DNA of 53,323 nucleotides from Prasinococcaceae sp. CCMP 1430 (GCA_013416795.1 RQSC01000027.1:451630-504952), one strand, 5' to 3'; counted from the first letter of the stretch, positions 1 to 53,323 are shown. Program-made: numbers and translations. Notes: generated from the sequence alone by a model not told the origin.

Positions 1-2
1 CG

Positions 3-677
3 GCGCGCCTCGCGGCCAGCCGGCCGTGGGCGGCGGCCTACGCAGCATGCGTGCCGCTCGGGGCGGCGGGAAACGCGCTGGCGGCGGCGGGTGCAGCGAG
101 CTGGCTGGTGCGAGGGGACGTGGCGGCAAAGTATGCCGCGGCGCCGCTCCTCGTGCTCGCGCTCAATGCGAGCGACCCCGTGTGCCTGCTCGTCGCTGCC
201 GTACTGCGCAAGAGTGCGGCAGAGGACGACGGCGGGGGCGACAGCGCAGGCAACCATGCTGGCGGCAGCCCCGGAGCTGCCGCACTGGCGGCCTTTCTGT
301 GCGTGAGCCTTTGTCGGCGCCTCTTCGAAGAATGGGCCCTGTACCTGACGGCACGAGATGCGGCGCCGACGGCGCGCGCGTGGGCCGCCAGCCGCGTCGG
401 CGAAGCGCGATGGTTGCCCAGCCTTGTGCGTGCCGTGGTGCGCGCCTCCTCACATGCCAGCGGCGAGCCATCGGCCTCCCAGATGGCATGGCTTCTCGCC
501 CTTGGCGCTGTGTGGCCCTCGGCCCCCGTCGATACGCTCATTGCCCTCGTCGGCGTGCCCACTCGCCGCTTCATGGCCGTGCGCGCGCTGACCACCCTTG
601 TGCGTCTCATCGTGCTCTGGTTAGCCGCGGGGGCAGCCGTCTCGCTTGGCCTGGACGACGACGCGGCGTCGGAGTAA
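3..677 (+). CDS. Multi-pass membrane protein, 3' end only
   Basis: The frame is open from the left edge and ends at TAA 675-677, so the start lies outside the window. The product is rich in Ala and Leu. It has hydrophobic stretches encoded at about 144-205, 264-345, 480-560 and 570-645, which suggests several membrane segments, and a short acidic tail (DDDAASE). I do not recognise a family, and I see no catalytic motif. It converges on the TBL-type gene, with 41 bp between the two stop codons. The function is unknown. That it is coding is inferred from the ordered hydrophobic segments and from the neighbouring 3' end element. Confidence 0.5.
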   Translation, partial: ARLAASRPWAAAYAACVPLGAAGNALAAAGAASWLVRGDVAAKYAAAPLLVLALNASDPVCLLVAAVLRKSAAEDDGGGDSAGNHAGGSPGAAALAAFLCVSLCRRLFEEWALYLTARDAAPTARAWAASRVGEARWLPSLVRAVVRASSHASGEPSASQMAWLLALGAVWPSAPVDTLIALVGVPTRRFMAVRALTTLVRLIVLWLAAGAAVSLGLDDDAASE

Positions 678-681
678 AATT

Positions 682-693
682 TGTACAATTACA
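682..693. terminator. Two-way UGUA-type 3' end element
   Basis: Reads TGTACAATTACA. The plus strand offers TGTAC 5 bases after the stop of the left-edge gene. The minus strand offers TGTAATTGTACA, 26 bases after the stop of the TBL-type gene. UGUAA is the known poly(A) signal of chlorophyte algae; its use here is inferred. Confidence 0.4.
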
Positions 694-718
694 GGCTTGC
701 TCGAGCGAGCTCTAGTAG

Positions 719-1896
719 CTAGATGTGAAGGAGCTGATTGAAGACTAGGTCGGCCCAGACGTCCGGCACGCCCGGCTGGCAATAGTGCGTGCAATCAGGC
801 TTGTTCTGGTCCCACATCGTGGCGTTGGCCATCAGCGTGGTGCTCTCCCACACGCGCAGCACTGCGAGCCCAGCGGCCTCGACGGCGCCGCGCACGAGGT
901 CGTTGCGAGCATCGATGTACTGGGCGGGCGGGCGGGCGCCGCACACGCGGTCAGTCGCCGGGATGCCCGGCGGAAAGAGCCCACCCGCGCCGTTCTTGAA
1001 GTGCTGCGCCGACGTCTCGCGCCAGATGATGACAGGCAGCGTCTCTGTGTGCGTGTCGATATACTCGAGCATTTCGCGCATGTCCTCGATGTACCCCTCC
1101 GCTTGGTCCTGGCCGAAGGTCGGATTGTACCACAGGCCGGCATTGACGATGATGGCATCGGTGGGCATGAGATTGAACAACTCGGCGGGCGTCTTCACCT
1201 GGGAGAGCGGGCTGCGGAGCGCCGCGTCCGCATGCGCGATGTGCGCATTGTGTTAGTCGGCGCGCCCCGGAGGCGCGGGAATGCGCGCGATTGCACAGAG
1301 GACGCAGCTCGGGGCGCGATGTGCGCGCGCTCTGCGCCCGTACTTCAACTCCCTGTGGAAGCGAAAGGTCACGTTGTGTGGGAACACGAGCGTCGCGCCG
1401 TTGAGGGACGCGTGCTCGCCTTCCGTCTTTGCGCACGCGGCGGGCCCACACACCGGACCATCCGGGTGCCACGCTCTGGCTTCCCACTCGATGTCCTCAC
1501 GCGTCGGCGCCACCGCCGCGCGCAGCAGGCACGCGAACGCAGAGAAGTGCTGCCCAGTCATTGAGTCGCCCGCGAAGACGATTGTGCGGCCGGAGTTGCG
1601 GCGCAAGAAGCGCGCCGCGTCCTCCGGTAAACCCACGTCGCGGAGCGTGCAATCGCGCGGCACGTAGCGCGTGCGGGAGAGGCGCGCAGCGCGCTCCTCG
1701 TTGCCAAGGTACCCACACGAGAATTGCGACGTCAGCAGCGGGCACGTCTCCATGCCCGGGCCGTACGGCCTCGCCGCCGCCGTGCCCTCAGCCCACTCGC
1801 CCACCAGTGGCGCAAAGAAGTGCTCGTGCCGCGAGAAGCACTCGGGCGCGGCGGCGGCGGCCGCCGCCGCCGCCACCGCGGCGGCGGCGGCGGCCA
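719..1896 (-). CDS. PMR5/TBL-type (PC-esterase) polysaccharide O-acetyltransferase, 5' incomplete
   Basis: Two exons: about 1896-1344 and 1211-719. The intron runs from GTACGG to CTCCGCAG and its removal keeps the frame. Exon 1 carries a TBL-like N-terminal region (GEW, then ETCPLL, then a Cys-rich stretch) and the GDS block (VFAGDSMTGQ) holding the nucleophile Ser. Exon 2 carries the DxxH block (DCTHYCQPGVPDVW) with the catalytic Asp and His. Plant members of this family O-acetylate xylan, mannan or pectin in the Golgi; the substrate here is unknown. The normal N-terminal membrane anchor is not visible: upstream lies an alanine repeat and then an undetermined base at 1897, so the 5' end is lost or scrambled. 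About 340 residues are readable, close to the core length of the family. Confidence 0.8.
1849..1895. repeat. GCC/GCG trinucleotide (poly-Ala) repeat
   Basis: Nearly pure GCG/GCC triplets read as a run of alanines in the TBL-type gene. The repeat abuts the undetermined base and is the probable cause of the assembly break. Confidence 0.8.
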
Positions 1897-1897
1897 N
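1897..1897. other. Undetermined base / probable assembly gap
   Basis: A single n sits at the edge of the GC-triplet repeat. The reading frame of the TBL-type gene does not continue through it: the frame to its right is shifted by one base. The n may therefore stand for a gap of unknown size. Confidence 0.85.
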
Positions 1898-2294
1898 TCT
1901 TCTTCGACACGAGCGGCACCTCTGCCCAGTCCGTGGGCAGGATGCAGCTCGAGCAGTACTCGGCGTTCTCGGGGAGCTTCATCATCGAGTTCTCGCGCGG
2001 CGGCGCCGCCACTGACGAGGCCGAGGACGCGCGCGCTGGCTGCACGCGGAGTGCGGCAGCGGCGGCGGCAGCTGTTGCCTGCGCGGCCCTCCTGCGCGCC
2101 GATGAGCAGATCGCCTGCAACATGCAACGCTGGGCGGGCAGGCTGTGGCGAGCAGGCGCGCTCGCGCGGCGTCGCGCGCCCACGCCCGCGCCCGCGCCCG
2201 GGCACCCCCCTCCGAAGCCCGGAAGCGCGCATGCGCGCGTGGAGAGTGCGCCACGCGGCGCGCAAAAGATTTCGCTGCCGCCAATTCCCATGAA
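1898..2294. promoter_or_regulatory. Divergent region between the TBL-type and kinesin-like genes
   Basis: About 400 bp between two genes read outward. It must hold the 5' end of the TBL-type gene and the promoter of the giant coiled-coil gene. No clear TATA-like element is visible. A minus-strand stretch near 1900-1990 could be a piece of the lost N-terminus of the TBL-type protein, but it is out of frame with it. Confidence 0.3.
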
Positions 2295-5200
2295 ATGGGG
2301 GAAGCCCGCGCGGAGCGCAACGCGCCGACGGGTGCTGCGCCCGCACAGCAGGCGGCCGCGGCCGGGGCGGTGGTGGATGTGCGCGCAGGAATAAAGGCGG
2401 CGATCGCCGGGGCAGGCGTGAGGGTATCCTCGACTGGTGGCGTGGCATCGCGCAGGTTTGCGAGCGCCGGTGGCGGCGGCCGGAAGGCGGCACGCGCCGT
2501 GCTTGCCGCAAAGCAGCAGGCGCAGCAGAGGCGAGTGCATGCACGTGCCCACGTGACGCTGCCACCGCTCTGCGACGGCGAGGGCCAAGAGGAGGATGAG
2601 CACGGCGCGGGAGGTCCGCCCTCGCCCGCGCAGGGCCCGGGACCTTTCGTATACAAGGCCTGCTACGTGTGTGCGTGCGTGCGCTCAGGCAGCGCCGTCG
2701 ACGGCGGCACGGGGGCGCGCTCTGCAGATCTCGCGGTCGAGGCAGCGGCGGCGGCTGGCGGGGCCGGAGATGGCGTTGCGGAATCCCCCTGGCGCGCCGA
2801 TGGGCCCTACCACCTGAGTGGGCTATGGCACGCTGCCACCGGCGCACGGGCGCGCTTCGCCTTCGATGCGGTGTGCGATCGCGCCGGCGCCTCGCAGGAA
2901 GCGATGTTTCGTCGCACGGTGCGCCCTCTGATGGCGCCACTCGCGGGGACAAACGCCAGCCTCCTCGTGCTTGCGCTTGGAGCAAGGCGCACCGGCAAGA
3001 CAGCGATGATGTTCGGCCGTCATCAGAGCGGCGGTGGTGTGGTGCACGTCGCGCTGCGGCACCTGCTGGCTGCCCTGCGTGCCCCCCCCCCATCGCCGGT
3101 CCCGGCCGCACGAGAGCGTGGAGGCTCGCCGAGCTCGACCCGGCACTCGCCGATGGCCACCAGTACGATTGGCGGTGCGCCCGTGCTCTGGCTGACGGTT
3201 GTTGAGGCGTCGCATGCGCGCTCGGTCACGTTGCTGCGCTTGGCAGCGTGGGCAGACGTTTCCGAGCGTGGCGAGTCAGCGCTGCTCGACCAACTCAACG
3301 ACGCGCTTGCACAGCGCTGTGAGGACGCTTCGCCAAAGAGGCATCTCGTCGTTACCCTCACAGCTGAAGCGAACGGTGCGAAGTACGTGTACCAGTTTGC
3401 CGACGTCGCGTGGAACGCCGACGAGGGCGCCGGACACGCCACTTCGAGTGCGGCATCGCTGGCGCCGCTTCGTGCCGCGCTCAAGGCGCTCGCGACGAAA
3501 GGCGCAACGGGCGCTGCACCGAAGGTCAGCGCAGCCGCCGGGCAGCTCCGGGTCGCCCGCCTGCTCGGGCCCACACTGCACGCCGCAGCCACTGCCAATG
3601 GGACCGTGTGTTGCCTGCTGACGGTCCCGGAGCGTGGAGGCGCGCATGCTGCCAACAAGGCGGCCGTCGAGGGCGCGAGCGCTCTGTGCAGCATCGACAG
3701 CGCTACCGAACGTCGGCTGCTTGATGCCGCACTGGCGTCCATGGCGGAGGAGCTGCGGCGTGCCGAGGAGAAGACCCCCAAAACTGAGGAGATGGAATCG
3801 GCGCTCGCTGGCGAGCTGCGCTCGCAATCCCACGACGGGGGCGAGATGGCCAAGGCGCTCTCTGAGGCGCAGCGCAAGCTCAAGGAGGCACAAGACGAAG
3901 CCCTGTCGCGACGTGCGCAAGCGCTCAAGAGCATGACCGAGATCGGGACTGCCCATGCAGAGGCTGCGTCAGCCGAGGAGCGCGCCCAGGTCGCAGAAGA
4001 GAGGGCTGCGCTCGCCGAGGAGCGAGTGAACGCCGCGGAGAAGGCGCTCAGTGCTAGCAAGGCGGAGGCAGCAGCCGCCGTGTCTGCCGCCACCGCTGAT
4101 GTGAATATCGCTCGCGCGGAGGCGCACAGGCTCGTCAGTGAAGCTTACTCGTCCGCCGAGTTGGCTAAGGCCCAATTGCAAGGGCAGATCACGCGCACGA
4201 CCGAGCTGGAGGCGCGCATTGCTGCAGTATCGACGGAGCTCGCGCAGACGCACGAGCGAAGCCGTGAGGCCATTTCTGAATCGGCAGATCTCCATGCGTC
4301 AGCGGACATGGCAATGACGATTCTGGACAATCTGGTGAGGGACATCAACGGGGAGGATGAGGATGGCGCCGACCATGACTTGGACATCAATTTCGGGGCG
4401 GTCAGCGACCCCGCACACGCAGGAGCTGCGTCGGCGGCGCTCAGAGCCGTGGACGCCGTTCGGCACAAGCTGCAGGAGCTTCAGGAGGCTGGAGCAGTCG
4501 AAGAGGCGCCGTCTTCTCTGAATCAGCGAGTGCAAGTGCTCACCGACGAGCGCGACTCGCTCGCGGCTGAGCGCGACGCTCTGAGCACCGAGTGCGGCGC
4601 GCTGAAGCGCGAAGCTGAGACGATGCAAAATGAAATCTCCGCGAAGGTCGACGCTGCGCGCCTGGAAATGCAAGCACACATTGAGGCGGAGAGAGTGCGG
4701 AATGATCGGCTAGTCGAGGAACTCGACGTGTACGCTCGGCAGGTCGAAGGCATGAAAGAAGTAGACCATCTTCGCGCCGAGCGCATAGCTGAGCTCGAAA
4801 ATGCAGTGGCGGAAGGTCGGGCATCTTCCGAGGCCGCCAACGCGCAGGTGCGAGATTTGTCATTCGAGCTGGAGACGCTGCAGGGGCGCGCATCTGAAGC
4901 AGAGAATCGTGCACGCGTGGCAGAGGAACGCTCAACGAGCGCCAAGGACAGCTCGAGCAAGCAGATCGAATTGCTTACTAGCGAGGCTGAGGCGTTGCGT
5001 GAGGAGCGCGATGCGTTGGCATCAGAGAAAGACGCGCTTATGGCGGAGGTGGAAGCGGCGTGCGAAGCCGCAGAGGCAGCGAGGGCGCGCACAACGCCAC
5101 AGTCAGACGCCAAAGAAGAGGGGAGCACCGCTGGCTTGGCCCTTGCCGAGGCAGAAGCTACTCGATTGCAGCTTTCCTGCGTTGAAACCCAGCGCGACGC

Positions 5201-8200
5201 GCTCAGTCGTCAGCTCGAGCTCGCACGTGAAGAGCGGGACAGTGCAGTGCGCGATCTGGACGAATGCAAGAGGGCGCTGGCGGGTGGCGCTCTCGATGAT
5301 GAGGTCGAAGGTCTTCGCCTCGACGTTGTGCGCTTGCAAGAAGATCTCAATATGGCGACATCAAGGCAAGCCGAAGCAGATGCCGCGATAAGCGTGTACG
5401 AAGCACGTGTCGTGGAGCTCCAGACCGCCCTCGAGGAGGCAAAAGCGATGGCGGAGTCAGCCGAGCGCGCACGAGCAAAAATTGTGGCTAAGATGGGCGA
5501 GGAGACGGAACGCGCCGACAGTGTGGAAAGCGCCATCCTTGCGGCCGCTGCGCGCGCGGACGCTGCAGAGGAAAAGCTCGCGAACACTTCTTTGAGTGCA
5601 CCGTCGAGTCCAAGAACGAGCTCACTGAGGGCCATCGGTGAGGTCCGCGTTGCGTCCCTCGAGAAGGAAATCACGCCACTGCGCGAAGCGTCAGCGCGCT
5701 ACGAGGCAATGCGCGCGCGCCTCAACGCCGCGGAGGCTGCTGCTGGGGTGCTTGAGGGCGAGCTCACCGCCGTGCGCACCAGTGTCATCAAGGATCATGA
5801 TAGGCAACAGGAGCAGGAAGTGGGCCTTGCGCAGCGCCACACGCGCGAAGTCAGGGACGAGGCAACGGATGATGCAGAGCGCGCTGCAGCTGCCATTTCT
5901 GAATTGGAGGCAGAGCTGGGCAGGGCCCGCGAGCAGGGAGCACAGGAGACTGAGAACCTTCAGAAGGAGATGGTTGCGCTGCACAGTAGGATGGAAAACG
6001 CAGCTGCCAAAGTGCTCGAGCTCACCAAGTGCGTGGACGAGTCCAGAGCGGAGACAAATGCAGCCGCAGCAAAGGCCACGGAGCTGGAGCAGTTGTTGCA
6101 TGCGAGCAGAGAGCAGCTTACCACGACGACCAAGGCGCTCGATGACGCCCAGTCAGAGTTGGCCAGGGGCTCGGATGCTCTCGCAGCATCAGAGGCGAAG
6201 CTCGCGGCTGCTTGCGTGCGCGTGGAGGAGCTCGAAGTCGAGGTGAATGCGCGGGGTAGGGACGTCGATGAGGTCGCAACATCACGTGACAGCCTCGCGC
6301 GAGAGCGCGACAATCTTACCCGCGAGCGCGACAGCCTTGTGAACGAGCGTGACATGCTGCAAGGAAAGCTGCAATGCGCGTCCGAGGAAAGCGACAGGCT
6401 CGCTACATCAGATGCGTCGTCGCGGGAGCGTCTCGAAGTAGTTGAAGCTGAGCGTTCGAGAGCCGAAGCGGCTGTTCGTCAACTCGAGTGCAGCTTGGAG
6501 GAGATGCGCGCGAGGGAAGCCCGCAACGAAGCCGAGCGAGAGGAGGAGCTGACTGCCCTGCAATGTGCCCTTAGAACAGCTTCCGATATGGCCGGCGCTA
6601 GCGAGACCCGGCTAAAGGAAATGGAGGACGAGGTGGCCGCGCGAGAGCGGGAGCACATCGATCAAATCAACGCCTTCCAGAAGAGCTTGGCGGCCTCGAC
6701 CGACGATGGTGCACAGTCGCTCGCTCGCATTGACTCCCTTGAAGCGCAGCTCGTCTCAGCTCAGAGAGACGCCCGCGAGGCTGGTACGCGGCTTGAGAGG
6801 GCCACTGAGGAGCGCGAGGAGAAGGACCTTGCCATCATCGACTTGAGGTCTGAGGTTGGTGCGCTCAACGACAAGCTGAAGGAGTTAGGCGCCGAGTTCA
6901 ACGACGCTTACCAGCTGGCCTCCAAAGAGACTGAGCGCGTAGAGAAGCTGTCGGCCACGATGCAGCGTGCGAAGGAACGCGAAGACGAACTTGAAAAGCA
7001 ATGCGCGGAGAGTGCCGAGCAACTGGCTGCTTGCGAGACGGAGAGGACTCGGCTGATGGCAGAGAAAGAGCAGCTGTCTAAGAGGATAGCGGAGCTCGAG
7101 GGCAAGCTTGTCTCTACCGAAGAGACGGCTCAAAAGAGCGCTCTGCGGATCGCCGAGCTTGTCGTGCGTGTGGAACGTGCTGATGAGGCGACTGACTTCG
7201 CCGCATTCAATGCGTCGGCACAGCTGAAGGAGGCCACAGACGCGGCAGAAGCAGCGGCAGCGGAAGTAAGCACGCTACGCACGAGGCTCGAGACATCGAC
7301 CAGCGAGAGCATATCCCTCAAAGAGCGCCTGTCTGAGATCGAAGACGAGCTCCACGACATGAGAAAGGCTCATGCGGGCGAGACACGCGACGCGGATGTT
7401 CGCGAGGCGGCGCTCGAGTCAGAGAAGGCTACGCTCGAGGCCGAGCTCGCTGACGAGCGCACGCGCGCTGCGATTGCCATGAATGAGAGCCTGCAAAACC
7501 GCGCAAAGGCCGCCGAGTACAGCGAACAGCTCAGGAAGAAGGTGAATGAGTGCAACTCGCTCGATCAGCAGCTGCAGGCGGCACTGTCGGAGGCTGCTGC
7601 TACGGCAGAGGCAAGCAGGGAGGCGTCCAGGCAGGCAGAGAGCAAGATTGTCGACCTCGGCGACGAGCTCGAGAAGGCGCAGAGCAGGCTCGCAGGTTTA
7701 AAGGAAAGAGGCGACGTATTTGCAGAGGAAGCGTTGCAAGCTACCGAAAAGGCCAAAGCGCGCATTGAGGCTCTGGAGAACGAGGTTCGGGTGGTGAAGG
7801 ACGAGCGCGCGGCGCTCGCTGAGGAGAATGCGAAGCGCGTTGCAGAGATAGAGGCTATGCGATCCGAGAACGAAAAGGCGATGGAGGCCGCGCACGTCAA
7901 GCTGATGGCCGCGAGCGAAACTGCGGCGACGACGATCAAGACGCTCGAAGTCCGCGTTGTCGAGCTCACTGAGAAGAGTCAGAAATTCCATGCCCGTGGC
8001 ATCGAGCTCGAGACTGCGCTCGATGATGCAGCCGAAAAGGCCGCTGGAACGAAGCTGGCGCTGGAGCGCAATATCGATGATCTCAGCCGCTCGCTCAAAG
8101 CAACGGAAGAGCGCGCAGACATGTTGGAGTCCAGGCTCCAGACGGCCTCCCGTGAGTCGGCAGAGGCTGCCGAGCGCTCTGCCGCAGCTCAGAGTGCCGC

Positions 8201-10796
8201 CGGGGTACATTTGGAGGAGACGCGCGAGCAGCTGAAGATCGCTCGTGAGGAGAGCGAGCGCCTTGCTGATGCCAAGGAGAAGGTAGAGGATGAAGTCATC
8301 GCTCTTCGGAAGGAGGGCGAAGCCGCCGACGCGGCTGCGACGGCCAGGCTCAACGCTGCCCTCGCTGATGCAAAGGCAAGGCTCGATGCGGCTCATGCAG
8401 ACGCGTCTGCCGCGGCGAACGAGCAAGAGAAGCGCATCGCGTCGCTCACGCAAGACGCGATCACCCTTACTGAGGCGTCGAGGTCCTCAATTGAACGTGT
8501 GAACCAGCTTGAGAGTGATGTGGAGACGCTGCGAGCAGACGCTGCGGCTACTGCCACAGCCAATACTGCGAAGAGTGCAGAAATTAATGCGCTGCTTGCA
8601 TCGACGCGCTCCCGTGTGTCGGACTTGGAGGCCGAACTCGAGGCGCAAACGAAGGCCGCATCGGCCGAAAAGGACGCGGCGGTGTCGGAGGCAAAAGAGG
8701 CTCTTGCTGTTGTTGAGTCGCTGCAGGCCGAGCTCGTCGCCGTTCGCCTCGCGAGTGACAAGCTCAGAGACGAGAAAGACGCGCAGGCACGGGAGGCCGC
8801 CGCCGCCGCCGAGGCGAGCGAGGCACGTCTCAGGCAGGCCACCGATGATGCCGCCGCCGAGGTTGCTGCCGCTCAGCAGCGCATTAATGAGCTCGCGGCC
8901 GCCGCGGACGCTGCGGCTGCATCCGCACAAGCGGCAGCGGACGAGAGCGAGAAACGCATCGTGGCCCTCGAGGAAGCGTTGGCGGCGACGACAGGGCGCG
9001 CGAAAGCTGAGGCACTCACAGCTGAGGACGAAGCGAAAGTGAGGGAGCTGCGTGTTGCAGAATTGTCGCAATCTCTTCAGACGACGCACGAAGAGCTCGC
9101 CGCGAGAATGGCAGAATTGGCGACACTCAAAGAGACCACAGAGAGAGGCCGACTCGAGAGCGAGGCCACCATTCGCGAGCTGCGGGCTGAGCTTGAGATG
9201 GCGCGGAAGGAGGGGGCAGCTTTGGGCGAGGAGCGCAAGAAGCTCGTGGGTGAACTCAAGGCCACGCGCAAGGAAGGCGCCGCCGCCGCGGAGGCAGCAG
9301 CAGCGCAGCTGACGCAGCTTCGCGGCGACCTTGCTGCAGAGATACAGGTGCTTCAGAAGGGCCTCCTTGAGGCGCAGCAGGCAAATGCTGTTGCGCGTGA
9401 GCGGGCAGACAAGGCAGAGGCCGACTCGAGGGCGCTTGAGGCTGAGCTCGCGGAGGCCCACGCCGCATCCGCAAGCGCGGCATCCGGCTTCTCCGAGCGC
9501 ATAGCTACAGTGGAGGCCGATCTCATTGCTGCAAATGAGCGCGCAGCGCAGCTCGTGAAGGACCTGCAGATCTCGGCTACTGAGGCCGTGTCGGCAAAGC
9601 AGGCAGCGGACGCTGGTGCGGCCGAGCAGGAACGCAAGCTCGCCGAGCTGCGATCTGAGCTGGAGGTGGCGCAGCAGGAGAGCGGTGCACTGGCGGAAGA
9701 GCGCTCTCGGCTGGTCGCCGAGCTCGAGGCGCAGCGTGCCGAGTCGTCGGCTGCCGCTGAGGCCGCGCAGGCACGTCTGACGAAGGAGACGGATGACCTG
9801 GGCGAGCGCATCGAGCGGCTCGAGCAAGCTGAGGCTGCGGCGGCCGCGAGGGCAAAGTCGGCCGAGTCACGAGTCGCCGCGCTGGAGGTGGAGCTTGGAG
9901 AGGCGCGAGAGAGCGGTGCCGAGGCGGCGAACGCTGCGGCCGAACGAGCAGCTACCATTCAGGAGGAGCTGGCGTCGGCGCAGTCGAGCATCGCTGAGCT
10001 GGAGGCCCAGCTCGCTCGCAGCGAGGCCGACCTCGAATCGTCGCAGGTGTCATCGAATGCTGTCATCGAGGCTCGCGAGGTCGAGGTCAAGGAGCTGCAG
10101 CAGGAGCTCACCGCCATGAAAGAGGAAAGCGAAGCGCTCGTGGGGGCGCGCGAGGGTCTTGCTGGCGAGTTGGACGCGCTGCGTGCTGAGGCGGCTGCCG
10201 CACAGGAGGCGGCGGCTGCACGGCTAGCGCAGGTCGAAGGCGACGCCGAAGCCGCCCGCAAGGCATCAAACGACCGCGTTGAGGAGCTCAGCAAGGCATC
10301 CGCTGCGGCTGCAGAGCGCGCGGAGGCGGCCGAGGCCCGCGTCCGGGAGCTCGAGACGGAGCTTATCGCCAAGAGGTCGGAGATCGTCGCCACCGCAACT
10401 GAAAACGCCGAGCGCATCCGAGTGCTTGAGGCGAGTTTGGCGAGCTCGTCGGCCGAGAGCGCAGAGCGCGCTCAGCACGTTGCCGCGCTTGAAGAGGCTG
10501 CGGTGGCGGCTGAAAAGGAGGGCGCGATGCGCAGCCAAGAGCTCACCTCACTCGAGTCTGAGCTCGCTGGTGTCAAGGAGGAGTGTACTGCGCTTGAGGT
10601 TGCGCGGGAGACACTGAAGAGCGAGATGGTACTTTTGGAGAAGGAGGCTGCAGCCGCCGCGCAGGCTGCTGAGACGCGCATCGCGCAGATGCGCGAAGAC
10701 GCAGAGGAGGACGCAATGGAGGCTGAGGTTCGCGCCAAGGAGCTTGAAGCCGAGCTCGAGAGCGTGCGTGAGGAGCTGCGGCAAGAACGCGCGTGA
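2295..10796 (+). CDS. Giant coiled-coil protein with a degenerate kinesin-like motor domain
   Basis: One uninterrupted frame of 2833 residues from ATG 2295; the 50 codons before it contain no ATG. Residues about 116-470 follow the kinesin motor in order: an F-FD segment before the P-loop, the P-loop GARRTGKT at 229-236, a GVVHVALRHLL segment, and a final block like the kinesin TRLL..SLGGN..T region followed by a neck. The nucleotide-switch motifs are poor: SPKRH stands where SSRSH is expected, and DVAWN near 370 where DLAGSE is expected. From about 480 to the end the protein is almost pure heptad coiled coil (E/A/R/L rich), with a Ser/Pro-rich break (SAPSSPRTSS) encoded near 5590-5630. Long-tailed kinesins such as CENP-E are the nearest known layout. 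It is probably a cytoskeletal tether or scaffold; motor activity is doubtful. The coiled coil is certain and the kinesin assignment is moderate. Confidence 0.7.
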   Translation: MGEARAERNAPTGAAPAQQAAAAGAVVDVRAGIKAAIAGAGVRVSSTGGVASRRFASAGGGGRKAARAVLAAKQQAQQRRVHARAHVTLPPLCDGEGQEEDEHGAGGPPSPAQGPGPFVYKACYVCACVRSGSAVDGGTGARSADLAVEAAAAAGGAGDGVAESPWRADGPYHLSGLWHAATGARARFAFDAVCDRAGASQEAMFRRTVRPLMAPLAGTNASLLVLALGARRTGKTAMMFGRHQSGGGVVHVALRHLLAALRAPPPSPVPAARERGGSPSSTRHSPMATSTIGGAPVLWLTVVEASHARSVTLLRLAAWADVSERGESALLDQLNDALAQRCEDASPKRHLVVTLTAEANGAKYVYQFADVAWNADEGAGHATSSAASLAPLRAALKALATKGATGAAPKVSAAAGQLRVARLLGPTLHAAATANGTVCCLLTVPERGGAHAANKAAVEGASALCSIDSATERRLLDAALASMAEELRRAEEKTPKTEEMESALAGELRSQSHDGGEMAKALSEAQRKLKEAQDEALSRRAQALKSMTEIGTAHAEAASAEERAQVAEERAALAEERVNAAEKALSASKAEAAAAVSAATADVNIARAEAHRLVSEAYSSAELAKAQLQGQITRTTELEARIAAVSTELAQTHERSREAISESADLHASADMAMTILDNLVRDINGEDEDGADHDLDINFGAVSDPAHAGAASAALRAVDAVRHKLQELQEAGAVEEAPSSLNQRVQVLTDERDSLAAERDALSTECGALKREAETMQNEISAKVDAARLEMQAHIEAERVRNDRLVEELDVYARQVEGMKEVDHLRAERIAELENAVAEGRASSEAANAQVRDLSFELETLQGRASEAENRARVAEERSTSAKDSSSKQIELLTSEAEALREERDALASEKDALMAEVEAACEAAEAARARTTPQSDAKEEGSTAGLALAEAEATRLQLSCVETQRDALSRQLELAREERDSAVRDLDECKRALAGGALDDEVEGLRLDVVRLQEDLNMATSRQAEADAAISVYEARVVELQTALEEAKAMAESAERARAKIVAKMGEETERADSVESAILAAAARADAAEEKLANTSLSAPSSPRTSSLRAIGEVRVASLEKEITPLREASARYEAMRARLNAAEAAAGVLEGELTAVRTSVIKDHDRQQEQEVGLAQRHTREVRDEATDDAERAAAAISELEAELGRAREQGAQETENLQKEMVALHSRMENAAAKVLELTKCVDESRAETNAAAAKATELEQLLHASREQLTTTTKALDDAQSELARGSDALAASEAKLAAACVRVEELEVEVNARGRDVDEVATSRDSLARERDNLTRERDSLVNERDMLQGKLQCASEESDRLATSDASSRERLEVVEAERSRAEAAVRQLECSLEEMRAREARNEAEREEELTALQCALRTASDMAGASETRLKEMEDEVAAREREHIDQINAFQKSLAASTDDGAQSLARIDSLEAQLVSAQRDAREAGTRLERATEEREEKDLAIIDLRSEVGALNDKLKELGAEFNDAYQLASKETERVEKLSATMQRAKEREDELEKQCAESAEQLAACETERTRLMAEKEQLSKRIAELEGKLVSTEETAQKSALRIAELVVRVERADEATDFAAFNASAQLKEATDAAEAAAAEVSTLRTRLETSTSESISLKERLSEIEDELHDMRKAHAGETRDADVREAALESEKATLEAELADERTRAAIAMNESLQNRAKAAEYSEQLRKKVNECNSLDQQLQAALSEAAATAEASREASRQAESKIVDLGDELEKAQSRLAGLKERGDVFAEEALQATEKAKARIEALENEVRVVKDERAALAEENAKRVAEIEAMRSENEKAMEAAHVKLMAASETAATTIKTLEVRVVELTEKSQKFHARGIELETALDDAAEKAAGTKLALERNIDDLSRSLKATEERADMLESRLQTASRESAEAAERSAAAQSAAGVHLEETREQLKIAREESERLADAKEKVEDEVIALRKEGEAADAAATARLNAALADAKARLDAAHADASAAANEQEKRIASLTQDAITLTEASRSSIERVNQLESDVETLRADAAATATANTAKSAEINALLASTRSRVSDLEAELEAQTKAASAEKDAAVSEAKEALAVVESLQAELVAVRLASDKLRDEKDAQAREAAAAAEASEARLRQATDDAAAEVAAAQQRINELAAAADAAAASAQAAADESEKRIVALEEALAATTGRAKAEALTAEDEAKVRELRVAELSQSLQTTHEELAARMAELATLKETTERGRLESEATIRELRAELEMARKEGAALGEERKKLVGELKATRKEGAAAAEAAAAQLTQLRGDLAAEIQVLQKGLLEAQQANAVARERADKAEADSRALEAELAEAHAASASAASGFSERIATVEADLIAANERAAQLVKDLQISATEAVSAKQAADAGAAEQERKLAELRSELEVAQQESGALAEERSRLVAELEAQRAESSAAAEAAQARLTKETDDLGERIERLEQAEAAAAARAKSAESRVAALEVELGEARESGAEAANAAAERAATIQEELASAQSSIAELEAQLARSEADLESSQVSSNAVIEAREVEVKELQQELTAMKEESEALVGAREGLAGELDALRAEAAAAQEAAAARLAQVEGDAEAARKASNDRVEELSKASAAAAERAEAAEARVRELETELIAKRSEIVATATENAERIRVLEASLASSSAESAERAQHVAALEEAAVAAEKEGAMRSQELTSLESELAGVKEECTALEVARETLKSEMVLLEKEAAAAAQAAETRIAQMREDAEEDAMEAEVRAKELEAELESVREELRQERA

Positions 10797-10803
10797 ATAC
10801 CAT

Positions 10804-10808
10804 TGTAA
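10804..10808 (+). terminator. TGTAA 3' end signal of the kinesin-like gene
   Basis: TGTAA lies 8 bases after the TGA, in a short AT-rich gap of 38 bp shared with the convergent beta-lactamase/thioesterase gene. Confidence 0.4.
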
Positions 10809-10834
10809 ATCATTGTCAATTGTCATTCGGGGGA

Positions 10835-13831
10835 TTAGGGAGTGAAATTGTGCGCGAAGAAGCCCGGTGCCAGTGCGGGCGACATATGCTTCGCAACAGC
10901 GTAGGCGAGCGACCGACACAGTCTCTCGCGCGAGCGCATGTCGTCGCAGTAGAAATGATCACCAGGGACCCTGTGCGCGGTCAGCGTGCCGGTTGTAACG
11001 TCCTGCCAGCCCCTGATGTCGCTGTCTGTCACCTGGGCGTCCTGCGTGCCGGCAAACGCCACGATGTTGCACGAGAGCTTCACGGAAGTCTGGGGGGTGC
11101 GGAGTATCGCGGGTGCGGAGAGCTGCTGCTGCTGCAGGTAGGATGACTCGTCGGCCACGGCGTGTTCGCCCCCCTCACCGTGCTTGCCGTGCGTACCCTC
11201 GACGGCGCTGCCATCGTGACCGCCGTCGAAGACGCCATCATGCGCGTCCTCGCCGACGAAGGACATCTCGCCCCTCGTGCGCACGGATGGCGGTGTGGCA
11301 TCGTGTCGGTAGGTCTCTTCAGCGGCAACATCCGCACGAATGGTGCTCATCATTGCCCGCAGCATGAGCGAGTTGCGTCTGAAGTGCCGTGGCAACCGCA
11401 TGCTCGAGCGGAGCGCCTCGGCGAGTTCCTGATCCGGCAGCAGGTGCAGCGCCAGCTGCTTGTCCAGACCGGGTGACGCCCGCCCGCGCGAGACCGGTGG
11501 GCATCGAGACCGCTCGCTGCGTTCGGGCGGAGATGAGTGTTCTTCGAACGCATTCACACACCAGCTTGTCGGGCTGCCACACCCTGAAACGAAAAGCATG
11601 ATGGGGGACCAGTCGAGCTTCGCCTTGAGGGCCCGTGCTGTTTCGTACGCCAGCAGAGCGCCCATGCCATGGCCGAAGAAAACGGCCTTCGACCTCGGGC
11701 CGCGCTTGAACAGCTCGGGCGCAAGAGCGGAGGCGATCTCACATGCAAGAGCGCGTACGCTGTCGAAAGCGGGCTCTTTCACCCTCGAGCCCCTCCCAGG
11801 TAAAAGCACTGCTGTTGTGTTGATGAAATCGGGCAGCAGAGAGCTCCACGCCTCGAACATGACCGGTGCTGATCCACCAGCATATGGGAAGCAATACGCG
11901 TGCATAAGAGGGTCCACACATGCAGCTGGTAGCACCTGGAACCACCTGTGCCACTTGCTCACAGGTGGCGGCGTCACGAAGCGGCAGAGGAACTCCTCGG
12001 CGAGCTCAGTTGCAGCTGTGGGCTGGTTTGGAGCGGCCACTCTGCCATTTGTCTGCTGCAGCGACCCCGTACGTCGACCGTGCGGCGCCCCCGCCTCGCC
12101 GCTCCCATCGCCCTGCGCGCTGCCATCGAATTTGTTCTTGCATCTGAACTTGTCTCCACCCTCGCGCGTCGTGGTGTTGGTTGCAACCCACATGAGCACG
12201 CCTGTGGACGGCACAATCACGAGGACTGAGTCTGCGCCAGCACGACGCGCTCCGCGCAGGTGCAGAATCAATGGCCCTGCATCATCCTCATCGTAGGAGG
12301 CACCCCCATCATTGGGCCGGTGCTGATACCCTGCGTTTGCAGGCAGGGGCAAGCCGCTCGAGGAGCACGCCTGCATGCCAGGGGCGACCATCGTTGAGGA
12401 GCAGGCGCCATCCGCTCGTGCGCATTGCAGCACCCTGAGTTCGTCCACGGCTGCGTCATTGAGCAGCGCACGCCTCGTTCCTGCTGCGGACGCCTCTGAC
12501 TCCAGCAGCGCCCCGCCCAACACGCCCATTTCCTTCGCCGTGAGTAGCAGCCCCACAACAGGCGAGAAGCTCTCGAGGGAATGATCCACCGCAGCGCCCA
12601 GCGGCCGCCAAAAGTTGCCGCGGGTACGATCGAGGCTCTCGCTGCCATCGCTTGCGGTCACCCTGATTGCGCCATCACGCACGTGCTGCGAGGCACTGCT
12701 GAGCTGCGACCTGGCGCTCAGCGCCGCCGTCGGTCTCCCCGCGGTCGTGTATGCGCCTGCAATGCCGTCAGATTGCACGCCCGGATCGAGACCAACACCT
12801 GCGCTGCTGCCGGCGGACACGTAGCTTGTGGCCAGCGCGTCGACGTGGGCCCTCCCCATGCAGTTGAGCGCCGCGCTCATGCGGAGCGGTGCAAAGATAC
12901 TCTGTGCGACCACGTTGGCGAACGTGGTGCCCTCAGCCGCCTCGATTGCAGCGCCGATGAGCAGGTAATTGTAGTCGCAGTCCACGAAGCAAACGCCCGG
13001 GGCGCTGTGCCTCCGCCCACTGCATTGGCTGAGGAACGCCACAAGAGCCGTGAGGGGCTTCTGCGTGGCTGCGCCAGCCGCGCTAGGCGCATCGACACTG
13101 CCGCTGGCCCTTGCCAACGAACTCGAGCCCGCTCCGGTCACGCCGCTTCCGCCCTCTCGCGGATTCGTGCTTGCGGGCCCGAAGCCGCTCGTGTGCGTCA
13201 GCAGGTGGCGAAGCGTCACTGGAGGCGCCCCCTCGAAGCGCTCATCCGGTGCGATGCGCAAGCAAGCCGGCAGGAAGGCGTTTATGTCCGCGTCGAGCTT
13301 TAGAGCGCCCGATTGTGACAGCCTCAGCGCTGCGAGGACTGTTAGTAGCCGCGAGTGCGAGCCAGCGTCGAAAACTGTCTCTGAGTGCGACGCGAGCTTG
13401 CCGGATGCCGCATCCGCGAAGCCAAACGCACGGCACACCTCGAAGTCGCCCGCCCTGGTGCGCGGGTCGTGCGCGCCTTCGGCGCGCCCGGCCGAGCGCA
13501 TGACGCAGCACGCAATGCCGGAGGCATTGTAGCGCCCCAGCGCGAGATGCGCCGCACGCGGGAGCCATGCCTCGATCTCGGCGGCGCACAGTGGGACGCA
13601 CTCGTGGCGGCGCAGCGCTGCCTTCGCACGCACACGCGACGCGCCGCTGCAGCCGCTGCGCGCGGCGCCAGCCGCCAGTGCCGCGAGTGATGCCGCAGAC
13701 CCCAGGGCAGACACTTCAGCTGACCCCCCCGCTTCGGCGTCGCGCTCGCCGCCGAGCGCACCCCCCGCACCACGCCCCTCCTCGCGCGGATCGCTGCCGC
13801 CCGCGCGCTGCTTAGCAAAATCGCTGCACAT
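10835..13831 (-). CDS. Beta-lactamase-like / type II thioesterase fusion with altered catalytic residues
   Basis: A single frame of 998 residues from ATG 13831. The N-terminal half (about 120-600) resembles class C beta-lactamase/serine hydrolases: FDAGSHSRLLT at the SxxK position, the helix ending in LLTHTSGFG, a PG.CF.DCDYNYLLIG block at the YxN position, and a late strand VLVIVPSTGVLMWVATN. The C-terminal third (about 640-998) resembles GrsT-type thioesterases: CFPYAGGS, LLPGRG, FFGHGMGALLAYE, an Asp in GTQDAQVTDSD, and His in PGDHFY. Three key positions differ from the active families: SxxK is SHSR, YxN reads DCD, and GHSMG is GHGMG, so the thioesterase nucleophile Ser is absent. Related thioesterases serve polyketide or peptide synthetases; no synthase lies in this window. 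The N-terminal 100 residues are Gly/Ala rich. The start abuts the E2 gene on the other strand. Confidence 0.75.
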   Translation of the reverse strand: MCSDFAKQRAGGSDPREEGRGAGGALGGERDAEAGGSAEVSALGSAASLAALAAGAARSGCSGASRVRAKAALRRHECVPLCAAEIEAWLPRAAHLALGRYNASGIACCVMRSAGRAEGAHDPRTRAGDFEVCRAFGFADAASGKLASHSETVFDAGSHSRLLTVLAALRLSQSGALKLDADINAFLPACLRIAPDERFEGAPPVTLRHLLTHTSGFGPASTNPREGGSGVTGAGSSSLARASGSVDAPSAAGAATQKPLTALVAFLSQCSGRRHSAPGVCFVDCDYNYLLIGAAIEAAEGTTFANVVAQSIFAPLRMSAALNCMGRAHVDALATSYVSAGSSAGVGLDPGVQSDGIAGAYTTAGRPTAALSARSQLSSASQHVRDGAIRVTASDGSESLDRTRGNFWRPLGAAVDHSLESFSPVVGLLLTAKEMGVLGGALLESEASAAGTRRALLNDAAVDELRVLQCARADGACSSTMVAPGMQACSSSGLPLPANAGYQHRPNDGGASYDEDDAGPLILHLRGARRAGADSVLVIVPSTGVLMWVATNTTTREGGDKFRCKNKFDGSAQGDGSGEAGAPHGRRTGSLQQTNGRVAAPNQPTAATELAEEFLCRFVTPPPVSKWHRWFQVLPAACVDPLMHAYCFPYAGGSAPVMFEAWSSLLPDFINTTAVLLPGRGSRVKEPAFDSVRALACEIASALAPELFKRGPRSKAVFFGHGMGALLAYETARALKAKLDWSPIMLFVSGCGSPTSWCVNAFEEHSSPPERSERSRCPPVSRGRASPGLDKQLALHLLPDQELAEALRSSMRLPRHFRRNSLMLRAMMSTIRADVAAEETYRHDATPPSVRTRGEMSFVGEDAHDGVFDGGHDGSAVEGTHGKHGEGGEHAVADESSYLQQQQLSAPAILRTPQTSVKLSCNIVAFAGTQDAQVTDSDIRGWQDVTTGTLTAHRVPGDHFYCDDMRSRERLCRSLAYAVAKHMSPALAPGFFAHNFTP

Positions 13832-13838
13832 CGCCGCA

Positions 13839-14588
13839 GTTGCAGCGCGCCGCCCACCCCCGTCGCCGGCGCCGGCGGCGCCGAAGGCCGCGGCGCCTGC
13901 ACCCGCCGCCCCGGCGCAGTCTGGCGCGGTGCCCTTCAATACCATGCAGGCGGCCATTGCCAAGAACATGCAGGCCTCGCTCGACGTGGCCGCGTTCCGC
14001 TGCACCGTGGACATCTGCACCGATGACTTCGACGCGCTCTACAAGAAGCTCAAGCCCAAGGGCGTGACCATGACCGCGCTGCTGTCGAAGGCCATCGGCA
14101 ACGCCGTGGGCCAGTACCCGGTCATTAATGCCGGCTGCGACGGCAACGGCTTCGTGTACAACGACTCCGTCAACATCGCGGTTGCGGTCGCCATGGACGA
14201 TGGTGGTCTCATCACGCCGGTGCTCAAGAACGCCGACCAGACCGACATCTACGAGCTGTCGCGTCAGTGGAAGGACCTCGTGGGCAAGGCGCGCAAGAAG
14301 CAGCTGGCGCCGGACGAGTACTCCACGGGCACCTTCACCATGAGCAACCTGGGCATGTTCGGCGTGTCGCAATTCGACGCCATCCTCCCGCCTGGCCAGG
14401 GCGGCATTCTCGCGGTGTCCTCTGCCATCCCCACCGTCTGTGCGTGCGACGATGGCTCCATCAAGGTCAAGAAGATCATGAAGGTCACGCTCTCGGCTGA
14501 CCACCGCACCGTGATGGGCGCCGACGGCGCCGCCTTCCTGTCCACGCTGCGCAACATCATCGAGGACCCTGAGCAGCTCGTGTGGTAA
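13839..14588 (+). CDS. Plastid-type pyruvate dehydrogenase E2 (dihydrolipoamide acetyltransferase), catalytic domain only
   Basis: A Pro/Ala linker (encoded at about 13848-13925) leads into a complete 2-oxoacid dehydrogenase acyltransferase domain. Landmarks are PFNTMQAAIAKNM, KPKGVTMTALL, NIAVAVAMDDGGLITPVL, GTFTMSNLGMFGVSQFDAI and the catalytic SADHRTVMGAD near the C-terminus. The order and wording match chloroplast E2 (LTA2-like), which makes acetyl-CoA for plastid fatty acid synthesis. The lipoyl domain, the E3/E1-binding domain and any transit peptide are missing: the frame becomes a bare linker at its left edge, directly against the start of the opposite-strand gene. The first ATG in frame is 13944, inside the domain. 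Either 5' exons lie farther left across the other gene, or the region is misassembled, or the gene is truncated. A splice acceptor (CGCAG) at 13835-13839 is possible. Confidence 0.85.
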   Translation, partial: VAARRPPPSPAPAAPKAAAPAPAAPAQSGAVPFNTMQAAIAKNMQASLDVAAFRCTVDICTDDFDALYKKLKPKGVTMTALLSKAIGNAVGQYPVINAGCDGNGFVYNDSVNIAVAVAMDDGGLITPVLKNADQTDIYELSRQWKDLVGKARKKQLAPDEYSTGTFTMSNLGMFGVSQFDAILPPGQGGILAVSSAIPTVCACDDGSIKVKKIMKVTLSADHRTVMGADGAAFLSTLRNIIEDPEQLVW

Positions 14589-14816
14589 GCGGCTGGTGCG
14601 TGTCGCATCGGTTCAACGCCCACTCGGACGCCCCCCTCGAAGCCCGCCGGTGGGCGGGTGAAGAAACCCTTAACAAGCACCGACCGCCCGAAGGAGGCGC
14701 GCGCTGTAGATGGGGCCCATTGCCCCATTCTCGCGCGCGGCGGGCCGCATTGGTTGTGCCGCTCGTTGCATACAATTCGGTAGTGAAACAGTTAACAGTA
14801 TACAATGTGACCTTCT
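14589..14816. other. Convergent 3' region between E2 and the chromatin protein
   Basis: The 228 bp between the two stop codons hold an AT-richer end (14770-14815) with GTATACAATG and its complement, probably 3' untranslated sequence for both genes. A GAAACCCTTAAC string sits near 14663. No gene was seen. Confidence 0.4.
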
Positions 14817-17800
14817 CTAGGTTTCGGGGGGACGGGCCGTCTCCGTCTCCTCCAGCGCCGTTGCTGCATCCTCCTTCGCCATCGTACCAGAGCCCACGCC
14901 TGCCGAAACCTCAGCGCCACCACCAGCATCGACTCGCGGCCCGAGGACGCCTACACCGTCCGCATCCTCGGCGTCCTTCGGCTGCGGCGCCGGCGCGTCC
15001 CTGTCGGGTTCGTCGAGAGCTTCGAGCTCCCACGGGTTGACCCAAAAATGCTCGCCGCGATAGTCCTCGTTGTCCCATGCCACCTCTATGCACTCCCAAG
15101 GATCGCCTCCGGTAGACTGTACGCCCGTCCCGTCGGGCTCATGGAAGTGGTTCTTCACCACGGTGCCACTCCAGAATTGCCCACTCTCCCCGTCGTCCGC
15201 GTAGAACATCCTGAAGCGCTGCCCGCGCCGCCAGCGGAGGCTCATGCCGGCCTCGAATACGTTCTCGGGCACCACGAAGTCGGGTAAGGCGCTGTCCATG
15301 TGCATGGGCGCAGAGATGGGTAGCGAGTCGGCGCCGAGGTTCCCTAGTTTCGCATCGGTGAGCTGATCGACACGGTTCCCCTCATCGAGATCGAGCGCTC
15401 TTGGCACCAGGTGCATCCACACCTTGGGTAGAGGCGATGCTCGCACGACATCGCCATTTGGGTTCTCTCGCCTGGGCTTGTGCGCCCTCGAGCGGGGCTC
15501 CTGCTCCAGGAAAACCACCTCGCGCACGGTGCAACGCATGTGGTGCGGCATGGACGACATCGCTTCCACCGAGCAACCCGCTGGATCCACGGCATCTTTG
15601 ACTGGCCCGAGGCTCCATACGTGCTCCTTGAGCTGCGCCTTGAGGCCGGACCTGAGCACCACCACGTGGTCGCCAGCCTTTGGCACGACTAGGTGGCAGC
15701 CGTTGGAGCGTGCGCGGTGCTGCCACTGCTCGCGCGTGGTTCGCTGCGCCGCACCCGCGCCGAGAGCCTCGGCGAGATCCTGCGGGTCGCTGCTGGCCAC
15801 GGGCGTCGCGTCGAGCTTGGGGAGGAGCAGCGCGAGAGCCTGGGCGAGCGGAGCCTCGTGCGTCGCACGGTCCAGCGCGGCCTCGATGTCCGCGCGCCTC
15901 TTCGGGATTAGCTGGCCCTCGCCGAGGTGGGTCTCCTCGATAGCCACAAGGACAGCAGGCACGGCTGCGGCGAGCTCGGCGGCCGAGCGCGCGCGCGACA
16001 CCAGCTGCTCGGCCACGGCGGCACGCGCGAGCTGGCTTGCAGGCACAATCCAAAAGGGGTACTCGGCGAGGAGACCCAGCAGGACTGAGCGGATGCGCTC
16101 AAGAGGCCACATTGAGAGTGCCAGCTTCGGTGACGTCGCGCGATCGCCCCACCCTGCGAGCCATGCACGGGGACCCGACGCTGCCGCTGCCCATGCCGCG
16201 GCGCTCATGTGCGTGGCCTTGGAAGGTCGCGCGGGCGGCAACGCTGCAATGGCGTCCGCGATGCGACGTTCGCCGGAGGCTCGCAGCGCCTTCTCAAGTG
16301 CGCGCAGCTCACACCCCTGCGCGCTCGCAGCAGAAGCTGCCGCACCAGCAGTCCCATTCCCCGAGGCATCGCCGCTACCGCATGCGCGGCCATACTCGTA
16401 CCACCGGTACAAGTCGCTGTCTCCGTTGCCGCGTCCTCCGTTGCTCCCTGTCAAGGGCTCCTGCACGACCACCGCAGACGTCGGTCCACCGCCTCCCAGA
16501 CTGAGGTACGCGCGCCCCGTTGAGTCGCAGCCCAGCACCGTGCAGTCGCTGGCCTCGTGCAAGTTGGTGCCCCAAGACTTGAGGTGCGCAGCCTCGAGCG
16601 CGCGAATGGCCTGCTCGGGGGCGGGCGACGGTCGTGCGCCATCGCCATCGCCATCGCCTTCTTTGTCCTTCCTGCTCTTGGCGGTCTCTCTTCTACTGGG
16701 GGGCTTACCCACTGACTCTGCGAGCCTCGCCAGAGCCGTGCGGGCGTCAGTCTCGGCCGTTCTCTTCGCCTCGGCGTACGCTCTGAACCCCGGGGCGTCA
16801 GCGAGCACCCTCACCATGTGCGCGAGCAGCTCGCGGCGCCGCTGTACACCCATCCTCCAGTACGGCAGCACCTCGAGAAGCTGCGCAGCAGCATCGAAGG
16901 CGTCAAGCGCCTCCGAAGCAGTCGCGATGGTGGCCGGATCTGACATACCCTGCAACAGCGCACGCAGCGGTGCGTTTGCTGGAGCAAGCGCCCGTCGGAG
17001 CTTGTCTGGCCACGCTAGCGCGCGCATACCCGACCCTCGCGCCACCGCACGCTGCGACACCTCGGGCGCCGCAGCAGCGTGCGACGCGCTTCCAGCACCC
17101 GTGCGGAACGTGCCCGCAGCCGCACTCTCAAGCCCACGCACGAGCGACAGGTGCACATCACCTAGCACCTCCTCGGCTGCGAGCCGCACATGCAGCGCTC
17201 CCGAGGCGTCCTCGATTCGGCCTGCGCCGTCGCCGCCGTCGTCGGCGCCCTGCGTAGTCGGTCCGAGCTCCAAGGCCGCGTGCAGGAGCCTCAGCGAAAA
17301 GGGCCGAATGCCCAGCGCGTGCGAATACTGGTGCATGAAGTCCCAAATCAGGACGACGTCGGCGTGCATCGACGCGTGCATGTAGGTGGGGCGCGGGAGT
17401 GCTGGCGGCACATCGGCGCCCTCGCAGGCGAACGCGCTGGGTGTGCGCATGCCTGACGCGGAGAGGGCCAGACGCGTCTCGAGGCCCTTCCTGCGCGCGC
17501 ATAGCACTGCTTCAAAGCGTTGGCGCACAGTCACCCCGCAGGCCGGTGAGGGTGCCTGGACCACGAATACCACACTCTTGTCAGTAGCCTCGCGCGGCTC
17601 GTGTGGCAGCGGGTCACCATCCTCCACCACTCCCATCGCAGGCATCAAGGAACCGAGCGCCGCGAGCACGAACGGTGCCTCGGCAATCAGGTCGGCTTCC
17701 GCGTACTGGCGGGAGCTCTCACCAACGCCGCTACCGTCACCGCGCAGCACGGCGCCCAGCACCTGCGCGTAAGTCGCTCCGGGCTCACGAGCGAGGGCAG

Positions 17801-18779
17801 CCGCTGCTCGGACGGTGAGGTCGCGCTTCCGCAACGCACCGGTCAGCCCGCCGGTGCGTCCGTACGCGGCGGACGCAGTTCCAAGCACGTACCACGCTGC
17901 ACCCGTCGCCACCCACAAGGCACCACCCTGCCCGTAGTCGACCCCCCACTCAACCACACCATCCACCTCGATGTGTTCCATCGCGCCGCCGTGCGACTGT
18001 CGTAGCGTGCCTCTGAGCGTCACCGGCGTGTCCACACACACGCCGTCAAGTGGGGCCGCGGCCGTGCCTGCGCCGCCATCGCCAGGCGGCCGCATCGCGC
18101 GCTCGATCAGCTCGAAGTCGTCGATGAGGTAGCAAGGCAACTCCGTCGCCGCGCCAACGGCGGCTTCGCCCGAGCCGAGTGCTGGCGCGAGCGAGCGCAA
18201 CCGGAATGCGTCGGCATGCGGGGGTGGAGGAAGCGTTGCACGCGTGCCCGGGCGCGGTCGAGGACGATACTGCCACGCGGCAGGCTCAGCTACCCCCTGT
18301 GGGATTAAAGCAGCGCTTGGAGGGCACGGAGCATCCTCCGCCTCGCTCGGCGCGGGCTCCTGTGCGCCTGGCTCGCTGGAGCCACCCGCTCGCAGGCGCT
18401 GCTCCGCACCGCGCACGTGCGCAGGCGCAGGCGGTGGCACGGCTGTCGAGGCCGTCGCAGCGGCTGGAGTCCGCGGAGCTCGTTTCCTGGAGATCTTGGA
18501 CGCAGCGCCAACCGCCGGCTGTTTCTGTCGTGGCCTCGGCTTGGCTCGGCTCTGCTGCTGCTGCTGCCGCCGCTCATGCTCGTGCTGCTTGTGCTGCTGC
18601 TGCAGCTGCTCGTGCTGCTGATGTACCTGCTCCTGCGCGCGCGCGTGCTTCGGCTTCTTCGGCTTGGGCGACGCCGGCGCCGCCGGTACATACTCCTCCG
18701 GTTTCCTCCTCCTCCGCGCGCCGCAGACGACAGCATCGAGGTCGAGGCCTGCCAGGCCGCGGTCCCGCCTGCCCGCCAT
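14817..18779 (-). CDS. Chromatin regulator with RFTS-like, DDT, WHIM and BRWD/PHIP-type modules
   Basis: 1320 residues from ATG 18779. An AT-rich frame extends upstream, but this start begins a basic, nuclear-looking N-terminus (MAGRRDRG, then KPKKPKHARA). A Gln/His-rich stretch follows at about 50-80. Residues about 210-375 resemble the DNMT1/MET1 replication-foci-targeting domain: a CYLIDDFELIE start, VEWGVDYGQGGALWVATGAAWYVL and a helical end. Residues about 472-505 match a DDT domain (VVLIWDFMHQYSHALGI, then LLHAAL). About 633-663 resembles WHIM1, and 739-762 resembles WHIM2 (TVLGCDSTGRAYLSL). Residues about 1080-1254 resemble the cryptic Tudor region of BRWD/PHIP: RRGQRFRMFYADDG, FWSGTV, IEVAWDN and NPWELEAL. 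No methyltransferase, bromodomain or PHD finger is present. DDT-WHIM proteins partner ISWI remodellers and read linker DNA spacing; a role in nucleosome spacing coupled to histone or ubiquitin reading is inferred. Confidence 0.75.
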   Translation of the reverse strand: MAGRRDRGLAGLDLDAVVCGARRRRKPEEYVPAAPASPKPKKPKHARAQEQVHQQHEQLQQQHKQHEHERRQQQQQSRAKPRPRQKQPAVGAASKISRKRAPRTPAAATASTAVPPPAPAHVRGAEQRLRAGGSSEPGAQEPAPSEAEDAPCPPSAALIPQGVAEPAAWQYRPRPRPGTRATLPPPPHADAFRLRSLAPALGSGEAAVGAATELPCYLIDDFELIERAMRPPGDGGAGTAAAPLDGVCVDTPVTLRGTLRQSHGGAMEHIEVDGVVEWGVDYGQGGALWVATGAAWYVLGTASAAYGRTGGLTGALRKRDLTVRAAAALAREPGATYAQVLGAVLRGDGSGVGESSRQYAEADLIAEAPFVLAALGSLMPAMGVVEDGDPLPHEPREATDKSVVFVVQAPSPACGVTVRQRFEAVLCARRKGLETRLALSASGMRTPSAFACEGADVPPALPRPTYMHASMHADVVLIWDFMHQYSHALGIRPFSLRLLHAALELGPTTQGADDGGDGAGRIEDASGALHVRLAAEEVLGDVHLSLVRGLESAAAGTFRTGAGSASHAAAAPEVSQRAVARGSGMRALAWPDKLRRALAPANAPLRALLQGMSDPATIATASEALDAFDAAAQLLEVLPYWRMGVQRRRELLAHMVRVLADAPGFRAYAEAKRTAETDARTALARLAESVGKPPSRRETAKSRKDKEGDGDGDGARPSPAPEQAIRALEAAHLKSWGTNLHEASDCTVLGCDSTGRAYLSLGGGGPTSAVVVQEPLTGSNGGRGNGDSDLYRWYEYGRACGSGDASGNGTAGAAASAASAQGCELRALEKALRASGERRIADAIAALPPARPSKATHMSAAAWAAAASGPRAWLAGWGDRATSPKLALSMWPLERIRSVLLGLLAEYPFWIVPASQLARAAVAEQLVSRARSAAELAAAVPAVLVAIEETHLGEGQLIPKRRADIEAALDRATHEAPLAQALALLLPKLDATPVASSDPQDLAEALGAGAAQRTTREQWQHRARSNGCHLVVPKAGDHVVVLRSGLKAQLKEHVWSLGPVKDAVDPAGCSVEAMSSMPHHMRCTVREVVFLEQEPRSRAHKPRRENPNGDVVRASPLPKVWMHLVPRALDLDEGNRVDQLTDAKLGNLGADSLPISAPMHMDSALPDFVVPENVFEAGMSLRWRRGQRFRMFYADDGESGQFWSGTVVKNHFHEPDGTGVQSTGGDPWECIEVAWDNEDYRGEHFWVNPWELEALDEPDRDAPAPQPKDAEDADGVGVLGPRVDAGGGAEVSAGVGSGTMAKEDAATALEETETARPPET
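18547..18640 (-). repeat. Gln/His-coding CTG/CTC-rich repeat
   Basis: Imperfect CTG/TGCTG triplets that read as Gln- and His-rich sequence near the N-terminus of the chromatin protein. A low-complexity linker. Confidence 0.7.
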
Positions 18780-19669
18780 CGCGCAACCCCCTGCTCGCGC
18801 CCGCCCGACCGCCTGCCACGCCGCCGCGCGCCGGACCAGCTGCCCAACATGACTACAAACCCTCTTTTTATGTACCTCAAACATAAACAGCATGTTTGAT
18901 TTCAAAGGAACCTTTCTACAATTTATACATTGATGAGCTCGTGTAATTACGCGGAATTAGCAGTTTCACAATGCATAGAAGTGAAATATAAGTACTATAT
19001 CAAAATGCATTCGAATCCGTCGACGCGGCACACAGAACCTCAACCTCGTCCCACCCGCCCCACCCCAACTCGCACCTCGCGCGCACCGCATGTTCGGGGA
19101 ACATACCCACGGGCGAGTAAAACGAGTAAAAGGTATGTCAAAATGCATCTAAATTGTGTTTGGCGTTGGGGGGCGGCGCCGGCCGCGCTGCTGCTCCCGC
19201 GCGTGTGCTCAGTGCGTGTGTGGAGGTGGGGGGGGATGAGGGGTGTGTGGGGTGGGGGCAGGGGGTGCTGCCACGAGCGGGCGTCCACGTGCGCCCGTGC
19301 CTGCGTTGGCCGTCGGTGCGTGCAGACGCGCTGGGCCAAGCAGGGCGAGGCGGCGGCGCCACTCGCGCGGCGTCGCGCGGCGTCGCGCGGGTGCGCGTGC
19401 CTCGGCGCCTCCCCCCCCCACACACACACACACATCCCCCCCCATGCTGCGAGGCGGGTGCGGCGCCCGGCCTCGCGGCGCAGCAGCGCCAGCGGCGGCA
19501 GCAGCGGCGGCAGCAGGGCGATGGGCACGAAAGCGGCACGAGCGACGACGCGCACCACACCCCTCCGCCCCGCGGCACGCGGCCCGCGGCGCCCGGATCA
19601 GGTTACGTCGGCGTCGGCACTGACCGCGAGCGCATCTCGCCGGCTCGGTTGACACTGCCGCCGTCGCCA
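18780..19669. promoter_or_regulatory. Divergent region between the chromatin protein and dCMP deaminase
   Basis: About 890 bp. An AT-rich island at about 18845-19015 stands out from the GC-rich surroundings and probably holds core promoter elements of the chromatin gene. Three copies of TCAMAATGCAT lie at 18966-18976, 19000-19010 and 19138-19148. A C-run/AC-repeat/C-run is at 19411-19443. The right half probably contains the 5' exon or leader of dCMP deaminase, which I could not place. Open frames here are low in complexity and not convincing. Confidence 0.45.
19411..19443. repeat. C-run, (AC)n, C-run microsatellite
   Basis: C9, about seven CA units, then a C8 run with one T. It lies upstream of dCMP deaminase and could be intronic or promoter sequence. 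Confidence 0.85.
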
Positions 19670-20248
19670 GTGACCGCCAAGGTTGACCCGCTCAGCCCGT
19701 TCAAGCGGACGTCGTACCTATCATGGGACGACTACTTCATGTCCATCGCCTTCCTGTCCGCGCGACGCTCCAAGGACCCCAACAAGCAGGTGGGCGCCTG
19801 CATCGTCGGGAGCGACAACGTCATCGTGGGCATCGGCTACAACGGCTTCCCGCGCGGATGTGCCGACGAGCAGCTGCCATGGGCCAAGATCGCACAGGAC
19901 GGCGACCCGCTCAAGACGAAGTACCCGTACGTGTGCCACGCTGAGGTTAATGCCATACTCAACGCCAACTCCGTCGGTGTGCGCGGCTCATCGGTGTACG
20001 TCACAATGTATCCGTGCAACGAGTGTGCCAAGGTGATGATTCAGGCGGGCGTGGCAGAGGTGGTCTTCTTCGAGGCCAAGGGGGGGAACAAGGCCAAGGA
20101 TGCGCGCATCTACGAGGCTTCAAAACGGCTGCTAGCCCTTTCGGGGGTTAGAACAAGACAGCACTGCCCGGATGAGCCCATCACGCTCGACTTCGCCCGC
20201 CGCCAGCCATGTGTGCCTCTTGCCGAAGCGGCAGCGGAGGGGGCGTAG
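19670..20248 (+). CDS. Deoxycytidylate (dCMP) deaminase, 5' end unresolved
   Basis: About 192 residues are readable, which covers the whole eukaryotic DCTD fold (human about 178). Landmarks are DDYFMSIAFLSARRSKDPN, QVGACIV, GIGYNGFPRGC, the zinc/catalytic CHAE and the zinc PCNEC pair. The enzyme deaminates dCMP to dUMP, feeding thymidylate synthesis, and is allosterically controlled by dCTP/dTTP in known members. The frame is open far to the left but has no ATG before the conserved core, so the start is probably in an upstream exon; a possible acceptor CCAG lies at 19667-19670. Compared with the human enzyme there is a short insertion after LPWAKIA and a GGNKAKDA loop. It converges on a coiled-coil gene with 217 bp between stops. 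Family confidence is high and start confidence is low. Confidence 0.9.
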   Translation: MTAKVDPLSPFKRTSYLSWDDYFMSIAFLSARRSKDPNKQVGACIVGSDNVIVGIGYNGFPRGCADEQLPWAKIAQDGDPLKTKYPYVCHAEVNAILNANSVGVRGSSVYVTMYPCNECAKVMIQAGVAEVVFFEAKGGNKAKDARIYEASKRLLALSGVRTRQHCPDEPITLDFARRQPCVPLAEAAAEGA

Positions 20249-20349
20249 CCGAGGGCAACCAAGGCGCCATCGAAGCAGCGGTGATGCCGACCGCCTGGGA
20301 GTGCCTCTGTGGTAGCCGCGCGTGCAGACGCGTAGGCACCGGCCAGCCA

Positions 20350-20355
20350 TGTAAA
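20350..20355 (+). terminator. TGTAAA 3' end signal of dCMP deaminase
   Basis: TGTAAA about 100 bases after the TAG of dCMP deaminase, in the 217 bp convergent gap. Inferred from the same motif after other genes. Confidence 0.3.
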
Positions 20356-20465
20356 ACAGATCAGATGACCTTGTGTACGTGCGGACCAACAACTGGCGAG
20401 CCGCGCGCGCCCGCGCTGCGACCCAAGGCGCCGCGGCCATTTCGTGGCATACTACTTGGCTGGAC

Positions 20466-22526
20466 TTACGCAGCCGCAGTGGCTTGGCCATCCCCTCGCT
20501 GCGTCGACTCGTCCGTGGTCGGCGCATCCTCGGCCTGAGCACCAACACCCGAGCCAGCGTTTCGCTCTTCCTCCGGCGAGGCTACGGCGCTGGAGGAGCC
20601 TTTCTCGAGCGCGGCCTCCAACTCCATCAGCCGCCATTCCATCGCCTCCTTCTTGCCCATGAGGACGCTGTTGACCGCGCGCTGCGTCTCGAGATCCTTT
20701 TGCGCCTGCTGCGCCGCCTGCAGCTCTGCTGAGATTGCCGCCATCTCCGCTTGCAGCTCGTGGTACCGCACAGTGCCAGCGGTGATCTATCGGTGGCGCG
20801 CGAAGCACATAAGGGTGCGCAATCCCATCGGTCAGCACACTTGGGCTCGTGCGCGCGCGCAGGCGCCTTGCATCGCCGCACATTGCACTGTCAGAGCGAG
20901 TTCGCTGGGCGGGAGCGCGAGGCGCACCTCGTTGCGAGCCTGTGACAGGCTCTGATTCAGCAGCCGCTGCTCCGTCGTCATCTCGTGAAGCTGCTCCTGC
21001 GCCTCGCGCAGCGATTCCGTTGATGAGGCATGCTCGGCCTCAGCAAACTCGAGCTTTGACGTGTTTTCGCGGAGCTGCTCTCGCAAGAGGCTCAGCTCTG
21101 CGGCGCTCGCGTCGCGCTCGGCCTCGGCCTTCTCAGCCCGCTCACTAGCTGCCTTCGCCGCGTCCCTGGCATCGGCCGAAGCCACCTCCGCCGCATCTGT
21201 CGCAGCATCGGCGGCGCTCATGGCGTCCCTGACGGCGGCCTCCACCTCGGTGCGTGCGTTCTCGAGCCAAGCGTCGTGCTCCTTTGCGAGCGCCGCCTTC
21301 AGGGTGTCACGCTCCGCCTCGACGATCTTCAGAGACTTAGAATTGGTCTCCGTCCTCATCATGAGGACGAGATTGTCCGCTGTGAGCTTGGCGACGACCT
21401 CTCTCGCACGCGCCAGGTCAGCCTCTGCCTTGTCTGCGCGCGCTTCGATTGCGCTGCGCCCGGCCTTGGCTGCGGCCGCAGCGTCGCTGGCGGATGCGGC
21501 CACGTCCTCAGCGACGGACATGCGCTCCTCGGCGTGGCGCTTGGCCGAAATCATCGCGTCCATCTCTGACTGGAGCGCGTCGGCGCGTGCAGCCGTCCTC
21601 GCCTGGCCTTGGACCGCGTGCGCGAGGTCGCGCTCGACGATTGCGCAACGCTTCGCGACCTCAAGCTGCTTTTCCCGCGTCCCGCCCTCGCTCTCAAGCT
21701 GCCTCATAAGCACGTACAGACGGTCGGCAATCTGCTTCTTGGCGCGCTTGGCGTCCCGGCACGCCTTCCTCATCCGCAGCGCCTCGGCGCTCGCCAAGCC
21801 GAAGGCCCGACGCAGCGAATCAAGCTGCATTGAGGAGTACTTCAGCTGTGACACGGACTTCTTCACGACGACGCGCCGAGTGGCAGCGCTCATGCCCGCC
21901 GTGCCCGAGCCCCCTTCGTTTTCTAGTACGCGTGCGAGGCGCGCCACGCTCTCGGCGACGGCGTCAGCCAGCTCGGACATCTCTGTAAATTGCGATTCGA
22001 GCACGAACTTGTCGAGATGCCCGACACCCCCGCTTGGGGGCACTGCGCGTCCGCTGGTCGGCTCATCGACTTCGTCGCCCTCACTGTCGCTCGCGGCGCT
22101 CTCAGTCTCTTCCTCTCCCTGTGCGCGCGTTGCTGGAGGCGCATTGAGGGCGTCGAGCACCTCGTCCTGTTCGTCGTCCTTCAGCAGAGCGCGCGCCGCG
22201 CGCGGCGCCCCAGAGCTGGGCAGCGCGGTCGCGACCAGTCGCTCCGCCTGGGCGGTCGTGGGCCTCGCGTGGAAGTGCGCGGCGGGAGACTCGCGCACGA
22301 CCCGTACCGCTGCGCCCACAGGCGACAGCGGCGCGACGAGCTTGCCCGTGCGCCGGTCGGAGAAGCCAACCGACGACACCGCTGTTGCGGCGAACCCGCC
22401 CGCTTTTCCGCTTCCCCCAGCGGCGGCAGCGGCGGCGGCGGCGGCGACGGCGGTGGCGGCCTGCCTGCCCCCCTTGCCGCGGGCGCCCTTGCCGCCCGCC
22501 TTCGCCGCGCCCGACGAAGTCGGCAT
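20466..22526 (-). CDS. Coiled-coil protein of unknown function
   Basis: Two exons: 22526-20928 and 20786-20466, giving 639 residues. The intron (20927-20787, 141 bp) begins GTGCGC after GAG and ends GATAG; removal joins QARNE to ITAGTVRYHELQAEM with the frame and heptads intact. The N-terminal 60 residues are Gly/Ala/Lys rich. A conserved-looking block (GFSDRRTGKLVAPLSPVG) follows. An acidic linker (KDDEQDEVLDALN) comes next, and then about 400 residues of coiled coil. The C-terminal 35 residues are acidic and Ser/Thr rich. I do not recognise a family. The composition suggests a structural or centrosomal/ciliary-type protein, but nothing proves it. The next gene on this strand is the protease, about 660 bp away. 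Confidence 0.7.
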
Positions 22527-23188
22527 GATTATCTGTCGCGCACCAAGGCCCGCCGCGACCCGCCGCGCGCCCTGTGGCAGGCTGCCCCGCGCTTCGCAGC
22601 AGCACGGCGAAGCAGCACCGCGCAGCACGCGCGCCCGGGCGTGCGCGCGCGCGCGCGCGATTCAAACGCGGCGCTCGGGGAACCGAAATACCTTAAATAA
22701 TTGGGGTAAACCCTAACAAAAATAATGATATTTTATATTGAAGAATGCGAATTCGCAAACCCTACTTTTATTTCTTGGAAGAAGAAGTGCACGTCAAACA
22801 TAGGGCCTGCGGAACGAACACTGGTCAGTGTGTGGGCGAACGATTCGTACGCGCGCCTTCACGACGGTGCTTGCGCTGGCACTGCGGGGGGCCGCGGCAC
22901 GCCACGCAGCGACGCATCGCAGTCGGCTTTGGGCCGCGGCTCGTTGCAGAGCGCGGGTGAAGGCGGCCGCGGGGTGGTGAGCGCGTCGAGCGTGCCGCAC
23001 TGGCTGGCGCTCGAGGAGGGCACGGTGACACTGATAAGTGATAAAAATATGGATGCATTGATGAATGCGCTCATTCCATGCAGTGGCGTTTTGCAGCGAG
23101 CAGGGCTGCAGACGAATGGTTGCCGTGTGGTCAGTCGAGTGGTGTGTTTGCGAGCGACTTGCTTGGCGGACGCCTCGTCGACGGTGCG
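22527..23188. promoter_or_regulatory. Intergenic region upstream of the coiled-coil gene
   Basis: About 660 bp between the coiled-coil gene and the protease 3' end, both on the minus strand. An AT-rich island at about 22685-22800 contains AAACCCTAA (22708-22716). The rest is GC-rich with no convincing coding. The short open frame on the plus strand from 22725 has no recognisable domain and runs into the antisense of the protease. Confidence 0.4.
22708..22716 (+). promoter_or_regulatory. Telo-box-like motif AAACCCTAA
   Basis: An exact AAACCCTAA, the telo-box known from promoters of plant growth and translation genes. It lies in the AT-rich island about 180 bp upstream of the coiled-coil gene start. 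Function here is inferred. Confidence 0.3.
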
Positions 23189-25018
23189 TCAGCATGGGAG
23201 AGAGTGTTCCAGCTTGTACGGCCAGGGCGGGAGCGGGGGCTCAGCGCTGTTGCACGAATCCGACAAAGCGAGTGAGCACACGCCGAAGTCCACCGTCGCG
23301 AGGTCGTCCATGCCGGTCGTTTCTTCTATCCAGTCGATGTACTGCGACAGACGCGTGTAAACTCCGGGAAACTCGGCCGTTGCGCACGACCGTCCGAACG
23401 AGACGAGTCCGACGAGGTGAGGCCTTCCGTCTGCGCCGATTGCTACCACGGGCCCTCCGGAGTCACCCTGGCACGCATCCCTCCCACCGCCCGGGCAGCC
23501 CACACACAGCATGGTGAGCGGGTCGAATTCGCCGTCGATCACCGTCTGATTGCTGCTAATTGAGCTCACCCCGTTGGCATCTCCGCTTCCAGCGTCTCCG
23601 GCGGTCGCGTCGTACGAATCGGAGGAGTTGCCGTAGTCGTAATCGTAGTAGTACGAGCCGTAGTCGTAATCGTAGTAGTACGAGCCATAGTCGCCGTACG
23701 AGCCATAGTAGTACGATTGGTAGTAGTCGTACGAAGCAGGACCCTCGAAGCTCTCGCCATCACCTGCCTCGGCGCGCGCCAGCACGTCCGCAGTGTTTGC
23801 GTCGCGTGAGAGTGCCTCGTCCATCGCGTTTGAGACCACCTTACGCACCGTGTAGTTACCGCAGGTGGCGTCGGCCCCTGGAGGAGACAGCATCTGCACG
23901 GTCGCGTACTGCAGCACGGCAGGGACTGCATCGGCCGACTGTGCGCACGTGGCGTTGGTGATGGCATCGCACGTCCGCCCCCATCCTGCGACAAACAGTG
24001 CCGCGTTTTCAGGCGGGTCCCCCCGAAGCAAGTCGATCGGCTGCGCGAGCTCGAGCGGGGGCGGCGTCGGGACCGGAGGCGGAGGCGGGGCCACGGGCGC
24101 GCGCGTCAGCTCGGAAAGTCGCTCCGGTGCTGGTGCCGGCTCGGGCTTGGACGCGATGCTGGTGGGCGCACGCGTCAGGCTTCCCTCGGTCTCAGCTGCC
24201 TGCGCCCCAACCACCCCCGGCTGCGCGAGAAGCGGATCGGCGAGCGCCGAGCCCGGCGGTGGCGAGGGCGGTGGAGGCCGCAAGATGATAGCATCTTCAA
24301 CTCCTGCTGCTGTCGCCACCCCCTGTTCGTCTCCCGAGTCAGGGAACAATGGCGGCGGCGGCGCGCGCCAAATCGCGTTTGGATTGCTGCTGACGTCCGC
24401 GCCGCCAACGCCTGGAGCACCCCCTTGCGGCGGAGGTCTCAGTATGGACCCCGGCACCTGCAAGAGCATCCGGCGACCGCCACCATTTTTATTCGACGCC
24501 TCGGCATCAGTGCCGCCCCCCGCTGCCTCTCCCCCTGCGGTGTTAGCAGCGCTGTCCTCGTCGGTACTCTCGTACGACTCCACGTACGACTCGCCGTTGC
24601 CCGAGCCGATGATGTCCCCCACCTTGAGCAGGGCTACATCATTACGCAGCGTTTCGCGCTCGTACTCCGGGTGAAGGATGAACTTTTCTGCGCGGCGAAA
24701 GACCGCCTTCTCGGCGTCTGTGCTGCCTTTGCGAAAGAAGACCTCCTGCACCCCATTCGGATCGTAGTCGTGCAGGCAGTGTGCCGCCGTGATGGCCCAG
24801 GTGCCGTCGCCGAGGAGCGCCCCCGCACATTGCTCGAACGGGAACTCGATGACGAAGTAGAAAGGGAACGGCGTCGACACGAGGCCGCCAGTGACGCCCT
24901 CCTCGAGCGTTGAGTTGGCATCCGCGCCCCCCACCACGCAGCTCGCGGGCAGTGGGGCGCTCGCCCCTGCCGCGAGCAGCAGCAAGAGCGCACACCCGCC
25001 GCGGGTCGCCGCTCGCAT
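23189..25018 (-). CDS. Secreted trypsin-like (S1A) serine protease with large insertions
   Basis: 609 residues from ATG 25018. A signal peptide is clear (GGCALLLLLAAGASA). The catalytic triad is complete: His in ITAAHC (about 78), Asp in NDVALLKV (about 127) and Ser in CQGDSGGP (about 517). The domain ends with GVYTRLSQYIDWI. A normal S1 domain is about 240 residues; this one carries two insertions. One of about 180 residues after the Asp is Pro/Ala/Gly rich. One before the Ser region is a Tyr/Asp/Gly/Ser-rich tract at about 425-466, built partly from a 27-bp tandem repeat. The residue six before the catalytic Ser is Asp (RDACQGDSG), which predicts trypsin-like Lys/Arg preference. A secreted or wall-associated protease is likely. 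Confidence 0.9.
   Translation of the reverse strand: MRAATRGGCALLLLLAAGASAPLPASCVVGGADANSTLEEGVTGGLVSTPFPFYFVIEFPFEQCAGALLGDGTWAITAAHCLHDYDPNGVQEVFFRKGSTDAEKAVFRRAEKFILHPEYERETLRNDVALLKVGDIIGSGNGESYVESYESTDEDSAANTAGGEAAGGGTDAEASNKNGGGRRMLLQVPGSILRPPPQGGAPGVGGADVSSNPNAIWRAPPPPLFPDSGDEQGVATAAGVEDAIILRPPPPSPPPGSALADPLLAQPGVVGAQAAETEGSLTRAPTSIASKPEPAPAPERLSELTRAPVAPPPPPVPTPPPLELAQPIDLLRGDPPENAALFVAGWGRTCDAITNATCAQSADAVPAVLQYATVQMLSPPGADATCGNYTVRKVVSNAMDEALSRDANTADVLARAEAGDGESFEGPASYDYYQSYYYGSYGDYGSYYYDYDYGSYYYDYDYGNSSDSYDATAGDAGSGDANGVSSISSNQTVIDGEFDPLTMLCVGCPGGGRDACQGDSGGPVVAIGADGRPHLVGLVSFGRSCATAEFPGVYTRLSQYIDWIEETTGMDDLATVDFGVCSLALSDSCNSAEPPLPPWPYKLEHSLPC
23634..23687 (-). repeat. Perfect 27-bp tandem duplication coding GSYYYDYDY
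   Basis: Two exact copies, 23634-23660 and 23661-23687, followed by degenerate copies to about 23720. They encode Tyr-rich GSYYYDYDY units inside the S1 protease. Confidence 0.95.
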
Positions 25019-25842
25019 GCTTCCCGGCGGCTCCCTGCAGAAGAAAGACGGGATGTTCAGTCAGAGCGCGCCAGCCGTCGGCCACCGCGCGCGGCCCTCT
25101 CGCCCTCCTCGCGCGCGGTCGCCCGACCTCGGCCGGACCGCCGGCCGAGGGCACGCGGGCGCGCGCGGGCCCTGGACTGCTCGTTCGCCCCCCCTGCCTC
25201 CCCCCGGGGGAGAGGCACGCGCGCGCCGTGTGGCGGGAAGTGCCCCGCCGCGGGGCGCGCGGCGATTTTCCCGCGCACCGCGCGCGCGAAAAACAACAAC
25301 AACGGAGCGCGCTCCGAAATGCGCCCGCAACCAACGCTCCGAACGCATCACCACGGTGGAAATGCACGGAGACAGCGCCCAAATGCGAAACCGCACAGTA
25401 TGCATATGCCGCATTATTGATTTCCCCCCACTCATTGCCGCCGCTTACGCGTGAGGCGATTGGCGTCCGCGGCACACGCATTTTCGACACACGTGCGCGT
25501 CCGCGCGGCGTGGACCGGAGGACTCGTGGACGAGAGCGCGCGAGCGGGCCGAGCACACGTCGTCGGTGCCTCGGAGCGGGCGCCTCTCCACGCAGTGCAC
25601 GCACCATCACAGTGCGACCGCAGCGTGGGCTGCGGCCTGCGGGGCGTGCCGTGAGCGCCTCGCGCACGCCGCATGGTAGCAGCAGCGGGCGTGGGGGTGT
25701 GGAGCGGGGCGCGTGGCCGCCGCCGCTGCCACCCGGAGCTGGAGCTGAGTGCGAGGAGCGCCTTCCGAGGCCCGCGAGCGTGTGGGGCGACCTTCGTGCG
25801 GACTGTCGTCCAGATGGGCAAATGGTGGCGTGTTTTTATAGA
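25019..25842. other. Intergenic region between the amidohydrolase 3' end and the protease start
   Basis: About 820 bp. It should hold the protease promoter. A less GC-rich patch lies at about 25370-25440. Several long open frames cross it on both strands, but all are low-complexity Arg/Pro/Ala translations without recognisable domains. No gene was called. Confidence 0.35.
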
Positions 25843-27757
25843 TCAAATTGCATGCGTGTTTCGGGGGGCTGCGCTCGATCCGGTTGCGGTGCCGTTGGCC
25901 CCGTCCGTCGCGGGGGCGGGAGCGGCAGCTGCCGCGGGCACCGCGGTGGGCGCGGCAGCTGCCGTGGAGGACTTGGTGGCAACGGCAGCGGCCTTCCTCT
26001 TCCTCCTGCGCAGGGGCGCTGCGAAGGCTGCGGTGCCCAACTCGGCGTCGCTCCCACCCTCCTCCTCCTTGGCATCCTTCGTCGGGGCCTCAGCCTCGGC
26101 GTTGGCGTCGAGCGCCGCCACGGCCGCCGGAGCTGGAGCCTTGACCGCCGCGGGCTTATTGTCACGAAAGTCGTACGCGACGGCCCCTGCTTTGATGACA
26201 AGAGCAATGTTGTTGCCGGCAATGGCATCCAGAATCTTGTCCATGCACGGTTCCGCCGACCGCCAGTGCCCCGTATGTCCCCCGAGCACGGACGCGTCCA
26301 GAAGCAGCATGTCAGCGTGCGCGCCTGGCTCAATTACCCCGGCTTTGCCCTCGAGGCCTAGCAGCTCGGCGCCTATCACCGTGAGCGACGCCATCACCTG
26401 CGTGGCGCTCTGCGCGCGCCTATGCAACTCAATACTGCCCAGCTGGTGGACATGGCTCGCTCCCAGCAGGTCGGATCCATACGCGACTAATACCCCGAAG
26501 TCAGTCGCGCGACGAAGCGTGTCCACGCCGGCCTCCACCAGATCGCCCACCTTGTCGACGAGCTCGCGCGGCATGCCATCTTTCTCGCCGTCTCGGAGAA
26601 TCCGCGCGTAGGTGATGAGCGTGGGCACCAAGAAAGTGCCTTTCTCAAACATCAGGCGAAGGCACTCGTCGGAGGCGTAGTTGCCTGCGCGCGGAGCGAG
26701 CGAGGGCGGACGGTGCGCGAGAGTCAGCGATGCGGGCTTGAACTTGCAGCTGGCAGCGTGGCTGATTGGGATGGCGAGTCTGCTCAAACGCACATGCCGC
26801 ATTTCTCCGCGCGCGCATACGCATACACATACGCATACGCAGCAGCGGCAGCTCTGAGCGCCTTTACCGTGTTCGATGCTGGCGACGCCGGCCTGCACCG
26901 CGCGCTTTACACTCGCGGGCGTGTACGCGTGAGCCGCCACGCCAATTCCGGCGAAGGCGGCCTCCTCGACGATTGCATGAAGCTCGGCGTCAGAGAACTG
27001 CAGATTGGTCAGCCGGTCCGTCGGGCTCGAAACGCCGCCGCCGGCCATAAGCTTGAGGTGTGTGGCACCCTTGCGGATCTCGTCCCGCGCGGCGGCTCGC
27101 ACTGCCGCCTCGCCGTCGCACACGCGTGCGATGGTCGGATTTGCACAGCAGCTGCACGATGGCAGCTGGTGCTCACCTGGAAGGCGCAGGTCGCCGTGAC
27201 CACCCGTGGCTGAGAGGGCCTTGCCACAGAAGTGGATGGTCGGGCCTTTGATGGTGCCCTCCTTCACTGCGCGCGCGAGGCCAAAGTCTGCGCCGCCATT
27301 GTCACGAACGGTGGTGAAACCGCGCCGGAGCATGGACTCGAGAGTCCTGACCGCACGCGCGGCGACGAGGGAATGCGGCAACGAAGCCGCACTGCGCAGG
27401 TCGGACGAGCTGGCGGTGACGTGCACGTGCGCGTCAATCAGACCGGGCACGAGCAAGCCACCAGCGCAGTCAATTGACCGCACCTCGGGGGCCCTGTGAC
27501 CTGCTCGCGCACGAGCAGCTGCTGTCAGCGCATGCGCGGCTGCTCCCCTCACTCATGGTGGGCAGCGCGTGGCAGGCTGACGCACCGACTTGGTCCGCCG
27601 CTGGCGCGTGTCTGGACACACGTTGGATGTTGCCACGCAGGTCGCAGTGCAGCACACACTCATCGCCCAGCCACTCGACATATGCCTCACAGTCGACCAC
27701 TCGATTGTCGCCGCGCCACCGCAGCACGTGCGCGTTCCTCAGCTCGAGCGTTGTCAT
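25843..27757 (-). CDS. Metal-dependent amidohydrolase (prolidase/imidazolonepropionase-like)
   Basis: Three exons: 27757-27586, 27500-26868 and 26684-25843, giving 548 residues. Intron 1 (85 bp) is GTGCGT to GAGCAG; intron 2 (183 bp) is GTAAAG to CGCAG. Both junctions restore family sequence, for example EHG-NYASDE. The TIM-barrel metal ligands are visible: DAHVH after LLVPGLI, the carbamylated Lys in HLKLMAGGG, His in AAHAY, His in SIEHG and Asp in AYGSD. Family members hydrolyse Xaa-Pro or cyclic amide bonds; the substrate is unknown. The last 100 residues are a non-family tail: Ala/Pro/Glu rich, with the basic patch RRRKRKAAAVATK. Intron 2 is a multiple of three without stop codons, so reading through it would not break the frame. 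Confidence 0.85.
26815..26840. repeat. (GCATAC)n microsatellite in amidohydrolase intron 2
   Basis: Imperfect GCATAC/ACATAC repeats within the 183-bp intron, near its 5' end on the minus strand. Confidence 0.8.
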
Positions 27758-28088
27758 CCCCAGACGCTGCCGGGGCTCGAGCGCACTGGCGCGCGTGCGA
27801 GCCCCAGCCCTCGGCAGCCGCAACCCCCTTCACCCGAGCCCTCTCGCGAGAACGGCTCCGGCCAGCGTTCTAGCAGCGGCTGCTTCGCTTGGGCCGCCGC
27901 TGCCGCAAGGGGCGCGCGCCGTGGCGCGCTCGCCTTGTGGCGTGCCCCCCCCCACCCACCCCACCCACCCACCCACCACTCCTGGCCACGTCTGACGACG
28001 TTCGCCGATATTTTCTCGAGGCGAATATAGACCCTAAAATATACGAACCTAAATCACACCAACCCAAATTCTGTTCTCCCAAAGTCCG
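27758..28088. promoter_or_regulatory. Divergent region between the amidohydrolase and the ICE2-like gene
   Basis: About 330 bp. A C-rich CCCA repeat is at 27945-27978. A less GC-rich patch at about 28020-28085 is a plausible core promoter for the plus-strand gene. No coding seen. Confidence 0.35.
27945..27978. repeat. C-rich (CCCA)n tract
   Basis: A C-run followed by CCCA units, upstream of the ICE2-like gene. Confidence 0.85.
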
Positions 28089-30473
28089 GTGGTGGCTGTT
28101 GCGCTCGGCGCAGCTGCCACAGCTCGCGCGCGCAATAAAGTGGCGACGCCACTGGCGTCGCCCCCCCCCCCCCTCCCCCCTTCCCCACGGCGCGCCGGCC
28201 GTGGCGGCGCCCCCGTGGCAGGGGTGGGCGGTGATGAGGGCGGGCCGCACAGCGGCGGCATCGGCGGCGGCAGCAACCCCGCCATCCAAGCGCAAGTCCC
28301 GCTCAGCGACCTCCTCCAGGGGGGGCCACTGGCTATATCGCCGGCGCGCCTCGACGCGCTCGCACAAGCCCTGGCGGCCCGCCAGGCTCAAACAGTTGCG
28401 CCCGCGAGCAGGTGGCATGCGAGCGCCACAGTGGGTGCATCCGCGACGGATCGATCCCCTGCGGCGGCAGCCCCAGCTGCGACCGGCCCCTTCTTGACCA
28501 AAGGCGCGATGCGACTCTTCGAGGTCCACTTCGCGAGGATGGAGAAGGAGGACCTGCCTCCCGCTGACGATGACGAGGCGGAGGAAGCGGCCAAGGCCGC
28601 ACCAGTGTCTTCGGCACCGCGCAAGGCTGCGAGCCAGCAGGCGCGCGTCGCCGCTGCTGTGGCGAAGTACGCCCCGGTGGTGACGCGCGCAGGTGTGAAC
28701 ACTCACGCGGGCACCGGTGCTGGCGCAAGCGGCGCGCCGACCGGGCCTACAAACTTGCACGACGTGCCCGAGCACAAGGCCACTCTCACCATGAGCGAGC
28801 ACAAGATGTTTGGCGATGTGATGAGGTCAGAGGCCGAGGGGGTTTCACTCGAGTGGCGCGGTATTGATGAGCTGCGGCGCAAGGTGGCGGCCGAGCAGGC
28901 GGCGTACTACGAGTGGGAGCGGGCAGTGCTTACAAAGGACCCGGCGTACGCGCGCGCTGCCGACGCGGTGTATACGGCGGCGGCGCATGCTTGGGTAGCT
29001 GCTGCTGATCGCGTCGCGTCTGGACTGCCTCCCACATTCGCCTATTACTCCGAGGTCGAACTTGGAAGCTCGCCAGCCGGCAGCGAAGGCGCTTCACACG
29101 CGGGTGCGCAGGTTTGCCGCGAGTCTCACGTGTCTGGAGCCGGTAGAACGCCTGATCTGAGTGCCATGGACACATTCGAGGAAGCGAAAGTGCGCAGGAA
29201 GAGCCTGCTCACCACTGCGGAGGAAATGGGCGATTTGATCGCCCGTGGCGATGCTGCGCGCGAGGCCTGTCTAGATGCAGTCGTCGGCGCGAGCGGTGGC
29301 GCTGTTGGAGGTACCAGCAAAGGCGCCATGAAAGACGCGGTCATAGGTGTTGCGGAGGCTGGTGATGACCTGACGGATGGGAAGGGCGACCTCACGAAAG
29401 GCCCCGGCCTTCTGGGCTCGGACGGGGACAACGGCGTTGGCAAGCACAAGGGCGACCGCGTTGGCATGGGCGTTGGGCTCGCCGCCGCCAAAGGGTGCGC
29501 GGTGGTCGTTGCGGAACGTGCGCTCGCGGTGCTGCTCACCGAGGACAAAATCGGCCTTCGCGGGGCGTGGGAGTTGCCAATCGAGGTGCTGTGCGAGCCC
29601 GGTGCTGGCGAGGGCCCGCATGCGGTGCTGTTCGAGCCGCTACACCCGCTGGTGCAAGGTACGCGCGAGGCGGAGGCTCGAGCGTACGCGGCGGCCGCAT
29701 GCGCGGAGAGCGCCGTGTGCGCGGCCGGCGGTCCAGCTGCGCCCGAGCGCGACTGTTCTTTCAGTGTCTGGGCCTTGGACAAGCGGGGTGAAGCCGGCGG
29801 TCGCACGATGCCTGCCCGAGCGGCCGCGAAGCGACAGCGGGCGAGCCAGACTCGCACCCTCCTACTCGTGGCCTCACCTTCGACGGGGCTGGTCGCGCGC
29901 GACGGCAGCATACAGTCGCATGTGAGCGTCTTCGCGCACGCGCAGCACGTGCCTCCGGGGAAAGGCGCCGAGGAGACGAGCCCGTCCGAGTCAGTGCATA
30001 TGTGGGTCGCACGCAACAGCTGGAAGGGAGGGAAGGCGGCCATGGTAAACGTGGATGCTAGGAACGGCAAGGTCCTTCGTTGGAACGTCCAAAGTGAGGA
30101 CGAACGTGCGGCATGCGAGGCACGCACCCTGCAGGCAGTTGTGAGCGCAGTGCTGGGATTGCCGCGCGGGCGCTTCGTCCTCTCCAAGGCGGCGGACTCC
30201 GACAGGGTGTACATGCTCGCGGCAGCGGGGCGGCACCATCACAGCAAGTCCGGCAAGGCTCCGTACGAACTTCGGCGCGTGCACGCCGAGTGCGCAGCGG
30301 CTGTGGCCAAGCGCCCGAACGCCGTTGCACCCGCAGAATATGTGCCGCTCGCATGGGTGCGCAAGCACAAGGGGCAAATCCCGCGGACGTTCGGCATGCT
30401 GCTGGACAAGGTCAATCCGTATCGGGCATATACACCAAGCACTCTGAAGGAAAAGAAAAAGAGAAAGATGTGA
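28089..30473 (+). CDS. ICE2/NARC2-like little elongation complex subunit (tentative), 5' end unresolved
   Basis: The frame is open from 28089 to TGA 30473 (795 codons), but its first in-frame ATG is at 28509. Coding-looking sequence (LSDLLQGGPLAISPARLDALAQAL) lies before that ATG. The true start is therefore in an upstream exon, or a frame change occurs near the G-run at 28320. The middle is Ala-rich with helices (ELRRKVAAEQAAYYEWERAV). The C-terminal 220 residues follow the NARC2_C domain in order: SVWALDKR, a LLLVASP strand, HVSVF then GAEETSPSESVHMW, VDARNGKVLRW, GRFVLSK, APYELRRVH and QIPRTFG, with a Lys/Arg tail (KEKKKRKM). In animals ICE2 sits in the little elongation complex, which supports RNA polymerase II transcription of small nuclear RNA genes. 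This assignment is by eye and moderate. It converges on SF3A1. Confidence 0.55.
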   Translation: MVAVALGAAATARARNKVATPLASPPPPLPPSPRRAGRGGAPVAGVGGDEGGPHSGGIGGGSNPAIQAQVPLSDLLQGGPLAISPARLDALAQALAARQAQTVAPASRWHASATVGASATDRSPAAAAPAATGPFLTKGAMRLFEVHFARMEKEDLPPADDDEAEEAAKAAPVSSAPRKAASQQARVAAAVAKYAPVVTRAGVNTHAGTGAGASGAPTGPTNLHDVPEHKATLTMSEHKMFGDVMRSEAEGVSLEWRGIDELRRKVAAEQAAYYEWERAVLTKDPAYARAADAVYTAAAHAWVAAADRVASGLPPTFAYYSEVELGSSPAGSEGASHAGAQVCRESHVSGAGRTPDLSAMDTFEEAKVRRKSLLTTAEEMGDLIARGDAAREACLDAVVGASGGAVGGTSKGAMKDAVIGVAEAGDDLTDGKGDLTKGPGLLGSDGDNGVGKHKGDRVGMGVGLAAAKGCAVVVAERALAVLLTEDKIGLRGAWELPIEVLCEPGAGEGPHAVLFEPLHPLVQGTREAEARAYAAAACAESAVCAAGGPAAPERDCSFSVWALDKRGEAGGRTMPARAAAKRQRASQTRTLLLVASPSTGLVARDGSIQSHVSVFAHAQHVPPGKGAEETSPSESVHMWVARNSWKGGKAAMVNVDARNGKVLRWNVQSEDERAACEARTLQAVVSAVLGLPRGRFVLSKAADSDRVYMLAAAGRHHHSKSGKAPYELRRVHAECAAAVAKRPNAVAPAEYVPLAWVRKHKGQIPRTFGMLLDKVNPYRAYTPSTLKEKKKRKM
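28161..28184. repeat. C13 homopolymer and polypyrimidine tract
   Basis: C13, T, C6, then TTCCCC. It resembles the tract before a splice acceptor; a CAG follows at 28219-28221. This would fit an intron ending just before the readable part of the ICE2-like gene. Confidence 0.6.
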
Positions 30474-30923
30474 AGCTGGAGTATTTCATTGCAGTTCTCG
30501 TTCGAGGGCGGGCCCACGCGCTGTCGCCGCAGCGAGGCGCCCATCTACCCCTGCGCAGTCTGGGGCGGATCCGCCATGACGCACACTGCAACCAATGTGT
30601 GAATATAAACATTGTTATTTACAGTACGTACCAGGTTGCCCGCGAAAGGATACCCATTGCGCTGCCTGTCGCGCACCAAAGCGGCCGCATTGGCCGGCCT
30701 CGCAAGGGAGCCGCCCCGTTGCCGTGCATCTCGCGGAGGGCGTCGCGACCCTTGAAGCGCGGGGACACGCCAAGAGCACCGCCTGACGGCTTAGTCGCTT
30801 CCCTGAGCGCAAGCAGCAGTGCGCGCTGACTGCGCGTGCGCGCGGCGAGATACACACCACCGCGGCAGGATCATGCAGGAGCCGCCTTCGATTGATATCG
30901 CGAGATAATTAGAGGGCGCGGTG
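30474..30923. other. Convergent 3' region between the ICE2-like gene and SF3A1
   Basis: 450 bp without a gene. An AT-richer stretch near 30598-30632 (TGAATATAAACATTGTTATT, then TACAGTACGTACC) contains TTTACAGT, which reads TGTAAA on the minus strand. It is probably 3' untranslated sequence. Confidence 0.35.
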
Positions 30924-33567
30924 CTACTTCTTCTTGCCGCGCGTCTTGACGCTCATGGCGATGGGCGTTCCGGCGGTGAGGTTGTAGTACGCCGCGCTCA
31001 GGTGGTCGCGCAGGAAGCCCAGCGCCTCAACCTTGAGCTGCAGCTTGTTGGCGGCAACCCCCAGGCTGCCGTCGGCCAGGAGCTTCTCTTTGACGTCCTT
31101 GATGGTGGCGCGGGCATCGGGGAGCGCGACACTGTACGAGGCGCCACCCTCGCCCGACACCGTCAGCGTGAGCGGCCCAGAATTCGCGGCGAGGAAGTCG
31201 GTCTCGCTCTGCAGCGTCGGGGCTGCGCCCACGCTTGGACCATCCGTCCGCTGGCGTTTAGCAGGCGGCGCGCCTGGCGCGCCTGGCGGTGGCGGCATGC
31301 CAGGCGGACGCATCGGCATTCCGCCCCTGCCAGGAGGGGGGGGCATGCCCATGGGTGGCATCATGCCAGGCGGAGGCGGCATGCCAACGGGTGGCGCCGA
31401 GTTCAGCATTGGCTGCTGCGACAGCATGCGAGCAGTGGCTTGGGCGGCCGCCTGCACGGCACTCAGCTGGGCGGGTGGCGGGCCGGTGGGTGGCTTTGCC
31501 GCCGGCGGTAGAGCTCCTGTGGGTGGCTTGACGGTTGGCGGCGGGGGCAGTACCGTGGGCGGCGCCGTCGGTGCTGCGGGCGGTGGCGGCGGCAACCCCG
31601 CAGCGGCAGCCACGGGCGCCGCCTGCTGCTGCGGCGGCGCTAGGGGTGCAGGTGCCGGGGGCGCCGCCGCCACTCCCACGACCGGCAGCGCGCTGGGCGC
31701 TGGTCGCATCGGCGGGGCAACTGGCGCGGCCCCGGGCTGCGCGGGCGCGCCCCCCGATACTCCGTCCCATGGCTGCGCCGCGGTCGTGTGCTGCGCCTGC
31801 TTGCGGACCATCTCCTCGCGCACAATGGCGCCCATCTCCTCCGCTGTGGAAGCGAAGATGTCCGGGCGGCTCGATGCCAAACCCATGAGGTTCCGTGCCA
31901 CCTCGTCATCGCTTGCCTTCGTCGAGCCCTTCATCTTCGCCAGCATCCTCTCCTTCTGCTCCTTCCACTGCGGGTCGATGAGCGAAATGCGCATGTGCTC
32001 CGCCATCTCGCTGATCCGAATGCGCTCGCCCGTGATGGGCGAGATGACGTACTCCAGGCTCTCGGCGGCCGCCGCACGCTCCTCCGGCCGGCGGTAGTTG
32101 TGAACAATCTTCATCTCAGGCTCCGGGGGGGCCTCCGCAGCGACTGCGGCGGCCTCAGCGCCAGCCTCGGCCGCCTCAGCCGCCACGCCCTCGGCGATCA
32201 TAGCGGCCTCGTCCGCATCGATCGCATGCGGTTCCGCCTGCGTTGCCGGGGTCTGTGTGTCCTCCGCGGCCCGTGGTGGCGGCGGCAACGCACCCACCGG
32301 CTGCCCGCCGGACGGCGGCGGAAGCGCCGCCGCGCCTGAGCCACCAACCCCTGGCGCATCAGGGTTTTGCTGCCGCGCCGCGCGGACGAGCTCGTCCGGT
32401 GCGAGCGGCGCAGGGAGCTCATCATCTTCTTCGTCCTCGAAGTCGATGGTCTCCACCACCACGAAGTCGTGCCAGTCAATCATCGCCATCGCCTGGCGCT
32501 CCTCCTCCGCAAGGTCGTCCGCCTTCTTCTTTCGCTCGGCGGTGACCTTGTCGTACTTCATACGCTGCAGGCACCGCTCGAGGATCTGCGCCCGGTCGGT
32601 ATACTTGTCGCTCTTGAGCGCCTCGACGGCCCCCTTGGGTGGCCTAAGCACGCGCCCGTAGGCGTCGCACAGCGAGGTGAAGAAGGTGAACAACGAGTGA
32701 TTCGGCTTGAGGAAGTTGAATTGCGGGTTCGCGTGCTCGCGCGCGGCGAGCCCCGTAAGGAAACTCTTGCCATTTCGCGCCACGAATTGAGCAGCGAGCT
32801 TGATGACATCCAAGTCGAGCGAGCTCAGACCCTCTGGAACGTTCACAGTGTACAGCTCTCTCTCCGGGGGGGGGATCCCGAGCTCCTCAGACACTGTCTT
32901 TGGGGGCGGGGCGGGCTTGGGCTTTGCCTCGGGCACGGGCGCCAGGCCCTCCCCCACGCGGATGGCGTTGACGCGCTTGCGGTAGAAGGCGTGGTACGGG
33001 TTTTGTGGGACGAGGAAGCCGAACTTGGGGTTGTTCGCTTCCTTCTCAAGGATCCTCGCCTCGAACTCCGGGCCATTGCGCGCCACGAACTGCGCTGTCT
33101 TCTCCACGATGGCTGTTGGTGTGGTACGAGCACAGATGAGCGGCAAGCACCGCCAGGTCAGCGACGAGAACGGCAGCGAGGCACCAAGGCGCGCACCCCC
33201 GCCCGCGCGAACGCGCGCACGCAATCCCAGCGATGAAATGCGCGAGCGAGAGCGCGCTCGCACTACACACGTATGCGCGCGTGCGCGCGCGCGCGCGAGA
33301 GAGAGCACGAGCACAATGCCTGTGGAGCCGTGCACACACGCGCCGAGTCTGCTAGGGTTGAAGTCCTGCGTGCAGGGTTCAGTTGACACGCGCCTGTGCG
33401 CCCGTGGGGGCGCGGTGCGCACCTTTGATGTCCGGGGGCGGGGCAATGACGCCGACCGCAGCTTCTTCGGGCACTACGCCGTCATCGCCCGCGACATCCG
33501 CGCTCACTGCCGGGGCAGCCGCCGCGGCCTTCGGGGCGCCCGAGCCCGGTGCGACGACCAGCGCCAT
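30924..33567 (-). CDS. SF3A1: Splicing factor 3A subunit 1
   Basis: Two exons: 33567-33423 and 33112-30924, giving 777 residues. The 310-bp intron is GTGCGC to CAACAG, and splicing joins PPPDIK to AIVEKTAQFVARNGPEF exactly as in SF3A1/Prp21. Two SURP modules are present: FVARNGPEFEARIL..NNPKFGFL and FVARNGKSFLTGLA..NPQFNFL. Between the C-terminal modules is a block ending in MKIVHNYRRPEER, then ISPITGERI and HMRISLIDPQWKEQKERM. A long Pro/Gly-rich segment precedes a C-terminal ubiquitin-like domain ending in the basic KTRGKKK, the region that contacts U1 snRNA in the human protein. It is part of the SF3a complex of U2 snRNP, needed for branch-site recognition in the nucleus. The architecture and length are complete. 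Confidence 0.95.
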
Positions 33568-33627
33568 CGCCGGTAGGCCGCGCCGTGCCGCACCCGCGCC
33601 TGCGCCCGCACCCGCGCCGTCAAGTCA

Positions 33628-33642
33628 GGGGGGGGGGGGGGG
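33628..33642. repeat. G15 homopolymer
   Basis: Fifteen uninterrupted G on the plus strand, 61 bp upstream of the SF3A1 start. Confidence 0.95.
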
Positions 33643-33907
33643 CAAAGGCGTCTCTAGGAGCAAACCTCGGATGCCCCCCCCGGGGGCGCCCTCGGGCTGC
33701 CTGCGTGGCGCCTGCGCCGCCTGTGCGCGCTGTGGCGCCACGCCCGGGTCGCCCCGCGCGCGCTGCATAGCGTGCATGCAGTTTGACAGCGACTTAACCC
33801 TAACCCAACCACAAAACCTTCAGCAGAGTACGTGAGGTTCTGATCCTAACCGGTAGGAAGGCCGGCGCCACAGCCACGGCGGCTGGGCGAGGGGCGGGCC
33901 AGGGGGT

Positions 33908-33930
33908 GGTGTGTGTGTGTGCGTGTGTGG
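33908..33930. repeat. (GT)n microsatellite
   Basis: GT repeat with one GC interruption, in the region upstream of SF3A1. Confidence 0.85.
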
Positions 33931-34075
33931 AGGGGCGAAGGGCGTGCGACTGGCTGCGGCGCGGCGGTGCCTGTCGCGAGCGAGTGCAGCAGTCCACGGC
34001 AGCGCCACACCCACATTACGGCCCCGACCAGCAGGGGGCGCGCGCTGGCAAGCCGCTCGCATAACTCTCCCTGTG

Positions 34076-35048
34076 CTACTCCTTAGGGGGGGGCTTGTAC
34101 CTGAGGATGGCGTCTGAGAGCTCCTCACGGGTGGGTTTCTGCGGAAAGGTCTTGATAACACGGTACTCCTCGGTCCGTTTCGTGACGTTGAAGCGTTTGT
34201 ACACCTGCCAGTCGTGGTCGTGCGCGCGGCGCAGCGCGCCGTAGATGGGATGGAACAAGGGCTTGTTGTACACCAGACGGAAGTGGTATATCTCCTCGAA
34301 GCTCGCCGCATACTCGCGACGCTCTGCGCGGCCGCGAACGCCCATCAGTCCTTCAGCGCTCGGGATATCAGCCAGCTTGTCGTTGAGTAGGAAAACTTGC
34401 GTGCCCTGCGCCTCAGCGCGCTCCACGAGCGCCTCGAGCGCCGGCATTATCGCGGCGCCCTTGATGTTCTGCGGCGCGATGACGATCACCACGTGGTCGT
34501 CCGGCAGCAGCTCGTCGGCGTCGAGAGCGCCGATCCGCACGCGTGGCACATCACCCGCAACGAGCTCGACACCGTCCACCTCATCCCATTCCATCATGTC
34601 TAGCAGCCGCCGCACACCGCTCAGCTGCAGCGGCAGGCCCTGAAAAACGCCTCGCCCCATCGACCCTTGAACAACGACGCGCACGTTGCGCCCCTGTGCC
34701 GTCGCTACCTCGGTCGCCATGCAGCGCACCAGCTCCAGAAGCGTGCCCACGCGGTACCTGCAGAGCGCGGCGTAGCGGATAGCGTCAGCCGCAGCGGCGG
34801 AGCGTTTGCGCGGCAGCGCAGCACCTCACACGTCCAGGCCTCGGTGACGCCCTGCGCACAGCGAGCGGCGCGCGGCGCCCACGGAGAACGTACACGTCGG
34901 TCTCGGTGTTGAGCTCCGTCCACTCGCACCAAAGCCGCCCACGCGGCACACCGTCGGCGACCGCCGCCGCGAAGGACGCCACGACGTCCGCGTAGAAGAG
35001 CTGCCGCGTGGAACGCGAGTGGGGCGTGGTGTTCAACCGCACCGGCAC
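34076..35048 (-). CDS. DUF1995 (LPA3-like) plastid protein, 5' end unresolved
   Basis: Two exons: about 35048-34894 and 34757-34076. The intron (34893-34758, 136 bp) is GTACGT to CTGCAG and splices TELNTETDV to YRVGTLLELVR. Family landmarks are the ELN..DVYR start, VIVIAPQNIKG, LEALVERAEAQGTQVFLLNDKL, a YHFRLVYNKP segment and PTREELSDAI near the end. In plants such proteins are plastid-targeted, and LPA3 aids photosystem II assembly; the role here is inferred from the family. The first exon starts before 35048: the frame continues upstream (AAPEAFEVPVRLN) but has no ATG, so a transit-peptide exon is probably unplaced. About 278 residues are readable. Confidence 0.75.
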
Positions 35049-35715
35049 CTCGAAGGCCTCGGGCGCCGCTACCGCCAGAGCTGCCGCACGCCGCGCGCGA
35101 CAGCGGCGGCGCGCCAGCGCGCGCGCGGGCAGGGCGCCTCCCCTGCGCGCGCGCGCCGCGGCACGCCCGCCGCGAAACCGCCGGCGACGGCCTCGGCCCT
35201 CTTCGGGTTACAACTTTTAAGGGTTTTGTCAGGGTTTCACGCGCACGCGCGCGCGCCCCCCCTCCCCCCGCTCCGCGGGAGCGTGAACGGCCGCAGCAAC
35301 CCAGTCTTTCCCCCGCCATCCGGCGGCCATCAAATCGGCGATACGACGCCTGTCCCTCCAAAATCCGGTTGTTTCGCTTGGGTCCCCGCCCGCGCGGGCG
35401 CGGGCGCCGGGCGACCCCGCCCGGCCGGCCGGTCACCCGCCCCGTAATAGGATTTTCCATGCGCTCCTCCTCCGCCCCCTGATGAATGATGACGAGCGCA
35501 CGCACAGCGCAACGCCCGTCAAAACGCACGGGGCGAAACGCATGGGGGGAATCGACTTTCGATCGTTATGTACCATCAGTACTTTTTCGCCTAAACCCAA
35601 AGTCGGATGGATCGAGCGGCCACACGTGGATTTGACGTACCGGTGGAAGGAAGCGCGGAGTGTTCAGGGGCGCGGTTGTGCGGGTGGGTGGGTGGCTCGA
35701 CCTTCCTAGCCTCAC
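35049..35715. promoter_or_regulatory. Divergent region between the DUF1995 and FAX-type genes
   Basis: About 670 bp. The left part probably encodes the missing N-terminus of the DUF1995 protein. TTTTAAGGGTTTTGTCAGGG near 35214-35233 is a telo-box-like, less GC-rich element. A second patch at about 35560-35600 may be the FAX-type promoter. No further gene seen. Confidence 0.35.
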
Positions 35716-36183
35716 ATGGACACGCATGTCCAGCGTGAAGGCACGGGGGCGCGCGCGGTCGCGGCAGCAGGCGCGGCGCCCGCAGGCGGCGAGGCGGTGC
35801 GAGTGGCCGTGTCGAAGCCGCGCCACGCCGTGCTTCATGATTTCTGCATGACCATCCCGTACGGGGCCGTGCTCGCGATCGGCGGTGCGCTCTTTGCGGT
35901 CGGCGCGCTTGCAAAGATCGGTGCACTTTCTGCTGGTGCGGTCGTCGCCGCCAACGGCGCGCTCTCGCTCAAGACTTGGAAGCGGGGGGGGAACTGCACA
36001 ATCAACACGGCCGCGACAGCCCTGATCAGTGGTGCCGCGGCGTGGTGGTTCTGTGCCGCGCAGCGCGCCGCTGGCATGGCCCCGGCAGCCGCGTGGGCGA
36101 TGGCAGCAGTCAGCGCCGCGATGGGCGCGTTTGCCGTGTACCACATTGCGGCGGGTGGCAACCCGCCTCCTAAGAAGCGGTGA
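35716..36183 (+). CDS. FAX/TMEM14 family membrane protein (plastid fatty acid export type)
   Basis: 155 residues from ATG 35716. A short N-terminal region (about 40 residues) precedes the Tmemb_14 domain: LHDFCMTIPYGAVLAIGGALF, a second helix rich in small residues, NGALSLKTWKRGG, then two more helices, and the C-terminal GGNPPPKKR that is typical of plant FAX proteins. FAX1 moves free fatty acids across the plastid inner envelope; other FAX members act in plastid or ER membranes. The N-terminus is short for a transit peptide but is Ala/Arg rich. The class is secure; the exact member and membrane are inferred. Confidence 0.8.
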   Translation: MDTHVQREGTGARAVAAAGAAPAGGEAVRVAVSKPRHAVLHDFCMTIPYGAVLAIGGALFAVGALAKIGALSAGAVVAANGALSLKTWKRGGNCTINTAATALISGAAAWWFCAAQRAAGMAPAAAWAMAAVSAAMGAFAVYHIAAGGNPPPKKR

Positions 36184-36574
36184 TCGCACCCGCATAGCGC
36201 TCGAGGAAGGGCGAGGGCGGCGAGGCGATACAGATTCCGCTCCTCTCCAGCCCGGGCGCGCTGCGGGCGCATGGTGCCCACGCAGAAGGGCCAGTCCTGG
36301 TGCGTCACCACGCCTTTTTTGTACACAAGCACAGGTACCAGTACAGTAACTCGCTCGGCTACGATGCAGCTCTATTTTCTTTTCATGCCGGCGGTTGCGC
36401 GCCACCCAAGCGCTCCGAGCTGCGCCAAAAAGGCCACGTGGGCGTCCCGCTCTCGTTGTGTTGCTCGACGCGCGTGTGTGCCAACCAAAATTACATTGAG
36501 CGCACCATGTGGCGGCCGGCAAATACGTCAGAGCTGGAGCGCGCGGACGCAGGCGTACCACATTGGTCAGGGCA
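36184..36574. other. Convergent 3' region between the FAX-type gene and NUP50
   Basis: 391 bp. Contains ACCAGTACAGTAAC near 36340 and less GC-rich sequence to about 36500. No gene seen; probably 3' untranslated sequence. Confidence 0.35.
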
Positions 36575-38521
36575 TCACTCGCCACCAGGTTTCTCACTGG
36601 CAGCTGCGTGGGCGTCCTTGCCTTCGCCTTCATCGCCAGACTCTTTGTGGACGACCTGCACCATGCCCTTGCTCTTGGGTTTGTCGCCTGCGCCAGCGGT
36701 GGTGGCCCCCGCACCGCCCGAGCCAACGCCGGCCTCGATGTCCTTCTCGGCAGCGCCCTCGCCCTCACCTTGACCTCCCTTGACCACGGTCGGCTCTTCG
36801 TTCGCGGTAGCTTCGCCCTGGCGAACGTTCTTCTTGTTCTCTTCGAGGAGCTGAAAGAGAAGTTCGGCCTTTCCCTGCTCCCGCAGGCGCACGGCGTACG
36901 TGCACAGATCCTCCGACTTGCTGTTGCCCTCACCCCCGGCCTGCGCGACCCCGCTCGTCACGCCGGCGTGGTTGACCACGGCGAACGTGACGCCGCGGCC
37001 CTCCATTTTGCTGACAGTCATTTCGGGCCAGAGGTTGGCGTTGAGGAGGAGCTTTCCACTGCCCTTGGCACGCATCACGAGCCGCGCCTGGCCGTCGGTG
37101 TCGATGTTGAGGCGCATGTTGCCGTTCAGCGCGCGCGTGTTCCAGCGCGCGTCCTTGAACTCGAAGAGTGCTGCGTCGACCGCCAGCAGCACGCGCTCGC
37201 TCTCCTCGCCGGTCACAATCTGTTGCGGGCCTTCGGAGAAACGCGATATGCCCGAAGCACCACCCCCTATGCCCCCACCGATAGTAGCGGCGGCAGTGCT
37301 GTTGTTTGCACTGGTCGTGTACAGCGCCACCGGGTTACCCTTGTTCTGCCCAAAGCGGCTGTCCAGGGAGGGGTGGCTGTCGCCAGTCTCCACACTGGTG
37401 GCACCGGCGAGGCCTGCGCTGGGCACCGCGCTCGGGCCGGCCACCGTGCCCGCGCCGCCACTGTGCTGCTGCTGCTGCTTCTCACCGCTGAAGGCGTTCG
37501 GCAGCTGGCTCTGGCGCTCGAAGGCGTTCCCACCGGTGGCTGCGGCGGCTAGGCCGCCACCGGTGATGCCGCCGAAAGCTGCAGAGCCACCGCCCCCCCC
37601 AGCACCGCATGTTGTGTTGGCCGTTGCAGCAGTCACGATCGTTGCAGCCGCCGGCTTGGGCGCTGTGGCAGCAGGTTCGACTGCGGTTGCCGCAGCGTCC
37701 TGCGCGGGCGCGGAGCTCACGGCACCATCACCCGCCGGGCGCTCGACGGGCTCCACTGTCGCATTGCTCGGCTCGCCGACTGGAGTCTTGAACGCCTCGG
37801 CTGCCTCCTCCTTCTGATCGCTGGCACCGCTGCCCGCGGGGCCACGAATTGCAGCCGGGCCGGCGGTCTTGCTGAGCGTCGGCTTGAGCGCGCCGGGCGA
37901 CACGAAACCAGAAGCGACGCTGAGCGCTGCACCCCCGCCCTTCTTGTCGCCCTCCGCCGTCTCCTTGGAGGTGCCTGGTGCCGCGGCCGCCGCGCCGGCG
38001 GCGGCACCGGCGGCAGGCGCGCCGAACAGGGGGACTGGAAAGCCGCCTCCAATACCACTGCTGCCTCCGATCCCAATCTTGCCGCTCGCACCGAGTGCCG
38101 CAAACGGGTTTGCGGGCGCAGGCGCAGTCGCCCCACTCGCGCTAGCGCCGGCGCCGGCGCCGGCCGTGGCGCCGGCACCAGCGGCAACGGCAGTGGGTGG
38201 GCGCAGAGCAGCGAACGGGTTGGACGCCCCTGCCGCCGAGGCAAACTTGGACGCCGCAAAAGGGTTCACCGGCGCTCCCGCCCCGCTACCGGGCTTGCTG
38301 ATGGGCGCGGGCATGGGCAGCGTCGCCCCGGCAAGCTTGGCCGGCCGCTTCGCCCTGACGATCTTGCGCCGCGCGAGCTCCTCCTCGGACGCCTTCTCCC
38401 AGCCCCCCTCGCCACCGGTGTCAGACTCTCGCTCGCCATCGGAGTCGCGCTCCGCGCCATCGTCCTTGGTCAGCTGCCGCTCCGCTACCCGCTTCTTGCG
38501 CGGGCCGCCGTCGTCGCCCAT
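36575..38521 (-). CDS. NUP50: Nucleoporin Nup50-like with RanBP1 domain
   Basis: 648 residues from ATG 38521. The N-terminus (KKRVAERQLTKDD, then KASEEELARRKIVRAKRP) resembles the importin-alpha-binding segment of Nup50/Nup2. The middle is Ala/Gly rich with repeated NPFAAL and SKFASA units and few true FG motifs. A Ran-binding domain spans about residues 460-590: GEESERVLLAVDAALFEF, ARWNTRALNGNMRLNI, ARLVMRAKGSGKLLLNANLWPEM and a closing LLFQLLEENKKN. A Ser/Gly/Glu-rich tail follows. Nup50 promotes release of importin-alpha cargo at the nuclear basket. The N-terminal motif together with the RanBP1 domain makes Nup50 more likely than RanBP3. Confidence 0.8.
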   Translation of the reverse strand: MGDDGGPRKKRVAERQLTKDDGAERDSDGERESDTGGEGGWEKASEEELARRKIVRAKRPAKLAGATLPMPAPISKPGSGAGAPVNPFAASKFASAAGASNPFAALRPPTAVAAGAGATAGAGAGASASGATAPAPANPFAALGASGKIGIGGSSGIGGGFPVPLFGAPAAGAAAGAAAAAPGTSKETAEGDKKGGGAALSVASGFVSPGALKPTLSKTAGPAAIRGPAGSGASDQKEEAAEAFKTPVGEPSNATVEPVERPAGDGAVSSAPAQDAAATAVEPAATAPKPAAATIVTAATANTTCGAGGGGGSAAFGGITGGGLAAAATGGNAFERQSQLPNAFSGEKQQQQHSGGAGTVAGPSAVPSAGLAGATSVETGDSHPSLDSRFGQNKGNPVALYTTSANNSTAAATIGGGIGGGASGISRFSEGPQQIVTGEESERVLLAVDAALFEFKDARWNTRALNGNMRLNIDTDGQARLVMRAKGSGKLLLNANLWPEMTVSKMEGRGVTFAVVNHAGVTSGVAQAGGEGNSKSEDLCTYAVRLREQGKAELLFQLLEENKKNVRQGEATANEEPTVVKGGQGEGEGAAEKDIEAGVGSGGAGATTAGAGDKPKSKGMVQVVHKESGDEGEGKDAHAAASEKPGGE

Positions 38522-39194
38522 CGCCGCCGCGCCGCGCGCGCCGTGAGGCGGCTGCGTGTTCGCTCGCGACGCCCTTTTTCGCAAGCGCCCGCTCCCCGCT
38601 CCTCCGCCCTCCCGCCCACGCGCCCGCGCGCGCGCGCCGCGCGCGCCCGCGCGCGCGCGAAAAAGGCGTGATTGATTTTTTTTCCTCCGCGCGGCCGCGC
38701 CAATCCCCACCCCACCGCCCACGCGAAATGCGCGTTCCGAGAAACGGGAACCGCCTGGTGCTCCCGCCGCACCGCGCGCGTCGAGCAGCAGGCTCGTCCC
38801 TCCGCACCCCAGGGCCGAATCCACTTTGCGTCGAACTCCCCGCTGCGCTTGCGCAGCGCAGGCCGGGACGACCGCCCCGGTCGAGGGCGAAAACGCGGAG
38901 GACGGGCGCGCGCGCGACCGTCCGTTTTTCACGCGCTTTTTTCGGCGGCGCGTCCGGCGCCGCGATGTGATATCTCCTGCCGCCCCCCTTTAAAAAAACT
39001 TTTTAAAATGCAAGAAAATAAATAAAAGAAAAAAGGGAAGCGCGCCGCAGCGTGTCGGCTGTCGCGGCGACGCGCCGGCGCGGCGCGCCATCACTTCGCA
39101 CGCGGAGTGGGCCTCGAACAGGGGGCGCGAGCCGCGCGGCCCACCCGCCCGGCGTCCCGCCACGCCGGGGGCCGCCACCGCGGAGGAGTCTGCC
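38522..39194. promoter_or_regulatory. Divergent promoter region between NUP50 and NAE1
   Basis: About 670 bp. Two T/A-rich patches (about 38665-38685 and 38985-39045, including TTTAAAAAAACTTTTTAAAATG) stand out in otherwise very GC-rich DNA. Shared promoter inferred. No gene seen. Confidence 0.4.
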
Positions 39195-41033
39195 ATGGCG
39201 CTGACTGGCGCCCCTGCCTCGGCGATCCCCGCCGATCCCGCAGGCGCGGGATCGGTCGGCGCGGGAGGAGGCGGCGGCGCACCCAAGCCCGTGCAGCAGA
39301 GTGACAAGCGCAAGCGATTCGACCGCCAGCTGCGCATCTGGGGCGAGCACGGGCAGGCGGCGCTCGAGGATGCTCACGTGTGCCTACTGGGTGCGGGACC
39401 GACGGTGCGTGGCGCCCGCGCCGCGGCTCGTCTGCATGTGCGCAGTGGTGCGCATGCCGTGCCCCAGCGGGCCGAACAGGCGGGCGCGAGCAAGCGCGCT
39501 GGCCTCGAGCTCTGGCGCTGACGCCGCACACGCGCACTGCTGGTGGACGTACTGAAGGGCACGGAGACCCTCAAGAACCTGGTGCTGGGTGGCATTGGCG
39601 CATTCACCGTGGTCGACATCGCGCGGGTGGAGCCGCGCGATCTGGGAAACAACTGGTTGCTCGCGGCGGGGAGTGTGGGCGCGTCGCGGGCGGAACTCGC
39701 GTGCTCGGCGCTCCACGAGCTCAACGAGGCAGTCGAGGGCGCATTCGTCGAGGAGAGCACGCGCACCCTGCTCGATGCCCGCCCCGAATTCTTCAAGGCC
39801 TTTACGTTGGTCATCGCCACGCAAGAGTGTGAGCAGACGCTGGTGAAGCTCGACGAGGTCTGCCGGCGGGAGGGGGTACCACTGCTGGCGGCGCGGTCGT
39901 ACGGCCTGCTGGGATCCCTCAGGGTGTCCAAGTCGGAGCACTGCGTGGTGGAGGCCAAGCCGGACAGTGAGGTGGAGGATCTGCGGCTACATTCGCCTTG
40001 GGAGGAGCTTGAGGCATTTGTGCGCGAGTTCAGGCTCGGCGAGCTTGATGATGCCACGCATGCGCACGTGCCCTTCGCTGTGCTTCTTGTGCAAGCGATG
40101 CAGGAATACAAGGCGAGCAACAATGGTGAGCTTCCCAAGACGTCAAAGGAGAAAGCAGCCGTCAAGGACGCCCTGCGACAACTCGGGCGACGGATCGACC
40201 AGGAGAATGTGCGCGAGGCCGTGGCAGGTGCGTACAAAGCGTGGACGGTTGTGTCCATACCCTCGGACCTGCGAGCGCTGCTGGAGGTCGCCTCGACCGT
40301 CGGTACTGCTCCCGACGCCCCGCAGTTCTGGCTGCTCGCGGCTGCGCTCGGGCGCTTCGTGGAGAAGGAGGGCAACGGCAGGCTGCCCCTCGAGGGCTCA
40401 ATCCCTGACATGACGAGCACGACGGAGTTTTATCTCAAGCTGCAGCGCATCTACCAAGACAAGGCCCGCGCGGACGCTGAGGCAGTGCTCGGACACGCGC
40501 GCTCAATCCTCGTCGAGGCCGGCGTGAGCCCCGAGAGCATCCAGTACGACACTGTGCGTGTCTTCTGCAAGAATGCGCACCACCTGAGCGTCACGCGCTA
40601 CCGCACGCTGGCAGAAGAGACTGGTAGCGAGACCTGCGATGTGGAAGCCGTCGGCAAGCTGCTAGCGTCTGAGGACAGCGTGCTGAACGCCAGTGCGTAC
40701 GTCCTTCTGCGTTCGTGCGACAAATTTGAGGAGAGCTACAACCGCTTGCCAGGTGTCTTCGATAGCGAAATCGACGAGGACGTGTCTCGTCTCAAGTCGA
40801 TCGCCGCTTCGCTGCTCACACAGTGCTACGGCGTGAACAACGCGGGAGTAGACGAGGACCTGCTCTGCGAAGTGGTGCGCTTCGGCGGATCCGAGCTCCA
40901 CGCCGTGGCCAGCGTGATGGGTGGCATTGCAGCGCAGGAGGCCATCAAGCTGCTCACATGCCAATTCGTGCCGCTGGCAGGGACGCTCATCTACAATGCC
41001 ATCAACTCGACCAGCACGGTCATAACGCTGTGA
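39195..41033 (+). CDS. NAE1: NEDD8-activating enzyme E1 regulatory subunit (NAE1/AXR1)
   Basis: Two exons: 39195-39404 and 39558-41033, giving 561 residues (typical family length about 530-540). The 153-bp intron is GTGCGT to CTGAAG; splicing joins VCLLGAGPT to [14 protein letters not shown], the invariant nucleotide-fold start. Other landmarks are [34 protein letters not shown], and at the end [19 protein letters not shown] then [10 protein letters not shown]. The subunit lacks the catalytic cysteine and pairs with UBA3 to activate NEDD8 for cullin modification. The N-terminal 30 residues are a Gly/Ala-rich extension. It converges on GPAA1 with 102 bp between stops. Confidence 0.95.
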
Positions 41034-41116
41034 TCCATCGAGCCGAGCCGCGCACATCTGTACAGTATTTTCTCGTCTGCGCGGGCGCTGCGCGGGCGGC
41101 GCCCCTGTTGATACAC

Positions 41117-41127
41117 TGTAATTTACA
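41117..41127. terminator. Two-way TGTAA/TTTACA 3' end element
   Basis: TGTAA on the plus strand (41117-41121), 84 bases after NAE1. TGTAAA on the minus strand (41127-41122), 9 bases after the GPAA1 stop. The two are adjacent, so one 11-bp block can serve both convergent genes. Confidence 0.45.
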
Positions 41128-41135
41128 TCCGTCCG

Positions 41136-43301
41136 TCAAGCCGTCGGGCAAAATGCGATGAGCAGGCAAATGACATGCAGTGGCAAGTACGCACCCAGCA
41201 CGAACCAAGGCGCCGCAAATCCTTGCTCTAGATCGGTGGCGAGCCATGCGTGCAACGCGTCCGCCGCGTCCAGTCCGAGGAGTCGGCAGAGCATCGCACA
41301 CGTGACCAACGGTGAGAAGCACAGCATCAGGAGCTGGGCGATCGCGCCTGCACCGTCACTTTTTCCCGGCAACGCCAGTGGCACAGCCAGCAGGCACATT
41401 GGCACCGCCACCAGGCCTACCAGCGTCGCCAGCGCGAGATTGTAGCACCCAATGCCCACCAGCGCCAGGCCGCAAGCCGACAAGTTGATGCACTTCAGCT
41501 GCATCCATCTGCAGCTTCTCCACGAGGGCAGACGCGCCTTCAGTTGCCCTGACTGCGCAGTGACATGTTCTGCTGCGTACGACTGCACCTCCGCGCTCTC
41601 TTTGACGTCGATGTCCCCTGCTTTTGCGAGGGCACTCTCTGCCCCACTCACGGACGCGAGCGTGTGCGCACATTCCAGCGGCATCGTTGTGGCACACACC
41701 GCCCACGCAGCCCCCAGCGCGCACGCCAGCAAGGCAGCGGCGGCGGTCACCCACGCTGCGACGCCAGCGGCAAACAACTCGCCCTTTGCGGGCGCGCTGA
41801 GATGCCTGATAAGCACGCGTGGCCATGCCGCACCCCACAGGTAGACGGCGCCGCAGACGACCAGGGCACGCGCCCAAGCGAAGACACTGACGCACGCGCC
41901 GAAGCTCTTGGGGCGGCGGACGTCCTCCGCGCCATCCTTTCCATCCTGAGGCACCGGCATCGGATACATACGCTCTATGAGCGCCCTCACGGCGAGCGCA
42001 AGCGGCACGAGCAGTGTGCCAAGCGGCGCCACGAGCACGCCAGCGTCGACGAAAGTGCGCTCGTCGATCAGCGCGTACTGGATGTGCGAGTGATGGAATC
42101 GCTCCAGCAACGAGTTGAGCGAGCGGAGTGTAAGCTCGAGCGCACGCACGTGCGGTGCGAGCGCGAGCGCGAGCACTTCGGGTGACCCCGGGGGGTATTG
42201 CGCCCGGGAATTCGCCCCTGCGCTTGCGCTGGCGGCTGCCACGCTCATGGTGACAGCATCAACGTTGTACCTCTTGAATTCGGCATGCGCGCCGGTCGGC
42301 TTGCCACCGGCCGCTCGTATCAGGGCACTCACGAGCGCTGCGTGGCGTGCAGGGAGGGTGATGTACGTGCTGCTGTCGGCGAGTGGCAAGCGCAAGGCGA
42401 CTGGAGTCGCCAGCATGCCCCGAAGGCGCTGCCTCTTGGCCATGTGCAGCGCGAGCGTCGGCAGGTCCAAGTTCGGAAGGGCACCTTCGTAGCCCTCGCA
42501 CAGCACGCGCAGAGCGCCCCGCTCGCCTGGCGCCAGCTCGCCCGAGGCGCCCCATACATCCTCGACGCTCACCACGACGGCGCCAAAGATCGAGCTCGCG
42601 GGCAGTGGGCCGGGGGTGTCGCTGCCCGCTCCCATCGCCTCCTCGCCCCCGCAAGCCGCAGCGCCCTCCGCTTTGCCAATGTAAAGCTCGAGCGCGTCCG
42701 CGAGCGCCGCGTTGCTCTCCGCGGCCACCCACACGACGTCCTTGGCAATCCAGGGCGCCGCGGCCACGTGCGCTCCGATGGTGCCGGCGAGCGCGAGCGC
42801 AAGCGCGTCAGCGCCTGCAGCAGCGCTGCCCTCGCCTGAGGTGATGCCCGCAGCGAGCCACTGCGAGGCGCTCGCCGTCGCGAGCACAATGGCCTCTGAA
42901 CCGCTCGCGCGCGGCGCACGCCAGCGAGCGACAAAGAATTGCGAGGCGGTGGAGCCACCTCCGCCACCTCCGCCGCCTCGATCCTCTCTGCACGCGTGCA
43001 TGGTGACCGCTGCGCCTGTCGCGCGCGCTGCAGCCGCCGCCGTGTGCAGTGCCGCGGTGGTCGCTGCCAGCCCTTCGCCCGCCGCCGCTGCTGCCGCCGC
43101 AATCTCGCCTGCGGCTGCAGCGGCACCGGCGTCGCCTCGCACAGTGGGATCCGTCGACCGCGCCAGCATGGCGTTCTCGTCGAGGTACGTGCCGCGCGCC
43201 CCCCCGCCAGCCGGGAAGCTGAGCGCGAGCCACGCCGCGGCCATGCATGCGGCCGCACACGTCGCCGCGAGCGCCATGCCAGAGCGCACGCGGCCACGCA
43301 T
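41136..43301 (-). CDS. GPAA1: GPI transamidase component GAA1/GPAA1
   Basis: 721 residues from ATG 43301; the open frame extends upstream through a poly-G tract and is not coding there. A membrane anchor is next to the start (MALAATCAAACMAAAWLALSF). The luminal domain has the Gaa1 landmarks: a VWVAAE strand, EGYEGALPNLDLPTLALHM, FKRYNVDAVTMS and RSLNSLLERFHHSHIQYALI. Several hydrophobic helices then fill the C-terminal 300 residues. GAA1 is part of the ER complex that moves proteins onto GPI anchors. Ala-rich inserts and a Gly-run (encoded near 42957-42975) enlarge loops of the luminal domain. It diverges from RPAP1 across a G47 tract. Confidence 0.88.
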   Translation of the reverse strand: MRGRVRSGMALAATCAAACMAAAWLALSFPAGGGARGTYLDENAMLARSTDPTVRGDAGAAAAAGEIAAAAAAAGEGLAATTAALHTAAAAARATGAAVTMHACREDRGGGGGGGGSTASQFFVARWRAPRASGSEAIVLATASASQWLAAGITSGEGSAAAGADALALALAGTIGAHVAAAPWIAKDVVWVAAESNAALADALELYIGKAEGAAACGGEEAMGAGSDTPGPLPASSIFGAVVVSVEDVWGASGELAPGERGALRVLCEGYEGALPNLDLPTLALHMAKRQRLRGMLATPVALRLPLADSSTYITLPARHAALVSALIRAAGGKPTGAHAEFKRYNVDAVTMSVAAASASAGANSRAQYPPGSPEVLALALAPHVRALELTLRSLNSLLERFHHSHIQYALIDERTFVDAGVLVAPLGTLLVPLALAVRALIERMYPMPVPQDGKDGAEDVRRPKSFGACVSVFAWARALVVCGAVYLWGAAWPRVLIRHLSAPAKGELFAAGVAAWVTAAAALLACALGAAWAVCATTMPLECAHTLASVSGAESALAKAGDIDVKESAEVQSYAAEHVTAQSGQLKARLPSWRSCRWMQLKCINLSACGLALVGIGCYNLALATLVGLVAVPMCLLAVPLALPGKSDGAGAIAQLLMLCFSPLVTCAMLCRLLGLDAADALHAWLATDLEQGFAAPWFVLGAYLPLHVICLLIAFCPTA

Positions 43302-43368
43302 GGTGCCGGCCTTGCGCGCAGGGTTGGGTGGCGAGACAGATCCCAAGTAAAGGGCAGGCGCGGCAGCA

Positions 43369-43418
<50 letters not shown>

Positions 43419-43579
43419 GCACAGCAGGCTCCCCCCTCTCTTGACGCGCTGCGCGGGCGTGCTCTGGCGAACGTCGCATGCGTGTTCGTACTCAATTCTG
43501 CCTGCCGAGTGCCCACAGAGCGTGCGCCGCGCGCAGCACACGCGCGCGTGCGAGCGTGTGGTAGGTGCGCGGCGCGGCC
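43302..43579. promoter_or_regulatory. Divergent promoter region between GPAA1 and RPAP1
   Basis: 278 bp between the two start codons, with G47 at its centre-left. The tract is C-rich with respect to GPAA1 and G-rich with respect to RPAP1. No TATA-like sequence seen. Confidence 0.45.
43371..43417. repeat. G47 homopolymer
   Basis: Forty-seven uninterrupted G on the plus strand, 70 bp upstream of the GPAA1 start and 163 bp upstream of the RPAP1 start. The exact length may reflect assembly limits. Confidence 0.95.
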
Positions 43580-46500
43580 ATGGGGGCGCCATCAGCGCTC
43601 GCGCGCGAGCGCGGCGCGGCCGACGAGGCGGAGCTGCTGGCGATGCAGGCCGAGTTTGAGCGCGCGGGCAGGGCGCCCGCCGCGACCGTCATTCGCGTTG
43701 GTGGCAGCGGCGGCGGCGGCCATGGCGAGGAGCAGGGGGGGTCAGCGGCGGAGGCGGCGGAGGCAACGGGTGCAGCCGCACGAACCGTGCCACACGAGCC
43801 CGCCCAGCAGGCGCCTTTTGTCCCTGCGCGGGCCTCGCCCGCGGGCAAGAGTCGCACTGCGATGGCCGAAGGGCTCGCGGTAGGGTCGATCCGCGAGCGG
43901 GCGAGCACCGATAGGTCGCGCGAGAAGGTCGCGTGGGTGCCGGGGACAGGCGGCGGTGGCACGCTGGGCGGCGTCACGACGACTGGCAGCGCCGCATTCC
44001 CACGGGCGGTGCACCGCTCCGTGCGCAGCTTCGGGCGCAGGTCGGAAGGGAGGAGCGCGTTCGCCCGCCAGAAGCAGGCGACCGCGGCCGCAGGGGCATC
44101 GGGCGAGAGAGGTTTGCCGCCGGCGGCGGCTGCGGCTGCCGGGACCAGTAGTGGGCGCGAGGCCGCCGCAATTGACAAGGAGAATGTGGGCCGACTTGCG
44201 GCGATGGGTGCGGCAGAGCGACAGGAGGCGATGGAGGAGGTCGAGGCCGTACTTGACGAAAGCACGCTGCGCTTCCTGCGCGAGAGGGGGGCGAAGAAGG
44301 CCGCGAAGGGGGGCAGTGGGGTGGTGCCAGTCACCGTCACCGAGAAGACATCGCAGCGCGAGAGCGAAGCGGTGCAGCGAGCGCCCGCCTCCTCCCCCGC
44401 GCCTGAGCCCGAGCTGGAAGACGCTGCGAGCGAGCAGCATCGCGGTGCGCAGCCGCCTACCATCGACTGGCCGACTTTGCGCTTTGCACTGTCTGGCGAG
44501 CCGCTGTCAACCGCCGCCACAAACTCAAGCATGTGCGCAGTGCCCGACGGCGTGCGCGCGACCGAGCGCGACCCACTGCGCATGGGCGCTCACGCCGCAG
44601 GAGACGCCGGCTACACTTTTGCCGAAGCGCTCACCCTCGCGCGGTCGGCGGTGCCTGCGCAGCGCGTCGCGGCGCTCAGGCTGCTCGCTGGCGCGGTCGC
44701 GCGCGCGCGCGCACGGGCAGAAATAGTTGGGGCGCTCCAGCTCCGCGGTGGCGGATGTGTGTGGGGCGTCCGCACTGGCGGCACAATGGGTAGCGGTGAG
44801 GATATGGAATGGGAGGTAGCCGTGCTGCATGGGTGTGCGTCTGCCGGCGCAGCACCCGCAGCGCTCGCGTGCGTTGCGCTGGCGGACAACCACGCAGCGG
44901 TGGTGTCTGCCGGCGCCGCACTGGCTTTGGAGCTAGTGTCATGCGAGGGTGACGCATCGAAGTTCGCGCGTGGTCATGGCTCCATCGCGCCAGCCGCCGA
45001 TATGCTCGCGGCGTGCGCAGCACTGCCCATGGCAGAGCGAACGCCCTACGGCGAGGGCCTGAAGCGCAAAGACGCCCATGCATCATGGACGAGCGATACC
45101 AAAGGCGCTGGCAGCAGCAGTATTGAGGCCATGCTAGAGCTCGGTGTTGTCGAGCTTTGCGCGAATATCGCGCAGACCAAAGCTCACCAGCTTTCCGCCT
45201 GCAAGCCGCTGCTGCTGCGCGTGTTGATAGCATGTACCCGGCACTCGGCTGAGGCGGCCACGCGCGTTGCCGCACGCGTGTGCACGGGCGGTGACACCAG
45301 TGACACTGCGGGCAGCGTGCTGTCTGCGTGCGCGTCCGAGCGTCCAATGGATGCTGCGCGCCTGGCGCGTGCTCTCTTCGACTGCGCACCAATGGACGGC
45401 CAGGCCGCGATGGTCGCGCTCCAGGCGTTGCACGTTGCGATTGGTGCCGATCCGTCGCTCAGCGTACGCATCGAGGCGTTGCTTGGGGCGCGCGCCGCAC
45501 TCCTTCGCTGCAATGGGCCCCTTCAGGCAACGCTGAAGTCTTTGTACCCGATGGGCGGCAGATTGCCGGTACTGCATGAGGTGAACGAAGGTGACGACAT
45601 GTGCCAGGGCACGCTCGCACTCGCGCGCAAAGCGTTGCTGAGCGCGACCGCAGCACTAGGCGCCGCCCCGGTCGAATACTGCCGCGCAGCAGGCCTGTGT
45701 GCGATCGCAGCTACGCCTGCTGCTATAGCGGCTGAGCTCGGCGCGGAGGACCCTCTTGTCCGCGCTGCCCGCGTTGGGCTGGGCGCCGCGGCCGAAGGCG
45801 CGATCGCCGGCGCACGCGCTGCTATCGCCGCGTGCGACATTAGCGCAGAGTTGAGACAGAAACACGCTGAGAGGGGTGGCGGAAGCAGCGGTACGGATGG
45901 GGTCGGCGTCGGGAGGCACGACATTTTGCGCCGTGATTGGAACAAGAGCCTCGCGGCTGTGGCAGCCTCCTCCGCGCAGCTGCACGTGGCCGCTCGCGCG
46001 CTGACCGAGCGCCCATGGGGGAATGCGGTGTTCCCCGACGAAGCCTTTCACGCCGATGTCGAGGCGGCGCTCGAGAGCGAGGCTGTGGGGATGCTAGTGA
46101 AGCGCGTGTGCGCGGATCTGAGAGTGCATCGTGGCACGGTCACGGGTGAGGTGACTCTACCGCTGATGAGCGCAGTTTCCAGCACGCATGCGATGGCGAT
46201 GTTGAGCTCACTGCTGAGCGCCTGCAAAGCATCACCCGACGCGGACTTGCTCAGACACATCGCCACCGATGTCGTCGACGCCGCGGGCGAGGCTGTCCGT
46301 CCCATTTCGGATGACAAGGTTTCGAGCAGTGAGCTCGGATGCGCGCCAACGCGACGCAGCGCCGTCTGGGTGCCGGGAGGTGCCAGCCCCGAGGCCATTC
46401 GCGCATATCTTGCTCTACAGCGGGGGGCGCTGGTAGCGCAATGCTGCGCAGTGCTACCCCAGACGCGAACGCACCCCGAGGCGCTGACCCCTGCGGTGGG

Positions 46501-47824
46501 AGTGGCGATCATGTCTGCCGCCGTGCAAGAGCTAGCAGCACTCTCGCCGGGCGATGCATCGACCGCGCGCGCGCTCGTCGAGGCGTCGCTTGGCCACGAG
46601 GCGGTCACGCGCGCGGTGATGGCCCCGGCCTTCGATGCGAGCGCCGAGGGCCCGCCACTGGAGCAGCTTGCTTCGGCGCATGCGCGCCATGCATCTGATC
46701 GCCTGCTAGCGGCGCTCGACGCTGAGACCGCCGGTGCCGCTTCGGCCTTCGCCACACTGCTCAAACGCGCAGAAATGGGGCAAATCGAGAATGGAGCAGC
46801 GTCGCCGGACTTCGGCACCCCACTAGCTGCGGTTGGCAAGGGTTCGTCACTGCCGTGGTTGCCTACGGCGCTGGTGCTGCCATTGCTGCCCAAGCCCGCC
46901 CCTACCAGAAATGGCAGCGACGAGGCGGGCCGCGCCGACCACGGCGAGATTGCCGCGGCTGCGCTTGCGGTTGATGAGCCTTTGCGCACAGCGGCGGTGC
47001 TGGCGCTCTTGGAGGGGACGCGCGCTGCTGCGGGCGCTGGAAAGCCGGCACTGCTGAACACATTGGCACCAAGTGCGAGCACACTGGTGTGCGCGCTGAA
47101 GGCGTACGCCTACTCGGTCGACTATTCGCTCTTTCTGCGCGAAGGAGTTGCCGAGCGCCTGCCCGAACTCGTTGCCTCGGCCGCCTCTGGCCTGCCGCCG
47201 CTCGCGCTTGCCGATGGTGAGACCATCCCGGCGCTCGAGGGTCTTGCGGGCCGCCTCGCAGAGCGCTTCAGCAGCGCAAGCTATGGTGACGAGGGCTTCG
47301 CGCGCGCAGCTGCCCTGATGCTCTCCCCTGCGGTGTCCCCATCAATGGCACAGGCGGCGGCGTGGCGGGTTCTGTCCGATGGCGACACGCTTCGCATGCT
47401 CCCACGCACGGGCGAGTGCCTCGGCGGCGCCCGTGCCCTCACTTATCCGGGAGGCCACACGCCAGCCAGCGACGTGCTCGCCGCACAGGAGGAGGCCGCA
47501 AGAGACGGACGCATGGACAAGTGCGAGATTCGCAGCGTGGTGCTCGCGCTGTTCGGCTGTGCACTCGGCGCAGTGGTGGCAGGGGAGTCGCCCGCACCCG
47601 ACATGTGGAAGGGCTCGCTCTCATCAGAGGCTGCCCGGCGCAGAGCGCTTGTTGGCGTTCTGGCAGGGTGCAGGCCGCGCGTGGCGGGTGCCGCACTGCT
47701 CGGGCTCGACGACGAGAAGCGGCGCACGCGGCGGTTGTGTGCACTTCGCGGACTGCTCGACGAAGGCGATGCGCTCGGGCGTGATAGGCTGGCCGCAGCG
47801 TTCGACGAGTCGAATGTATCATGA
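43580..47824 (+). CDS. RPAP1: RNA polymerase II-associated protein 1 (RPAP1/IYO)
   Basis: 1414 residues from ATG 43580, without introns. The N-terminus has the RPAP1_N signature (DEAELLAMQAEFERAGRAPAA). A second conserved block (EEVEAVLDESTLRFLRERGAKK) and the RPAP1_C block (IDWPTLRFALSGEP) follow before residue 320. Next comes the start of the helical repeat region (FAEALTLARSAVPAQRVAALRLLAGAVARA). The remaining 1000 residues are Ala-rich helical repeats with a typical late segment (LLDEGDALGRDRLAAAF). RPAP1, called MINIYO in plants, links RNA polymerase II to Mediator or its nuclear import and drives differentiation. The gene ends 6 bp from the stop of its convergent neighbour. Confidence 0.85.
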   Translation: MGAPSALARERGAADEAELLAMQAEFERAGRAPAATVIRVGGSGGGGHGEEQGGSAAEAAEATGAAARTVPHEPAQQAPFVPARASPAGKSRTAMAEGLAVGSIRERASTDRSREKVAWVPGTGGGGTLGGVTTTGSAAFPRAVHRSVRSFGRRSEGRSAFARQKQATAAAGASGERGLPPAAAAAAGTSSGREAAAIDKENVGRLAAMGAAERQEAMEEVEAVLDESTLRFLRERGAKKAAKGGSGVVPVTVTEKTSQRESEAVQRAPASSPAPEPELEDAASEQHRGAQPPTIDWPTLRFALSGEPLSTAATNSSMCAVPDGVRATERDPLRMGAHAAGDAGYTFAEALTLARSAVPAQRVAALRLLAGAVARARARAEIVGALQLRGGGCVWGVRTGGTMGSGEDMEWEVAVLHGCASAGAAPAALACVALADNHAAVVSAGAALALELVSCEGDASKFARGHGSIAPAADMLAACAALPMAERTPYGEGLKRKDAHASWTSDTKGAGSSSIEAMLELGVVELCANIAQTKAHQLSACKPLLLRVLIACTRHSAEAATRVAARVCTGGDTSDTAGSVLSACASERPMDAARLARALFDCAPMDGQAAMVALQALHVAIGADPSLSVRIEALLGARAALLRCNGPLQATLKSLYPMGGRLPVLHEVNEGDDMCQGTLALARKALLSATAALGAAPVEYCRAAGLCAIAATPAAIAAELGAEDPLVRAARVGLGAAAEGAIAGARAAIAACDISAELRQKHAERGGGSSGTDGVGVGRHDILRRDWNKSLAAVAASSAQLHVAARALTERPWGNAVFPDEAFHADVEAALESEAVGMLVKRVCADLRVHRGTVTGEVTLPLMSAVSSTHAMAMLSSLLSACKASPDADLLRHIATDVVDAAGEAVRPISDDKVSSSELGCAPTRRSAVWVPGGASPEAIRAYLALQRGALVAQCCAVLPQTRTHPEALTPAVGVAIMSAAVQELAALSPGDASTARALVEASLGHEAVTRAVMAPAFDASAEGPPLEQLASAHARHASDRLLAALDAETAGAASAFATLLKRAEMGQIENGAASPDFGTPLAAVGKGSSLPWLPTALVLPLLPKPAPTRNGSDEAGRADHGEIAAAALAVDEPLRTAAVLALLEGTRAAAGAGKPALLNTLAPSASTLVCALKAYAYSVDYSLFLREGVAERLPELVASAASGLPPLALADGETIPALEGLAGRLAERFSSASYGDEGFARAAALMLSPAVSPSMAQAAAWRVLSDGDTLRMLPRTGECLGGARALTYPGGHTPASDVLAAQEEAARDGRMDKCEIRSVVLALFGCALGAVVAGESPAPDMWKGSLSSEAARRRALVGVLAGCRPRVAGAALLGLDDEKRRTRRLCALRGLLDEGDALGRDRLAAAFDESNVS

Positions 47825-47830
47825 ACTGTA

Positions 47831-49375
47831 CTAACACTCTATGTCTGCCGCCGTCACCGCAGCCAGCGCCGCACCGACGGCTGCCGCCGCCGGGTCAGCG
47901 TTCGATGCGCGGCCGAAGTCTCGAAGGATCGGCTGGCTCGGATGCGCCTGCGCCTGCGCCTGCGGCATCGGTGACACAAAATATGGCGGGCTCGGAATCA
48001 TGCGCGGCCCCACCGCAGGAGGCGTATTCGGCGGCCGAATGCCTGCGAACCTGCGGCGTTGCGTCTGCCTCTGCGGGTCCGCGTCGAGTGTCGGCAACGA
48101 GAGGAGGGCGTGCTTTTTGGCGCTCCCGTGTGGCTTGTGCTTGCCAGCAGCCGCGTTGCTGTGGCCGTTGCTGGCGTGGCTGGGTCGTTGCTGCCATGAT
48201 GTTTGCTCCTTGGATTTGTTGCTACCCCCTATCCCTTGCTTGCGCTTGTCTTGGCCATTTTCTACGCCCCCTGCGGCTGAGCCCTTGGTGGACACTCGCC
48301 TGCGCTTGTCACCGCCGTCGCTGATGCCATCGGTGCCGCGGTGAGCGTCGCTGGACTTCACGCTCTGATTTCGTCGCGCCGAGGATTCTCTCTTCCGCTT
48401 CCCACTGGGGTCGCTGTTGTCATCATCGGCGGCATCGCTGCTAACGTCTCGTGCGGAGGAGCTTCGGAGCTGTCGCGTCGCCTTGCTTGGCTGGTGACCA
48501 TTTTGCATTCCTGCTGTGTCGCCGCCCGCACCCAGGGCATGCTTGCGACCGGACAGCAGCCCTGTGGTGTCCTCTTCACATCCCTCCCGCAACATGAACA
48601 ACGCCCGCTTCACACACGACCAGCACACCGGTCCAAAGTCGTCCGCGTTACCCCCGTCGCCGCCGTACATCTCGCCGCCGCAGTGCGAGCACGAGCCACC
48701 GTCGAACATTACTGCAGCGCCCTTGCAGAGTTCCGCGCCGAGGTCCCACTCCTCGCGCTCTTCGCCGTCGTCGTACGCGACCAGCAATCCCGCTTGCCTA
48801 CGCCCTGCCAGCACGCTCTTGATGGTCCCTCGATACCAGCCGTCCTCTTGCTCGTTCGTTCCGTCGCCGAACAGCACACGCACTCGCCGACCCACGAGCG
48901 ACTGGCAGTACGTAGGGGAATTCCAGTCCTCACTAGTGGCGGCCTCCGGCGGGGGGGGCGCTCGAGCAACGCGAGCGATCGCGCGGGGTGAGTCCATCGG
49001 CGCGACCCTCGGGCGGCCGACCGGATTCTTCTTCGTCGGGCGACCGCGTTTCTGTGGCGTCTGAGCCCGCGCTGACACGCGCTCGATGGCAGTAGAGCGG
49101 GTCTCCCGGACGGAGCGTACGGCGCGCACTGGCGAGCCCAGGGCGCCAGAGCCATCTGCAGCACGCGTGCCCGACGAGCGTCGCGAACCAGCCTGCGCAG
49201 CAATGTGTGCGTTCGCGCATATTGCGGCTACGCGCCTGCGCCGCCCGCTGGCACGCGCCGTGTCGAGACCTGCGAGCTCGCGCGAGCCCACGGGTGGCTG
49301 CTGGCGGCGCAGACCGGATGCTTCGGCCGCCCTCCTCTTCCGCCCCCCGCGCCCGCTGCCTGTCGCCCGCACCAT
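47831..49375 (-). CDS. AT-hook, Tudor-like and zinc-ribbon nuclear protein
   Basis: 514 residues from ATG 49375 (MVRATGSGRGGRKRR). Two AT-hook cores lie close together (KRGRPTKK and VGRPRV). A Tudor-like barrel follows (LVGRRVRVLFGDG, GWYRGTIKSVL, GLLVAYDDGEEREEWDLG). After it is a four-Cys cluster (CSHCGG, then VCWSCVKRA) that can hold one zinc. The C-terminal half is Ser/Lys/Arg-rich and looks disordered, with several basic patches (GKRKRE, DKRRRV). A DNA-binding chromatin protein is the natural reading, but I do not recognise a named family. The start is supported by the drop in recognisable coding sequence upstream, where a G20 tract lies. Confidence 0.65.
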   Translation of the reverse strand: MVRATGSGRGGRKRRAAEASGLRRQQPPVGSRELAGLDTARASGRRRRVAAICANAHIAAQAGSRRSSGTRAADGSGALGSPVRAVRSVRETRSTAIERVSARAQTPQKRGRPTKKNPVGRPRVAPMDSPRAIARVARAPPPPEAATSEDWNSPTYCQSLVGRRVRVLFGDGTNEQEDGWYRGTIKSVLAGRRQAGLLVAYDDGEEREEWDLGAELCKGAAVMFDGGSCSHCGGEMYGGDGGNADDFGPVCWSCVKRALFMLREGCEEDTTGLLSGRKHALGAGGDTAGMQNGHQPSKATRQLRSSSARDVSSDAADDDNSDPSGKRKRESSARRNQSVKSSDAHRGTDGISDGGDKRRRVSTKGSAAGGVENGQDKRKQGIGGSNKSKEQTSWQQRPSHASNGHSNAAAGKHKPHGSAKKHALLSLPTLDADPQRQTQRRRFAGIRPPNTPPAVGPRMIPSPPYFVSPMPQAQAQAHPSQPILRDFGRASNADPAAAAVGAALAAVTAADIEC

Positions 49376-49789
49376 GTCGGGGCGGCGAGCGACGTGCCGC
49401 GACGGTCGCGCGGCCAGCTGGCCCGCGGGGGCGCGCGGGGGCGCCGTGGCCTTCTTCGGCCTTGGCACTTCAGCACCTGCCCCACCGCCTTTCCCACCGC
49501 CCTCCTCCCCTCTCCCTCTCCCTGACCACGCGCGTGCCCCACTGCCTCTGTGCACGCGATGTGGTGTGCGAGGACGCGGCGCACGGCAGGCTGTGGCGTC
49601 GGTTATTACGTTTTGTGCGATGCTCCGAGCAGAACCGCGTGCCACTGCGCGCGCGAGCGGGGGGAGGGGGGGCACGGGGCGGCGAAGGGATGGTAGTAAG
49701 GGGGGGGGGGGGGGGGGGGCAGGCGGCGCGACGGAGAGGGGAGGGGAGCGCGGACGGGGGAGAGAGGGGCTGAGGTGCCTGCAGTGCCG
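49376..49789. promoter_or_regulatory. Divergent promoter region with G20 tract
   Basis: 414 bp between the AT-hook gene and the GcvH-like gene. It contains pyrimidine-rich DNA (49487-49525) and G20. No coding recognised. Confidence 0.4.
49700..49719. repeat. G20 homopolymer
   Basis: Twenty uninterrupted G on the plus strand, about 70 bp upstream of the GcvH-like start. Same placement as the G47 tract between GPAA1 and RPAP1. Confidence 0.95.
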
Positions 49790-50221
49790 ATGCGCGCATG
49801 CCGCGCGGCGCTCGCTGCAGCGCGGCGGATGGTCATTGGGGCCGCCGTCGCCGCCGAGCGCGCTGCCGGTGAGGGCCAAGGGGTCGCGTACCGGCTGGCG
49901 CTCTCCAAGGATGCTGCGGCCACGCTCGCGGAGGGCGAGAAGGGGCTGCATTTCGTCGACCTCGCACCTGTCGGAACAATGCTGGTGCCGGGGAGACGAT
50001 TCGGGATGGCGCAGGGCGGCGAGGACGGCCGGCTGATGGTCGAGCTGACCTCCCCGTTGACAGGCGAGATTGTCGCGCATTCGTGCGACCCCGCGGATGC
50101 GCCGCGCCTCCTCCGAGAGAGACCTGGGGCCTGGCTGGTGGAGCTGGACCCACTGATCGAGGACGGAGAGGAGGAGGGCGAGTGGGACGAGCTCGTATCT
50201 GAGGAGGCACGCACGCAATGA
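49790..50221 (+). CDS. GcvH-fold (glycine cleavage H-like) protein without lipoyl lysine
   Basis: 143 residues from ATG 49790. The middle follows the H-protein/biotinyl-lipoyl fold: HFVDLAPVGTMLVPG aligns with the VeLPevG..v.~G segment, LTSPLTGEIVAHS with the sPvsGeVve.N segment, and RLLRERPGAWLVELDP with the closing linkage to the last strand. Where true H proteins have ESVKA with the lipoylated lysine, this protein reads FGMAQGGEDGRLMVEL, with no lysine. It therefore should not carry lipoate. The N-terminal 35 residues are Ala/Arg rich and could be an organelle signal. The last 20 are acidic. It may be a regulatory or structural relative of H protein; eukaryotic H-fold proteins without lipoyl sites, such as ABITRAM, are known. 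Confidence 0.6.
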   Translation: MRACRAALAAARRMVIGAAVAAERAAGEGQGVAYRLALSKDAAATLAEGEKGLHFVDLAPVGTMLVPGRRFGMAQGGEDGRLMVELTSPLTGEIVAHSCDPADAPRLLRERPGAWLVELDPLIEDGEEEGEWDELVSEEARTQ

Positions 50222-50238
50222 CATCGCCCTGTACACTC

Positions 50239-50244
50239 TGTAAA
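50239..50244 (+). terminator. TGTAAA 3' end signal of the GcvH-like gene
   Basis: TGTAAA 18 bases after the stop, preceded by TGTAC. Same pattern as after other genes in the window. Confidence 0.4.
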
Positions 50245-50561
50245 ATGCACATCCCGCGCGCCTCGAGGCGCAGCTCGCAGCATCGTACCACCCCCGCGAT
50301 CGCCGCCGAGCGAGGGGCGTGAAGAGAACCGTCGAGTTTACAAACGCAGCGGCATCGCGAAGTATCAAGTACAAGAATGTATGATCCGAGCCCGCAAGCT
50401 CGCTCGCCCGCCGGCCTTGGCGGCACATGTGCTGTGCGCCGGGCCGGCGCGCAGACCAGCGGAGTGCTGGGCGTCACGATGAGGGCGGGTTCGGGTAGGA
50501 AAAAATTCCCGCTCGCCGTGCTGCCAACCAGCTTGGCGAACGCGAGAGTAGCGTTGTGACC
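50245..50561. other. Convergent 3' region
   Basis: About 320 bp between the GcvH-like gene and the cysteine synthase/decarboxylase fusion. I see nothing beyond probable 3' untranslated sequence. Confidence 0.35.
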
Positions 50562-53323
50562 CTACAGGTCCTGCCCGAGCTTGTCCATGCGGTCGAGCAT
50601 GTCCTGCATCACCCTCTCATCGAGGCCCTTGGCGCCGGCGAGCACGAGCCTGAACTGGTTGGGCATGCCCTTGTTGCGCTGGAAGCCGATGAGGGCGTCA
50701 CCCGTCTGCTGCATGCGGCTCTTGAGCTTGGGCGCCACCGCGTCGAGCTCGTCGATGATGCGCTGCGGCACCCCAGAGAGGTCCACGCCGCCCTCGGGAT
50801 CCATCTCGTCGCCGTCCACCAGCGCGTGCAGCGCGAGCTCGGCGCGCATCCGAGGGGGCACGTACCAGAAGCACACGTTGGTGCAACTCCGCTTGGCCGC
50901 CATGATGAACGCGCGGTCGCTGTTGCGGATCTGTTGCTCGAAGCTCTCTGCGAGGTCGTACGCGTGCTCAGCCTCGGCGGCCCACCCGGCGTCGCCCTTC
51001 GACTTCCACGCCAGCCACAGCTTGAATGCGTCGGCCCTGCGCCCGCACTGGATAGAGCGGTCGCCCAGGTCCATGTCTCCGTACAGCTTGTCCGGCTGGA
51101 AGAGGTACGCGGCCGATGCGGCGTTGCACGCCGCGAGCTGGCCCTCCTTGCGCGTCAAGAACGCCGAGCAGGTGAGAGGCATGTTCATCTGCTTGTGCGG
51201 GTTCCACGTGAGCGAGTCGGCCGTCTCGACGCCCTCGAGGTACTCCTCGCGCAGGCGCGGCGAGAGGAACGCGCCGCTGCCCCATGCGGCGTCCACGTGC
51301 ATCCACAGGCCGTGCTTGTCGCACACCTCGCGCACGGCCACGAAGGGGTCGTACGCGCCGAGCACGGTCGTGCCCGCGGTGGCTCCCACGAAGAAGGGCT
51401 TGGCGCCCTCGTCGATCGCCTTCTGGACCGCCGCCTCGAGCGCCTCGGGGATCATGATGCCGTCGATGTCCGTCTCAACCGCGATCATGTTGTCCTTGCC
51501 GATGCCGGTCACCGCCGCGCCCTTCGCGAACGAGTAGTGCGCCTCGTCCGAGCAGAAACCCACCAGCCTCGGCCCACCCGCCAGCCCGCGCTCGCGGATG
51601 TTGGGGTCGGCGTTGTGGCGCGCCAGCAGGATGCCGTACGTGTTGGCGATCGAGCCGCCAGGCACGAACAGCCCGTCGTGTTCGGGGGTGGGCGCGCCCG
51701 CCGGCGTGTTCGCCCACATGCGCGCCATCTTGTCGAGGCACGCGCGCTCCGCCATCGTGAAGACGGGGGCCACCTCGTACGTGTGCACGTTCGAGTTGGC
51801 CGCGGCGACCAGCCAGTCGCCCACGAGACCAGCGGGATCGACGCCCGCGTAGAGCTGGTTCATGAACATCGGGTGGTGCGTGCGCGCGCTGAGGTCGAGC
51901 GCCACGTTGCACGCCTCGAGCAGCTGCTCCGGGGTGTGCGGCGCCTCGCCGTCGCCGATGTGCAGCGGCACGCCCGCCGCCGCGAAGTCGTCAGCCATCT
52001 CCTCCGGCGAGCGCAGCTTGATCACCGGGTCGGCGGCGATGCGCTCCGCCGCGGCGGGCCCGCCAGAGTGGAGCTCCTCGGCGGCAGCGTACTCGGCGAG
52101 CATCTTGGACGCGTCGCGCAGGAACTCCGCGGCCTTGGAGCGGTCGGCCAGGGGCGGCGGCTTCGGCTTGGTGGAGATGGGCGCGAGCGGGTCCTCGGGG
52201 CCGAAGTCGACGCGGCTGGCGTCGAGGTCCGCCTGCGGGTCGGGCTGGTCCCCGACGAAGTTCTTGGCCTCGCGCCAGGTGGGGCTGTAGATCTTGGACA
52301 GGTACTTGACGCCGCTGTCGGGCAGGACGGTCACGATGGTGCCCTCCTCGAGGCGCGCGCTGAGCTCCACCGCCGCGTGCACGTTGAGGCCGCCCGAGCC
52401 GCCCGCGAGGATGCCCTCCTCCTCGGACATGCGCTGGCACATGTCGATCGCCTGCTTGTCGGTCACGCTGAGCATGGCGTCCACGACGTCGAAGTTGAGC
52501 GCGCCGGGCACGCTGTCCTTGCCCACGCCCTCGACGGCGTAGGACTGCGCGGCGAGCGGCCCCTCGGCCTTGGGCGTGCCGTCGCCGTGGTAGGCGCCCC
52601 ACAGCACGCTGCCGCACGGGTCGGGCATGAGCACCCGCACCTCTCCGTCGGACACCTCCTTGAGGTAGCGGCCCGTGCCGGAGACGGTGCCGCCCGTCGA
52701 GCCGCCCGCCACGAAGTGCGTGACGGCGCCGTCCGTCTGCTCCCAGATCTCGGGGCCGAGCGTGTTGTAGTACGCCATCGGGTTGTCGGGCGTCTCGTAC
52801 TGGTCCACGCCGAAGTAGGCCGGGTTTCGCTCGCACAGCGTCGCCTCGAGGTTCACGTAGTGCTCCGGGTGGTCGGCCGGCAGCCCCTCCTTGGCCACGA
52901 TCACCTCGCCGCCGTAGGCGCGCATGGCCTCGCGCTTCTCCTCGGAGCACTTGGCGTTGGTGATGACGATGTACTTGTAGCCCTTGAGCGCGCACACCAT
53001 CGCGATGGCCGCGCCGGTGTTGCCGGACGTCGACGCCACCACGGTGCCGCCCGGGAGCAGCTTGCCCTCGGCCTCGGCGCAGGAGATGATGTGGTGCGCG
53101 ATGCGGTCCTTGATGGAGCCCGATGGGTTGAGGAACTCGGCCTTGGCCAGGATGCGCACCCGGCTGTTGCGGCTCAGCGAGGTCAGGTCGACCAGCGGCG
53201 TGTTGCCGATCAGCACGTTCGCGCGGCCCGTCGGCGCGGCGCCCGCCGCCGCGTCGGCATCGTCGGCGCCGCTCGCGACCGCCTCCGCCTCGCTCTCGTC
53301 GGCGACGCTCACGGCGTCGCCCG
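50562..53323 (-). CDS. Cysteine synthase-type / group II PLP decarboxylase fusion, 5' end off the window
   Basis: The frame is open through the right edge (920 codons seen). The N-terminal 350 residues are a cysteine synthase/CBS-type beta-replacement enzyme: NTPLVDLTSLS, PLP lysine in NPSGSIKDR, STSGNTGAA, the phosphate loop GGSTGGTVSGTGR and a late PDSGVKYLSK. A charged linker (about 80 residues) follows. The rest is a group II decarboxylase of the glutamate/cysteine-sulfinate class: PMFMNQLYAGVD, FVPGGSIANTYG, HVDAAWGSGAFLS, PLP lysine in TWNPHKQMNMPLTC and a full C-terminal domain. Fused genes of this kind in algae and bacteria have been linked to cysteate formation followed by decarboxylation to taurine. 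Both active-site lysines are present, so both halves look functional. Substrate assignment is inferred from the fusion. The acidic, Ala-rich N-terminus may continue into a transit peptide beyond the edge. Confidence 0.88.
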   Translation of the reverse strand, partial: GDAVSVADESEAEAVASGADDADAAAGAAPTGRANVLIGNTPLVDLTSLSRNSRVRILAKAEFLNPSGSIKDRIAHHIISCAEAEGKLLPGGTVVASTSGNTGAAIAMVCALKGYKYIVITNAKCSEEKREAMRAYGGEVIVAKEGLPADHPEHYVNLEATLCERNPAYFGVDQYETPDNPMAYYNTLGPEIWEQTDGAVTHFVAGGSTGGTVSGTGRYLKEVSDGEVRVLMPDPCGSVLWGAYHGDGTPKAEGPLAAQSYAVEGVGKDSVPGALNFDVVDAMLSVTDKQAIDMCQRMSEEEGILAGGSGGLNVHAAVELSARLEEGTIVTVLPDSGVKYLSKIYSPTWREAKNFVGDQPDPQADLDASRVDFGPEDPLAPISTKPKPPPLADRSKAAEFLRDASKMLAEYAAAEELHSGGPAAAERIAADPVIKLRSPEEMADDFAAAGVPLHIGDGEAPHTPEQLLEACNVALDLSARTHHPMFMNQLYAGVDPAGLVGDWLVAAANSNVHTYEVAPVFTMAERACLDKMARMWANTPAGAPTPEHDGLFVPGGSIANTYGILLARHNADPNIRERGLAGGPRLVGFCSDEAHYSFAKGAAVTGIGKDNMIAVETDIDGIMIPEALEAAVQKAIDEGAKPFFVGATAGTTVLGAYDPFVAVREVCDKHGLWMHVDAAWGSGAFLSPRLREEYLEGVETADSLTWNPHKQMNMPLTCSAFLTRKEGQLAACNAASAAYLFQPDKLYGDMDLGDRSIQCGRRADAFKLWLAWKSKGDAGWAAEAEHAYDLAESFEQQIRNSDRAFIMAAKRSCTNVCFWYVPPRMRAELALHALVDGDEMDPEGGVDLSGVPQRIIDELDAVAPKLKSRMQQTGDALIGFQRNKGMPNQFRLVLAGAKGLDERVMQDMLDRMDKLGQDL

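Follow-up and report, generated by a model that had tools for sequence, protein, structure and literature searches.

We analysed a 53,323 nt window of the Prasinococcaceae sp. CCMP 1430 assembly (GCA_013416795.1, RQSC01000027.1:451630-504952), in which GC content is 61-73%. The minus strand between positions 14817 and 18779 carries a single-exon gene, P0001, whose open frame of 1,320 codons runs from an ATG at 18779 to a TAG stop at 14817 with zero internal stops; the plus strand across the same interval is riddled with stops. The predicted protein begins with a basic, Q/P/A-rich low-complexity N-terminus (residues 1-190; 18210..18779, minus strand, as are all features of P0001 given below) that is presumed to be disordered, and in which Pfam reports a weak match to CHZ (E 0.22). 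The order of modules in the frame is RFTS, DDT, a candidate WHIM, and a cryptic Tudor (cTudor) region. A Pfam search of the whole protein found no methyltransferase, bromodomain or PHD finger, as the initial annotation of this locus had stated, and no B3, PB1, BAH or WD40 domain.

By sequence comparison, the cTudor is confirmed as the strongest module of P0001, with both of its halves present in order. The second Tudor-like unit (ARF_AD/BRWD_AD; residues about 1163-1257; 15009..15293) is matched by the Pfam family ARF_AD at residues 1168-1255 in a search with the whole protein (E 2.2e-9, 37.5 bits, cut-off 27), and a search with the corresponding fragment raises the score to 40.1 bits (E 3.4e-10); the BRWD_AD family reaches 21.4 bits in the whole protein (E 2e-4), under its cut-off of 40. 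An HMM built from cTudors of the same genome scores 25.4 bits on P0001 (E 1.5e-7), and the top score among 300 shuffles was 2.5 bits. When the PDB was searched with the second unit, only auxin response factor (ARF) chains were matched, among them 6sdg with an E-value of 0.0017. The first Tudor-like unit (residues about 1019-1058, with the motif VPKAGDHVVVL; 15606..15725) was located by alignment to the genome's own BRWD/PHIP cTudor, with which it is in order, and is weak when scored alone (2.4 bits). The region had been annotated initially as BRWD/PHIP cryptic-Tudor-like. This label is right as a statement of homology, because the ARF AD is homologous to the PHIP cTudor (PMC11685440), but it does not hold as family membership, since the best Pfam family is ARF_AD, which the annotation had not named. 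In PHIP, the cTudor reads methylated histones; it is homologous to the DD-AD of ARFs, and the DD-AD has been proposed to descend from it (PMC11685440). No relatives of the cTudor were found in viral contigs.

RFTS is known mainly from DNMT1, the maintenance methyltransferase, where it has a regulatory role. In P0001, an RFTS-like (DNMT1-RFD-like) domain is predicted at residues about 216-375 (17655..18134) from a fragment score with PF12047, from BLASTP and from pairwise alignment. With the fragment spanning residues 190-400, PF12047 scores 22.4 bits (E 1.3e-4; matched residues 269-345), over its cut-off of 22, and it is in this form that the proposed RFTS-like module stands; in the whole protein the score is 17.8 bits (E 0.0036), under the cut-off. 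The match begins at position 63 of the 144 in the profile and so leaves out its N-terminal part. In a pairwise alignment with the RFTS of an Acf1-like protein encoded in the same genome, the YLI..F start and the W..DYG core agree. No acidic ubiquitin-interacting segment was seen before the P0001 domain on inspection by eye, with the motif of human DNMT1 as the reference. A phmmer match of the RFTS fragment to thiolase (0.0021), over Ala/Gly-rich residues, was judged to be compositional.

The DDT core lies at residues 474-503 (17271..17360). PF02791 scores 23.8 bits on a fragment spanning residues 420-640 (E 4.8e-5), over its cut-off of 22, and 18.9 bits in the whole protein (E 0.0016), under it; the match spans 30 of the 58 profile positions. 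Homology extends towards WHIM1 (residues 468-654; 16818..17378) when P0001 is searched with an HMM of three DDT paralogues from the same genome, which gives 13.4 bits (E 7e-4), as compared with a maximum of 2.8 bits in 300 shuffles. Further downstream is a WHIM2/WSD-like candidate (residues about 745-835; 16275..16547) that is defined by motif only, LGCDSTGRAY at residue 749 followed by VVV. The pattern LGxDx5Y is invariant in the four WSD paralogues of the genome; 0.5% of shuffles contain it in that interval, and a six-frame translation of the window (63,978 residues) contains it once, at residue 749 of P0001. An hhalign comparison also puts WHIM at the expected place (E 0.11), where a low-confidence single-sequence model has a helix, three strands and further helices. 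Nonetheless, Pfam gave no WHIM match in P0001, whether whole or in fragments, and HMMs made from the genome's own WSD domains gave no signal. The DDT-WHIM module proposed initially can thus be kept for DDT, with a fragment score over the cut-off and a paralogue HMM that beats all shuffles, whereas WHIM, for which the LGxDx5Y motif is found without profile significance, is not statistically established. Single-sequence AlphaFold models of residues 1005-1260 and 195-870 (mean pLDDT 39 and 40, respectively) were too poor to judge folds, and a Foldseek search with the model of residues 195-870 returned no structural match.

We searched the assembly, which comprises 24.5 Mb in 145 contigs, for proteins with related modules. 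A chlorophyll a/b-type light-harvesting protein encoded in it places the organism in the green lineage. The assembly encodes a single ISWI ATPase with SNF2, HAND and SLIDE domains, and WSD matches well over the cut-off mark four proteins other than P0001. An Acf1-like protein of 1,466 residues (L008:2590-6990, minus strand) has the arrangement WAC-WSD-RFTS, with the RFTS at its C-terminus (L008:2593-3192); PF12047 matches the last 200 residues at 31.5 bits (E 2.2e-7), covering profile positions 10-142 of 144. Because P0001 and this protein both carry an RFTS, the domain is predicted to be joined to ISWI-type subunits twice in this genome, at opposite ends. None of the cytosine methyltransferases examined shows an RFTS, and an RFTS-bearing DNMT1 was not found in the genome; a six-frame genome search with PF12047 gave zero matches, missing even P0001, so other RFTS genes could escape it, and the Acf1-like RFTS used as a genome query matched itself only. 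The cytosine methyltransferases include two with chromodomains (L023 and L024) and another that reads like DNMT5 with an SNF2 motif. In L024, two chromodomains and HEAT/TOG-like repeats share a frame with the methyltransferase.

Two further cTudor-containing proteins are encoded elsewhere in the genome. The product of L022 has BRWD1_N and WD40 matches by Pfam, and a cTudor by alignment and a weak BRWD_AD match; we take it to be the canonical BRWD/PHIP of this genome. In the other (L007:1589-4393, minus strand), a cTudor precedes NSD-type PHD fingers, and inspection by eye suggests a PWWP-like stretch as well; the gene lies at a contig end, and its N-terminus may be missing. A recent survey of DD-AD domains folded the architectures that it found into ARF or PHIP (PMC11685440). 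Judged by their predicted domain content, the cTudors of L007 and P0001 fall outside both.

Comparison with known systems reveals partial likenesses. P0001 has a DDT and then a WSD-like motif, as do the ISWI accessory subunits ACF1/BAZ1A and Itc1 and plant DDT proteins, in a genome that encodes a HAND-SLIDE ISWI; unlike these subunits, it is without WAC, PHD and bromodomain, its WHIM is not significant, and it adds RFTS and cTudor ends. The Acf1-like protein of the same genome also has an RFTS on an ISWI-type subunit, but at the C-terminus, together with WAC and no cTudor. The double-Tudor cTudor of P0001 is homologous to the histone reader of BRWD/PHIP proteins, but the BRWD N-terminal domain, WD40 propeller and bromodomain are missing, and L022 encodes a separate, WD40-bearing BRWD/PHIP. 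With DNMT1/MET1, P0001 shares the RFTS-like domain by PF12047 (over the cut-off only as a fragment) but neither BAH nor methyltransferase. With ARFs it shares the second Tudor half but neither PB1 nor B3, the latter being inserted in the DD in ARFs. Membership in the ARF, BRWD/PHIP and DNMT1 families was rejected, since the defining domains are missing.

DDT normally docks onto ISWI nucleosome-sliding motors. We propose, with a probability of roughly 0.6, that P0001 belongs to the ISWI remodelling motor of the alga as an accessory-type subunit with two chromatin-reader ends. The DDT core, probably together with WHIM, would bind the one ISWI ATPase of the genome at its SLIDE end, and the N-terminal RFTS fold and the C-terminal double-Tudor cTudor would serve as two reading ends that choose the nucleosomes to slide. 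We infer this arrangement because structural models of Itc1/Acf1 show the ISWI SLIDE domain enveloped by DDT and WHIM1-3 (PMC12093815), and because the PHIP cTudor reads methylated histone; the ISWI ATPase and the Acf1-like protein with its own RFTS, both encoded in this genome, lend independent support. By analogy to PHIP, the mark read by the cTudor of P0001 would be a methylated histone tail. P0001 would then form a complex with ISWI and affect nucleosome position. Against this proposal, WHIM1 and WHIM2, which help to grip SLIDE, are significant in no profile test, DDT is partial and marginal in the whole protein, and the RFTS is likewise marginal and lacks a match to the N-terminal part of its profile. 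Overall, we regard the architecture of P0001 as real and unusual, with one module that is weak, and the mechanism outlined here as plausible.

The initial annotation had suggested that the protein couples a replication-linked histone mark to nucleosome spacing. Coupling of chromatin marks to an ISWI motor is a reasonable inference, given that the genome has a HAND-SLIDE ISWI and a second RFTS-bearing ISWI-type subunit. By contrast, replication-linked ubiquitinated H3 is unsupported as the mark: the RFTS profile is not matched over its N-terminal part, no ubiquitin-interacting segment was apparent in our by-eye comparison with the human motif, and no RFTS-bearing DNMT1 was found. The idea has no backing other than the name RFTS.

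An alternative possibility is that P0001 is a scaffold of another complex, in which what is left of the DDT has lost its binding to ISWI and a different partner is engaged through the RFTS and the cTudor. The partial DDT, a WHIM that is undetectable by profile and the four other proteins with WSD domains well over the cut-off all fit this alternative, which we consider unlikely but worth taking seriously; the extended homology of residues 468-654 to the genome's own DDT paralogues and the WSD motif, which lies where it would be expected, argue against it. Considerably less probable is that the RFTS and DDT matches arose by chance in an Ala/Gly-rich protein, the cTudor alone being real. Both E-values for the whole protein accompany scores under the curated cut-offs, and an HMM made from the single Acf1-like RFTS yields only 0.2 bits on P0001. 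Nonetheless, both fragment scores exceed those cut-offs, none of eight shuffled versions of the RFTS and DDT fragments with matched composition gave a match to either family, the own-genome DDT HMM scores P0001 above all 300 shuffles, and BLASTP of the P0001 RFTS against the Acf1-like RFTS gives 6e-5 with composition adjustment on.

We give marginally less credence still to the possibility that the frame spans at least two genes, or includes retained introns, such that the modules are not in one protein. Long spurious frames occur on both strands of this GC-rich genome, and the one-frame reading of P0001 is drawn from the DNA sequence alone. However, 200 dinucleotide-random sequences of 6 kb contained no open stretch longer than 556 codons, far short of 1,320; GC at the three codon positions (0.74/0.56/0.76) is similar to that in nearby genes that have Pfam matches, and this gene-like pattern is maintained over the entire frame; and profile matches at residue 269 and residue 1255 share one frame. 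The absence of introns is normal here, because the neighbouring genes with Pfam hits are long single frames too. The single frame of 1320 residues described initially is borne out by these data. Lastly, it is very improbable that P0001 is an ARF relative acting as a DNA-binding transcription factor: ARF_AD is its best Pfam family and is over the cut-off, and the PDB matches to its second Tudor half are to ARF chains only, but the absence of B3 and PB1 refutes ARF membership, and a cTudor would be expected to match ARF_AD if the AD of ARFs had its origin in the PHIP cTudor (PMC11685440).

If P0001 is indeed an ISWI subunit with two reader ends, it suggests an undescribed way to steer nucleosome sliding by histone marks. 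The presence of RFTS on two predicted ISWI-type subunits, with no RFTS-bearing DNMT1 seen, suggests an independent role for this domain in targeting nucleosome remodelling. We found no description of RFTS combined with DDT, or of the full P0001 combination, in the open-access papers searched, which agrees with the initial annotation in treating it as undescribed but is not proof of absence. The cTudors of P0001 and L007, found outside BRWD/PHIP, may add two more architectures to the survey's two, and a non-BRWD/PHIP cTudor offers a case on which ideas about how auxin response factors arose can be tested. In pairings of AD sequences, P0001 gives Z-scores of 10-12 with ARF ADs, as compared with 4-6 for the genome's canonical PHIP; with six short sequences whose rates of change may differ, this is a lead rather than a tree. 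We therefore raise, as a speculation that is more probably wrong than right by a wide margin, that a green-algal cTudor of the non-BRWD/PHIP kind, such as the reader end of an ISWI subunit, could be closer than the WD40-bromodomain PHIP to the ancestral stock of the ARF DNA-binding scaffold.

Other genes in the window also have unusual features. An open frame of 2,883 residues on the plus strand (2145-10796) has no Pfam match at 0.001. On the minus strand, serine beta-lactamase-like and thioesterase domains are fused in one frame of 1,061 residues (10835-14020). A weak match to NARG2_C (ICE2, little elongation complex; 1.6e-4, under the cut-off) lies in a plus-strand gene at 28089-30473. Lastly, a PALP (cysteine-synthase-like) domain is fused to a PLP-dependent decarboxylase on the minus strand (50562-53312), a fusion that may act in algal taurine synthesis as a cysteate synthase-decarboxylase.
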